From: Rhyzopertha dominica
Lineage: Eukaryota; Arthropoda; Insecta; Coleoptera; Bostrichidae
Length of the DNA: 64,000 bases
Assembly (NCBI GenBank): GCA_025024175.1
Contig: QCXZ01000086.1
Location: forward strand, 12,118,245-12,182,244
Reading direction: 5' to 3'
Shown piece after piece: positions 1 through 64,000 of this stretch (within the stretch, counting starts at the first letter, position 1; each line of letters opens with the position of its first letter). Below the pieces are notes generated by a model. The model made no database searches, was not told the origin of the DNA, and was given only the letters and a program-made list of their open reading frames with translations. Position numbers and translations under genes: made by a program.

Positions 1-1175
1 GAACAATCCAACTTAAATGGGCTATTGGGTAGAGTATATTGAACTAAACACAAAAAGTATTAAGATACCACTACCCTACAGTCATTTATTATTGAGATAT
101 CTTCTGCTAAATAATTGATGTTCACGAAACAGTCTGCAATAGCTAACTTTTTTATTTGAAGTGTGGTTTAAACAGAAGTTTCTCGATTTTTTAGGAGGAA
201 TCTAATGGTGATAATAAACAAACAATTGAACATGACGGACTGAGTTATTACAACTTGTTTTTTTTAGATGGAACGATGCATTTCTGAACAACTTATTGAA
301 TAGAGTAAATCAAATTAAACAAAAAAAAAGTACCAAGGTTCCACTACCCTACAGTCATTTGTATTTGAGATATCTCACATTGAATAATTGTTGTTCACGA
401 AATGGTCTACATTAGCTAATTTTAAACAATTGCACATAAACTGACTCAGATATTAGTGACAACTTTGTTATATTAAATGGAACAGTTGACGTCAAATTGT
501 TTTTTCTAAACAGAAAATTTTCCTAAGAAATTCATAGAACTCCATTTTTTAAACCGATAGTCTACAACATCAAATAACAAAGTTAGCTATTGTTAACTGT
601 TACCATAAATACCAAAGATTCTTTCTGAAACATCTCACAAACAAACCACTGTAGGGTGGTGGTACCTTAACACTTTTTTTGTTTAATTTGACGCTCTTAA
701 TCAAATGCACTGTAAAAAATGGGGTCGTTCTATTTAAAATCAGATACTTGTAGTAGATATCTTGGTCAGTTGATTTTCATTTGTTTTTTAAACACCACTA
801 AATTCTTCTCAAAAGTTCATAAAACGTCCCCATTGAAATCGCTAGTCTACCGATGTCAAATATAAAACATTGGCAATTGTAGACTGTTTCATGAACAGCA
901 ATTGTTCAACATGTGAATCGCAAAAACAAATGACTAGGGTAGTAGTTCCTTTAGTGCTTTTTTTTAATGTGACTCCTTCAATCGAATGCACTATAAAAAA
1001 ATAAGGTCGTTTAAACTAACAAACTTGTTAGTCGATATCTCGTCAGTTGATGTTCAATGTTTTTTAACCACAAAATTTGTCTAAAAAATTTATAAAACTT
1101 ACCCATTTAAGCCACCAGATTGCNGATATCAAATAAAGAAGTTAGCTATTGTAGACAGTTAACATGAACACCTTG
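1..1175. mobile_element. Foldback element core, truncated by window edge (right part)
   Basis: Units with a motif like CTACCCTACAGTCATTT run forward to about 360 and reverse-complemented from about 640, so an inversion centre lies near 500. The right end is AACACCTTG followed by TATA, the reverse complement of the TATACAGGGTGTTCAC terminus seen at 32721. It is the counterpart of the right part of the complete core at 32725-35219. TA flanks and a CAGGGTG terminus suggest the IS630-Tc1-mariner superfamily (inference). Confidence 0.8.
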
Positions 1176-1289
1176 TATAAATACTACATTTTAAAATTTT
1201 GTTACTTGTCATTTACAAGATTTTGAACAAAATATATTACTTGAAAAATTAAAATTAAAGAATTGGCCTTTACACTTTTACTCCTAAAA

Positions 1290-1770
1290 CAATGCTAAAA
1301 ATTTTGTCCGTTTTATTTGGCAGTAACTTAAATGCACATGCAACTAAATCATTTGAAATATTCCTGAATACTTCAGGGAAAATTAGCCTACATACATGCC
1401 TTATGAATTCCTTGAACTCCTCAACATTTCCCAGTTTCGTCTTAAATTCTGCTTTTCAAGTACCACTATAGAAAGTATTCCAAAAGAGTCTGCTTTGAAA
1501 ACCTAGGTGAACATTCAAAGGCTCTTCTACCAATCCATCTGCTATAAGTTCGGGATCCAGATATTCTCAGGCAAGTTTTGCAAAATAGGGAGACACCCCA
1601 TCTAGTTGGAACCAGATGTTTTTATTTGGATCATTACTTTCTAAGGGACAAGCAAATAGAATAGCCAAATTCAGAAATAACTCTTCCCACCAGAATTCTA
1701 AATTCATTAAAAAAATATTGGTCCTAATGCTCATTTTTTCTGGCCATTGAATATAGCTTTCCCTCATTCA
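1290..1770 (-). pseudogene. Decayed DDE transposase fragment (IS630/Tc1/mariner-like)
   Basis: Minus-strand reading in several frames shows a pattern known from insect mariner-related transposases: a segment like FQLDGVSPYFAK (family form W-FQQDGAPPHF), then a WIGRR-like stretch, an FLW-like block and a C-terminal helix like NVEEFKEFIRH. Stops and frameshifts interrupt it throughout. The same sequence occurs at 32100-32636 on the plus strand and, shortened, at 35290-35460 on the minus strand. This copy lies just outside the foldback core. Family assignment rests on motif resemblance only. Confidence 0.55.
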
Positions 1771-2535
1771 GTGTAGATTCTTCTTTTTCCAGTGATGACA
1801 ATTCTGTCGGTTTACCTCAACATTTAACATAAATATTGATTATTCTGTAGTCTGATCGTTCACGACCAGTAGATCCCTCATGTGTTAACAAAACTGGAGG
1901 GTTCTATAATGATCCTATTCAGTCAATTCCTAGCAGATTATTAGTTTGTAATGATACAATTTTTGCACTTTGATACTGCTGCCTGGTGGCAAAGTTATGG
2001 TTATTATGAACAGAAAACAGCAAATTAAGCTTGATCAACCTCTCCCTTAAGTGCAGTCTTTCAGTGTTATTCTTATGTGTCTGTTATCCCAAAATTCTTG
2101 CTCAATGTTGGTTACAGTTCCTTGTAATATTGGCACTAAACTGAGGCAGTTCTCTCTGGATAAACAAATAACTTTATTTTGTGGTCAATCTTCATATCCA
2201 GTCATCATTCAGATTTAAATATAGTTCTTTCAGTTAAGTATGGCATTGCAATGAATTTAGCAAGAACACATTTAACACAAATTTTGAAACTAACACTGAA
2301 AATTACTTTGCTTTCCTTAATAATTTTCATTTAAATTTGTTACTACAACTACACCCATATCAGTGTTGTATGAAAAATAGGTAGAAAAAGTTAAGATATT
2401 TTAATCATTTGCTGAAGCAGAAGTATTAAGGTGAATCGTTTTAACAGAAAAAATCACTACATATAATACTGATCGACATGTCCAAACAAAAAAAAAACTG
2501 CATTCAATGACTGAATATGTTCCAAGTTATAAACT

Positions 2536-2543
2536 CGCTCTGT
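2536..2543. repeat. 8-bp target-site duplication of hAT, left
   Basis: CGCTCTGT, repeated exactly at 3757-3764. The unoccupied paralogous site near 36091 reads CGCACTGT once. Confidence 0.95.
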
Positions 2544-3756
2544 CAGTGGAGGCTCGTGACAAATTCTACTGGGTCGGCAGTAAAAACTTTGGTCCACTCT
2601 AGTTGGTCAATATTATTTATTTATAAATTAGTAAATAATTTTGTATATACTCGTAGTTGTTGTTGTTTATTACTTGCTACTTCTGTAAATTTTCATATCG
2701 CCGCAAGTTAAAAAGATAGTTCATTTGGTAACAAATAGCCTAATCTGGCAACTAGCTTCATAATTTCAATGTTAAGAGTGCACCTGTACTGCACCGGAGA
2801 GGAGAAGCCGATATATGTCGAGCCCAATCCGAAGATGTATTCGGAAGTCCGGCAGACAGCATTAAGCGATTATATGGGTATTGGCGCTTACTTATTTTGT
2901 TATTTTCTTTTTGTGTGAAATTCTTCAATGATTTCAGATTGAGTAAATTTATAACATGTATTTAATTAATCTGTTAAATGTTTGAAGGTATCTGCTTAAA
3001 ATTGTTTATTTAAGAGGATAGCTCTTACAATAATCTTGGGAAAATGAAAAATTTCGTAGAACATTCGGGTTAGTTTATCATGATTTCAGTATCGAACTAT
3101 ATATATATAATTGTTGTTCAATGTACATGTCAAAATTATTTTCGGAATCCGATGATTACGAATGCCGGGCCTCCTTTATTAACTTCAATAAAAACATATA
3201 TACGTAAAAATAAATTATGATTATAAAAAAATTGTAAGCATGTAAAGGGTGTCAATCAGATAATTTGTAAGTACTGCAGTAGAAAACAGAACTATAATTG
3301 GTTGATTAAAAAAATATTGAAGTAAATGATGAAGTCCGTTTTAGCGTTTTATGCTGTCTGCCGGACCGAAGCATTGCAGAGTCTCGCTTTTCGCCTCAGG
3401 ATTCAATATGCACGCAGGGTTGTGTATTTGTTCAGCTCATAGGAAAATGATGCTATTGCTTCCTTATACGATGCGGTCTGCCGACCCAACGCTTGGATCA
3501 CGGGCTTGGATGACAAACACATACACGGCCCAGCCACGGTTCCCAGTTGCGTAAATTTTTCGGGATAACCCGTAAAAATGTGATTTTGGCTAATTATTAA
3601 TTTGATGGTAATGTAAAAAAATACGCTCCAACTGTTTCAAGATATCTGAACATAATAAAACAAAATATACATAAAAATACGAAAAAAAAATAATTTCTTC
3701 GATCAAAATTCTGGGTCGGCAGTGCCGACCCTGCCGACCCGGACGAGCCGCCACTG
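2544..3756. mobile_element. Non-autonomous hAT element
   Basis: This 1213-bp insertion has 14-bp terminal inverted repeats, CAGTGGAGGCTCGT on the left and CAGTGGCGGCTCGT on the right, with one mismatch. It is flanked by an exact 8-bp duplication and is missing from the duplicate copy at about 36091, where the flanks join directly. An 8-bp TSD and a CAGTG start are hallmarks of the hAT superfamily. The interior holds inverted subterminal blocks, such as TCCGGCAGACAGCATTAA near 2850 mirrored near 3350. No transposase is readable, so it depended on an autonomous relative. Confidence 0.93.
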
Positions 3757-3896
3757 CGCTCTGTATATTACTGTTATTATATCTGTGTGTTAGAACCAGT
3801 ACAAAAGAATACACTACCATTTTCTTGAAGCTTTCACTGCCGACCTTGACTTTTCCTACAGACGTTTCGCTGATATTTGTGGAAAAAGTTTATGCA

Positions 3897-4029
3897 AGGT
3901 TTAATATATAAGATAATTTTGTCGGATAGATCGCTGTCTCTTGTTTTCAAGAAACAGCGATCTATCCGACAAAATATTATCTTATATTTATGGACGCTGA
4001 AAGTATTCACCCTCGTATAGGTTTAATAT
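3897..4029. repeat. 111-bp hairpin insertion with 11-bp flanking repeat
   Basis: AGGTTTAATAT occurs at 3897-3907 and 4019-4029 but only once in the duplicate near 36228, so 3908-4018 is an insertion. Its first 83 bases form a near-perfect stem of about 32 bp (ATAAGATAATTTTGTCGG in the left arm) with a short loop. The long direct repeat fits target-primed or repair-type insertion better than a cut-and-paste transposon. Confidence 0.8.
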
Positions 4030-5082
4030 GTTGTAAAAATCCCGATAAAAATTTATGGCAAGTAAGCATCATGACTCTTGCTTTATCTCCATTATAAATG
4101 TAACAATAAAATAATGTTGCTAAGTCTAGCTTCAAGATCAAGTCATTTTTTGAAGTAAAATTGTTTGTATAAAGAAATGACCATAAGCATTCTTCAAGGT
4201 GAAATTCTTTTTAATATATCTGTCAATAACCATACAAAGTTTATTCATAAAGTATTATTAACTTTTAGTGGAATTATTATATTGACAAATGCCTTTTTAA
4301 AATAGTTTTACAATGAAATCTGTACAAAACAATGTACCAATTATTTAATATTTAATATAGTATTTAGAAAACCAAAATAATTTCTTGGAAATTGTAACAA
4401 TCAAGTTGTGTGTGTTTAGAAGTTTAATAATTAAAAACGGGCCAAAACCTCACAGTTTTTTTTTTGTACTATAAAAGTTATGTCAATTTGCTTGCATCGC
4501 AATCCTTTTGCTCACAATTTTTGTACTGGTGAATAAAGAGGCACTACATTTTCGTAAGGAATTCAGAAATATAAAAACTTCATTGATTTACTTAAAAAAA
4601 ATCAGTTAGCATATGTGCTCACAAAATCCAATGAATAGTTTACCGAGTTATGGATAAGTATCTTTATTTAACTTATTTAAATTAATCCATTCATAATAAC
4701 AGCAACAAAACTGACAGTCAGTTGCTATAAAATATATAGGAAAAATGCATTGGAGCAATACATAAAGGACTACATATTAAATTTATGCACTTAGAACAGT
4801 GAGGAATATTAAGCCTGCNTTTGGTAAGTTCCTAATTTCTTTTTTATATATTTGTATTGCTGATACTATCACTGTTATTACTGTTTATTTGAAGCTAACT
4901 AGAATGCAGTTGAGTGAGTTTGTGCAGTTTACATTTAATTATTTCAAGCAAAATTAAAGGTTCACTCGCTCATTTGAAATTTAAATTTGCGGTTCCTAAA
5001 AATTCCATAGTCATATGTTCTTAACAATTGTGTTTCTCAATGCTTAAGTTTTCATAATTCAATTTGTAATTTTCTGTTAACT

Positions 5083-5522
5083 TTGCAGGGCAAAGGATTT
5101 AGATATACCCATTATTTTGCACTCATCTTTGTTGGAGTATCTGTGTGGGGTTTAATGCAGAAAAAGGTAAGCACTGACACAAAACTGGAGTGGCTTTTGT
5201 CCAATGCTGACCCCAATGAAGACCTTCAGTGCATATTTCTTGTATGCAAACTGTTTTCTAGCAAATTTCTAGTGATAACAGGTGTTCTTTTTTAATCTGA
5301 TGGGTATTGTTACATGGAAAATCATTCAATTTTGCATAGCTAGAAAGACACTTTTGTTGCAAGAATGGAAGTCCCTCTACGACTTCAAAGTTAAAGTGAC
5401 TTATTCCATACATTTCATAGTGATGTTCTTGGCAGAGCTAGTGGCTTTCACCATCAGATTTGAGCTCACCACAAACAAATGGGTCATTGTTGCCTCCAGG
5501 ATCTTTTCATGGATAGCGTTAG
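5083..5522 (+). pseudogene. Gustatory-receptor-like pseudogene fragment, copy A
   Basis: An acceptor-like ...TTTGCAG precedes a reading GKGFRYTHYFALIF. After a deletion relative to the other copy, the reading resumes in another frame from about 5289 to a donor-like GTAATA at 5522. The peptide is hydrophobic with several likely membrane segments. The stretch IARKTLLLQEWKSLYDF recalls the intracellular LARKWP..M.EWE motif of insect sugar-type gustatory receptors; that assignment is inference. Compared with copy B, about 21 bp are deleted after LEWL and the frame is lost, so this copy cannot encode a full receptor. Confidence 0.45.
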
Positions 5523-5576
5523 GTAATAATTTATTTATCTATTGTTCATTATCACTATATACTTAATTATTGGGAA

Positions 5577-5820
5577 CTAAGTGGACTCAGTTAGATAGAT
5601 GTGATACTTTTTATTTTGTATTGTATAGAACCCTAGATAAATTATGTTCCTAAAACTCGTTATCAAACAACTAGATATCCTCCTTGGTTCAATGGTGATA
5701 TTATCGCCGGTTCGAAATCCAAGGGCCTTATGTCTAGAAAGCTTAAGCGAAGCTTTGACCAGATTCTCACTGTACAGTTCAGAAACATACATGTCACCAT
5801 ATCAAACTTAACATTTTGAT
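5577..5820 (+). mobile_element. Non-LTR retrotransposon fragment (EN-RT linker)
   Basis: Counterpart of the clearer copy at 37806-38048, which reads FYFVLYRTLDKYVPK and later PPWFNGDIIAGLKSK and RKLKRS. This resembles the spacer between endonuclease and reverse transcriptase in Jockey/CR1-group LINEs. Here one base change breaks the frame. The Tc1-like element begins shortly downstream. Confidence 0.55.
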
Positions 5821-5848
5821 TTCCTATAAACAATGTGTATCCAATATA

Positions 5849-7380
5849 CACTGGGGAGCATAACTATATCCCCATCCTGAATTTTTAGTTTTTCTTCGTC
5901 AAATGCAAACGTAATTTAATGTAACTAACAAGAGGGATAAAAGAGACGAAAATAATAAGAAGTAGACTTTTCAGTCATTTATTAGCAGTTCCGGTATTTT
6001 AATAAAATAATTTTTTTAATTGGACTGGTGCACAACAATAGCCCCATCTAAATTTTACACAGAATTGAACAAATTTTAACAAAACATTCCTAAATTAATA
6101 AGAGGTTTGGCCTCCATTCTATCTAGTTAGCTCAAAAATTCTAGAATTTATGCTTCCAACCAAATTATTTAATATTCTCTCTCTCTTCTAATGAATTTTT
6201 GAATTCATTTATGGTCGCATGGTCTGTTATCCGCATGAACTAAGATACCCCAAAGGTTTCTAATTGGGTTCATGTCAGGTGAACAAGAGGGGCGCTCTAA
6301 CAATTCGACATTTTGGTTGGCAAACCAAGCCATCGACTCTCTACTGACATGAATCCTCGCATTATCTTGTTGGAAAATGAAATCTCGTTCGTAATTGTTA
6401 TTTAAAACAGGCATTAAATTTGTCTCAAGAGCTTGAATGTACTCTCAGCTGTTCATTCGTGTGGATGGGTAANTCAGTGTTAAAACGCCTGCTTTTGTAA
6501 AAGCACCCCATACCATTAACGTACCACCTCCAAAGTTTGGTTTTGAAAGATCCTCAGGTTCTCTCAATAACAAATGAAACCATCTGGACTATCAAGATTA
6601 AATTTTTTCCATCAGAAAAGATGATCTGAAATTTTTTAAAAAATAACATGGTTTAATTCGAGGATTAATTGTAAAGTTTTGGTTTACATTATACCAATTT
6701 CGATTCATATTCTCATGAGTAAATTCCAAACGGGCTGTTTTATGGTGAGGAAGAAGTCTTGACATTTTCTTAGTTTTCGGCATACAATGTGTTCACTTTT
6801 CTTCAGAACTGTCCCCATAGTCAATTTTGAAACATCAAGCCCACACTCTTGAGCAATTCTTTCTAGACTTTTTAAAGTGTTACTCGCTATAGCAATAATT
6901 CTTCTTGTAGCTCTGGGTGAAATTTTATTTTTAGGACCACCTACCTTTCTTGTTTGTGTCATACTGTTCAGGGTTTCACAAATAATTGGCGACAACTTTA
7001 TGAGATCGGGTAATTCTTTGAGCAATTTTTCAGCGACTAAAGCCTTCATCTCAAAAAGTCACTCAGATACCTTCCACAAGGCATTTTTCACACAATTGTT
7101 ACAACACAGTGACAGTTAATAAATAATAACAAAATATAAACATGTTTTTGACGTTCAATCACAGCCACCTAAGAGTTCTTTTAAGTGGTGCTATACTTAT
7201 GCACCACGCAAATATTAGAAATTATTTCATTAAATTATGCAAATTATTAATAAATTACTTTAAATAGTCCAGTTCCTATTATTTTTATTTATTTTATCCT
7301 TCTTGTAAGTTACATTAAATTACGTTTGCATTTAGAAAAACTAATATTTCAGTTTCGGGCTATAGTTATGCTCCCCAATT
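5849..7380 (-). mobile_element. Tc1-like DNA transposon (decayed), with TIRs and TA duplication
   Basis: Terminal inverted repeats start CACTGGGGAGCATAACTATA on the left and AATTGGGGAGCATAACTATA on the right. They stay similar for about 130 bp, including a shared block like AAATGCAAACGTAATTTAAT. TA flanks both ends (5847-5848, 7381-7382). The transposase lies inside on the minus strand. A truncated relative, only the left 125 bp, is at 38086-38210. Confidence 0.9.
6205..7049 (-). pseudogene. Tc1-like transposase pseudogene
   Basis: Read on the minus strand, the N-terminal part (7049-6705) has a helix-turn-helix region with SPRATRRIIAIASN and a second HTH block (LERIAQECGLDVSKLT). The central part (6783-6598) has LPHHKTARLEFTHEN. 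The C-terminal part (6414-6205) has the catalytic pattern FQQDNARIHVS...W...NVELLERPSCSPDMNPI.NLWG, containing the second Asp and the DMNPI..LW signature of Tc1-like DDE transposases. Frameshifts separate the three parts, and N's and stops occur between them. The normal length is about 340 residues. The element is dead. Confidence 0.9.
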
Positions 7381-7382
7381 TA

Positions 7383-9500
7383 GAATCTACGATTTGATCT
7401 AATCCCATAAATTACTTGTCATTCATTCATGGGAAAAGTAATAAAACAAGAATACCAGGTTCACTTTACTGGAATGGTGAAATTAATTTTAAATAACTAT
7501 ATTTAGATCGATTTGGAAATTAGAAATTGGGACACGCGTCAGCAAAACCTGGGTGAGCATTTAAAATTAATTAATACAGAATTCTATAAAAAACTGCATA
7601 ACATAATTTTTTGTGAGATAACTAACGATATTAACAGTGATGTTCAAATGCTAGTTCATAAGCAATATGTCACTCAAATCAAGAAATTAAAAAATCTGCG
7701 TAAACATCAAGTGAAGATACCGTTAAAATCAACTCGATTAACTCCCAATGTGAATTTAAATTCAGTCAATCTTAGGAATACAAATTTTACACAGCCAGAA
7801 CAAAAATTTTATTGTCTAAAATATAACCCAAAGAAAGAAAGAAAATGTCCAAGAAAGAATTTGAAATATTAGGTATAAATTCAGAATTAGCCTTAATTAT
7901 ATAAGGTAATAAATGAAGATATGAATAACGAAATATACACATGTGCAGGTATGATATCAAATAAATACAAACAAAATTGCCAATCATATAAGGGTTCAAA
8001 TGTAGAAAACAAATTAATAAAAAGCATAAAACAAAGTTGTGCAGAAAATTCACTAACTATTTGTAAGATGGATAAAAGCAATACCACTGTCACTTTAGAA
8101 ACAGATAAGTACCAGGCTAAACTAAATAATTTATTAAGTACAAACACCTTTTCTAAGTTTAATTCAGATCCTACGCGCCAGTTCCAGAAAGACGTCAAAA
8201 GCATTTTAAAATCTTCAAAACACTTGATACCAAACGAGGAAAGGACAAATTAAGAATAATGAACACCCAAGCTCCAATTCTGTATGGCCTGCCAAAAATT
8301 CACACTAATGGAATGGAACCTTTGAGACCGGTCGTTTCTTACATTAATGCTCCATCTTATAAATCATGCAAACTCGCCAACCACATTTTAACACAATCAG
8401 TTGAATGCCAGTCCAAATACAAGGGAATTAAATTTGTACCTAATCAGTATGCAGTAGCAGAGTTCAGAAGGGCCAAAGAATGCAGTGAATAATCTTAGAA
8501 GTTGAAATAAAGATAAAAAAGCAATAGACACAAAAAGGCTTGAATTAAATAGATCTTATCATACACAAGTATTGAAGATAATAAACTCAATAATGAATAC
8601 TAATGAGAAGCAAAAAAGTATTATGAAACAAGGTAAAATTTAAGAAGAACCCGTAAGGATAGCCACTCAATAATCATTTTGGGACAGTTGGCTTAAAAAC
8701 TATGCTAGTCAGTTAGGGACTTCAGAGAAATACAATGTGGTCAAACGATCTTTCTATACCTTTCCAGAATGTAAGAACTTACAACGGTAATAAATTCCCT
8801 AAACAATGATTGTACACCTGGAGAAGACAGCTTAAGTAAAAAAGATATATTACACACTCTAGATATACTGATATATTGTGGAAATTTGCATAGATCAAAG
8901 TTATTTTATGTTCAATGACATATGCTACAAGCAAGATGCTGGGTACACTTTTGTCTGCAGTCTTGGCCGACATTTTCGTGTCGAATTTCGAAGAGCACCT
9001 TTCTGCAAAGAAGAATGAAATTATCAAGATTGTATTATTCTGGACCAGATATGTTGATGACATTTTTTGTATTCTTTTGGGAACTGACAGGCAGATGGAC
9101 GTATTCTTAAATCTTTAAATACAATAAACAAAAATATTCAATTTACTGTAGACAAAGAATAGGATGGAGTTCTTAATTTTCTGGACTTATCCATGTCGGT
9201 AAAGAACAATAAAATTGACTTTGAAGTTTATACAAGGCCAACACAGTCAGATGTTATAATCCCAGCTCTATTAATCAGTCATTCTATAGTTTAATAAACA
9301 GATTAGTATACATACCACTTAAAAAAAAATTTGATAAAGAATTGATAAAATTGACAACAATTAAACAGTTAGCTTGTAGAAGCTCTTCTGAGGAAGACAC
9401 CGATATGAGTGTCGAAATGTCAAGGTCACATAACCAACGTGGGAACCAGCCCAGAAAACAACATGTTATTCACATATTGCTGATATTCAATTTCTATTAT
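7383..9500 (+). pseudogene. Penelope-like element reverse transcriptase (decayed)
   Basis: Plus-strand frames in order: an N-terminal lysine-rich part (7513-7872); a linker (7921-8253); a block with APILYGLPKIHTNG...LRPVVSYINAPSY (8259-8492), the typical Penelope RT fingers motif; a palm block with GTLLSAVLADIFVSNFEEHL and RYVDDIFCI (8915-9118); and LNFLDLSM with a YTRPT..D block (about 9170-9265). The YVDD catalytic motif and LYGLPKIHK-like motif distinguish Penelope-like elements from LINEs. Many stops and frameshifts occur. The GIY-YIG endonuclease expected downstream was not found. Confidence 0.8.
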
Positions 9501-9507
9501 ACCTTAT

Positions 9508-9669
9508 GGGCTGGTTGCACAAACTGTGATCAATTTGATCGTGATGTTAACCTCAGATCAAAACCATGGTAACCATGAATTTTAAGCATTCTTATCGGTT
9601 TGCCATGGTTTGATCCAAGGTTAACACCATCACCACGATCAAATTGATTCACGTTCGTGCAACCAGCCC
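9508..9669. mobile_element. Palindromic MITE (162 bp), GGGCTGGTTGCAC family
   Basis: The terminal inverted repeat is GGGCTGGTTGCAC, and the palindrome continues inward through GATCAATTTGATCGTGATGTTAACC. TAT flanks both ends. A related longer copy is at 26997-27411. The 3-bp flank and the GGG start hint at PIF/Harbinger, but this is unproven. Confidence 0.8.
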
Positions 9670-9689
9670 TATTTCTGTGATACAGTATT

Positions 9690-10275
9690 TCTGCTATACA
9701 TTATTTTTTTAATACATTCATTTCATACAGTTATACAAATTGTGGTGCCACATATTGGAAATTAGGCTTGTTGATATTTCACGTAGTATTGCTTTTGCTC
9801 TTAGACAAGGTTGGGCTGCGATGCTGCTAGATGGTGAGAGAGTGTGCGAAGTTTGTGGAGGGTTGCCAGTGCCAGCGTAATGAAATTTTCGTAAAAGTAA
9901 CAGATTTTTGCTGAAGGGTAATAAGGCAATAGATCGGCTTGTAAAGTAATTATATCTATTACAATAGTATTAGTTCATCAAAAAGAAACTTATCTTGCTT
10001 GTGCGATACAGTTATTATCAGATGGGCAGCTTCCAGCAGGTGGTGTATTGCGTAATTTTTCCGGCTAAAATTTGTCTATTCAAAAAGCAGTATGTTTCTG
10101 ATAATTAGCTCGGGCAGTACGACTGTATACATTAGCTTGCTTGATAAATAACATAAATAATAATACCAAATGAAATACTGAAGAAAAATAAATCTAACCA
10201 TCAAAAAACAGACCCATGTTTTAGATAAAATTACTAGCGGACCTGGCAGACGTTGTCCTGCATGATATTCCAAAC
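9690..10275. other. No recognisable gene
   Basis: AT-rich sequence between a MITE and a tandem repeat. No coding pattern, hairpin or known repeat was recognised. Confidence 0.5.
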
Positions 10276-10334
10276 GATTAGGTTATTAAAATGAATGAAT
10301 GAATGCATACACAAAAATTCATTCAAGTCGATCC

Positions 10335-11618
10335 TAGTGTTGCCCCGAGACAAGACGAGATAATGGCCCATTTTATCTTGTCTCGAATATCAAGATAAAA
10401 ATTTGTCGAAACAAGGCCAGATATGGATCGAGACAAGACGAGACTTCTTCTATCTCGTCTTGCCTCGAATTTGTCTCGTGTTAACCTACACCTATATATA
10501 GACGTTTTCTGGCAACAAGTGTGCCATCAGAGCGTTTGTTTTCAAAAGCTGCAAAAGCAATGAATCTGTCAGGTTATTATTATGCCTTAATTCATGGTAT
10601 ACGTTTTCTATAAAGATAAACTTTAGTAATGTTTAAAATCAATTATTTCTTGTGTTTTGTTGTTTGAATAATTTGTTGCTAGTTTATTTTAATAATCTTG
10701 GAATTTTTTCACGTCACTATAATTTTTTAAGTTACCTACCTTCCTTTTAATGTGTTTTTAGAAATACTTATATTTGTCGTTTGGTAAATAAATGGTGTCC
10801 CAGCTACTAGTATATTCATTTCTAGAAAATACCTATTACACCATGTATAACAATATTTTGGAAACGGTAATTTAAAAAAAACCTTGAAAGAAGTTAACTT
10901 TTTTTAGTTTTCTAGACTGACCTATGCAGTTGTTCCAAATTCTGCCGCATTTTTTTGAGAAAAGTCGTTTTTGCCTGCCGCCGAATGAGGTTTTCATAAT
11001 TGAAGAACTTTTGTTTCCAAAGCTATCTTGAGGTTTTTTAATTATCGCCTATTTTAACTTAATTGAATGTTGTATAAAACTTCTGAAACATACGTTATTT
11101 GCCTAAATACAACATGTTTAAATATTCGAGTGATGTTTTTTAAAATATGATTAGCATTACGTCGCGCGCATGCGGCCCTATTTGACAGGGAAAAAACTGC
11201 TTTTCTCAAAAAAATTGATGTGCAACCCTCACATGTGGCACATCAGTGTACTCAGGAAAATGGAGCAATCCAAAAATGCAATAAAAATAGGGGTTGCCAT
11301 TTAAAAAAACATGACATGATTATGGCGCCGCCACGTGGCAGATTTTGGAACAACTATGTAAGCTAAAAAAATTCTAGAAAATAAAAAAGCATTTAAACAA
11401 ATTACCTTTTTCAAAATAATCGCATGTTCCGGAACTTTAAGAACCCACTGTATACCTACCCGAAGTGTGCCTGCTTTATAACGCTTGCATTGTTTCGAGA
11501 CATCTCGTCTTGTCTCGTCTCGCCCCTATCTCGACAATGATATCTCATCTTAAAAATCGAGACGAGATAAAACATGCGAGACGAGACGCTCAAATTGTCT
11601 CGTCTCGCGGCAACACTA
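10335..11618. mobile_element. hAT-like non-autonomous element rich in GAGACAAGACGAGA repeats
   Basis: Termini are TAGTGTTGCC on the left and its complement GGCAACACTA on the right. The flanks GTCGATCC (10327-10334) and GTCAGTCC (11619-11626) match at 6 of 8 positions, fitting an aged 8-bp duplication. Both subterminal zones carry many short inverted GAGAC(A)AGACGAGA blocks (10352-10490 and 11490-11610), possibly transposase-binding clusters (inference). A second inverted-repeat element sits in the middle. Confidence 0.75.
10785..11455. mobile_element. Nested palindromic MITE
   Basis: The arms pair over long stretches: AGTTGTTCCAAATTCTGCC near 10930 with the complement of GGCAGATTTTGGAACAACT near 11335, and ATTTTGGAAACGGTAATTT near 10855 with the complement near 11405. 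The exact ends are blurred, so no TSD is claimed. It lies wholly inside the hAT-like element. Confidence 0.6.
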
Positions 11619-12044
11619 GTCAGTCCAGCCGTTTAGTTAGTTATAGATAACTAACCTGGATACTGACTGCAGGGCCATCTGCCGGGCTGATTTGTGAATC
11701 TAAACCATCCAGGGCGCCACCCAAACGCATACAAAAAAATTTATTCAGCCGTTAAGGAGAAAATAACTTAAATACCGATTGCAGCACCATCTGCCAAGCT
11801 GATTTGTGAATCTAAAAGAATCAAGGGCGCCACCCAAACGCATACAAAAAAAATCATTCTAATCAGTCCAGCCGTTCAGAATGAATTAACCTAGATACCG
11901 ACTGCAGCGCCATCTGCTGGGCTGATTTGGGAATCTAAACCATACACGGCGCTACCCAAACGTATACAAAAAAATTCATTCAAATCGGTCCAGCCATTTA
12001 GGAGGAATTCGGTGACATACACACATACGCTATAATTATATATA

Positions 12045-12781
12045 CAGGGTCCGCCACCTAAAACTCCCAGGCTCGTATTTTCTTTGTTTTTTTAGTTACA
12101 ACCTTAAATTATATGTCAAATTGTAGGTCTTTTTGAACTTTTTAAAAATACCATAGTGAGGGCCCAAATTTTTTTTTTGCAGATTGTGATATTTTGCAAA
12201 TAAAGTTAATTTTTGCAAATATTTTTTACCTTAACCCCGTATAATAAATATTGCTTCATAGTTGGATGCCGATTTTTGTGTTTTTCCATGTATGCGTAAT
12301 TTTTACTCCTTCTTAGTGAAAAACAAGAAAAACTAGTCGCCATGTTCTGTTATAGGGCCATTCACAATTTTTTAATTGTTAGTTTAGCTTATTATGGTAC
12401 AAATTATGCCTACATACCCATCACTGCACAGAAAACTCCAAAATTTTGAGTAACTTTTAAATAAATCAAGTACAAAGTTCTTTCTAAAGAGAGAGAGGCT
12501 AAGAAATGAAACTTTCTACTTAAAATTTTGGGGTTTTGTGTACAGCGATGGATATGTAGACACAATATGTACCGTAATCAGCTACTAAACTAAAACTTAA
12601 AAATTCTGAACAACCCTATTTAAAGAACATGGTGGCGACTAGTTTTTCTTGTTTTTCACTAATCACCCATCAATCTATCTTTAAAGAGTTTAAAATACCT
12701 ACAATTTGACATATAACTTAAGGCTGTACATAAAAAAATAAAGAACATACGAGCCTGGGGAGTTTTAGGTGGCGGACCCTG
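12045..12781. mobile_element. Long-TIR MITE, CAGGGTCCGCCACC family (copy 1)
   Basis: A 737-bp element with TA on both sides and near-perfect inverted ends, CAGGGTCCGCCACCTAAAAC, followed by CTCCCAGGCTCGTATTTTCT. Pairing extends far inward, including the GACTAGTTTTTCTTGTTTTTC block. Related copies are at 25047-25615 and, cut by the window end, at 63918. TA flanks and CAGGG ends suggest a Tc1/mariner-type source. Confidence 0.9.
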
Positions 12782-12789
12782 TATATAGA

Positions 12790-13395
12790 GACAGTTAAAT
12801 ATTTTAATCTGTGATGGCTGTTGCCCCGGTCAGCGTTAAATTTATGGTCATAACTAAAAATTTTTTAAGTCTTAGTTTGACCTAAATTGCCGCATAATTT
12901 TAAACTCACCATTTGCTATTGTCCTCAGGCTGTTAAAGTCCACTTATGTATTATATTCACCCTGTAAGCACTAGCGTAAAACTTTGCAGCATTAATAAAA
13001 TGCAGGCAGCTAAATCAAAAACACAACATAAATTATTACAAATCCAGATAATGCTTTCTGATTCTGTAGCATTTTTTTTTGTTTCATAAAAATATTTATG
13101 TTTTTAGCTTTAATCAAATATACATAGTTTAAACACGTGGAATTGGAATATGAACACATCAATTATATTTCATTCAACTTCGATGTTAGCGACCTTTGGA
13201 CCAGAAAACTTGACCCCATTATTAGGCAAGCTATTAATTCCACTTTGCACCAAAACACTTCTTATTCTCTTGCTAATAGCTTATTTCATCTCATAGTTTA
13301 ACAACAATTTTTACAAATTAGGAGTGCTATGAAAATTCAGAGTTAAAAGCTCATATAAGATTATGCACAACATGTTTTTGTGTGTAGGAGGTATG
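12790..13395. other. No recognisable gene
   Basis: AT-rich spacer between a MITE and the 3' end of a LINE. No ORF or repeat was recognised. Confidence 0.5.
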
Positions 13396-15200
13396 TAAAC
13401 TTCTTTATTTATTTAATCATATGGAATACCTCCACCGTAGGCATAAATATACAACAAAATACAGTGTACCTGGTTAGGTCATAACAACATTTCTATAACT
13501 AAACTAAATGATTATTGCACAGATTAATCCTAGCGTAACAAACAGCAACAAAGTAATCTTATTCAACATATCTTCTAAATTAAAGCACAATCATTAAGAA
13601 TTCATCAAACTAAANTTAATAGTAACATAAAGTCATAAACAGTAAGAAAAGTAAATGCTACAATAATCAATAGTTTAGCTTACAATTATAAACTGACAGG
13701 TAAATGAGTATAACACTTAAGTAAGTGTTATGCCTCTCAGAGACATTTTAAACCTGTTTAGAGTACATCCAAAAATTTGCTATCGTTTAGTAGTCTTAGG
13801 GTCCGATCTATGGGAGAATTTTGTATACAATTAGTAGAGTGGTATCTTACAGCAAAAGCTTGCTGACCACACATCAATCTACCCGGTACTTTCAAGGTAA
13901 TTTTTTCCAATAAATCTGGACAAACAATCAAACCATTTATCATCTTGAAAATTGTTATTAAATTACAAATCAAACGGCGTTCAGCTAGAGTTCCCAAATT
14001 CAAAACTACCAAAATGTAGCAATAATCATGGTTCGATATTATCATTGACTTCCTATAGGCAACATATCTTAAAAATTTATTCTGCACCTTTTCCAATGTG
14101 TATGAATGACAATATGTTACTGGAGACCATATAACAAAAGCATACTCCATAATGGAACAAACAAGGGTACCATCTAGCCTCGACAACAAAATTCGAAAAA
14201 CTATGGCAGTTTCTTAACACCAATCCCAAAGTCCTAGCAGCCGACAATGAAATTCCATGGATATGCTTAACAAAACTCAAATGTTCATCCAATATGACTC
14301 CAAGAACACAAATAGCATTTTTGTATTCAAGACGGGTGTTGTTTATGGTGTAACTAGAATTGACCTTGTTGTGTAGCCTGTGGAAACTCATATATGAACA
14401 TTTAATAATATTCAAAGATAGGCCACTGGCATCACACCAACTAGAGAAAACATTTAGGTCAAGTTGCAGAGACAAGCAATCAGCATCTGAATTAATTCGA
14501 TGAAATAGTTTCAGATCATTCGCAAACATGAGGAAGTCACAGCCAGCAAAACACTCTGCCATATCATTCACAAACTGATTAAAAAGAAGCGGTGAACAAT
14601 GAGCTCCCTGCGGGATGCCCGACATTACTGAGAACTGGTCAGAAACAAAGCTGCCCACCTTCACACCTTCGCTGTGTGCGAGCAATAAGAAAACTTTGAA
14701 ACCACATAATCAAATCATCTGAAAATCTAATGCCATCCAACTTGTGAAGAAGCAGCTTGTGGTTAACCCTATCAAAAGCCATTCCCAAATCTGTGTAAAC
14801 GCTATCCACCTGAGATCCCCCCTCCATAGCATCCAGTATAAAAGATTCATATACCATAAGGTTACTTACTGTAGACTTACGTTGTGAAAAACCATGCTGC
14901 TGCTGTATTATTAGTTCTCTACAGGCAAAACTTAGGTAATTGTACATTATTTTATCAAGCAGCTTGGAAATAGCAGATTGGATTGAAACCCCCCTATAGT
15001 TCTTGCCCCATTTTTATAAATAGGCCTAATAAAACTTGTCTTCCAGAGATTCGGAATACAACCCTTTTGTAAGGTCAAATTGAATAATATACACAAAGGC
15101 TGCGCCACGGTCCACAAGAAAACTTCCATGGAAGCTTCCAAATACTTTCAAAAATCTCCGACTCACATAAATGTGGGCAAGGGCTCAGTCCCAAAGGTCA
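13396..15200 (-). pseudogene. 5'-truncated non-LTR retrotransposon, RT domain
   Basis: Four minus-strand blocks, in two or more frames, read as one reverse transcriptase: WKTSFIRPIYKNGAR (15141-14947); QHGFSQRKSTVSNL with AFDRVNHKLLLHKL (14947-14639); a palm block with SGIPQGAHCSPLLFNQFVND and FANDLKLF (14685-14077; the catalytic motif is normally FADD, here Asp to Asn); and a C-terminal block with NKFLRYVAYRKS (14189-13758). The 3' UTR runs to about 13396, where a TTAAATAAATAAA-like tail is read on the minus strand. Frameshifts and the altered catalytic site show it is dead. The 5' end abuts the next LINE. Confidence 0.85.
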
Positions 15201-17910
15201 TCTGCCAGTGTGAACAGGCTAGAGAATTTGTGACAAAATGAGTGATCAAGGTGATGGTTCAAGTGATAATGAAAATTGTAATAACACTAACTGGACAATA
15301 GTAGACCAACAAAGGAGAAAAGAAAAAAAAAAGNACAAGTCNAATACTAATCCAGCCAGANAAGAACTACATGGATTTTCTAACATGGAAATTGAATTCA
15401 GCCAACATAGAGCTACAACCGATACTTATCGTACACCATCAGATAAACCCACACAAAACCTACAACAAAAAAAAACAAACTTTATCAGAAGAAAACCAGC
15501 ACATACAAAAAAGGATCTCAAATAATTACTCTCCTAAAATGAAAGTAATCACTTTTAAGGAATAAACGAACATATAAACATATAAAGAAACATCAGCCTC
15601 ACAACGACCATCAGAAGGAAAAATATCTCAGCCTACATGCTGTGCAGTCATAGCTTCAGTAGAGCAAGAGATACAAGATACACAAATATCTGAATTTCTT
15701 AATAAAATAAAAATCAATCACAGATTTTGTAAAAGAATAATTGCAAAAGCCATCTTCCTATATAAGAGTGATAAGTGGAGATGAGAGCTCCTTTAAGAAA
15801 TTGCTCAATGAGGGAATATTCTTCAAACACAAACATTATACAGTTTACCCTAGTGCCCCACCTGCACCAGTACCAATACCCTGCAACAGATGTTTCCAAT
15901 ATACACACACAACAAACAACTGTAAATCTCCACTGAAACGCAGCCAGTGTCTAGGTTCTCACCTCACAGAAAAATGTGATTCACCAATTCCAATAAAATG
16001 CATCACATGCAATTCAGAAGAGCATCCTGCCTGGTCAATGAAGCGCCCAAAAAGACCAAATAAGCCCATACCAGGAATACCCAATGTACAAATAAAAGCC
16101 TTAAACAAAAAATCATGCCACATTAACCAACAAATCACAAAGAAAAACCGTATCCACTCACCTATCAATACACGACACAATAATTAACACCTAATAAATA
16201 AAATAAACAATCCTAAATATATAGACCGAGAAGAATTACTCATAAAATTAAAGAAAAGATTCTTACAAAATTACAATATTGATACTAATGTTACATTCAC
16301 AGGAAATCGCATTTATATTCTTATGTTTGATATGGAAAACCCCGAATCAGAGTCACTTACAGAACCAATGGAGTCTCCTAATAATGCACAATACCAACTT
16401 AATGATGGTTAACTTTAAAATACTTTATGCCAATATTAATAGCTATAGACCAAAGTCTTCTCTTATAAACCATTACATTGAAAATAATAACATTCAAATG
16501 GGACTATTTGTAGAAACTAAAAACAAAAAGGGCATAATGTACAGAGACTGGACAGTAATACAAAAAAACGGAACTGTATTAAATGCGAATTATAGAAGAG
16601 GTAATCTGATACAGGGAGATAAGCAGTTAGGTATTGGAAAGGGGAATCCACCCCACTTTAACAACACACTGAATGAAGTTATACATTGCACAATCAAACT
16701 AAAAAATTTTAAGCTTCATATATTTTTGGTATACATCCACCCATATTCAAGGATAGAGGAAAACCTGTTTGTAAGGGCATCACAGTTTGAACACGTACTA
16801 ATAATAGGAGACTTTAACATCAATCAACAAAAGAAAAAACAATTACAATCATTTATAAATAATTCAGACTTCATTCAAGTACATACAGAACCAACATTCT
16901 TAATGCCAAATAACCCGGATACCACTCCAGATATTGTCCTTTGTACTTCAAATATAAGAAACATGATAAAAAATTAGATCTTATTCCTGATTTGGGGTCT
17001 GATCACATAGCTATGGAAATAACTATAGAAAGCAATGTACCGATTCAGGCTACAGAATGTATATATAAATATATATATATATATAACAAGAGCCATATTG
17101 ATGCTATAAACACATACATGGTTGAAAAAGATAACAGACACTGATGAGATTACTACTAACTACATCTCCAATTTCATGGAATCACTTGCTGCTGCTGTAG
17201 AAAACCATACACCAAAAATAAAAATGAAATACTATTCGCAAACACTACCACCGTATATAATAAGGCTCATAAAAATGAAAAAACAATTATATCGAGAAAT
17301 AAAATCAAATCCAGGTCTAAACCATAAAAGGCGGTATAATGAACTCAATAAACATATACAATTAATGGTCAAAGAATACAGAACACAAATGGATTTCAGC
17401 CTGTGAAGAAATTAATGTTAAGCAAGGCAAAGAATACTGGCAACAAATAAAGAAACTCTTAAAATATAAAATTAGCGACTCAAAATGTGAAATCCTAAAT
17501 AACAACGAAATTATATCAGATGATAAAATTGTGGCTCATCTGTTTAGGGATCATTATGAACAGGTTTTTGGATATTCGGAGAATGACAACTTTGATATCA
17601 ACAATAAACAGGCAGTCCAAGAGTGTGTACAGGAGTATTTTTCTGTAGACCAGCACGGTGGTTATGGAGAGATTGGTGAAGAAGAATATTTTGAATCTCT
17701 GATGAGTGGCAAAAATACAGCTCCTGGTAATGACAAATTTACAGAAAGGTACTTCAACAACTGAATGACAAGATCCACCAAACAATAATTAAAATTATGA
17801 ATTACTGCCTCTTGATGACTTCCCAAAGGAGTGGAAGAAAGGCACGATTATCAACATCCCTAAACCTAATACCGATCACAGAAACATTAAAAACTACAGG
17901 TGTGACTTTA
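15200..17910 (+). pseudogene. Jockey-like non-LTR retrotransposon, 3'-truncated and decayed
   Basis: ORF1 starts at 15238 (MSDQGDGSSDNENC). Its later part (15741-16187) has a CCHC zinc knuckle of form C-x2-C-x4-H-x4-C (CNRCFQYTHTTNNC) and further CxxC/H blocks, as in Jockey-group nucleocapsid proteins. The endonuclease (16279-16977) shows FKILYANINSYRPK, LFVETKNK and LIIGDFNINQQ, and continues in another frame with DLGSDHIAM (about 16990). The linker and RT start follow at 17122-17910, ending at a block like PKEWKKGTIINIPK. The palm with YADD is absent. Several frameshifts and n's are present. Confidence 0.85.
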
Positions 17911-18660
17911 GTGTTACGTTATCTGAAAGAACATTAGTAAAGATGGCAAGATGAAAAGGTGATGGAAGAACTTTGTCTTCAAAAAAAGAAACGGGAAATA
18001 TTGGTTCTCTTATCAAACACCGTCAAGTAAGTATTTTTCTAAAAATCCGTTTAGTAGTTTATAATTGTATATAGTTAAAAAAAACATTTTTGGAGTGAAA
18101 AAATGCTTCCAAAACTTCAAAGATTTTATTTCCGTTCTCTTTTGCCAGAACTAGTTGATCCACGTCACACGAGAAACATGCCGATTCGAAAGGATAGATA
18201 GACAACGTTTTTGTGTAAAAAGTAGAGCATCTACACCATGTTTGTTCATATTTTTTTAATACACACATTTATAATTNTGCTGTAAAGATAATTTTATGTA
18301 CAGATAGTGAACATTAACTATATGCTTATGATGTTTGGTAAATATATGTATCTTTTCCTTGAACGTTTATTATGTTTTCTATTATTAAAAAATATTTTTA
18401 AAGTATTTTTTTCAATGAGGCGTTGACATTTTTAATAATAAATTTGAAAGCAATATCGAAATAAAAAAACCGTTTGTTTAAAGCTTTATTAGTAATATCA
18501 CTGATATGTCTGTGAAAAGCGAACATCCGATTCTCAGTGGTAAGTAAATATCTTTGGAACGACAGGAATCAGATAGACCCACAAAATGTTGTAAATCAAA
18601 AATACTCTTTGTTGTGGCATCAGCATAACCAGCAGCGCAATAAACGCCCAAGGCCGACCG
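17910..18660. other. No recognised gene; possible orphan exon near 17950-18026
   Basis: After the LINE breaks off, a short open stretch (MEELCLQKKKREILVLLSN) ends at a donor-like GTAAGT near 18027. Nothing around it confirms an exon. The rest is AT-rich without recognisable content. Confidence 0.25.
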
Positions 18661-18673
18661 GGCTGACAGCTTT

Positions 18674-19521
18674 ATGGTCAACATCCTAAAATTGAGTACG
18701 GCCACAAATGAGTACGGCTGTCCCTTTAACCTAGCCTTAAACGTTCAACCGGAAAGCATCGTGAACAGCGTACATCCCCATCGGTGGATCGCAAGTTATG
18801 ATAGGGTAGGGGGTATCGATGCTACTTGCGATTTTAAGAAACTTGTAAAAAAAAATTTCAAGCCAAGTGCCCGGCGGGTTGCCAAGTTGGAAAGGTGGGT
18901 GTATCGCACGATGGTCAACAACATTGTTACCTAGTAGAATTCGTTCTAAATTGTGAATGCCCGAAGCAAAGACGGCGCCGTTCCTTACGTAGCTCACTTC
19001 CTGCTGACTGTAAAAATTGGATATTTCATCCAGACAGAAAGGGGGACCAATCAGATCATATACCATGCCCTGTTGGAGCATCGAATTCGCAGTTTGATGA
19101 GGCCCGCCGCATTATTCAGGGACATTCGCCGCCAGGATGCACTCTACAAAGCGTCATATCCATACAAACACTGCAGAGAAATCCTACCCGTTGGCAAGCC
19201 GCGTTTAACCGTTCGGATGGCGTTTACGACTTTAAAAATTGCACCTTCTCATACCAAGTTCGATCCTTATTTAGAGACTACAGTCCTACGGACAGTGACG
19301 TGGTGCAGACGAGCATCCGTAGAACGCTCGGTCACGAGCAGTACGTCGTAGATTATGCGGTGAACTGTTATTGCGGATACATAGTGAACCTCGAAAATCC
19401 TTCGCGGATTTCGTCTTTATTTTGGGACTTGTATCATCATCNAGACAACGTTGCCTGCTTCAATAAGAATGAGTATGGATATGCGAAGCAACCAAATAGT
19501 TGTACTTACATAAAATGGTAA
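18674..19521 (+). pseudogene. Unrecognised cysteine-rich modular protein, frameshifted copy
   Basis: Two overlapping plus-strand frames (18674-18934 and 18895-19521) form one gene broken by a single indel near 18850-18872, beside a run of nine A's. I do not recognise the family. Two copies of a roughly 110-residue module are visible. The first has VHPHRWIASY, a PAGC motif and VEFVLNCECP. The second has SPPGC, NPTRW, CTFSYQVRSLF and ends YVVDYAVNCYC (about residues 78-170 of the downstream frame). A basic RRRR stretch lies between modules. The same motif order occurs in the gene at 22073-22607. GC content is higher than in the surroundings. No signal peptide is evident. The frameshift may be real or a consensus error. 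Confidence 0.65.
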
Positions 19522-19559
19522 AACGCTTTTCTCTTTATGCTTCTGGCAACACCGCAGCG

Positions 19560-20570
19560 AACTAATGAGACAAACACCAACAGCAACAGCCCGTCGCCGT
19601 CCCCGTTCCCGCCAGGGCTAGGAAACTGGGTCGGCGTTTTCGGTCCAAACCTAGGACGTCCTAGGTCCAAACTTTATGGCGCCAGGTTTAAATTTTGCTG
19701 ATTTTGTTCATATGGCGGTCGGTAGGAGTCGCTAGTACAACAGGTTTTCATTATGTAGTTACCGATATTATCGATAGAAATGACTGTTTTGAAAACGCAG
19801 TGACAGCAATAAACTGACGATTGACTGCATATTAACGGTTACATGATTTGAATTTGTGCTTGTTTACTTCAGTATCAAGGGTTTTTGGACAAGTTTTAGT
19901 GTTAAGTTTCAATCTTAAGTGTTTAATTATAGTTATTGGCAGCAACAAGTTAATTAAAGGTGATATTTGGATTGTAAAATGCCGATCTCTATTAGAGGTA
20001 AGCAAATCTGGGATTAATTAATCGTAACCTAAATGTGATTGATTTCAGTAGATTATGAGAAAATGAGTACGCATTGCGATGTTTGTTCAGTGCTAGGATA
20101 TCAAAACAAAAGCCCATATTTCGTTTTCTCAATCCAAAAAACAGTTAGACGGATGTCTTCATTGGAGAACCATTGTGAATAATTGAATAAGTTCAAGTAG
20201 CTCTTCTTTATTTTCTGGTAATATGAATTGTAAGAAAGATAATATTGTTTCTATACAAGCTTATTAATAGAAGGAGAAAAAACGTCTATTGATGTGGAGT
20301 CAAGCAGGCCAAGAAGACAAATACAGAGAGGAGGCATTAGCGTCGATCTTTTGGAAGAGGGTGACTTGTTCAAAAGGGGACTCTCCAACAAAACGTGAGA
20401 TGTTCTGTAACAACAGAAGTACTTTTATTTATGTTTTTCTTTTTGTTACAGGATCTATATATCCCACATTGCTTGGAAAGGTAGGACTAAAAGAAAGTAG
20501 AGGGTGTTAGCCACCAGACGAAGTCAGTGCAGTTTTATTTCGAAACTTTCTGAAGCAATAAATAAAAACC
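19560..20570 (+). CDS. Possible small multi-exon gene (THAP-like N-terminus), tentative
   Basis: A GC-richer leader (19560-19720) is followed by ATG at 19980 and a short exon ending at a donor GTAAGC near 19999. The next acceptor TTTCAG is near 20049. The joined reading continues with MSTHCDVCSVLGYQNKSPYF, loosely recalling a THAP zinc finger (CxxC then F-x-F), but it stops at about 20178 unless frames change. An open stretch near 20290-20400 (ISVDLLEEGDLFKRG), an acceptor TTTGTTACAG at 20451 and AATAAATAAA near 20558 could be later exons and a polyA signal. Transcript evidence is lacking, and it could equally be transposon remains. Confidence 0.3.
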
Positions 20571-21835
20571 CAGCTTTCGTAAGATATTACACTTATGCTA
20601 TCTCATAATTGTATTTGGGAGTGAAGTCGATAATCAAGATCCATTGCGACGGAAATTCATGTATTAAATAAACGTTATATTAGCTGCCACGGACGTGCCA
20701 TAAATACTTTTTTTTTTTTTATTTGTAGTTGTTGTAGTTTACATACATAACATGCAAATTAACACTACTTTTATGCTTTGCCACTATAATTAAATAGGTA
20801 CTTTAACAAGTGAAACATTTCATTTACTTCCAACTAAATTTAGAAAATCTGAAGCAACAACCTTGTGCCTGTGTGGTTATATTTCTAAGACAGCCTTCTA
20901 TATATTTGAAGAGAAACCTTTATGACATTAATGCATTTTAATTATTAAATTAATTTGCTGCAATGACATCTAGCTTCTTTGGTGCAAAAACAGAAGCCAA
21001 ATGATTTGAAATGTGTGCCGTTTGAGTGTAGATGATTTTGATTTGCTTAGATCTTATCAGGTTGTCACATTGTTTACATCATGTATCTTCGTTGGTTATT
21101 TGCTTATTTACTTTGAAATGTTTGTTTAAACTCATAACAGACACTTTTTAGAGTTTCTTCGACAAAGTACGCAGGAGTAGTCAGAATGGCAGATTAATAT
21201 TTTTTTATCAGTCTTTGTATAAATAACGTCTTCTGAAAAAATATTTGTTTATTACTTTATTATTTATTTATTGTTTATTATTTTATTTATTATTATTATT
21301 TAATTGTATACATTCATAAGTACATAGCAAAGTTCAAATCCATTTTAGATTTGTGTTTGACTTAAACTCAAACTGAGAAATTGAGCCTTAGTTATTATCA
21401 ATAATTAATATGTTATGTTATGTAAGTGTTAAAAATCTTACCCACCGCTGCAAAATTATTGTGGTGTAATTGTAAATTACTTTGTGGAAATGTGATGTAT
21501 ACATTTTGTATGTAGTGAGATTGTGCATTCTGTCTTAAAAATTCACGATACCTCAGTCATTCAGAAGTAATCTTATTAATTATTATTGTTGGTGTAATTT
21601 GTATGATATATAACCAAAGTGTTTTGCACAAACTTTGATATTATTCTGTATGTAAATAGACAGTGTTGCTAATGTAGCAACAGGTGTAACAGTTTTTATT
21701 GCATATGAGTAGTTTTTCTTAGAGTGTAGTGAATATTGGTTCTAAAACATGTCTATGGTTGTTATTATGTTGTTATTTTATTTGATAAAGTATTTGTTAT
21801 AGTACAATTTGTCTTTCATTCTCATACCCTGTACA
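20570..21835. other. AT-rich spacer, no gene seen
   Basis: Long AT-rich stretch with TTATTTATT runs near 21250-21305. No coding pattern or recognisable repeat. Confidence 0.5.
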
Positions 21836-21842
21836 TAAGTAT

Positions 21843-21929
21843 GTTCTTTGTAAATATTCACAAACAGTAGTTTCTAACATTAATCATGTTAGGAACTATT
21901 GTTGTGAATATTTACAAAGAATACGGAAA
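21843..21929. repeat. Short near-perfect hairpin (about 36-bp arms)
   Basis: The left arm TTCTTTGTAAATATTCACAA continues to CTAACAT. The right arm is its complement, with few mismatches and a loop of about 6 bases. It lies upstream of the cysteine-rich gene at 22073. It could be a minimal foldback, a terminator-like RNA structure or a miRNA-like precursor; nothing here decides. Confidence 0.7.
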
Positions 21930-22072
21930 ATAATATAATAAAAATCAAGGATTTGGAGGGAGCATTCAAATCGCGCGGGTTCGCAGTTAGTTCATATGGC
22001 GACCGCGAGATGGCGCCACCAACTTTGAACGGATGAAGACAACGATAGATTCACTTCTATCTAACTTTTTCT

Positions 22073-22607
22073 ATGGCTTGTATTTACCGTGCAGCTAATG
22101 AGATTGCAGTCATAGCCGCATTCGAAAAGGAAACGACAAACTGGGTATGTAGGTACTAAAAAGAAATTTAATGTTTTGTTTGCTAAAAGTCTTGACAAAT
22201 ACACTTTGTTGCAGGCTTCAGTGGAACCGAGCTTCATCATGGACAAGTTCTTCTTGCCATGCACATCTAACATCACTTCCCGTGATGTCGACTGTGCACA
22301 GATGATTTTTCAGAAGTTCATTCCGCCCGACTTTGAACTTATAGAATGCCTTCCCTACGTTACGACAGATTTATACCCACATCGATGGATAAATACATAT
22401 GCTCGGAAAGATAACGGTAATGATGTGTCGTTCTACGTGGGAAATTGGACAAAAAATAGATTCAAAGCATTCTGTCCTCCGGGCTGTGAGGTTGTACGAG
22501 TTGGTCTACTGAACTTGCCGAACCGAAAGCACATTTTAGTTCACTTCATGATACACTGTTTCTGCACGAATGGTCAACAAGAATGTAGTTGTAGTAGTAA
22601 CAGTTAA
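22073..22607 (+). CDS. Unrecognised cysteine-rich modular protein, intact two-exon gene
   Basis: Exon 1 (22073-22144) starts at ATG with MACIYRAANEIAVIAAFEK and ends at donor G|GTATGT. A 70-bp intron (22145-22214) ends TTGTTGCAG. Exon 2 (22215-22607) keeps the frame to a TAA, giving 154 residues. The single module matches those at 18674-19521: IPPDF in the PPGC position, YPHRWINTY, CPPGCEVVRVG, then VHFMIHCFC, followed by a Cys/Ser-rich tail. No known domain is recognised, and neither signal peptide nor membrane segment is obvious. The clean splice sites and uninterrupted frame suggest a working gene, unlike its neighbour. The paired cysteines may bind metal or form disulphides (inference). 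Confidence 0.65.
22145..22214 (+). other. 70-bp GT-AG intron of the cysteine-rich gene
   Basis: Donor GTATGT and acceptor TTGTTGCAG. Reading through the intron in the exon 1 frame meets a stop almost at once, and removal fuses exon 1 in frame to exon 2. Confidence 0.7.
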
Positions 22608-22632
22608 TTTGTTCGTGCAGCTGTGAATGTGA

Positions 22633-22757
22633 ATTACCAATTTCATATATTTTTTTTTTTTCATATATTTTATCCCAAATATATGCTTAATATATATTTG
22701 GGATAAAATGTGCTGCTTCAATGTATTGAATACAAAAAATATATGAAATTGGTAATT
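22633..22757. repeat. Nested palindrome
   Basis: Outer arms AATTACCAATTTCATATATT and complement enclose an inner hairpin with arms TTTTATCCCAAATATAT. It lies about 25 bp past the stop of the cysteine-rich gene, so it would fall in the 3' UTR. Confidence 0.8.
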
Positions 22758-22759
22758 TT

Positions 22760-24318
22760 CTGGCAGTTGATTGCTATATGTATAATAATTGTTTAATTAA
22801 AAATTAATGTAATTTGCATGTCAATTATTATTCGTTGTCAAATAACTATATATTATTTTGCTGTAATATCAAAAAACAGTGGCAACTGTGTTAACTNAAA
22901 TATAAATTTGGACACAATTATTAGTAAAATTGCCTATTTTTTTATTTATAACGAACACGCAATACCCATTAACAAAGGACGATATGTGAATCTCGTGGAA
23001 ATGTGTCAAATTAACTACGACATTTTGCTCTTCCAACTAGTTTTGTTCGGTTTTAGTACAACACCAGATGTCGTAAATAGCAATATAATTACAGTTATAA
23101 GGGGACCATTAAGCAACAGAATCTACATTTGCAACAAAAAACGCTGCATTTTTTTTATAAGTGTACTCACCTTTGAAAATATCCAGTAAACATTCCAGAT
23201 GCAATTTTTCTAGAAATGCAGCCAGTTCCTGGTACTCTCTTTCCATTTTTCGGGTACTGGTGTGGCGGCAAAAACACAATCACGCACTTTTGCACTATTT
23301 TAACGGAATCTGTGGATCGTTCTGTTGCAAACTGTTACTAAAATTCAAATGAGATCATTGTATTCCCTTCCCAGTTCATTCATATCACGTCAACGCCTAC
23401 AGCTTTTTTTGCATATGCAAAACGCTCATTAATTAGCCCGGGCGCCGTTTTGAAATCCGCCAGTGGACGTGACCGATAACAAAACAGTTTCGTTAATAAT
23501 ATATACTCTTCACAGATAAATGTGTTTGATTCGTTCTAACAAAATTTATTTGTGGTAACCAAATGTAACTTTCTTACAGCTCCCTGATTTTCGTAACGGT
23601 CTTGCATTTCCCGATCCATTCTAACAAAGAAATTTTATTTCATGTAAACAAATATTTAGCTACATAATAGCTGATTTTTCCATTTTCTTTGCTCAAACAA
23701 ATATTACTTGCGTACACTAACTATACAGACAGGAAATGATACAGTTCACACAAACAAAGGGCAATTTTCTGCATATCTTCAGATAAACAAGACAGTGTGC
23801 GCTGTAACAAATTTATATGTGTAAAAAGAAATCGAACTTTGCACAACCAAATTCAGTTAATGGTTATAAATTTATACCGTTTATTAATGTGCAGCATAGT
23901 TTTTTCTGTGTGTAGATTTTGATTTGCTTTATTAATTTTTGGATCACTCAACTACTTAGAATGGATCAGTTCATCATCTCTAACTAGTAACTAATGAACT
24001 AACTTCTACAACTTATTAATGTAGATTAAAAACCACCGTTGTGTCCTAAAAACAACAGTTTTTCTAATTTTCTATCTGACGAATTGTTTCATCTAGGTTT
24101 CAAAGTTTGGCCACTGGAACTAAACATTTGCTCAACGGAAACAAATCATCAAATCACCTGGGTAATATGACATATTTTTTGGAAATCTAATATATTCCAA
24201 GATAGTCTTTTACATATATAATTTATTACTTTCAGATAAGCTAAAAATTTTATATGTGAAGAATTTTGCAGACATCATCCGGCTCTGGAATATCCATATA
24301 ATAAAAAAATTGACAATA
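22760..24318. other. AT-rich spacer, no gene seen
   Basis: A 123-codon open stretch at 22818-23189 has low-complexity composition and no family resemblance. The rest shows no coding pattern. Confidence 0.4.
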
Positions 24319-24320
24319 TA

Positions 24321-26589
24321 CAGGGTGATCAGTTAAGGCAGGGCAGCGTACCTTGTACCTTGAAAATTAATCATGCTAGAATCTTGCGGTATTTTTTTTA
24401 ACACAAATGTGGCCACCCAGATTTCATTTAAAATATTATGAAGTATCTAACTTTGCCGCTAGGTGGCGCATTTGATATAACATATCAAAGAATCGTTTCT
24501 TTCTCTAAAAAGTTAAAATACTATGTTGGTCTAAGATATACTCATTATAATCTATGTTAATTTCTTAATAAATTATCTTCGAACATTTTTTTTCTAGTTG
24601 CTATGACGACAACGAGAGGAATAAAAGTTTCAAGTCTTCAAAATGGTATAACTAAAGTATAGTGTAACCGAATTTAAGCAATGATGGCTTTTATGGTTCT
24701 CTTTATCATAAATAACTTATAATTTATTGCAATAGTTTGGCAATGGGAGGCGTTAATTGTAAAAATTTTATATTTGCTCAAGTATCTTAAAAAGAAAATG
24801 CAACCCTATACACTTTTTTTATTTATTATAGGTTATTAAGCATGCAAAATAAATTTGAAAACCGGTGGTTGATACCCTTTTTCGTGTCTTGGTTGCAGTA
24901 AAAAGACTGTGAACCCGTCTTTGAGTGCGGCTTTTTTTACTCGAAATAAATTAGGTTATGTTAAAAGTAAGTCAGATTTTTACAACTTGTAAGATTAGAT
25001 TACAGCTGTGATTTGTCAGCAATGCTAAACGGTAATTTTTCTAATACAGAGTCCGTTACCTGCTAAAATTCCCCAGGCTTGTATTTTCTTTATTTTTATT
25101 AGGTATAGCCTTAAGTGGATAGTCAAATTGAGGGTCTTTTTAAACTCTTTAAAATGGCATAGAGGGTGTCCAAAAAATTTCCACATAATATATTTCACAA
25201 ATAAATAAAGTTAATTTTTGTAAATACTTTTTTACCTTACCCCATATAATAAATATTGTTTCATAGTTGGCTGCCGACTTTCATTTTTTTTAATTTGTGT
25301 CATTACCATGTATGCTTTATTTTTACACCTTTTTAAAATGAAAAACAAGAAAAACTTATCATAGCCATACTTAAGCCAATAAAAGTAAAAATAACAATGA
25401 AAGCCAATAAACAATAAATTCTTGTGTACTAAATTAAAAAACAAGTGAACATTCGAAATCCATTGAAAATGAATATATTTACAAAAATTAACTTAATTTG
25501 TCAAATCTCATCATCTGCAAATATTTTTTAGAGAGTTTAAAGAGACCTTCATTTTGACACTGAATTTAAAGTAGTATTTGAAGAAATAAAAAAAATATGA
25601 GCCTGGGGAGTTTTAGGTGTAGAGTAATAATTGTATATTATTATGTTGTTTGTTGACTGTTTCTGTAGTTTGTTTTTCAATATATTATACATAGTTTATT
25701 AATCAAGATGTAGTGTGTCTCGTATTTTATTTTACTAACTCGAGCTATAATAATAGCGAAATAGATCTATCTGCAGTTGGTTGCACTGCAGACAGCACAG
25801 CATAGACATGCATTTTAGAAATAAGTACCTACAAGACCCATTCAGTACCTGTCAGCTAGTTGCAATAAGAATTTGCTATTATATATATTTTTAATATTTT
25901 ACACACCAGAGAAAAATCGTCATTTATGAGTGACTGTGTGACTTTTCTAGTATAACCTAATTTTATTTCAATAAAATAATAGCTGAACCAAAGGACGGGT
26001 TCGCAGTTTTTTTTACTATAACCAAGTCACGAAAAAAGATCTTGACCTCAAGTTTTCAAATTTATTTTGTTTGATTAATATGCTATAAAAACTAACAAAA
26101 ACTCTATAGGGTTGTATTTGATTTTTGAAGATATTTGAGCAAATATAAAATTTTTACAATTAACGTCTTTCATTGCAATAAATTATAAGTTATTTATGAN
26201 TATATTGAAAACCATAAAATTAACTTTAAAAGTAGCCATCACTCGTTAAATTCGGTTGAACCATACTTGAGTTATGCCATTTTGAAGAATTGAAATTTCT
26301 ATCGCTCCTGCCGTCATTGTCAAAGCAACTAGAAAAAAAATGTTCAAGCAAAATTTATTGAAAATAAACATAGATTGCAATGAGTTTATTTTAGACTAAC
26401 ATTGTATTGCAACTTTTTGGGGAAATAAATGAATAAATGAAATACGCCACCTAGTGACAAAGTTACATACTGTATAATATTTTAAATGGAATCTGGCTAG
26501 CCGAATTTGTTTAAAAACATTTACTGCAAGATTCTAGCACAATTAATTTCCAAGATACAGCCGTTGCCCAGGCTTAACTGATCAACCTG
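24321..26589. mobile_element. TA-flanked foldback element, CAGGGTGATCAGTTAAGG family
   Basis: Ends CAGGGTGATCAGTTAAGGC and CAGGTTGATCAGTTAAGCC are inverted, with TATA flanks. The arms (24321-about 25040 and about 25620-26589) pair over several hundred bases; for example, a TAGGTGGCG block near 24460 answers CGCCACCTAGTGACAAAG near 26445. No intact ORF. A MITE of the CAGGGTCCGCC family is nested in the loop. Confidence 0.85.
25047..25615. mobile_element. CAGGGTCCGCCACC-family MITE (copy 2, eroded)
   Basis: The left end CAGAGTCCGTTACCTGCTAA and the right end, the complement of CACCTAAAACTCCCCAGGCT, match the copy at 12045-12781. It sits inside the foldback element at 24321-26589. Confidence 0.75.
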
Positions 26590-26599
26590 TATATTCTAG

Positions 26600-26990
26600 A
26601 GTTCTTGGAGTTCATTGATCCTGATTTTTTTTATTAAAAACTAATTTTCCTTTTAGGATTATTACCTGTCTTTTGTTGCTAGACTAGTATCTTAAATTTA
26701 CTNGTTTATTTATTTTCCTTTCAAGCCTTCAGTCCATAAGTCAATTAATTTTCACAATTTATAAATAGCACTCATAATGTTAAAGAGAANAACTAGTTAA
26801 TTTACAATTTGCTTGTTACTCAGTATCTAGATTAAAATAAACAAATTTCAAGATAGATAATTATCAACAAATCAATATTACTTCAGACCTAACACTTTTT
26901 TGATAATTAGTAATACTATCGAACACTATAATTTGAAAAAGAAGTGAACAGGACGTCACAGCAGAAAGAATTTTATTGAAAAAAAATACA
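26600..26990. other. AT-rich spacer, no gene seen
   Basis: No ORF, repeat or hairpin recognised. Confidence 0.5.
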
Positions 26991-26996
26991 CATTAA

Positions 26997-27411
26997 GGAC
27001 TGGTAGCACAAACGTTGATCAAATTGATTCGAGTTTAACCATGTTCATTTCCATTAGTAGAGTGAAATGGACACAAAATAAAAAATTTGCTTTTTGTGGC
27101 GGTAGAACCAGGTAATATTATAATTTTTCGATAGAAAATTTAATGTTCTATTTGAAACGATTATTTATGACCTTTTTTGACTGTTTAAATACAAATATTT
27201 TTAAAAAGCCTTAAAAATATTTATATTGCGACGAAATAAAAAGGTCATAGATAATCATTTCATACAGAAAATTAAATTCTCTATTGAACCATTATATAAG
27301 GTACCCGGTTCTGCGCCAAAAAAATAACTTCTCTTACTTTGTGTCAATTTTGCTCCACTATATAGCAACACTAATCAGAACAACAAGACAGTGCGTTTGT
27401 GCAACCAGACC
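26997..27411. mobile_element. GGNCTGGTTGCACAAAC-family MITE, longer copy
   Basis: Ends GGACTGGTAGCACAAACG and, from the right, GGTCTGGTTGCACAAACG. The flanks are TTAA on the left and TTAG on the right. The arms pair almost throughout; for example, GAAATGGACACAAA near 27065 with TTTGTGTCAATTTTG near 27340. Related to 9508-9669. Confidence 0.8.
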
Positions 27412-27423
27412 TTAGTTTTTTGG

Positions 27424-27788
27424 ATTATAAATTATGGACCCATTTTTTTAAATTTGTATTTATCAAAGCTCGAATCCAAAATTAATAATTTTTGTAGCTA
27501 TGAAAGAGGAAGTTTCAAAGTTTAGTTTAATACATTATTAATGGTCAATATATGCTTCATTTGACGCACGACAAACTATGCATCCCACACATGAAAAACA
27601 TATCTGCTGTTACTGAGTGGCTACTACACAGATGTTTGTCGTGCATCAAACGGTGGACACAATGAACATTTATAATATATTAAACTAAATTTTGAAACTT
27701 CCTCTTTTCATGGCTAGAAGAGTTGTTAATTTTTGATTCGATCTTTGATAAATACGAATTTAAAAACTGGGCCCATCATTTATATTAA
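27424..27788. mobile_element. Palindromic MITE (about 365 bp)
   Basis: The left arm ATTATGGACCCATTTTTTTA and the right arm ending AAAACTGGGCCCATCATTTA are inverted. Pairing continues through ATTTATCAAAG and GAGGAAGTTTCAAA to a centre near 27605. The ends are blurred by AT-rich sequence. Confidence 0.75.
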
Positions 27789-27789
27789 C

Positions 27790-28490
27790 CCTGTATTATA
27801 AATTACAGAAGAGAGGACGATAGATTAATATTAACATTTTTGTCTCTTATTGTAATCGTTCTGAACAAATACTTTAATTTTTACCCATTCCTTGTTCTGA
27901 AGTAGTTCTGGATGCTCCTCTTTCAATAGTAAACATTCATGTTTCTTTGGAGGAAATTGTGCGTTAAATGTTGCCTCTTTAAACAAGGAAAAACTAAGCT
28001 GAAACGTGGTTTACTTGTTTTAATGAATTAGCTTAATAAAACTAATGACAGTAAGATCCTAAAAGGGACGCTTCAGAATGGTTTTTTAAACAGTACCGTA
28101 TATAAGTTATACGCCGGACGCCCTAGGCTCAAATCTTCACATGCCAGTAAAAGCGAATATCCAATTTACTTGTGGAATGCATTTGCTTATCGCGGCCCAA
28201 CGTTGCCAGTTGTAATGGACGCCTTAAAAGCGAAAGAGTGAAATGAATGAAATTCCTTATACATATACGCCGACGATTAAAGCGCCGCTCTGGAGAGCAA
28301 GCCGCGGAACTAAAAATATACGCGCCCGTATATTTTTCTTTCACTTAGACAACTTTCGAGCGTCATTTAAAAATTTCGCTAGTGACTGCTTCTGACCATG
28401 CCAAAGTGTTTCGCGAACTTTTTCAAGCGATTGTTTTAGAGCGTCCGGTATACGGACGCTTTAAATCAAATGACGCTCTAATGTTGGTAT
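27790..28490. other. Spacer with a GC-richer, hairpin-forming patch at 28100-28470
   Basis: 28100-28470 is rich in CG dinucleotides and includes the palindrome GCGTCCG-GTATA-CGGACGC at 28441-28459, flanked by inverted AGAGCGTC/GACGCTCT. No coding frame is convincing. Confidence 0.5.
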
Positions 28491-28497
28491 ATATATA

Positions 28498-28536
<39 letters not shown>
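28488..28536. repeat. (TA)n microsatellite
   Basis: Nearly pure TA repeat broken once by GTG. Confidence 0.95.
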
Positions 28537-28538
<2 letters not shown>

Positions 28539-28559
28539 CTTTTTAATTACCATCAATTT

Positions 28560-30081
28560 CTACTGAAAAATGTGTAGAATTTGCATGTGCTCACATAGTA
28601 AAATGTAACATATATGTAATTTGCATATATAAACCTCCATTAGGAGACTTTAAACACTTTCTAGATATCTTAGAAAATATTCTGACGCCTCTATGTGGAA
28701 AAAATGTTGCTCTCATGGGTGCCTTCAATGTACATTTTAATTCACCTGAGGAAGAGGCAAATTTATTAATATGCACTATGACAAGCTTTGGATTTATTTC
28801 CACTATACACAAGCCAACTAGGGGTGAGGCCTGTCCTGGATAATGATTTTATAAATTTTGCAACAACTAGCTTCTTTTACTTAAAGTAAAAATTATAAAT
28901 AAACATGTCCTCAAAAAAGCAAAAAAATTGTCACTTAATTATAAAATCAGGTTCAAATATTTTCTATAACTTACTAGATAGCGTCTCTTTCGAATTCATT
29001 AAAAATGGTTCTCTGAGTGTAAACTGTAAATCAGAGACGTTTATAAATTTACTGGTAGATTTTTATAAATAAGCTTTTCCTGAAAAAAACTACTTGTTAT
29101 ATCTGATCAGGCAAACAACATATCATGGTTTAACAACAATCTCAAAAAATGAAAGAACACTTACAACTTCTAGACGAGCTCAGAAAACAACAAGACACCT
29201 TTTGGCTCACAAGTGAATATTCTTCATTTAGAAATATTTACCGGAAAACCATAGCTGATGCCAAAATTGTGTCAAATGATACACTCATAAAACTTGCAAA
29301 TAATAAAAAAAAGCCGTTTGGAAAATAACAAACTAAAACTAAAACAAATGAAGACTCTATTTTAAAAATCTCACCGGATGATTTAAGTGGATTCTTTGGT
29401 AACATTGCTCAAGAAATTATAAATCAAATTCCACCCCATGACTAACCTTGAATTTCTGGCTAAACCCAGTTACATTTTCTTTTAAAGAAGTCACCCTAAA
29501 TGAAGTAAGACAAATTATAAGCAACTTAAAATGTAAATCAACAAAGGACATTTACAGTATAAATATGTTGATTAAAAAAGTTCAAAATACCTTAATCTCT
29601 CCTATAACTAGATTTATAAATGTAATTTTCAAAACTGGTATATTTCCAGATAACTTAAAGAAAGCCCTAGTCATACCAATCTTTAAGGGTGCAGTGGAAA
29701 ACGACTTATGTAATTAAAGACCTATATCAGTTTTACCGATAATATCCAAAATAGTTGAAAAATGCATGGCAGAGAGGTTAACAACTTTTTTGAAAATTAT
29801 AATTGTATTTCAGACTCCCAATAGAGTTTTAGAAAGGGGAAAAATACAACACAAGGTATTCTTAACCTAACTGCTACAATTATTGAATCTTTTGAGAATT
29901 TAGAATACAATGCTACCATGTTTTGCGACCTGTTGAAGGCCTTTGACTGCATCTCACATAGTATTTTGCTTCAAAAGTTGAATTTTATAACTTTAATGAA
30001 AACAGTATTGTTCTAATAGTCTTATCTCTCTAATCTTCCGAAGTCAAAATAATATTGGCGTTCCACAGGGATCCTTCTGTT

Positions 30082-30112
<31 letters not shown>

Positions 30113-30720
30113 CGACCTCCCTCTGCATAAAACTGGAAAATATACCCTTTTTGCAGATTGATACTACTATCTCAGTCACGGCAAAAAATGAGGGAGAGGC
30201 GAAGAGATTGCTGGATAAGATACAGTCGAGGACCATTGAATGGTTCAGTAGTAATAAATTATTTTTAAACAAAAAAAAGACAGTATAATTAATTTTCACA
30301 TTAAGGGAATCAGAGGAAATGCAGAAAAAATTAAATTCCTGGGTGTTTACTTAGACAATAGGTTGGTATGGGACGTCCACGTCGATACCATCTCAAAAAA
30401 CTGAGCAAAAGCTTATACACGCTATGGGAACCTGGTTGGCACGGTGTCGACAAAAATAAGGCGCTCAGCCTATTTTTTACATGAAAAAAATTAATGTCAT
30501 TTTAAAGTGCATGGAGAGGCCCATGAGTACAATACAAGACAAAAGGTAAATCTTATTTAACAATACAAAAGATTAAAAAAGAGCCAAGGTTGTCCGGATT
30601 ATTTAGGTATAAAATATTACAATGAACTTCCTTTGGATACAAAAGCTCTAGATCTAAAGACCTTTAGAGTCAAAATAAAAATGAATTCAGTAACGATCTC
30701 GTTCTATCTGTCTGCTAAAC
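28560..30720 (+). pseudogene. Jockey/CR1-like non-LTR retrotransposon, decayed EN-RT
   Basis: The endonuclease part (28560-28850) reads ICIYKPPLGDFKHFLDIL and ALMGAFNVHFNS. The RT part (29160-30430) reads NLKCKSTKDIYSINMLIKK, FPDNLKKALVIPIFKG, RPISVLPIISKIVEK, then LLKAFDCISHSILL and GVPQGS-like residues at 30057. Next come a thumb-like block (EWFSSNKLFLNKKKTV) and GVYLDNRLVWDVHVDTISKK-like residues. The C-terminal block has YYNELPLDTKALDLKTFRVK near 30625. Many stops and frameshifts. The catalytic YADD region is replaced or lost at a TA microsatellite. Confidence 0.8.
30086..30112. repeat. (TA)n microsatellite inside the LINE palm
   Basis: A run of TA dinucleotides follows directly after the GVPQGS-coding region, where the residues leading to YADD should be. 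Confidence 0.9.
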
Positions 30721-32099
30721 TTTTTTAAAATTGTTTGGTCTTTATTTAAGTTTATGTGTGCTATATGCATATTTATTATACTATATATTATACTATATTT
30801 GTTGACGTTTCTAAAACATTTTATGTTATTTATGGACATGTCGATCAGTATTATAAGTAGCAGTTTCTTCTGCTAAAACAATCCATCCTAATACTTCTTC
30901 AGCAAACGATAAAGGACCTAAATTTTTTCTACCTATTTTTAAGGTTCAACTCTTCCATTCTAAATTGTTTTTTATGCAAAATTGATATGGGTGTAGTTGT
31001 AGTAACAAATTTAAATGAAAATTATTAAGCAAAGTAAACTAACACGTTTTGACATTTCTTGCTAAATTCATTGCAATGGCTTACTTAATTGAAAGAACTA
31101 TATATGGAAATGTGACTGATGATTGGATATGAATAATAGACCATAAATAAAGTTATTTATTTATTCAGAGAGAAATATCTTAGTTTACTGTCAATATTGC
31201 AAGGAACTGTAAGCAATGCTGAGCAACAATTTTGGGATAACAAACGCATAAGAAAAACAGGTTTCAGTGAAAGAACACACAAAAAAAGACAATTACATTG
31301 TCTTTTGGTATTTGTCTATTGATTTTTGTCCATGCGGTCTTCGTCCATTATTGTAGCCACAATAGCAGCAAAAGTATTGTCAGTAGTAGTATGGGGTCTC
31401 CATCTTCTGTGGTCGTCTTTAACACTAGTCCAATGCTCTGGAATGCTTACTCCATCAAGTTACTATTGAACTATCCACACGACTCCTGCCAAGCTTCTTG
31501 TAACACACTGTGAATTTCGGCAATTGTTTTTTCACACACTGTTTAAATTTTGATATATGCACACTAATCCGCTACAGTGACGTGTTGCAATACATCAAAC
31601 TACCCTGATTTGAGAATTTTTTACACATAAACTGAGTGAACTACCCGTACTCTATATATAGCTAAGTGATGTCCCAATGATACACTTTCATAATTTGACA
31701 GCACTTGTTTCTTCACCATCGCCAGTTCAGTGCTAACTTGATATGTGCAGGAATTATGACATGACCCTTGTATATTGAAATATGAATGATGACCAGAAAT
31801 GAAGATAGTCCATAAAATAAAGTTATTTATTTATGCAGAGAGAAATATCTTAGTTTACTGCCAATATTGCAAGGAACTGTAAGCAATACTGAGCAAGAAT
31901 TTTGGGATAGCAGACACTTGAGAAAAACAGGTATTCACTGAAAAACTGCACTCAAGGAAGAAGTTGATCAAGCTTAATTTGCTGTTGTCCGTTCATAAAA
32001 AACATAACTTTTCCACCAAACAGCAGTATCAAAGTGCAAAAATTTTATCATTACAAACTAATAATCTGCTAGCAATTGCCTGAATAGGATCATGATAGA

Positions 32100-32636
32100 A
32101 GACTCCAGTTTTGTGAACAAATGAGGGATCCACTGGTTGGGAACGATCTGACTACAGAATAATCAAAATTTATGTTAAATGATGAAGTAAACTGACAGAA
32201 TTGTCATCACTGGGAAAAGCAGAGTCTACACTGGAATAGAGCTGTACCCAATGGCCAGAAAAATTGAACATTAGGAGCAATATTTCTTTAATGCATTTAG
32301 AATTCTGGTGGGAAGAGTTATTTCTGAATTTGGTTATTTTATTTGCTTGTCCCTTAGAAGGTAATGACCAAAATAAAAACATCTGGTTCCAACTAGATGG
32401 GGTGTCTCGCTATTTTGCAAAACTTGCCTGAGAATATCTGGATGCCGAACTTACAGCAGATGGAGACGAAGCTGGGAAATGTTGAGGAGTTCAAAGAATT
32501 CATAAGGCATGGAGGTGGGCTAATTTTCCCTGAAGTATTCAGGAACATTTCAAATGATTTAGTTGCATGTGCATTTAAGGTACTGCCAAATAAAACGGGC
32601 AAAATTTTGAGCATTGTTTTTGGAGTAAAAGTGTAA
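32100..32636 (+). pseudogene. Decayed DDE transposase fragment in left foldback arm
   Basis: The plus-strand frame (32397-32636) reads LGNVEEFKEFIRHGGGLIF, FRNISNDLVACAFK and LPNKTGKILS, matching the C-terminal helices of the minus-strand version at 1290-1770. Upstream frames carry an IWFQLDG-like segment near 32380. It ends about 90 bp before the CAGGGTG core terminus. No full catalytic triad is readable. Confidence 0.5.
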
Positions 32637-32724
32637 AGGCTAATTTTTTAATTTTTCAAGTAATATATTTTGTTCGAAATCATGTAAATGACAAGAAACA
32701 AAATTTTAAAATGTAGCATTTATA

Positions 32725-35219
32725 CAGGGTGTTCACGTTAACTATCTACAATAGCTAACTTCTTTATTTGATATCGCAATCTGGTGGCTTAAATGGGTAA
32801 GTTTTATAAATTTTTTTGACAAATTTTGTGGTTAAAAAAAGCAATTGAATATCAACTGACTGAGATATCGAGTACAAGTTTGTTATTTTAAATGACACCA
32901 TTTTTTATAGTGCATTCAATTGAAGGCGTCACATAAAAAAAGCCCTAAGGTACCACTACCCTACAGTCAGTTTTTTTTTTACAATATCACATGTTGAATT
33001 GCTGTTCATGAAACAGTCTACAATTGTGAATGTTTTTTAGTTGAGAACATAGACTAGTGGTTTCAATGGGAAAGTTTTATGAACTTTTGTGGTGTTTATA
33101 AAAAATAATTGAAAATCAACTGACCAAGATATTCATTACAAGTCTGTCATTTTAAATGGAATGACCCCATTTTTTACAGTGCATTCGATTAAGGGAGTCA
33201 AATTAAACTAAAAAGTATTAAGGTAACACTACCCTACAATCATTTGTTTTTGGGATTATCTCATGTTGAATAACTGCTATTCACAAAACTGTCTAAAACA
33301 GCAACTTTTTTATTTGACGTCGTAGATTAGTGGCTTAAATGGAATTCTCATGAGATTTTTTAGAATTTTTTAGTATATAAAAAAAAGCAATTGAACATCA
33401 ACTTATAGAGATATCTACTAGAAGTTTGTTATTTTAAACAGAGTGACAAAAAAGTACTAAAGTACTACTACCCTACAGTCATTTACCTCTGAAATAACTT
33501 GCTGTTTACAAAACGGTGTACAATAACTATTTGACGTCATAGACTAGTGCTTTAAATGGGGAAGTTTAATGAATTTTTGATAAAAATTTTGCTATACTTA
33601 CAAAAAAAAATAATTGGACATCAACTGACCCAGATATTTACCACAAGTTTGTTATTTTAAATGGAACAATCCAAATTAAATGGGCTATTGGGTAGAGTAA
33701 ATAGAACTAAACATAAAAGTATTAAAATACCACTACCCTACAGTCATTTATTATTGAGATGTCTCCTGCTAAATAATTGATGTTCATGAAACCGTCTACA
33801 ACAGCTAAGTTTTTTATTTGAAGTAAACAGAAGTTTCTCGATTTTTTAGGAGGAATCTTATGGTGATAGCAAACAAACAATTGAACATGACGGACTGAGT
33901 TATTACAACTTTGTTTTTTTAGATGGAACGATGCATTTATGAACAACCCATTGAATAGAGTATATCAAATTAAACAAAAAAAGTACTAAGGTACCACTAC
34001 CCTACAGTCATTTGTTTTTGAGATATCACATGTTGAATGATTGCTGTTTACGAAACGCTTCTATTTGACATCATAGACTAGTGGTTTAAATGGGAAAGTT
34101 TTATGAATTTTTGAGAAGCATTTTGTGGTGTTTACAAAAAATAATTGAAAATCAGCTGACGAAGATATGTGCTACAAGTTTGTTATTTTAAATGGAACAG
34201 TCCAATTCAAATAGTCTGTTGGATAGAGTATATTGAACTAAACAAAGAAGTACTAAGGTACCACTACCCTACAGTCATTTGTGTTTGAGATATCTCACAT
34301 TGAATAATTGTTGTTCACGAAACAGTCTACATTAGCTAATTTTTCGAGAAGTATCTGATGGTGATAATAAACAATTGCACATAAACTGACTGAGATATTA
34401 GTGACAACTTTGNTATATNAAATGGAACAATCAAATTAAACAAAANAGTACTAAGGTGATACTACCCCACAGATTTGGTATTGAGATATTTAAAGTTGTA
34501 GAAGAGGTTGTTCTTTTTAAAACAACAAACTTGTAGTCAATATATTGATCAGTTGACGTACAATTGTTTTTGTAAACAGAAAATTTTCCTGAAAAAAATC
34601 ATAGAACTCCCTCATTTAAACCGATAGTCTGCAACATCAAATAACAAAGTCAGCTATTGTTGACTGTTACCATAAACACCAAAGATTGTTTCTGAAACAT
34701 CTCACAAACAAATGACTGTAGGGTGGTAGTACCTTAATACTCTTTTGTTTAATTTGACGCTCTTAATCGAATGCACTGTAAAAATGGGGTTGTTCTATTT
34801 AAAATCACATACTTGTAGTAGATATCTTGGTCAGTTGATTTCCATTTGNTNTTTGTAAACACCACAAAANCTTCTCAAAAGTTCATAAAACGTCCCCATT
34901 GAAAAACGCTAGTCTACAATGTCAAATAAAAAATGTTGGGAATTGTAGACTGTTTCATGAACAGCAATTGTTCAACATGTGATATCGCAAAAATAAATGA
35001 CTTTAGGGTAGTAGTTCCTTAGTGCTTTTTTTTTAATGTGACTCCTTCAATCAAATACACTATAAAGAATAGGGTCGTTTAAACTAACAAACTTGTAGTT
35101 GATATCTCAGTCAGTTGATGTTCAATTGTTGTTTTTTTCTAAAACCTATCTAATAAATTCATAAAACTTATCAATTAAGCCACCCGCTTGTGACATCAAA
35201 TGTTAAAGTGAACACCTTG
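32725..35219. mobile_element. Foldback core with about 265-bp tandem units, TA-flanked
   Basis: Ends CAGGGTGTTCACGTTAAC on the left and CAAGGTGTTCAC on the right, flanked by TATA. Inside, a unit of roughly 265 bp marked by CTACCCTACAGTCATTT recurs forward near 32958, 33229, 33467, 33732, 33996, 34265 and 34464, and inverted near 34709 and 35002. Each unit resembles the terminal sequence, so termini and array share an origin. No ORF. Confidence 0.85.
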
Positions 35220-35289
35220 TATAAATACTACATTTTAAAATTTTGTTTCTAGTCATTTACAAAATTTTGAACAAAATATATTACTTGAA

Positions 35290-35460
35290 AAATTGCTCAA
35301 AATTTTGTCCACTTTATTTGGCAGTACCTTAAATGCACATGCAAGTAAATCATTTGAAATATTCCTGAATACTTCAGGGAAAATTAGCTTACATACATGC
35401 CTTATGAATTCCTTGAACTCCTCAACATTTCCCAGCTTCGTCTTAAAAACTGCAAAACTA
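35290..35460 (-). pseudogene. Decayed DDE transposase fragment in right foldback arm
   Basis: Shortened mirror of 32397-32636: same C-terminal helix coding on the minus strand, truncated where the sequence jumps to ATTCAGTCAATTCCTAGC. Confidence 0.45.
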
Positions 35461-37304
35461 TTCAGTCAATTCCTAGCAGATTATTAGTTTGTAATGATAC
35501 AATTTTTGCACTTTGATACTGCTGCCTGGTGGAAAAATTATGGTTTTCATAAACTGGCAAAAACACTAAGCTTGATCGACCTCTTCATTGAGTGCAGCCT
35601 TTCAGTGTTATTCTTATGTCTGTTATCCCAAAATTCTTGCTAAGTATTGCTTACAGTTCCTTGCTATATTGACACTAAACTGAGGCAGTTCTCTATGAAT
35701 AAATAAATAATTTTATTTTATGGTCTATCTTCATATCCAATCATCATTCAGATTTAAATATAGTTGTTTCAGTTAAGTAAGGCATTGCAATGAATTTAGC
35801 AATAAATGTCAAAAGGTGTTGAATTTATTTAACACAAATTTTGACGTGAACACAGAAAATTACTTTGCTTTCTTTAATAATTTTCATTTAAATTTATTAC
35901 TACAACTACACCCATAACAGTGTTGTATGAAAAATAGGTAGAAAAAGTTAAGATATTTTGATCATTTGCTGAAGCAGATGCATTAAGGTGAATTGTTTTA
36001 ACAGAAAAAATCACTACTTATAATACTGATTAACATGTCCAAACAAAATAAAAACTGCATTCAATGACTGAATTTGTTCCAAGTTATAAACTCGCACTGT
36101 ATATTAATATTATTATATCTGTGCTAGAACCAGTACAAAATACTCTACCATTTTCTTGAAGTTTTCACTGCCAACCTTGACTTTTCCTACAGACGTTTCG
36201 CTGATATTTGTGGAAAAAGTTTATGCAAGGTTTAATATATGTTGTAAAAATCCCGATAAAAATTTATGGCAAGTAAGAATCATGACTCTTTTGCTTTAAT
36301 TGCATTATAAATGTAACAATAAAATAATGTTGCTAAGTCTAGTTTCAAGAAAAAGTCATTTTTTTAAGTAAAATTGTTTGTATAAAGAAATGACCGTAAG
36401 CATTCTTCAAGGTGAAATTCTTTTTAATATATCTCTTAATAACCGTACAAAGTTTATTCATAAAGTATTATTACCTTTTAGTGGAATTATTACATTGACA
36501 AGTGTTTTTAAAATAGTTTTACAATTAAATCTGTTCAAAACAGTGTACCAATTATTTAATATTTAATATAGTATTTAGAAAATGGTTTCTGGGAAATTGT
36601 AAAAATCAAGTTGTTTGTGTTTAGAAGTTTAATAATTGAAAGGGGGACCTCACACTTTTTTCTCTTGTACTATAAAACAATCCTTTTGCTCACAAATTTT
36701 TTTATAACTCCATACTGGTACTGGTGAATAAGGAGGCACTACATTTTCGTAAGGAATTCAGAAATATGAAAACTTCGTTGTTTTACGTAAAAAAAATCAG
36801 TTAGGGTATGTGCACACAAAATCCAATAAATAGTTACAGAGTTATGGAGAAATATCTTTATTTAACTTATTTAAATTAGTCCGTTCATAATAACAGCAAC
36901 ACTAGCTGACAGTCAGTTGCTAGAAAATATATAGGAAAAATGCATTGGAGCAATACATAAAGTACTACATATTAAATTTATGCACTTAGGAGAGTCAGGA
37001 ATATTAAGCCTGCAACTGGTAACTTCCTAACTTCGTTTTTATATATATGTATTGCTGATACTATCACTGTTATTACTGTTTATTTGAACTAACTAAAATG
37101 CAGTTGAGTGATATATTTCTACAATTTTTTATGTAGTTTCTTTTACTTTTAATTATTTCAAGCGAAATTAAAGGTTCACTGGCTCATTTGAGATTTAAAT
37201 TTGCAGTTCCTAAAAATTCCATAGTCATATACTCTTAACAGTTATGTGTTTCTCATTGCTTAAGTTTTCATAATCCATTTTGTAATTTTTTGTTAACCTT
37301 GCAG

Positions 37305-37759
37305 GGCAAAGGATTTAAATACACCCATTATTTTGCGTTCATCTTTGTTGGAGTATCTATGTGGGGTTTAATGCAGAAAAAGGTAAACACTGACACAAAA
37401 CTGGAGTGGCTCATCACATGTGGTTTTAACGCTTTTTGTCTAATGCTTACCCCAATGAAGACCTTCAGTGCATATTTCTTGTATGCAAACTGTTTTCTAG
37501 CAAATTTCTAGTGATAACAGGTGTTTTTTTTAGTCTGATGGGTATTGTTACATGGAAAATCATTCAATTCTGCATAGCGAGAAAGACACTTTTGTTGCAA
37601 GAATGAAAGTCCCTCTACATCTTCAAAGTTAAAGTGATTTATTCCATACATTTCATAGTGATGTTCTGGGCAGAGTTAGTGGCTTTCACCATCAGATTTG
37701 AGCTCACCACAAACAAATGGGTCATTGTTGCCTCCAGGATCTTTTCATGGATAGCGTTA
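37305..37759 (+). pseudogene. Gustatory-receptor-like pseudogene fragment, copy B
   Basis: An acceptor TTGCAG at 37304 opens a frame (GKGFKYTHYFAFIF...KKVNTDTKLEWLITC) with two hydrophobic segments, ending at TAG in 37509-37511. After a frameshift, similar membrane-protein coding continues (IQFCIARKTLLLQE, then a stop, VMFWAELVAF, NKWVIVASRIFSWIALG) to a donor GTAATA at 37760. The ARK..L.QEW arrangement between membrane segments recalls insect sugar-type gustatory receptors. Copy B retains a segment deleted in copy A but has its own nonsense change. Family assignment is moderate; membrane-protein character is clear. Confidence 0.5.
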
Positions 37760-37805
37760 GGTAATAATTTATTTATCTATTGTTCATTATCACTATATTT
37801 AATTA

Positions 37806-38048
37806 TTGGGAACTAAGTGGACTCAGTTAGATAGATGGGATAGTTTTTATTTTGTGTTGTATAGAACCCTAGATAAATATGTTCCTAAAACTCGTTATCA
37901 AACAACTAGATATCCTCCTTGGTTCAATGGTGATATTATAGCCGGTTTGAAATCCAAAGGCCTTATGTCTAGAAAGCTTAAGCGAAGCTTTGACCCGATT
38001 CTCGCTGTACAGTTCAGAAACATACATATGTCACCATATCAAACTTAA
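37806..38048 (+). mobile_element. Non-LTR retrotransposon fragment (EN-RT linker), copy B
   Basis: An open frame of 80 codons reads WDSFYFVLYRTLDKYVPK, PPWFNGDIIAGLKSK and RKLKRSFDP, the typical spacer of Jockey/CR1-group ORF2. It follows the receptor-like exon within about 50 bp. Confidence 0.6.
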
Positions 38049-38085
38049 CATTTTGATTTCCTATAAACAATGTGTATCCAATATA

Positions 38086-38210
38086 CACTGGGGAGCATAA
38101 CTATAGCCCCATCCTGAATTTTTAGTTTTTCTTTGTCAAATGCAAACGTAATTTAATGTAACTAACAAGAGGGATAAAAGAGACGAAAATAATAAGAAGT
38201 AGACTTTTCA
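38086..38210. mobile_element. Tc1-like element, left end only
   Basis: Matches the first 125 bp of the element at 5849-7380, starting CACTGGGGAGCATAACTATA with TA before it. The break marks the right boundary of the segmental duplication. Confidence 0.85.
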
Positions 38211-38213
38211 CAT

Positions 38214-38960
38214 TTTTTACTATACAGCTGAGAGAATGCATCAAAACGTTAGTTTGCGCATGCGGTTTGGTTATTGGATATATCGTCTCGTCGTTGATTG
38301 ACGTATTCTTCCAAGAATTTTTCCCAAGATTGACGTATTCTTCCAAGAATTTTTCCCAAGAATACGTCAATCAACGGCCTCGTGTAGTAAACGATACCTT
38401 TCATTTGCTATCATTTTCTTAGTCGTTTCGCAAACCTGTTGTTCAGTAGTTGCTTCAGACATTGCACTGTTTAACTTTTCATCAGCCCAATCATCTGGAG
38501 TTATGGCATCTTTATCTGTATAGTTAGGATCTGGCGATGCAGGGGTCTCCATGGATCAGCTAGTTTCCACGGTAGGGTGTACTTCTGTTTTCTTCACATT
38601 AAAGCAACATCTTCAGACTCTATCGATTGGGACGACGGAGATAAATAAATCTGCAATGATGTATCATTGTCCTCGTGTAGGAGTGTTTTACCACGTTTCG
38701 GAGATGATGGAAAGTTTTCGTCAGATTGCAAATCACCCTTCTCAGACATCTAAATATAAATAAGTCACGTCAATTAATATACACACATATGTAAAAAAAA
38801 CAAATTTTTATGACATACCTTTAGATAATGGAACTTCGTGGCACAAAATCTTCGTAAACTGCATCTAGTTGTCTTCTACACAGAGGTTCGAGGCGGACAC
38901 ATATAACAATTATTTTGAATATTCACCTATTTTATACAATACAAGGTACAGCGGTTTGCC
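38214..38960 (-). other. Unrecognised minus-strand coding fragments and a hairpin
   Basis: Two minus-strand frames one base apart read MSEKGDLQSDENFPSSPKRG (from 38749) and METPASPDPNYTDKDAITPD (38552-38367), acidic and Ser/Thr-rich, perhaps one broken gene or transposon ORF. At 38297-38386 a segment with GACGTATTCTTCCAAGAATT is tandemly repeated and then inverted, making a strong hairpin. No family recognised. Confidence 0.35.
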
Positions 38961-38964
38961 TTTG

Positions 38965-39235
38965 GAATATTTGGACATAATGATTCAATGTGCAGCGGTC
39001 ATCAAGACCAATTTTTAATTCATCTGACGTAATGATTAAATGTGCAGCGGTCATTAAGAGTAGAAAGTAGTCAAAGGATTCCAAGTACAACAGTTATTAG
39101 ATTTGAAACGTACAGGAATTTGCAGAAATGTGCAGCGGCCATTAAATTTTTCGCAATGATTCAAAGTGCAGCGGTCATTAAGAATGGAAACTAGTCTAAT
39201 GATTTCAAATACAGCTGTCATTAAGAAGAGAAATC
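38965..39235. repeat. Degenerate tandem repeat, GTGCAGCGGTCATTAAG motif
   Basis: ATGATTCAATGTGCAGCGGT-like blocks followed by CATTAAGA recur near 38990, 39040, 39130, 39165 and 39210 at irregular spacing. Confidence 0.7.
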
Positions 39236-39399
39236 TAATTAAGACCAATTAAGGATGGCCTTGAAAACCACTAATGTGCCGCCTTTACTACTAACCATGA
39301 TTTTCCAGCTTTTTTACTAATTTCCCATTTATCGGACTATTTTTTATTAGCTTTTGCAAATTGATAGGCTAATATTCGAACTTCACTTAAGACCATAAT

Positions 39400-39690
39400 G
39401 CAGATGAGCAGAATGTTTTAAGTAGAAAATCAAAATACTTTCTTTTTCTGTAGTTAAGACTCTATGTACGTCGTCTTGGCATTATATTCAAATGCTTATT
39501 TACCAGAGTCCTTAAACCTTTTTGACGTGCCTCATGAGGGTGGCTCTTGATACCCCTATGCTCCTTGGCAGCTTGTCAAAATGATAATTTATTAACATCT
39601 TTGACGACACTTTCAAACGCATGCTTATTAATTGGTGGTCTTTTGACTCCTGCTTTGCTGCGGGGCATTGTGCTTCTAAAGTCAACTAAA
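39400..39690 (-). pseudogene. pogo/psq-type transposase N-terminus, broken
   Basis: The minus strand from the ATG near 39668 reads MPRSKAGVKRPPINKHAFES then VVKDVNKLSF, a stop, and QAAKEHRGI-like residues. This is the conserved start of psq-type helix-turn-helix domains in insect pogo/Tigger-related transposases. The DDE domain is not seen. TCAAGGTAC motifs near 39818 and 39842 could belong to its terminal repeat (inference). Confidence 0.6.
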
Positions 39691-40191
39691 AAATGCTGAC
39701 ACTGGTAATCGTTTTCACTTATTTTTTGTTTATTTAACAGGGTTAATAGTATCTTATTATATGATAAATTGAATGATGACGTAGCATGAGCCACCTTGAT
39801 GTACCACAAACCGGTTCAAGGTACAACACATTGTTGTGGCTCAAGGTACGTCACATGATAAGTTACTAAACACATGCCTATTAAAAAGTTAGGTTATAGC
39901 AGAACTCTTGTTAACTAACATCATTTTATAAGCAAATTAATATATAATTATACACCAAAAGGAGCATAACTATTTAACTATATTTTGCCATGAAATTAAG
40001 CAAAAAATTACCTTAAAAATAGATAATTTTCACTATCAAAACTATAAGTTCAATCACAGCGTCTATCAAAATCAAAACAATCAGACAGAATACAATGCCA
40101 GCGCCATCTAGTGACATATGGATAACTTAAAACCTGTTTGAAAGAGGTTTGCATTTTTACTATGTACTGAAACTGTATATGGCTCAAGGTA

Positions 40192-40822
40192 CAGGGTGGT
40201 CCAGTTATCGTACTCACCCAGTTGACGGTTTTATTTAAGTTTTAGAAAAAATGTAAATAAAAGTTGTAGCAGGCAACGCAATAACGCGATATAGCACATT
40301 TACACATTGTTGCCAAATTTTGAGTACTGAACCAAACTAACATTTTTTTCTAAGCTTTCAAATAAAGCCTGGAGTGGACTGGACCACCCTTACGTACCTC
40401 GGAAACCGTTAGTTTTAGAGCACATGTATCTGAATATTTTTTGCTCAGAATTTGATGTACAATCAGAATCAGACATAAAAAGTAGGTAATTCTATTTTAA
40501 AAAATGCAAGCTTGGTTCAGTAATCGAAATTTGGCAGAGCTGTGTAAATGTGATGTATTGCGTCGTCGAGTACTCCTTAGCTGCCGTCAATAATAGGGTG
40601 AGCACGATAACTGGACCATCCATGCGTATCTCGGAAACCGTTAATTTTAGGGCACATATATCTCGAAATACTTGAAATCTGGCAACAGTGTGTAAATGTG
40701 CTATATCGCGTTATCGAGTACTCCTTGGCTGCTACAACTTTTATTTAAAACATTTTTTCTAAAACTTCAAATAAAGCGGTCAATTGGGGGAGCACGATAA
40801 CATACATACTTGACCATGGTAC
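40192..40822. mobile_element. Palindromic MITE cluster, CAGGGTGGTCCAGTTATCG family
   Basis: The left end CAGGGTGGTCCAGTTATCGT follows TA. Inverted counterparts include TGGACTGGACCACCC near 40375, GAGCACGATAACTGGACCAT near 40597 and a degenerate right end near 40790. The arms share AAATGTGCTATATCGCGTTA. At least two overlapping copies are present. Confidence 0.7.
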
Positions 40823-41245
40823 AGCAGTGTTCCCTATTTATTTATTGATTATTGGATCAAATAGAGTACATTTATTGAAATCCTCTTCTATTAACTTTTT
40901 TTACTATTTGTTTACAAAAAAGGGGTATAAACTGTAGAAAAGAACTAAAAGGAATTAAAAATTTTCATGAGATTGAAACTAGAAACAAAGAATTTTTATG
41001 TACGAGAAATTTGCATAGCGAAGTTGATCTCTTTGATACTAGCAAAAGGAGTGAAGACATGAAGACAACAAATAAGTCTCCTAGATACCATTCTAATTTA
41101 TAACTTAATGATTTGGAATTGCTTTAAATGATACGTAACTATCTTAAATACTGTGATATTTAGTGAAGTACCTATGTTGTTGGTATGGGATGGGATTTTT
41201 CATGTTGTCGACATTATAATAAAATGAAAAAATTGTCCTTTCCAG

Positions 41246-41625
41246 GCCTAGAAAAAATCCCGGGCATCTTCATATCCCGTTTGGTTCCTGGCGGCCTGGC
41301 CGAATCAACGGGTTTACTGGCCGTAAACGATGAAGTGCTAGAAGTAAACGGGATAGACGTCTGCGGAAAGACTTTGGACCAGGTGACGGACATGATGGTC
41401 GCCAACAGTTCCAACCTCATAATCACTATCAAGCCGGCGAACCAAAGAACCGTGGCTCCCGTCCGCAGGGGCGGCTTCGATAGGAACTCGCAGGTGCCGA
41501 CGGGCTCCCACGTAACGGGTGGCCCTGATCCCGACGACAACCTTGATCAGGACGAAATCATCGATTTGACGGGAGTCACGTTGGAGGAACCCATAAACAT
41601 AGATCAGGGTATATTACATCTGTGA
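41246..41625 (+). CDS. par-6: par-6 terminal coding exon (PDZ domain and C-terminus)
   Basis: Par-6 is the polarity scaffold that binds aPKC through PB1, Cdc42-GTP through CRIB and further partners through PDZ at the apical cortex. This exon starts after acceptor TTTCCAG and completes a Gly codon. It encodes most of the PDZ domain ([60 protein letters not shown]) and a short acidic tail with IIDLTG, ending ILHL. The bases before 41246 are intronic even though open. The first PDZ strands, CRIB and PB1 must lie on upstream exons, none of which I could find. Base composition is far more GC-rich than the surroundings, as expected for a conserved exon. A MULE begins right after the stop. Confidence 0.93.
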
Positions 41626-42049
41626 GTTGTTTTTTTTTTCGGCGCACACTAGCTCGCTCCCGCGGTCAAAAAAACCCTCTTAATCCTAGCCGAGTTCGCT
41701 CCCATGACCGTGTTCCAATTCGCTCCCGTCAGTTAAAAGGATTAAGTACATACTTCTGGGAATTTAGTGGCCAATCGCAAGGGGGAAGATAATATATGTG
41801 GTTATTATAGAAAAAAAACACTGTTATTTATACAGCAATGTATTTAGTTTCATATAAATAAAATTACATGCTATGTTTTCATATATACAGAAAAATTATA
41901 ATGTATTTGGCAGAAATTTATACGACCAATTTTACAAATTCAAATCGGCTTACCAACTTCTGCCTTAACAACGATATCTTAAAAATATCTTAAAATTGTT
42001 TGCGTAAATGAACAGCTCACCGATACACATTTTTGTGTCGGTTGACACT

Positions 42050-43273
42050 TCATATTTTAATATTATTTTCAAATTTTCCAAAATTGAAATATGTTTGGAT
42101 AGTGATTATAAAATAAAGAATTAAATTTAGAGTGAAAGCGTTAGTAGTTCGTTCTAATGTAGAACTATTTTGGGTCCACATATGAGGTGGAAAGTCAGAG
42201 TTTTCCGAAATATAATTCTCTACCAAGTAATCGGCGAATTCGCGAAGTGCAGCACGGTTAGGTAAAATTTTTGCGAAATCAAACGCGAAACAGTCGCGAA
42301 CCTCAGTAGGATCCAAATATGGAAGGCCAAACACGTATTTTAAATATTTGCCAACATCTGTGTCTTCGCTGTATTCCGTTGACAACCCCAGTCTTTGTAT
42401 TTTTCTCCACCTACAAGTGAACAAATACAATCTTGTTAATTACTGTAAACAATTTTAGAAAAAGATAACTTACCATGACTGGCCAAGATGAAATGTGCAT
42501 CCTTTTAGTTCGACCGAAGGAAAATCTAGACGTGCCTTTTCATAATCCATGTAAATAACTTCAGTTTTGAGCATTGGGCTTTTATACAATTAAATGCCGT
42601 AGTATATATGTTTGTTCATTTGGGAGTAAAAAGAAAACCAAAGGAACATAAATGTCCATTTAGTAGCCCGTGAAGAGTGAATAGTTGTTGAAAAAAAATT
42701 GTACAGCACTAAATCTCATCTACATACATTTGGTACACCAAAATGTCACATAATTTTTCACTGAGTCATTGTTTAACAAAAATTTTTCGTTTTGGTTTGT
42801 CAATACTTTAACAGCATTTAATACGTCATGTACATCTTGTACTGGATTTGGGATTTTCTTAAGAATTTGTTTTCGACCGTTATAGATGTTTTTCGTCGCT
42901 AGGTGCACATCATTTAGTTAGCCTAACATTTTCCTTCATAGCTTTCTCGCATATATCTATCATAGCACGTCTTTTTAAGCAATTTCTTAATTTCTGTCTG
43001 TTTAAAATGGACACATCACAGTCTTGATGGTTGTGTTTTCATATTCAATTATTATTATATTATTTATATATTATATTATTAAATAGTATTACTTGAAAAT
43101 GTTTTAATGTAAGATTTACATCCACGTTTTATGCACTGCCATCGTTTCACGTTTTCAGAAACTAGTTTGTGAAAATTGCATTTATAATTATTAACAACCA
43201 ATATTGGCTTTCCTTTTTCACTGAACATTTCGAACGGTTCTAACGAATCCATATTTTTCAACAAAATTGACAA
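42050..43273 (-). pseudogene. MULE transposase with FLYWCH domain, nearly complete but broken
   Basis: In reading order: a FLYWCH zinc-finger domain (43273-43079; SEKGKPILVVNNYKCNFHK, RWQCIKRGCKSYIKT), HNHQ-like residues after a frameshift, and VHLATKNIYN with FLLNNDSVKN (42908-42720). Next, in shifting frames, come a core block with YVPLVFFLLPNEQTY, VIYMDYEKARLDFP and CTFHLGQSW (42670-42474). A 63-bp GT-AG intron (42473-42411) precedes RWRKIQRLGL, GLPYLDPTEVRDCFAFDFA, YLVENYISENSDFPPHMW and LERTTNA (42410-42050). This order is typical of metazoan FLYWCH-MULE proteins. Stops and indels make it inactive. Confidence 0.85.
42411..42473 (-). other. 63-bp intron in the MULE transposase
   Basis: On the minus strand the donor is GTAAGT and the acceptor TTGTAG. 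Removal joins GQSW to WRKIQ in frame. Confidence 0.75.
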
Positions 43274-43429
43274 CCAAAATGAAGGTAAAACCGACCCTGT
43301 AATTTACCTACTAATTTTTTAATACCCAATAAAAATTTATAAGTACCTGCTTTACACCCTTTCGGGTTACCTGCCACACTAATTAAGCTGCTTTCCTGGA
43401 AAATGCATCGGGAGTGAACTCACCCACCA

Positions 43430-45560
43430 CCCTTTTTGGATAAGAGATAAAAATGTGACCTAGTTTTATCGGGTATACTTTTTTAGGCTTTGTTTACATT
43501 CCGAGATCATTCCATTTTTATCTGACTGTTTTTTTATTGTACTTGTTATTCCAGTATTGGGGAATCCAGTTCTTGGTGAAGGAATCCTTTTTTGTGATTT
43601 TGAAGTTGAAAATTTAATCTTGAAAACTATAAAGCCATTTTCCGTAATTTTTTAATTGCTCGTCTCTTGATGCTATTTAATACAATTTATTATTGTGATT
43701 TTTTTGTTCCAACCATAAAGTGAATCAATTTTTTGAAATTTTTATATCGTTCTGTCAAATCTTACTCGAAATTCACAATAAACTGTGAAACCCCGATTTT
43801 CAATGCTGATCTTAATTGCATTTTAGCAGTATTAAAATATTGAGATACCGAAGTTTTTATATTTATACTCATATTCAGGTAAATTATGAAATTACATGTT
43901 TACTTTGAGTTTGCTCCCGACTTCTCTATAGGTATTTATAATAACTACCACAAGTATTTTCTTGTGTGTTATCAATTTTGAGATTTTTATTATCAAAAAT
44001 TCGGTCATTGTTACACTTTCCACAGACCAATTACACGTGATTTTTGCATTTCTTTAATTTTAGTTCCTTTATCAATTTAAAAAATAATTGTTAGAAAAAT
44101 AATTTCCTTGTTTGCATTTTTTTTTAATTTGAGTGAAAGTAAGTACATATTACTCTTCCCAGCTTTTGTGATCCCATTCATTTTAATATATGTCAAAATT
44201 GTCAACTACAACATGTAGTGAAAAGCCTTTAGGAGATTTCGTTTTGCAAATCTTCAGTATAATTCAGGAGAATAATATCAATGCACTTTTTTTGTAATTC
44301 ATAATAACTTATTAAGTAGGCTTGTTCACGAAATTTTAATTTTGTGTCAAATGTACTTAGGGCTGCCAAGAGTAGTCAAACTCAATTTTTATTAAAATTT
44401 GCCACATTACGTCAGTCGTATTCCCAGCTTACTAAATTTATACTTATCCCACTTATGATTTCCTACATCAGCACTAGCCTCACTGCGGGGTATCATTTTC
44501 TAGCCTCTCTCTTTAGTTGGTACTTGACTTATTTAAACGTTACTCAAAAACTTGAGGTTTTGTGTAAGCATATTCTCTACCGTAATAATCTGTTAAAACC
44601 AACACTTAAAAAATTCCAAAAAACCCTGAATTAAGTTACCAACATGATGACTATTGAACATGTCAACATTTTCTATTAAACAGCTGTTTTTATTCCAAAA
44701 ATAAACACTACATTATGAAAGTCGAAACTTACATTTTTTGTGGATTAATCATTCTTTGCGAAGACCATCACCATCATTTTCATATATAATCATCTTTGGC
44801 AATTTTCAATTTCCAAAATCACAGTTTAGTTGAGATTCCGATTTTACAAGACCCATAACTGGATTTCCCTTTTAGTATGTTGTAATTGTAAAGATTAATC
44901 ATCTATATTATGTAAGCAATATCTTATGATTGACTTTTCCGAGGAATATAATATGTACGATAATCGGCGATGGCCACGCTCAATCAAAACTAGGAACCGA
45001 AAGAAAAATGGCATTCGATTTATAATTAAGTGTGTTCTGCAGGAAGAACACTAATTTTAATGCTGAAATTACAAATGGCCGATGTTTTTATTTACTTAGG
45101 AAGACACATACAGTGGTATTATTGCAGTCTTCCAGTTAGAATCATATTTGTTAGCATTTGTAAATAATCATTTTTGTTTGTAACTTTAATTCTTATACGT
45201 TATACAGTGAAGCTGTGCCTTAAAAAATCCCGAGTTTAAAACTTTAGAGGAAACAATTCCGTCCCCATGGCCTTCTTAATTATCTGAAGGGATTCGACAC
45301 ATTTTAAATTTTGCTTTAACCACAATGTTGACCTGAAATTGTGCGTGATATGTTAATACATCTCAAATCGATTATATCATTGTTACGATTTATACTTGTG
45401 CATATTGTTTTATTGCATCACAAATCTTCGTAATGTACTTACTATTGCTATACTTAGAAATATATATNTCAAGTTAATCTGTTTTATTCTACAAAATCCA
45501 GAGGAAATATCGAGGGAACAGGTAAGGTAAACGCTAAGCTAGTGCAGTGAGCAGCAGTAT
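43430..45560. other. AT-rich region after the MULE, no gene recognised
   Basis: Presumed par-6 3' flank. A 96-codon stretch at 44344-44634 is hydrophobic in part but resembles nothing known and lacks context. Confidence 0.4.
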
Positions 45561-46990
45561 ATTTGTTAAAAAAGCAATTTTGTATTCTAGTCTCCCATGA
45601 GAGGTCAAAAAAGTTTTGCTACGCTATAGGTTTTTTTTACTGTTTGTCGTTTTTTCCGCAGTTTCTGTCGATTAGTAACTACGCCAACAGCTATTTTGAG
45701 AAACCAGTTTTTGAACAATTTACCATTAATATTAATCCCCTTGGAACTCCTAAAATGAGTCATAAGTCATTAAATTTGGTTGAGGCATTTAGAAGATATA
45801 GCATTTGCTTTGTAGTGTTGTTATCATGGCAACGAAATAAAAAATGTTGCAACGGAACTTCTAAGTAATTAAACTCACATTTTATAGGCAAATTTTTTAT
45901 TTATTTGCGTTTCTTTGTAACCTGATGTGAAATACGCCTCCTAGTAGGAAACGTAGGAATTTACAAATATTTTTAGTGAATTACTCTTGTATGCTTTTAT
46001 TAAAAAAATACCTCAAGGCGATAGTGTAAGATCTTTTCTAGATACAGCCGCTTCGTACCTTACTGAATATATTATTATAGTAGTATTATAATTTTAACCC
46101 TATATGTTACTAAACTTTGAAACTTTAATTTTAATATTTTCTTCCAGATGCTTATAATAAATCTTTTATGCAAACCCGCTTTATTTATATGTGATTTTTA
46201 CCATAAAGAATAATTTATAAACTGTTAAAAATGTTTTAATAATATAAAAAATTCTGACAATAGCTTTTATTAAGCAGCTAAAAGTGCTATATTACCAATT
46301 ACCATATTGATAATAAAATGGATATATCTTTGAGATTAATTTTTTAAAGAAGATTATTAAAACATTTTTAACAGTTTAATTAATTAATTAATTATTCTTT
46401 ATGGTGAAAATCACATATAAATATAGCGGGTTTGCATAAAAGGTTTATTATAAGCATCTTTGAAAAATATTAAAATTAAAGTTTGAAAGTTTGGTAACAT
46501 ACAGGGTTATTCACTAAGGGTACGAAGCGCCTGGATCTAGATATCTCACGCTATCGCCTAGAGATATTTTTTAATAAAGGCATAGAAGAGAAATTCACTA
46601 AAAATATTTGTAATTTCCTAAGTTTCCTATTAGGGGGCGTATTTTACATCAGGTTACAGAGAAACGCAGATAAATAAAAAAATTGCTTATAAAATGTGTG
46701 TTTAATTACTTCAGTTTCGTTGCAACATTTCTTCTTTGGTTGCCATGGTAACGATACTACAAAGTAAATGCTATATCTTCTAAACGCCACAACCAAATTT
46801 AATGAATTATGACTCATTTTAGAGGGAGTTCCAAGGATATTAATATTAATGGTGAAGTGTTCAAGAACTGGTTTTTCAAAATAGCTGTAGAGGGCAGCAT
46901 TTGAAAAATTGTAACACTTCGATTTCTAAAAAAACAAATATATGACGATGTACTTTTTTCACTTCGTTTTGTAGGCTATTATGTAAAAAG
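45560..46990. repeat. Imperfect palindrome of about 1.4 kb
   Basis: Arms 45560-46290 and 46310-46990 are inverted. AACCAGTTTTTGAACAATTT (45700) pairs with AAGAACTGGTTTTTC near 46860. CGTACCTTACTGAATA (46054) pairs with the TTCACTAAGGGTACG end at 46510. TTACTAAACTTTGAAACTTT (46107) pairs near 46485. The left arm looks like the right half of the element at 46502-48833. Confidence 0.8.
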
Positions 46991-48833
46991 AGTGGTGAAA
47001 ACGCAAGGCAAGTGTTATTTTTTATTTTGAAGCTATTGCCAGTATAGTATGCACATCACATAAAATAAAAAAGGATTTTTTTACTTTATTTTGTAAGTTA
47101 TTGTTTAATAAAAACTATGGTAAAACCTGAGACTGACAATGTATCTCGTTTTAAAAGTTATTGCCAAAATAGTACACACAAGACACAAAGTAAAAAAAAA
47201 CTAATTTTCGCCTTGAATTTTAAAGAAAATCTAACCAGGGCAACACTTTTCAATTTGTTTTATAGGCTTTAATTTAAGAAAAATTGCGGTAAAAAACTGA
47301 AGTTGATAGCTTTTGTCATTTCAAACTTATTGCCAAAATAATAAGTACACGAACAACACATAACTGAGCAAATTATCCAATAATGGATCAATTTAATTTG
47401 CACTTCTAACGACTAGTCAAATAAAGATAAATAAAAGATATTAATATTTTCAAGCTTAACAATGTATTTTTAGTGGTTAAAATTAGGTATCTTATTACTG
47501 TCACGTTCAGTTTTACCATGTTTCTTGGGTTTAGGTAGGCCGTTGGTCTTAGACAATGGAGACAAATGTCAATATTTCAATAGCATTGATTGTATTTTAG
47601 TAGTTCTTGATTGTATCTTTTGAAAATAATTATTAAATGTATTTAAAAAATGCCGTTTACAAATGAAGAAATACCTAAATTTACTTACTTAAATACTTAG
47701 CCACTACCTATGGTAGAAAAGACAATTACTTGAAAATAAATCTTACTTCGGAATAATCGCATCTCTTCCGAGTTTGCAAATGACATTTATTTCTAATTTA
47801 CTAGTTATTATACTGCCGACTTCTTTTCTCTTGTATTGACATATCCGAATTATAAACAATAAGAGAATTATAACCATTAGATATAAAATATAAAATTTTG
47901 AGCTTTTAATAAAATCAATATTCTGTGAATAGATTTAGAAAAATACAGTTGTATAAGTCATTAAAGGTACAAATTACACTCAATTACTGTCGAATAAATT
48001 AGGAAATGAGTTGCTCGGTTGTGTGGTGTGTATGTTATTTTCCTAATAACTTCTAAAATATAATAACAATCAATCTTGGGTTTTAACCATAGTTTTTGTT
48101 CAATAATAGCCTGCAAAACAAAGTTCAAAATTGTATATCACTCTATTTAATTTTTTCCGGAAATAAAGGACGGACCTACTTTTTTTGTGTTGTGTGTCCT
48201 ATTTTAACAGTAATTTTAAAACGAGAACAGCTATCAACCACATCAGCAGTTTTTCCTCAAATAATAGCCTACAAAACAAAATGAAAAAACGAATGTCTTA
48301 TAGGTACACTTTTATCTTTAGAAATCAAGGAGAAAAATTTTTCTTTATTTTGTCTTGAGTGTACTATTTGGGCAATAGAGAAATCGCGAAAATTATGATA
48401 ATTCTAAAAATAGCANCTTCTGTAGCTATTTAGAGAAACCAATTTTGAAACAATTTAGCATTAATATTAATCCTCTTGAAACTCCTAAATGAGCCTTAGC
48501 TCGTTAAGGGGTTGAGACGTTTAAGAAGTTTTGAGGCTATTTTAGTTTGTAGTGACGTTACTGTGACAACCAGAGAAAAAATATTGTAATGAAACTTTTA
48601 AGTAATTAAACACAGATTTTAAAGATTCTATTTGCCATTACATTTTATCGGCAAATTTTGGATTTATTTGCATCTATTTGTAACGTGATGTCAAATACGC
48701 CCCCTATCGGGACACTTAGGAACTTAAAATATTTTTAGTGAATTTGTCTATGTTTTAATACAAAAGTCTTTACTCAAAGCGATATCGTTACAGGTTTTCA
48801 AGATACAGCCACTCCGTACCCTTAGTGAATCTG
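46502..48833. mobile_element. TA-adjacent foldback element, CAGGGTTATTCACTAAGG family
   Basis: The left end CAGGGTTATTCACTAAGGGT and the right end, the complement of CAGATTCACTAAGGGTACGG, are inverted. The arms carry matching blocks such as a CGCCCCCTA segment near 48696 and GGGGGCGTATTT near 46634, plus inverted TAGCCTACAAAACAAAATG-like sequence near 46975 and 48268. The centre (47340-48040) is unique AT-rich sequence. Part of the arm sequence (AAGATACAGCCG, GAAATACGCC-CCTAG) is shared with the element at 24321-26589. Confidence 0.8.
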
Positions 48834-48839
48834 TTATAT

Positions 48840-49142
48840 AAGATGGCTTCGGTCTCGAATACTCCGCTTTAAAAATATTTTCGTGTTTTCCCACTTCCCA
48901 TCATACCGGAAGTTGAAGTTGAAAACATGTGGCCTATTCAACTTTACAAAAGTGTTTTAAACACGAGAATGTGTTTTGTATTTGAAATACTTCATTATTT
49001 TAGTGTAAACTTAAGGAAAAGTTTTTATGTATTTATTTCATTTAATTATTATTAATTAATATTTAACTTACCATTTTATAATGCTTGACCAGAGTGTCAG
49101 GAAATTTCTTTGAATATTCGCAAGAAAGAACAAACAGAAGCT
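48840..49142. other. Spacer, no gene seen
   Basis: No coding pattern recognised between the foldback and the MULE duplication site. Confidence 0.5.
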
Positions 49143-49153
49143 TTGGTTTTCGG

Positions 49154-49921
49154 CAGTGATGGGCGTTTACGCGTAAATTATAATTTTCTACATTACTACA
49201 TTACATTACCCGCGTAGAAAATGTAGATAAAGCATTTTGGCGTAGATTTTGAGTAGATAATATGAGACGAGTATATTATGGCTATTGTATATTAAGTGTA
49301 TTGTGCAAATTATTTTGTTCCAATTTCCCTGTTTTATGGATCAATTCTTTGAAATTTTTAAAGCACTGCAGTTTTTTAATATTTATATTACAAATTTACA
49401 TAACTTATTTTAGTAAGTCATCAGAGTACCCAAACGGTTTTCTTACTTCTTTGGGACAAAACATGCGTTTCGAAGTCTTTTCTTTTACGAGTATATTAGG
49501 TATAATAGGTAGCATNTGAAATAGCTCGTCTTCTTCCGTTTATAGACAAGAAAGATAATAAAATCATAGTTTACCGTCATTTAAGAACCCATTGACCCTT
49601 TGAGGGCTCCAAAGCACGCTTGTGCCTTCTGGCCCTAACAACTGTATGCCGAAACAAGTTATTGTTGTTTAACGTGTGTCTAGTTATTTTAATTACAACG
49701 AAGTAGTATTTTGTTTAGTTAGGAAGCAACAAAAATAATAATATACAAAATAATACTGTCATTTGAGGCATTTAGAGCTGTTAAAAGTACTAAATATTAC
49801 TAATTTGCTGTTTATCTGCATAATGTTATTTTCTACAGTAGACTTTTAAAGTAGAATATTACATAGTTTACGCGTAGATAATGGCGTAATCTACATAGAA
49901 TATTCTACGCGCCTATCACTG
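49154..49921. mobile_element. Non-autonomous hAT (768 bp) with exact 8-bp TSD
   Basis: GTTTTCGG is duplicated at 49146-49153 and 49922-49929. Termini are CAGTGATGGGCG and, from the right, CAGTGATAGGCG. Subterminal zones hold repeated inverted ACGCGTAGA/TCTACGCGT-like motifs. No transposase. It landed two bases inside the MULE's left end. Confidence 0.93.
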
Positions 49922-50561
49922 GTTTTCGGTTATATGACGTTTCACCCCCGCCGTTTCGTCCCCGGACAGTTAAATGACGAGTTTGGCAAAACAGCTTTTT
50001 AAAAACTTTATTTTTACACAAACTGTCATTTGACAATAACAATTAATGCCTAGCTACTTCGATATGCCCTCGGGCAGCATAACACTAATGTTGTTGTTTA
50101 CAATAAATTTTTAGTATTTATACAATAAAAATGAACTATGTAAGCGGTTTAAAAACAATAAAGTATTGTAAGCATTAATTATGCGCACCAAGATATTTAA
50201 AACACTAAATCTATTGTCTTGGCCGTCAAGGTGACCCTGGGGCGGACAAGGTGACTTGTGGGACGTACAGGGTGGCCCATGTAACTGGACGTTTGGCTCC
50301 TGTACCGATTCGCCCACGACGGTTTCTCCCTCCATAAATAATACAAACATAACCTTTAGAAATATATTTATTTAAAATTCAAAATTATGTGCGGTGCCTA
50401 ATAAATAATCCATATTGTTTATCTGCCATAGCTATCGACGATATTTTTTATCCATGTTGAAATCATACGATTATTATTAGTTTTAGGTTTAACACCTAAT
50501 AATAATTGTGAAACCTCATATCTACGCAGAGACTGTTTTTTTTTTAATTATTTATAAACCG

Positions 50562-50720
50562 ACAAATGTTTGGAAAGGAATTACCATCAGTGCTTTGAAA
50601 ATTGCGATGCCATTCTTCAAATGTTGTTGTTTATCTTGTGGTGATCATTTAATGTTCTGTTGTACACATTCCACATTTCAATAGTAAACTGACGAACTGG
50701 TCTTTGTCTTCTTGACGTAG
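50562..50720 (-). pseudogene. Decayed MULE transposase C-terminal segment
   Basis: The minus strand reads QRPVRQFTIEMWNVYNRTLN then KINNNI, and after a one-base shift EEWHRNFQ...FPNI. This is the WN.YNR...R.NN.IEGWH..F...HP.IW pattern of arthropod MULE transposases. Other parts of the protein were not recovered, so the element is non-autonomous. Confidence 0.75.
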
Positions 50721-51392
50721 TTCACGCCTAGTATTTTACTTGAAATAACAGTCCGCAGTGTATTTACATAAATCTGGTTTTGTCTTAGCTCCTCCAATTT
50801 ATCCAGTTTCTTCATATATGCCTTTGTGTTAAAAAGCTTTTCGTATGCCGATTAATTTAGCTTTTATTTTGGATTCTACATGTCTGAGAAGATCAAATTG
50901 AAGAGCAAAAAGTAAATATGTAGGTATTCTAATATCCATCATGTCTAGAGGGTTTCCTATATCTAAAAAAATCCTAAACAGGTATAGTATTTCATTTCCT
51001 AATATCTGCCTATGTTTATCCCTTTCCAGTTAATTTTTGTCAGTATATGTCTCGTTGATTTTAGGTACTTATATAATGTTTTTGTATTTGCTATTTATTG
51101 AAATTACACTTAAATTATTTATTCTCTTATGTGATTAAAAAATATCCCAACCTTATCAAAAAGTGGGCAAAAAAACACCTTGTTTTTCTGTACAATAGGC
51201 TTGACATTACGAGAGATGCCGATATATTTTCAAAATAAACTGAATAAATTGAAATTTGAAGAAAAAATGTGAGAAATTTTACTCAGGGGTGAAAAGGACG
51301 GTGGCGAAACGGAGTCAGGGGCGAAAGGGTGGGGGCGAAACGNCCGTATCCCTTGGTTTTCCATGCGCTGAAGTAGTTGTATTGTGGCACGC

Positions 51393-52850
51393 GGGTCCGT
51401 TAAGTTAGCTCCGCCATGTTGAGCAATTTTTTTGAAAACATTGCTCCAGATTGCCCTGAGCTAGCTCCAGCTAGCTCCACTAAAGAGAAAGCTAGCTCCA
51501 CCTTACTTGAGTAGTTATAAGCTCATCATTGCGGGGGGGGGGTAACTTAACGTTATCCTCGCCATGTCCTCAAATCTGTTTCAAAAGCTAGCTCCAGCTA
51601 GCTCCACTAAAGAGAAAGCTAGCTCCACCTTACTTGAGTAGTTATAAGCTCATCATTGCGGGGGGGGGGCTAACTTAACGTTATCCTCGCCATGGCCTCA
51701 AATCTGTTTCAAAAGCTAGCTCCAGCTTGCCCAGAGCTAGCTCCAGCTAGCTCCACTAAAGAGAAAGCTAGCTCCACCTTACTTGAGTAGTTATAAGCTG
51801 ATCATTGCGGGGGGGCTAACTTAACGTTATCCTCGCCATGGCCTCAAATATGTTTCAAAACCTAGCTCCAGCTTTCCCAGAGCTAGCTCCAGCTAGCTTC
51901 ACTAAAGAGAAAGCTAGCTCCACCTTACTTGAGTAGTTATAAGCTCACCATTGCGGGGGGTGCTAACTTAACGTTATCCTCGCCATGGCCTCAAATATGT
52001 TTCAAAACCTAGCTCCAGCTTGCCCAGAGCTAGCTCCAGCTTGCCCAGAGCTAGCTCCAGCTAGCTCCACTAAAGAGAGAGCTAGCTCCACCTTACTTGA
52101 GTAGTTATAAGCTCATCATTTCTGGGAGTGCTATCTTAACTTTATCCTCGCCATNGCCTCAAATTTGTTTCAAAAGCTAGCTCCAGCTTGTCCAGAGCTA
52201 GCTCCAAGCTTGCCCGGAGCTAGCTCCAGCTTGCCCAGAGCTAGCTCCAGCTAGCTCCACTAAAGAGAAAGCTAGCTCCACCTTACTTGAGTAGTTATAA
52301 GCTCATCATTTCTGGGAGTGCTAACTTAACGTTATGCTCGCCATGGCCTCAAATGTGTTTCAAAAGCTAGCTCCAGCTTGCCCAGAGCTAGCTCCAGCTA
52401 GCTCCACAAAAGAGAAAGCTAGCTCCACCTTACTTGAGTAGTTATAAGCTCATCATTTCGGGGGTGCTAACTTAACGCCATCCTCGCCACTGTGTCAAAT
52501 CTGTTTCAAAACCTAGCTCCAGCTTGCCCAGAGCTAGCTCCAGCTAGCTCCACTATAGAGAAAGCTAGCTCCATCTTATTTGAGTAATTATAAGCTCATA
52601 ATTTCGGGGGGTGCTCACTTAACGCTATCCTCGCCACTGTTTCAAATCTGTTTTAAAACCTAGCTCCACTATAGAGAAAGCCAGCTCCACCTCACTTGAG
52701 TAGTATAAGCTCATCACTTAGGAGGGTGCTAACTTAACGCTATCCTCGCCACTGTTTCAAAACCTAGCTCCAGGTAGCCCAGGGCTAGCTCTAGCTAGTT
52801 CCGCTATAGACAAAGTTAGCTCCATCCCAATTTCCATAATTTTCAGGAAA
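51393..52850. repeat. Left-arm tandem array, about 146-bp unit rich in GCTAGCTCC
   Basis: About nine units, marked by a CCTCGCCAT/CT landmark near 51563, 51686, 51831, 51978, 52145, 52336, 52482, 52629 and 52744 (spacing 115-191). Each contains AGCTAGCTCCAGC blocks, CACCTTACTTGAGTAGTTAT, a G-run of variable length and GCTAACTTAACG. The element terminus is itself a degenerate unit. Length differences come from varying numbers of GCTAGCTCCAGCTTGCCC sub-blocks. Confidence 0.92.
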
Positions 52851-54034
52851 AGAAGATTTAGCTCCGCCATTTTGATCGGTCGATCTGAAAAAATAGCTCC
52901 ACATCATTTGGGGCTGTCTTTAGTTAGCTCCGTTCTTAAAAAGCTAGCTACATTCAGCTACGTTCAGAAAAAATATTATGACAGTTAGCCCCACAATTTT
53001 GTCGTGTCGATATGAGAAGCTAAATCCGTGTGGTAGGTCTCAACTTTATATCATATTATAATAATAGTAATAAGTTTTATAGGCCTGCAGATCATCTACA
53101 TTTGCAATTTCCAAAGTAACGGACAAACATGAGTAAATGGTAGAACAAAAATATATTTTTAGTGTTATTGAAACAGCGTAGTGGCAATACGCCAAAAATA
53201 TCACATTATTATGAGTTGTAATTAAGTTGTGTTGAGTTAAAATACAATTCTGATGAACGAAGTGTTTAATTGACTGTGTACATAGCATTTAGCTTAGTTG
53301 AAATAGTTGTACCGGAAACGGTTAAAGTCAGGGGGGCGTGTTCCAGGTATCCGAATCGCAGAAAAACGATAGGGGCTTAGATACGATTGGTAGGTTTAAC
53401 AGACATAAAATTTAATACTTAATGCTTTAATCATAGCATTCACGTTATGAAATCAAAAAGTCAAAACTTAATTCAATGTAGTAACTAANATAATGAACGC
53501 AATACTTTCGTAACATCAGCTATCCTGTATACATACAAGTGCAGAGTTTTAAGCATGGCGCAATCTTTACAGTTGTTCGGTAACGAAAAACCCTTGTACA
53601 AATAACGTTTATCGAATTTGAGTTTCTTTATAGATTGTATGAAAACAATCATATTATTTATAAAGAAGTAAAAAAATAAAAATTAAANTCCCGAGATGTT
53701 ACCAAAATGGAATTACCTATATTCAAAAGGTCCAAGCATTGACTTTCCCAGATTCGTTCAATCTGAATCATTTTTTAAGCAATCAGAAAATTAATTGTCA
53801 TAATTTGTAAGCTATAAATCATAATTTGTAAGCTAGTAGTATTGTACATAGTTGTTGTATAACAATAGAGGATATGAAAGTTTCTTAAATGTTTCACAAA
53901 TAATTTGTAAGATCTCTGTAACATATCCAGTGTTTCGGTGTAAAATTGGCGAAATATATCAGACAGCAGTGTGTGATGTAGGGGAGGCGAGTTAAATTAA
54001 AAAGTAAAGTAAAGAAATGAAAGAGTTGTGTTTA

Positions 54035-54427
54035 TTATACAGAGTAGAAGAAACATGCTGCTCTCACTACAGAATATGGCATGACTATTTGCTTCTTCAA
54101 AAGAAGGTCGTTATAAAGTTCCCACTTGCCATTATGACGATAACAGTAGGCAACAAAGTGGCCTACAGAAGTTGGGGTAGCACACCCCTGGTATCCTACT
54201 ACTCCTCTTAATACGTATTCCGAGTCATTTACCTGTATTCTTTTTGGCACGTCTTCTAAATTGATCTGCACTTCGCAGGTGTTCGAAATAATGCTCAACG
54301 GTTCTATTAAAATAGAGTTACCTTTCAGCTCAATTCTACCTTCGACTTTTCTATAGCCACATAAACATATTTTTGTAATTGTAGTGGGTGCCAATAACGA
54401 CAGAAATTTTGTTTCCAGCTCCAACAC
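54035..54427 (-). CDS. USP-like (peptidase C19) C-terminal segment, left arm
   Basis: The 130-residue minus-strand ORF reads NSILIEPLSIISNTCEVQIN, then YVLRGVVGYQG, then GHFVAYCYRHNGKWELYNDL and VVRAACFFYSV. The Y.LRGVV.Y.G...GHFVAY......WELYND arrangement corresponds to the C-terminal His box of ubiquitin-specific proteases, with the catalytic His and later Asn/Asp recognisable. The N-terminal Cys box is absent, so this is either a last exon or a cargo fragment. Its N-terminus extends into the unpaired centre (MLELETKFLSLLAP), so this copy preserves more sequence than its mirror. Source and activity are unknown. Confidence 0.6.
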   Translation of the reverse strand: MLELETKFLSLLAPTTITKICLCGYRKVEGRIELKGNSILIEPLSIISNTCEVQINLEDVPKRIQVNDSEYVLRGVVGYQGCATPTSVGHFVAYCYRHNGKWELYNDLLLKKQIVMPYSVVRAACFFYSV

Positions 54428-54481
54428 ATTATCGATGCAAACTGAAATGAGCTTTAGGTTAACTGCGTTTGCTGTATTGCA

Positions 54482-54817
54482 ATGTTGACAGGCTTCTATT
54501 TGAGAGCATATTTGAGATGTTCGGAATATGGTAACTGTATTTTAATAGAACCGTTGAGCATTATTTCGAACACCTGCGAAGTGCAGATCAATTTAGAAGA
54601 CGTGCCAAAAAGAATACAGGTAAATGACTCGGAATACGTATTAAGAGGAGTAGTAGGATACCAGGGGTGTGCTACCCCAACTTCTGTAGGCCACTTTGTT
54701 GCCTACTGTTATCGTCATAATGGCAAGTGGGAACTTTATAACGACCTTCTTTTGAAGAAGCAAATAGCCATGCCATATTCTGTAGTGAGAGCAGCATGTT
54801 TCTTCTACTCTGTATAA
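54482..54817 (+). CDS. USP-like (peptidase C19) C-terminal segment, mirrored in right arm
   Basis: Inverted copy of the preceding ORF. From ILIEPLS to the C-terminus it differs only at a few residues (for example KKQIAMPYS versus KKQIVMPYS), but its first 20 residues (MLTGFYLRAYLRCSEYG) are unrelated and come from the unpaired centre. Both copies read outward from the centre. It is probably not an independent gene; the near identity reflects the young or homogenised palindrome. Confidence 0.5.
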   Translation: MLTGFYLRAYLRCSEYGNCILIEPLSIISNTCEVQINLEDVPKRIQVNDSEYVLRGVVGYQGCATPTSVGHFVAYCYRHNGKWELYNDLLLKKQIAMPYSVVRAACFFYSV

Positions 54818-55959
54818 TAAACACAACTCTTTCATTTCTTTACTTTACTTTTTAATTTAACTCGCCTCCCCTACATCACACACTGCTGTCTGATATATTT
54901 CGCCAATTTTACACCGAAACACTGGATATGTTACAGAGATCCTACAAATTATTTGTGAAACATTTAAGAAACTTTCATATCCTCTATTGTTATACAACAA
55001 CTATGTACAATACTACTAGCTTACAAATTATGATTTATAGCTTACAAATTATGACAATTAATTTTCTGATTGCTTAAAAAATGATTCAGATTGAACGAAT
55101 CTGGGAAAGTCAATGCCTGGACCTTTTGAATATTGGTAATTCCATTTTGGTAACATGTCGGGAATTTAATTTTTATTTTTTTACTTCTTTATAAATAATA
55201 TGATTGTTTTCATACAATCTATAAAGAAACTCAAATTCGATAAACGTTATTTATACAAGGGTTTTTCGTTACCGAACAACTGTAAAGATTGCGCCATGCT
55301 TAAAACTCTGCACTTGTATGTCTACAGGATAGCTGATGTTACGAAAGTATTGCGTTCATTATTTTAGTTACTGCATTGAATTAAGTTTTGACTTTTGATT
55401 TCATAACGTGAATGCTATGATTAAAGCATTAAGTATTAAATTTTATGTCTGTTAAACCTACCAATCGTATCTAAGCCCCTATCGTTTTTCTGCGATTCGG
55501 ATACCTGGAAGACGCCCCCCTGATTTTAACCGTTTCCGGTACAACTATTTCAACTACGCTAAATGCTATGTACACAGTCAATTAAACACTTCGTTCATCA
55601 GAATTGTATTTTAACTCAACACAACTTAATTACAACTCATAATAATGTGATATTTTTGGCGTATTGCCACTACGCTGTTTCAATAACACTAAAAATATAT
55701 TTTTGTTCTACCATTACTCATGTTTGTCCGTTACTTTGGAAATTGCAAATGTAGATGATCTGCAGGCCTATAAAAATTATTACTATTATTATAATATGAT
55801 ATAAAGCTGAGACCTACCACACGGATTTAGCTTCTCATATCGACACGACAAAATTGTGGGGCTGTCATAATATTTTTTCTGAACGTAGCTGAATGTAGCT
55901 AGCTTTTTAAGAACGGAGTTAACTGAAGACAGCCCCAAATGATGTGGAGCTATTTTTTC

Positions 55960-57106
55960 AGATCGACCGATCAAAATGGCGGAGCTAAATCTTCTTTTCC
56001 TGAAAATTATGGAAATTGGGATGGAGCTAACTTGGTCTATAGCGGAGCTAGCTAGAGCTAGCCCTGGGCTACCTGGAGCAAGGTTTTGAAACAGTGGCGA
56101 GGATAGCGTTAAGTTAGCACCCTCCTAAGTGATGAGCTTATACTACTCAAGTGAGGTGGAGCTGGCTTTCCCTATAGTGGAGCTAGGTTTTAAAACAGAT
56201 TTGAAACAGTGGCGAGGATAGCGTTAAGTGAGCACCCCCCGAAATGATGAGCTTATATTTACTCAAGTAAGATGTAGCTAGCTTTCTCTATAGTGGAGCT
56301 AGCTGGAGCTAGCTCTGGGCAAGCTGGAGCTAGGTTTTGAAACAGATTTGACACTGTGACGAGGATGGCGTTAAGTTAGCACCCCCGAAATGATGAGCTT
56401 ATAACTNCTCAAGTAAGGTGGAGCTAGCTTTCTCTTTAGTGGAGCTAGCTGGAGCTNGCTCTGGGCNAGCTGGAGCTAGCTTTTGAAACACATTNGAGGC
56501 CATGGCGAGGATAACGNTNAGTTAGCACTCCCAGAAATGATGAGCTTATAACTACTCAAGTAAGGTGGAGCTAGCTTTCTCTTTAGTGGAGCTAGCTCTG
56601 GGCAAGCTGGAGCTAGCTTTTGAAACAGATTTGAGGCCATGGCGAGGATAACGTTAAGTTAGCACTCCCAGAAATGATCAGCTTATAACTACTCAAGTAA
56701 GGTGGAGCTAGCTCTCTCTTTAGTGGAGCTAGCTGGAGCTAGCTCTGGGCAAGCTAGAGCTAGCTTTTGAAACAGATTTGAGGCTATGGCGAGGATAATG
56801 TTAAGTTAGCACTCCCAGCAATGATGAGCTTATAACTACTCAAGTAAGGTGGAGCTAGCTTTCTCTTTAGTGGAGCTAGCTGGAGCTAGCTCTGGGCAAG
56901 CTGGAGCTATCTTTTGAAACAGATTTGAGGCCATGGCGAGGATAACGTTAAGTTAGCCCCCCCCCCCCCGCAATGATGAGCTTATAACTACTCAAGTAAG
57001 GTGGAGCTAGCTTTCTCTTTAGTGGAGCTAGCTGGAGCTAGCTCTGGGCAAGCTGGAGCTAGCTTTTGAAACAGATTTGAGGCCATGGCGAGGATAACGT
57101 TAAGTT
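55960..57106. repeat. Right-arm tandem array, proximal part
   Basis: Inverted counterpart of the array at 51393-52850, with landmark GGCGAGGATA recurring about every 145 bp. Interrupted by the LINE at about 57107; the remainder is at 61092-61390. Confidence 0.92.
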
Positions 57107-57201
57107 TGTAATAATAGTAATAGTAATCTTTATTTTGAAATATATAGTATATAACAAAATAGTAGTCCAAAATCAATAACAATTATTACCTGGAAAGATA
57201 A

Positions 57202-60162
57202 TTACATTTCAAAATATTCTTGAAGACTATAAGGCTCTAGTTCAACTAACAATTTTTTAATACATTTCTTAAAATTCACAAATCCATTTATGGTCTTAAC
57301 ATTATAAGGCAACTTATTAAATACTCTAATAGACATGTAATGTGGGCTTTTTTCTGTGACTGTTAATCGATGTGCAGGATATGCAATATTAGCGGTTCTG
57401 GTATCATAATACAGACTTGATAAATTTCTAAATGTTTCTTTGCTTCTAAAACATGATATAAGACATTCATAAATGTATAATCCATACACTGTCATAATAT
57501 TAAGACCCCTGAATTGCCCTCTGCAAGATTCAGAATATTTTAATCTTTTAATAAATCTGATGGTTCTTTTTTGAATTACAAATACTTTATGTACATTGCT
57601 GCTTTTACCCCAAAAAATAACTCCATACCGCAACAGGGATTCAAAGTTAGCACAATATATTATTCTAAGAGTCTCAATATCCATATACTTGGCCAATGTT
57701 TTGAAAGCAAAGTTAACTTTATTTAATTTAGTACACAGTCTGTTTATATGTGTCTGCCATTCGAGAAACTCGTCAATTTCCATACCTAAAAACCCACAAT
57801 CACTAACCAGCGGTAACTGTGTGTCATGCGAAATGGACAGTGTAAAATCGTCACTGATTTGCAGACAAGACTGTCTAGTACGAAACAAAATCGCCTTGGT
57901 TTTATTTTTATTTAGCACCAACTGATTACTTTCGAACCACTTGCTTATCTCCTTAAAAGCAGTCTTGCAAGCAGATACAGTACTCTCAAGGGAATTTCCA
58001 CTAATCAACACATTTGTGTCATCTGCATAATTCACTACTGAAAAATTTGACGATATCTGTACTATGTCATTAATATAAACCAAAAAAAAAAGTGGTCCCA
58101 ACACGCTACCTTGGGGTATACCCTGAGTTATTATTTCTGGCTTTGATATTGCACTTATGCATTCTTTTCTAATAATTACCATTTGTTTCCTATCCGTGAG
58201 ATAAGATCTTACCCACTCCTGAGCTTTACCTCTAATACCATATTTTTCTAATTTATATAATAAGTAATTATGATTAATACAGTCATAAGCTTTCGACAAA
58301 TCTAGAAATAAGCCAATTGAAAGGTTTTTATTTTCTAACTCTTGCAAAATTGTCTGAGTAAACTGATAAATTGCTGTAGTCGTCGACCGACCCTTCATGT
58401 AACCATGTTGGAATTTATTCAAAATACTGCATTTATTTAAGAAATGTAATATTCTATTAAGAAAAACTGTTTCAAAAATTTTAGAAAAACCTGTCAGTAT
58501 ACTTACGGGGCGATAATTATCAAATAACTGTGAGTCACCTTTCTTAAGGAGTGGCTTAATTAATGCAGATTTAATTTGAGTTGGAACAATACCATATTTA
58601 AAAGAATTATTAATTATGTAACCAAGAATCTCTGCTACTGCTGGAATACAATATTTGACTATTGAACTAGGTACATCATCAACACCACTACTATGTTTAT
58701 TCTTCAGTTTACTAGCTGTACTAAGCAATTCAGCGGTCGTTACAGGGTATAAGTACATACTTTGATCGTTTTCAACAATATTGCAATTAAAATTAACATT
58801 TTTTGAACTTTTTAATATATTAGGTACTATTTGCAATAGATATCGGTTGTAGTTATCAGCTATGTCCTCAACGTTCCCCTCAATTACACAATTTCCTTTA
58901 TTGCTAGTTTTTGCTAGTAACTCATTGCAAATTGTCCACATGCACTTAGCTTTATTATCTGCTTTTTTAACTCTATTTTTATAGTTATTCGAACGCTCCT
59001 TTAACAGCAATTTGTCGTATTCCTGCTTTGTTTCTTTATACATGTCTTTATAGGCCTTATTATTTAAGTACATAACAAACAAGATATCCAGCTTTTGTTT
59101 ACATTTAAGAATAATTTCACTACTTGGTGTTACGTTCTTACATACCTTAGTACTAACTCTCCTTTTAGGAAAGCGGTGCTCAAAAATTCGTTTAAAATTG
59201 TTCTGGAATAGTTGCCACTGTTGATTTACATCATTCATGTTTAATGAAAAAACATCGTCCCATTTCTGTTCAGATAAACTATTGAAAAACTCACTTTTAT
59301 TTCGCTCATTAAAATTTCTTTTGTATGTATATGTGACGAAGTTTTTCTTAAGCAACTCAAAAGAGACTCTCTGTGCTAAATGGTCTGAAATGTGAAAATT
59401 CAAAGTTATAGCTGAAAATTTCTTGCTGTTTGTAAAAATATTATCAATGCATGTACTAGTATTGTGTGTGATTCGCGTTGGTTCATATATAGTTCGGTAC
59501 ATTGAGAATGACTCCATAAGCGCAATTAAATCAGAACTTGCCTGAGAGGTTTTTTTTAAATCAATGTTATAATCACCGGCCAAAAAACAGATGTCACTTA
59601 TGTTGCACAGCTGCGCAAGTAGTTCTTCCAGTTTCTTAAGAAATAGGTCTATATTACCATTAGGAGGCCTATAAACGGAACTGATAACATAGCATTGTTT
59701 CTCAATATACACTTTGGTCACTGCACATTCAAATTCCCCCTTCAGAGACAGATTACACCAGTTTTTTCAACTGTGTTTTAGAGAACTTTTCACATACACC
59801 GCTGCACCTCCATGCTCACCCTCACCTCTACAAAAACTAGCCGATAGCGAAAAATTTTTAATCCCTAAAGTCATTAATTGTCTTTCACTTTGCCAGTGTT
59901 CAGTAATACAAAGAAATTCACATTCAGGATCTTGTTCCAATAATAGTTCCAAAGCTTCAATAGAGTTACTTAAAGATCTAACATTTTGATGGACAACACT
60001 AACCGTTCTATTTGAGTTTGTCTGCGTTTCTTTCGCTCCCAATTTCCTCTTGTTTACCGGGGTGGCCACGAAACAAATTGTTATCAAATCTGAACCTCCT
60101 GACCTTAATGTTACTGGGCCAAAAATCTGCTGTACTAATTTTGTCATTATGTATAAAATCAA
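57202..60162 (-). pseudogene. LINE ORF2 (endonuclease-reverse transcriptase) with one in-frame stop
   Basis: Two minus-strand segments, 60162-59767 and 59721-57202, are in the same frame, separated by a TGA at 59764-59766. The first has the endonuclease start (VVHQNVRSLSNSIEALELLL, FLCITEHW). The second has SSVYRPPNGNIDLFLKKL, FLAGDYNIDLK and ISDHLAQ (endonuclease). It continues with PLLKKGDSQLFDNYRPVSIL, FLDLSKAYDCINHNYLL, GIPQGSVLGPLFFLVYINDI and the catalytic YADD near residue 564 of this part, then the thumb and a C-terminal region ending YSLQEYFEM. All RT motifs are intact. Apart from the stop, which may be a consensus error, it could have been active recently. Confidence 0.92.
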
Positions 60163-61078
60163 ACCCGACTTGGAATGCCTTCAACTTTCCACGAGTCTCT
60201 AACTGAGGGCACACTACATCCTTAAGTTCTGGACACTCGGTAGTGATGTAATCTTTTACCATATCTGAAGTGGTGTTTGTCTCACAACCACCTACATATA
60301 TCCAGGCTTTCTTTATNGGGGCTTTCAGTATGCTCGTTTTTGTGTTTCTTCCTATGAGTGTATCTTTTTTATACTGATCACGCTGCTGTCTTTTTACTAA
60401 GGTAAAACCATCCTTGTCAATAATATCACTATTAACGTTAATGAGAGACCTCACAACATTCCCTTGTATACGCTCCATATCTTTTAGATTTTGCTTTTGA
60501 TTTACGATCGCCTTGCCTTCCGTGAGGGTTCCGGTAGTAATATTTACAGTTTTATTTTCGGTCAACACCTGACTGAATGTTTTTCTATTATTTGTGTCGT
60601 TCACCTTGTCTTTTTGTTGCTTATTTATTTCTTGCTGTAAAATCGTATTGTCACGTTGAACCTCCTTATCAAGACTTGCATTTTTGCATACTGATGAATG
60701 TGTCTCGTTCACAATCGAATTTAATGTGTCGACTACATTTAACAGTCTTATTTGCTCTTTTAGTATGCCGTTATTTTCACGAAGTTGTTCGATTATGATG
60801 TTTTTGTGTTCTATGATGCTCTTCAGATATTTAATCTCTTCGGACTGACTCAATGCTGTTGTAAATTCCTCAGAAGTGCCGTCTGCACCTTCAGTATGCA
60901 CTTCATTGGTGTCACAGCACTTTATCATCGATTCACTAACAAACTTAACTCTTTTTGCTACTCTTGCACAACTGAGATGGAATGTTGTGCCACATGCTAC
61001 ACACTTAGGACCTCTGTTCACCTCATTTTTACATTTTCCGCAGCGGAGAGACAAATGTGCATCTGCCTCGTCCGCCAT
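60008..61078 (-). CDS. LINE ORF1 (PHD-like zinc finger, coiled coil, RRM-like C-terminus)
   Basis: The 356-residue ORF begins MADEADAHLSLRCGKCKNEV. Cysteines at 13, 16, 26, 29 and 37 with His34 form a PHD-like zinc finger, common in CR1-group ORF1 proteins. A predicted coiled coil follows (about 78-115; EEIKYLKSIIEHKNIIIEQL), then a Lys/Thr-rich linker. The C-terminal domain (KKAWIYVGGCETNTTSDMVK ... VRRFRF) resembles the RRM-like domain of these proteins. Its end overlaps the start of ORF2. One X results from an n. It is likely an RNA-binding chaperone of the retrotransposon particle. Confidence 0.85.
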   Translation of the reverse strand: MADEADAHLSLRCGKCKNEVNRGPKCVACGTTFHLSCARVAKRVKFVSESMIKCCDTNEVHTEGADGTSEEFTTALSQSEEIKYLKSIIEHKNIIIEQLRENNGILKEQIRLLNVVDTLNSIVNETHSSVCKNASLDKEVQRDNTILQQEINKQQKDKVNDTNNRKTFSQVLTENKTVNITTGTLTEGKAIVNQKQNLKDMERIQGNVVRSLINVNSDIIDKDGFTLVKRQQRDQYKKDTLIGRNTKTSILKAXIKKAWIYVGGCETNTTSDMVKDYITTECPELKDVVCPQLETRGKLKAFQVGFDFIHNDKISTADFWPSNIKVRRFRFDNNLFRGHPGKQEEIGSERNADKLK

Positions 61079-61091
61079 CTTACATTAGTAA

Positions 61092-61390
61092 CTAGCCCCC
61101 CTCGCAATGATGAGCTTATAACTACTCAAGTAAGGTGGAGCTAGCTTTCTCTTTAGTGGAGCTAGCTGGAGCTAGCTCTGGGCAAGCTGGAGCTAGCTTT
61201 TGAAACAGATTTGAGGCCATGGCGAGGATAACGTTAAGTTAGCCCCCCCCGCAATGATGAGCTTATAACTACTCAAGTAAGGTGAAGCTAGCTTTCTCTT
61301 TAGTGGAGCTAGCTGGAGCTAGCTCAGGGCAATCTGGAGCAATGTTTTCAAAAAAATTGCTCAACATGGCGGAGCTAACTTAACGGACCC
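61092..61390. repeat. Right-arm tandem array, distal part and element terminus
   Basis: Two units and the terminal degenerate unit, ending GGAGCTAACTTAACGGACCC before the 9-bp duplication. Confidence 0.92.
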
Positions 61391-61429
61391 GTGGCACGCA
61401 GTGTAATAGCTCTTACAGTGTGCGCTGGT

Positions 61430-63510
61430 TATGGATGCATGAGGGAAAGGGGTTTCTCTCTTTCTATGCACTTAACGTTCGTAAGATAAATCAACCATAT
61501 GGCAATGCGTTTCGTCAATATTCTTAAGCATATCCTTGACCTGTTAATTTGGCGCTGTCAGTTCACAATGATATGCAATTTAATGCAATCCACGCCTAGG
61601 TGACTTTCTTCTGAACTTGCGTTCGTTAATCAAATCGACCATTTGTTGACATACTAGGGCAGTCTAACAGATAAATCTAATATTTTGTTATTGTAACAGT
61701 ACATTCCTTTATACACGAACGTTACGACACCATCAGTCTAGGGATATATTCTCCAAAAGCAACACACGCCAATCCGTCTTCCTCTGCACTTACATTCCGA
61801 AGATAAATCAACCATATGGCGATGAGTTTCGTCAATCGATCATTTGCTGGTACATTAAGGCAGTGTAAAAGATACATGTAATATTTTGTACTTGTAACTC
61901 TGTATCTCTTTATACTGTAATATTTTGTCCTTGTAACTGTGGATCCCTTTATATACGAACGTTACAACACTATGAATCTACGGATATATTCTCCAAAAGC
62001 AACACACACCAATCATTTTCCTCAGCAGCAGCAGCCTTGGCACCATCAGTTCACAATGATATACCATTTCATGCAATACACCCCTATAGTGACTTTCTTC
62101 TAACTTGCGTTTGTTATTAAAATCGACCATTTGCTGTTACACTGGCACGATCTAGTATCTAATATTTTGTTATTTTAACGCTACTGCCCTTTATACACGA
62201 ACGTTACAATACTATCGGTCTACGGATATATTCTCTAAAAGCAAACCCACCTTCCTCAGCACTTACTTCGTAAGATAAATCAACCATATTGTCGCGCCCT
62301 GGGGTTTAGGGTGCGCGCTGTTTGCGTTGCCGAAGATTAGAACCTGTAACAGAACTTGGGATAAGGGCAGGAGTGATACGACTTAGGTCGCTTTAACATA
62401 ATTTATTAACAGAAAAATAAATATGTAAACAAACATAGGTTGAACACAGGTTGTGAAGTAAGTAGTAAAACATTAATAAAGACAAAAGTAATCAAACAAA
62501 CATTGTTGGGACTTACATTGTTGTTCGAGGGTCAGCTCCTGTCTGGGGGTCTTCGAGTCTAAAGTATTAGATTGGTTTATGATTGATTATTTTCACTATT
62601 TATACTAGAATAAGCGCATACGTCACATAGATCGTACAACGCGTAAACTGCTGAACTAGCGCATAATCCGCCGTTCACGGGAAGTGTATTAAACATAAAA
62701 ATGCTGATACTGACGTTAACAATGAAGTGAACTAAGAATTATAGTTGAATTCAATAGAAATAAATTGGAAAATATTCTCTGTTTAACATTATTTTAGTCA
62801 AAGTTGTTAAGCATATCCTTATGCCCTATGAATTTGGAACCGTCAGTTCACAATAATATGCAATTTAATGCAATACATTCCAAATGACTTTGTTCTGAAC
62901 TTTCAGTTCGTTAATCAAATTGACCTTTTGTTGATACACTAGAGCGGTCTAACAGATAAATCTAATATTTTGTCATTCTAACTCTATATCCCTTTATACA
63001 CGAACGTTACAACACTATCGGTCTACGGATATATTCACTAAAAGCACAGGCCAACACATCTTGCTCAGCATGTTGTACGTTCGTAAGTTAAACAACCACT
63101 CACAATTATACGTTATGCCAATGTTGCTTAGCATCTCCTTATGCCCTGCAAAATTAGCACCGTCAGTTCAAAATATACGCTATATAATACAATATATGCC
63201 TTGTGACGTCCCTCTGAACTTGTGTTGTTTAATTAAATCAACTTTTGTTGAAACACTAAGACAGTCAGCAGATAAATTGAACATTAAGCGATTGTAAATT
63301 GGTAACTCTATGCACGGAGGCTTTATACACTCGTATGGATATACGAGTATTCCCCAAAAGCCTACCCATCTTTCTCAGCACTTACGTGAGTAAAATAAGC
63401 AACCATTTGGCGATAAGTTTATCCAATGTTGCTTAGGGTCTATNTATGCCCGGAGGAATTGGACGCGTCATTTCAAAATAATACGTTGNATAATGCAATA
63501 CATGCCTAGT
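61430..63510. repeat. Degenerate tandem array, about 310-bp unit
   Basis: Landmarks GGATATATTCTCCAAAAGC near 61743, 61982, 62224, 63026 and 63337; TACACGAACGTTACAACACT; AAGATAAATCAACCATATGG; and CACCGTCAGTTCACAATGAT. Units are diverged and some are shortened. One is split by the LTR-like insert at 62290-62788. Confidence 0.85.
62290..62788 (-). mobile_element. Probable solo LTR
   Basis: A 499-bp insertion breaks the tandem array. On the minus strand it starts TGTTAAACAGAG and ends GCGCGACA, with TG...CA borders. It contains TATAAATA (near 62610-62620) and AATAAA (near 62403) in the order expected for promoter and polyA signal. Flanks (ATAT and TTAT) do not form a clear target duplication, so this is moderate. 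Confidence 0.55.
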
Positions 63511-63915
63511 GANTTCTATTTGCTCTACAATTGTAATTTATATGCAATAGAATTATCCATTTTATTACAATTACAATTACATTTTCACAATTACATTCGA
63601 CAAAATTATTTGTAATATTTTCAATTTATGGGAAGTTTAAATCCGATTGCAAACCAGTAGGCAGGTAGATATTGAAAACCCCTTTTCAATAAGCATCCAT
63701 CGCAGTTCTTTAGCAAAACTTAATTTATTTGAATTAGTGTTAGTAGATCGATTAAAGCTTCCAATGATGTAGAACGCGTTTACGCTAAGAAATTTAATCA
63801 TACCCTGCAAGATGGAATTCAATAAACTATTTATAATGTATTAAAAATCAAACTATAGAATACAGTCAACAAATTAATCATACAAAACAACATAACAGTA
63901 TTACAATTATTACTC
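63510..63915. other. AT-rich region with ATTACAATTG-type short repeats
   Basis: 63515-63610 has several TTACAATTACA-like repeats in both orientations. A 61-codon minus-strand frame at 63637-63822 is not recognised. Confidence 0.4.
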
Positions 63916-63917
63916 TA

Positions 63918-64000
63918 CAGAGTCCACCACTAAGTTCCCAGGCTCGCATTTTGTAGTAGTATGTTGAGAAGGCGCTGATCCAACATGTAAAGAATTGATG
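63918..64000. mobile_element. CAGGGTCCGCCACC-family MITE (copy 3), cut by window end
   Basis: Starts after TA with CAGAGTCCACCACTAAGTTC and CCAGGCTCGCATTTT, matching the ends at 12045 and 25047. Confidence 0.75.

Follow-up and report, generated by a model that had tools for sequence, protein, structure and literature searches.

FB of Drosophila, a foldback element grouped beside Tm1 of root-knot nematodes, possesses terminal inverted repeats (TIRs) made of tandem repeats. The Mutator/Foldback element Tm1 itself is described with TIRs of this kind and with target site duplications (TSDs) that are mostly 9 bp long (PMC3169594). Equally 9 bp long is the TSD reported for Rehavkus, a member of the Mutator clan (PMC6446971), one representative of which, Rehavkus-1_TC of Tribolium, is a 9.5-kb element whose inverted ends consist of tandem units (PMC10218199).

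Transposons of several kinds are described as encoding proteases. Mutator transposases with a C-terminal Ulp1 domain (and PHD) are reported from Hydra, the lancelet and plants, including KI-MULE (PMC2836005, PMC2528002), the Trichomonas vaginalis protein XP_001314237.1 combines transposase_11 with Peptidase C19 (PMC2836005), and the VTD and OTU domains of Helentrons retain conserved catalytic residues, VTD activity having been shown and its function proposed to be that of preventing the degradation of proteins required for transposition (PMC9741609). A role in transposition was proposed earlier for Ulp1 and OTU domains (PMC2836005). In the literature searched, no description was found of a USP-type protease associated with a Mutator/Rehavkus-type transposase.

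The element dealt with here lies in a window of 64,000 nucleotides of Rhyzopertha dominica DNA, the whole stretch that was analysed. It very probably derives by deletion from a two-gene cut-and-paste transposon, Rehavkus-like and of the Mutator clan, of which it would be a non-autonomous foldback copy and in which the protease would be a working partner. Its family resembles Tm1 in that elements both with and without a putative transposase occur, but the units of Tm1 are ~14 bp long and the passages of PMC3169594 describing it mention no protease. It resembles Helentrons in the presence of transposon-encoded deubiquitinase-type domains, although Helentrons, as described in PMC9741609, are rolling-circle transposons and their proteases belong to other classes. 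Finally, it resembles XP_001314237.1 in the association of a USP-type peptidase with a DNA transposase (fused in that protein), but XP_001314237.1, as cited in PMC2836005, is a single protist protein with a transposase of another family.

Ends and Arms of the Window Element

The coordinates of the element and of its parts are collected in Table 1.

Table 1. Features of the foldback insertion (window coordinates)
Feature	Position	Strand	Remarks
Whole insertion (foldback element and nested retrotransposon)	51393..61390	.	ends GGGTCCGTTAAGTTAGC... / ...GCTAACTTAACGGACCC
9-bp TSD, left copy	51384..51392	+	GTGGCACGC
9-bp TSD, right copy	61391..61399	+	GTGGCACGC
Left terminal array	51393..52800	+	~147-bp tandem units, some rows with period 115, 168 or 190; inner limit approximate
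Left inner arm	52801..54037	+	non-tandem and lacking a long ORF; identity with the right inner arm 98.8% over 1200 columns
Open frame, 3' end of the transposon's USP-like protease gene	54038..54541	-	168 aa
Deletion junction	54530..54532	.	shared GGT; gene-side match stops at 54532, mirrored-side match starts at 54530
Mirrored copy of protease gene 3' end	54530..54814	+	91 codons from 54542
Right inner arm	54815..56040	-	non-tandem; outer limit approximate
Right terminal array, inner part	56041..57106	-	~147-bp units (array rows 56178-57106); inner limit approximate
Nested non-LTR retrotransposon	~57107..61092	-	ends approximate
Retrotransposon ORF2	57202-60180	-	endonuclease/reverse transcriptase; one frame break near 59766
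Retrotransposon ORF1	60008-61084	-	
Right terminal array, outer part	61093..61390	-	up to the terminus

A scan of the whole window found GTGGCACGC on the plus strand only at the two flanks of the element and nowhere on the minus strand, the chance of such a 9-base match being ~4e-6, so that the exact ends and the duplication claimed by the original prediction are confirmed. Its long, highly similar, repeat-built arms are likewise borne out: with the nested insertion excluded the inverted arms are 98.2% identical over 2838 aligned columns, their non-tandem inner portions are 98.9% identical over 1485 columns and their outer portions are composed of ~147-bp tandem units. As in foldback elements, these long inverted arms of tandem repeats constitute most of the element.

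The predicted size of 10 kb, on the other hand, holds for the insertion as a whole but not for the foldback proper, which measures only ~6 kb because the remainder is a nested non-LTR retrotransposon (Pfam RVT_1, E 1.1e-30) that the prediction did not mention and that inflates the length. Being nested in the right arm, the retrotransposon must have inserted after the foldback; no clear target duplication was seen at its approximate ends. The retrotransposon is nearly complete.

The 12-mer CGTTAAGTTAGC (51398-51409) is found near each terminus and, in inverse orientation, in many of the tandem units. Thirteen exact copies, the two ends included, are present in the element and none elsewhere in the window, and these copies are possible candidates for transposase binding sites. 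Rfam yielded no match across the window.

Other Copies in the Genome

The terminal 68 bp served as query against the genome of origin (G000; 138 contigs, 479 Mb in all). Of the 221 candidates obtained, 40 were scored, every one with an identity of 100%; the ends of the window element itself are absent from these 40 rows. Thirty of the rows form 15 inward-facing pairs, the other 10 being unpaired, and each of the 15 paired copies is flanked by its own exact 9-bp duplication, all different from one another; this search had been put forward as a check in the original prediction. Fourteen paired copies, 2.1-4.9 kb in length, are covered to 99-100% by window-element sequence and gave no match to the transposase or protease protein. 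Four of them, of ~4.6 kb, share 99.4-99.7% identity, which suggests recent movement. A search of viral contigs with the 34-bp terminus gave no matches.

These data confirm that the palindrome of the window is a real transposon insertion. That it might instead be an assembly artefact, originating from a haplotype or hairpin misjoin, is scarcely conceivable: this family does trouble assembly, as witnessed by the gap and the duplicated half of the copy at L009+L010 (see below), but the exact 9-bp duplication of the window element and the 15 further copies with duplications of their own speak against a misjoin, and a hairpin misassembly is further disfavored by the 1-2% difference between the arms and by the presence of the retrotransposon in one arm only.

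The Two-Gene Copies

The fifteenth paired copy (L009+L010) encodes a 711-aa transposase (P0008) followed, ~0.25 kb downstream, by a 398-aa protease (P0009). The inverted repeat of this copy (101-2891 versus 16111-13305) extends over the final third of the protease gene, and protease residues ~257-398 are found in antisense orientation in its left repeat as well as in that of a further copy on contig C136. The L009+L010 locus contains a gap of 100 N and a duplicated half of ~5.8 kb (393-6174 and 6278-12040), probably an assembly duplication of a single ~10-kb element. The two genes of the C136 copy lie 5.9 kb apart, with other sequence between them, and the fetched sequence covers its left side and genes, the right end lying outside. 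Neither locus is thus a clean single parent copy. Among the candidates scored, the full-length, stop-free rows, two of transposase and two of protease, lie at these same two loci. The transposase-bearing partner with shared termini for which the original prediction had advised a search therefore exists.

The protease has a full-length relative of 398 aa (P0001, from a large protein collection), 98% identical over 98% of the window piece, and six further relatives at 29-43% identity that keep the catalytic triad. On the basis of Pfam and of a structure model, P0001 is a USP-type peptidase, displaying the USP fold with catalytic Cys, His and Asn/Asp. A phmmer search of the PDB returned five rows for it at E 0.4 or worse, none of them a USP, and viral contigs gave no matches. 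Within the protease protein, residues 27-67 of P0001 contain a C4HC3-like cysteine pattern with H-x4-C spacing, which Pfam does not match to PHD.

At E values up to 5, P0008 has no match in Pfam, an absence from the profile library that does not exclude Mutator/MULE membership, and a phmmer search of the PDB gave one unrelated row (E 1). Its structure model (pTM 0.51, middling) yields low Foldseek TM-scores, 0.17-0.18 by query length, and the protein has the IS256-like DDE catalytic fold of the Mutator/MULE clan. Transposases of this clan carry, between their second D and the E, a motif of the CxxH type. In the transposase rows analysed here DxxH is found instead, D477 being present in 14 of 14 and H480 in 13 of 14.

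The Centre of the Window Element

The stretch 54038-54532 matches residues 234-398 of P0009, so that the USP-like coding predicted for the centre is real, but its description as "captured" is not borne out, the piece being the 3' end of a protease gene that belongs to the transposon itself. The window fragment alone has no Pfam UCH match and no NCBIfam family; the mirrored piece matches only Peptidase_C98 (E 0.074), and a phmmer search of the PDB with the fragment gave Ubp8 at E 0.017. The gene-side and the mirrored-side matches share the triplet GGT. A single internal deletion of a two-gene parent thus explains the centre, and since the 3' end of the gene lies inside the TIR, the protease piece is mirrored like any other terminal-repeat sequence.

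The original prediction had envisaged a Pack-MULE-like capture, in which a foldback acquired part of a host USP gene, this part being mirrored when the arms were duplicated. The window copy, if taken by itself, does look like this, having a C-terminal fragment and no transposase, yet we consider such a capture very improbable, given that the full-length protease and an intact transposase are neighbors within the same pair of ends, that homologous proteases are fused to homologous transposases and that the protease relatives at 29-43% identity retain the triad. Moreover, Pack-MULEs carry internal host-gene sequence foreign to the parent, whereas this piece belongs to the parent's own gene. Of the interpretation as a whole, the foldback, its duplication and arms, the USP-like coding and the guess of a MULE-like element stand; the capture and the 10-kb size do not.

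Proposed Origin

According to the derivation from a two-gene transposon, the parent would be an element of ~10 kb with long inverted ends of ~147-bp tandem units and, on the same strand, the genes of the 711-aa DDE-type transposase and, downstream, of the 398-aa USP-like protease. The last ~140 codons of the latter would enter the right TIR and for this reason be mirrored, in antisense, in the left one. One internal deletion, with 3 bp of microhomology, would have removed the transposase and the first ~233 codons of the protease; the resulting copy would have been moved in trans by a P0008-like transposase staggering the target by 9 bp, and the retrotransposon would have entered the right arm later. 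The protease, which we infer from sequence comparison to be a working partner and not captured cargo, may strip ubiquitin or SUMO from transposase, chromatin or repair proteins during transposition. The odd "captured gene" foldback is thus recast as the ordinary derivative of a two-gene transposon, and the novelty lies in the parent family, which joins a USP-type protease to a transposase of this type.

Transposase–Protease Pairing in Relatives

Among 13 homologues of the transposase, five contain an in-frame protease domain (HMM E 4.1e-18 to 7.5e-62); two of these (P0016 and P0017) have all three catalytic motifs and the other three end before the His box. The remaining eight, some of which are truncated proteins, have no fused protease. 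The transposase P0015 and the protease P0002 come from source sequences of the same size (5470), a coincidence that is only a hint. The window's genome itself contains a fused 809-aa frame with the three catalytic motifs (L038) and a locus in which a transposase in broken frames neighbors a protease frame having the same three motifs (L037).

Counted by eye, a transposase is followed by a same-strand protease at no fewer than 25 loci, within ~1.5 kb at 24 of them and at 5.9 kb at one; the genome-wide lists are lower bounds, 63 of 116 transposase and 104 of 150 protease candidates having been scored. Among the candidates scored, a protease row is lacking at several of the more distant transposase loci, such as C86:12549828. 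Judging from these sequences, the pairing of transposase and protease is general.

In two loci that are 98.7% alike (L039 and L040), behind a divergent transposase (E 5e-30 and 1e-36) comes a domain of the Peptidase_C48 (Ulp1) family, above cut-off at E 7.3e-13 and 2.8e-12, together with a PHD match that falls below cut-off (E 0.011 and 0.013). These two loci belong to the kind of Mutator element with Ulp1 described in PMC2836005 and PMC2528002, with which the window family shares the combination of a Mutator-type transposase and a protease of ubiquitin-like modifiers, the fold being C48 in those elements and USP (C19/C98) in the window family. In one and the same genome, therefore, related transposases have proteases of both the USP and the Ulp1 type attached to them.

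Tandem units recur in these relatives. In the fused family, 6.4 and 17.4 copies of a 152/153-bp unit flank the gene in inverted orientation, and a partial second copy of the gene lies beyond the left array. Its right end, seen in two copies, resembles that of the window element, and in a single, weak comparison of the termini of the two families one of 5000 shuffles reached the score. In the fused family neither a TSD nor, with up to 4 mismatches, the left terminus was found. Units of 141 bp lie downstream of the gene in L039, and units of 147 bp are present in L035 as in the window element.

The 9-bp TSD, present in the window copy and in 15 of 15 paired copies, the presumed parental size of about 10 kb and the inverted ends of tandem units, ~150-164 bp long in Rehavkus (PMC10218199, PMC6446971), liken the window family to Rehavkus. 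Rehavkus, however, is described in these sources with a PHD finger and no protease, the comparison being one of descriptions. This raises the question of whether the family is an ordinary Rehavkus whose curated entries already hold a USP-like domain, a reading that concerns novelty and is compatible with the two-gene origin. In agreement with it are the 9-bp TSDs given for Rehavkus in PMC6446971, but the table of that paper lists a PHD finger and no protease, and its main text contains none of the words "ubiquitin", "peptidase" and "ulp1"; we regard this reading as unlikely.

A second foldback family accounts for 43 of 105 protease rows (counted by eye), which fall within residues 246-396 at 33-47% identity. 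All four loci fetched (L049-L052), ~95% alike, have inverted 152/153-bp arrays around one unmirrored 3'-end piece of the protease, L050 having, beyond its arrays, one extra weak protease match (E 0.002). It is thus the retained protease 3' end that recurs, and not its mirroring.

In view of this repeated pairing, the older idea that ubiquitin/SUMO removal takes part in transposition, as put forward in PMC2836005, can be put to a direct test in a cut-and-paste element whose copies are nearly identical and have clear ends. A broader generalization, which we advance tentatively and hold to be somewhat less probable than its opposite, is that a Mutator/Rehavkus-type clade depends on a ubiquitin/SUMO protease of its own as a core part of transposition. 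A USP-type enzyme, adjacent or fused, would serve in one branch and an unrelated Ulp1-type enzyme would occupy the same place in another, by non-homologous replacement, while the foldback derivatives, because the 3' end of the protease gene lies in the TIRs, would have a hairpin architecture aimed at the protease mRNA of active copies. The precedent is Mu killer of maize, a partial inverted duplication of a transposon gene and terminal repeats for which a hairpin RNA has been proposed (PMC3440606). By analogy, the mirrored protease end could give rise to a similar hairpin, although Mu killer, as described there, is from a plant and duplicates the transposase gene, whereas in the window copy it is the protease 3' end.

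Other Features of the Window

A second large palindrome (30817-36057), the arm pieces of which are ~67-84% alike, recurs at 1-5984, mostly in direct order, and pieces of a 1.2-kb palindrome (45687-46888) are repeated ~2 kb away (48424-48840). Frames at 13758-15013 (-) and 16252-17764 (+) resemble, by eye, reverse transcriptase/endonuclease parts of further retrotransposons. Finally, a PDZ-domain coding stretch (Pfam PDZ, E 1.2e-9) is located at 41167-41625 (+) and resembles a Par-6 exon.
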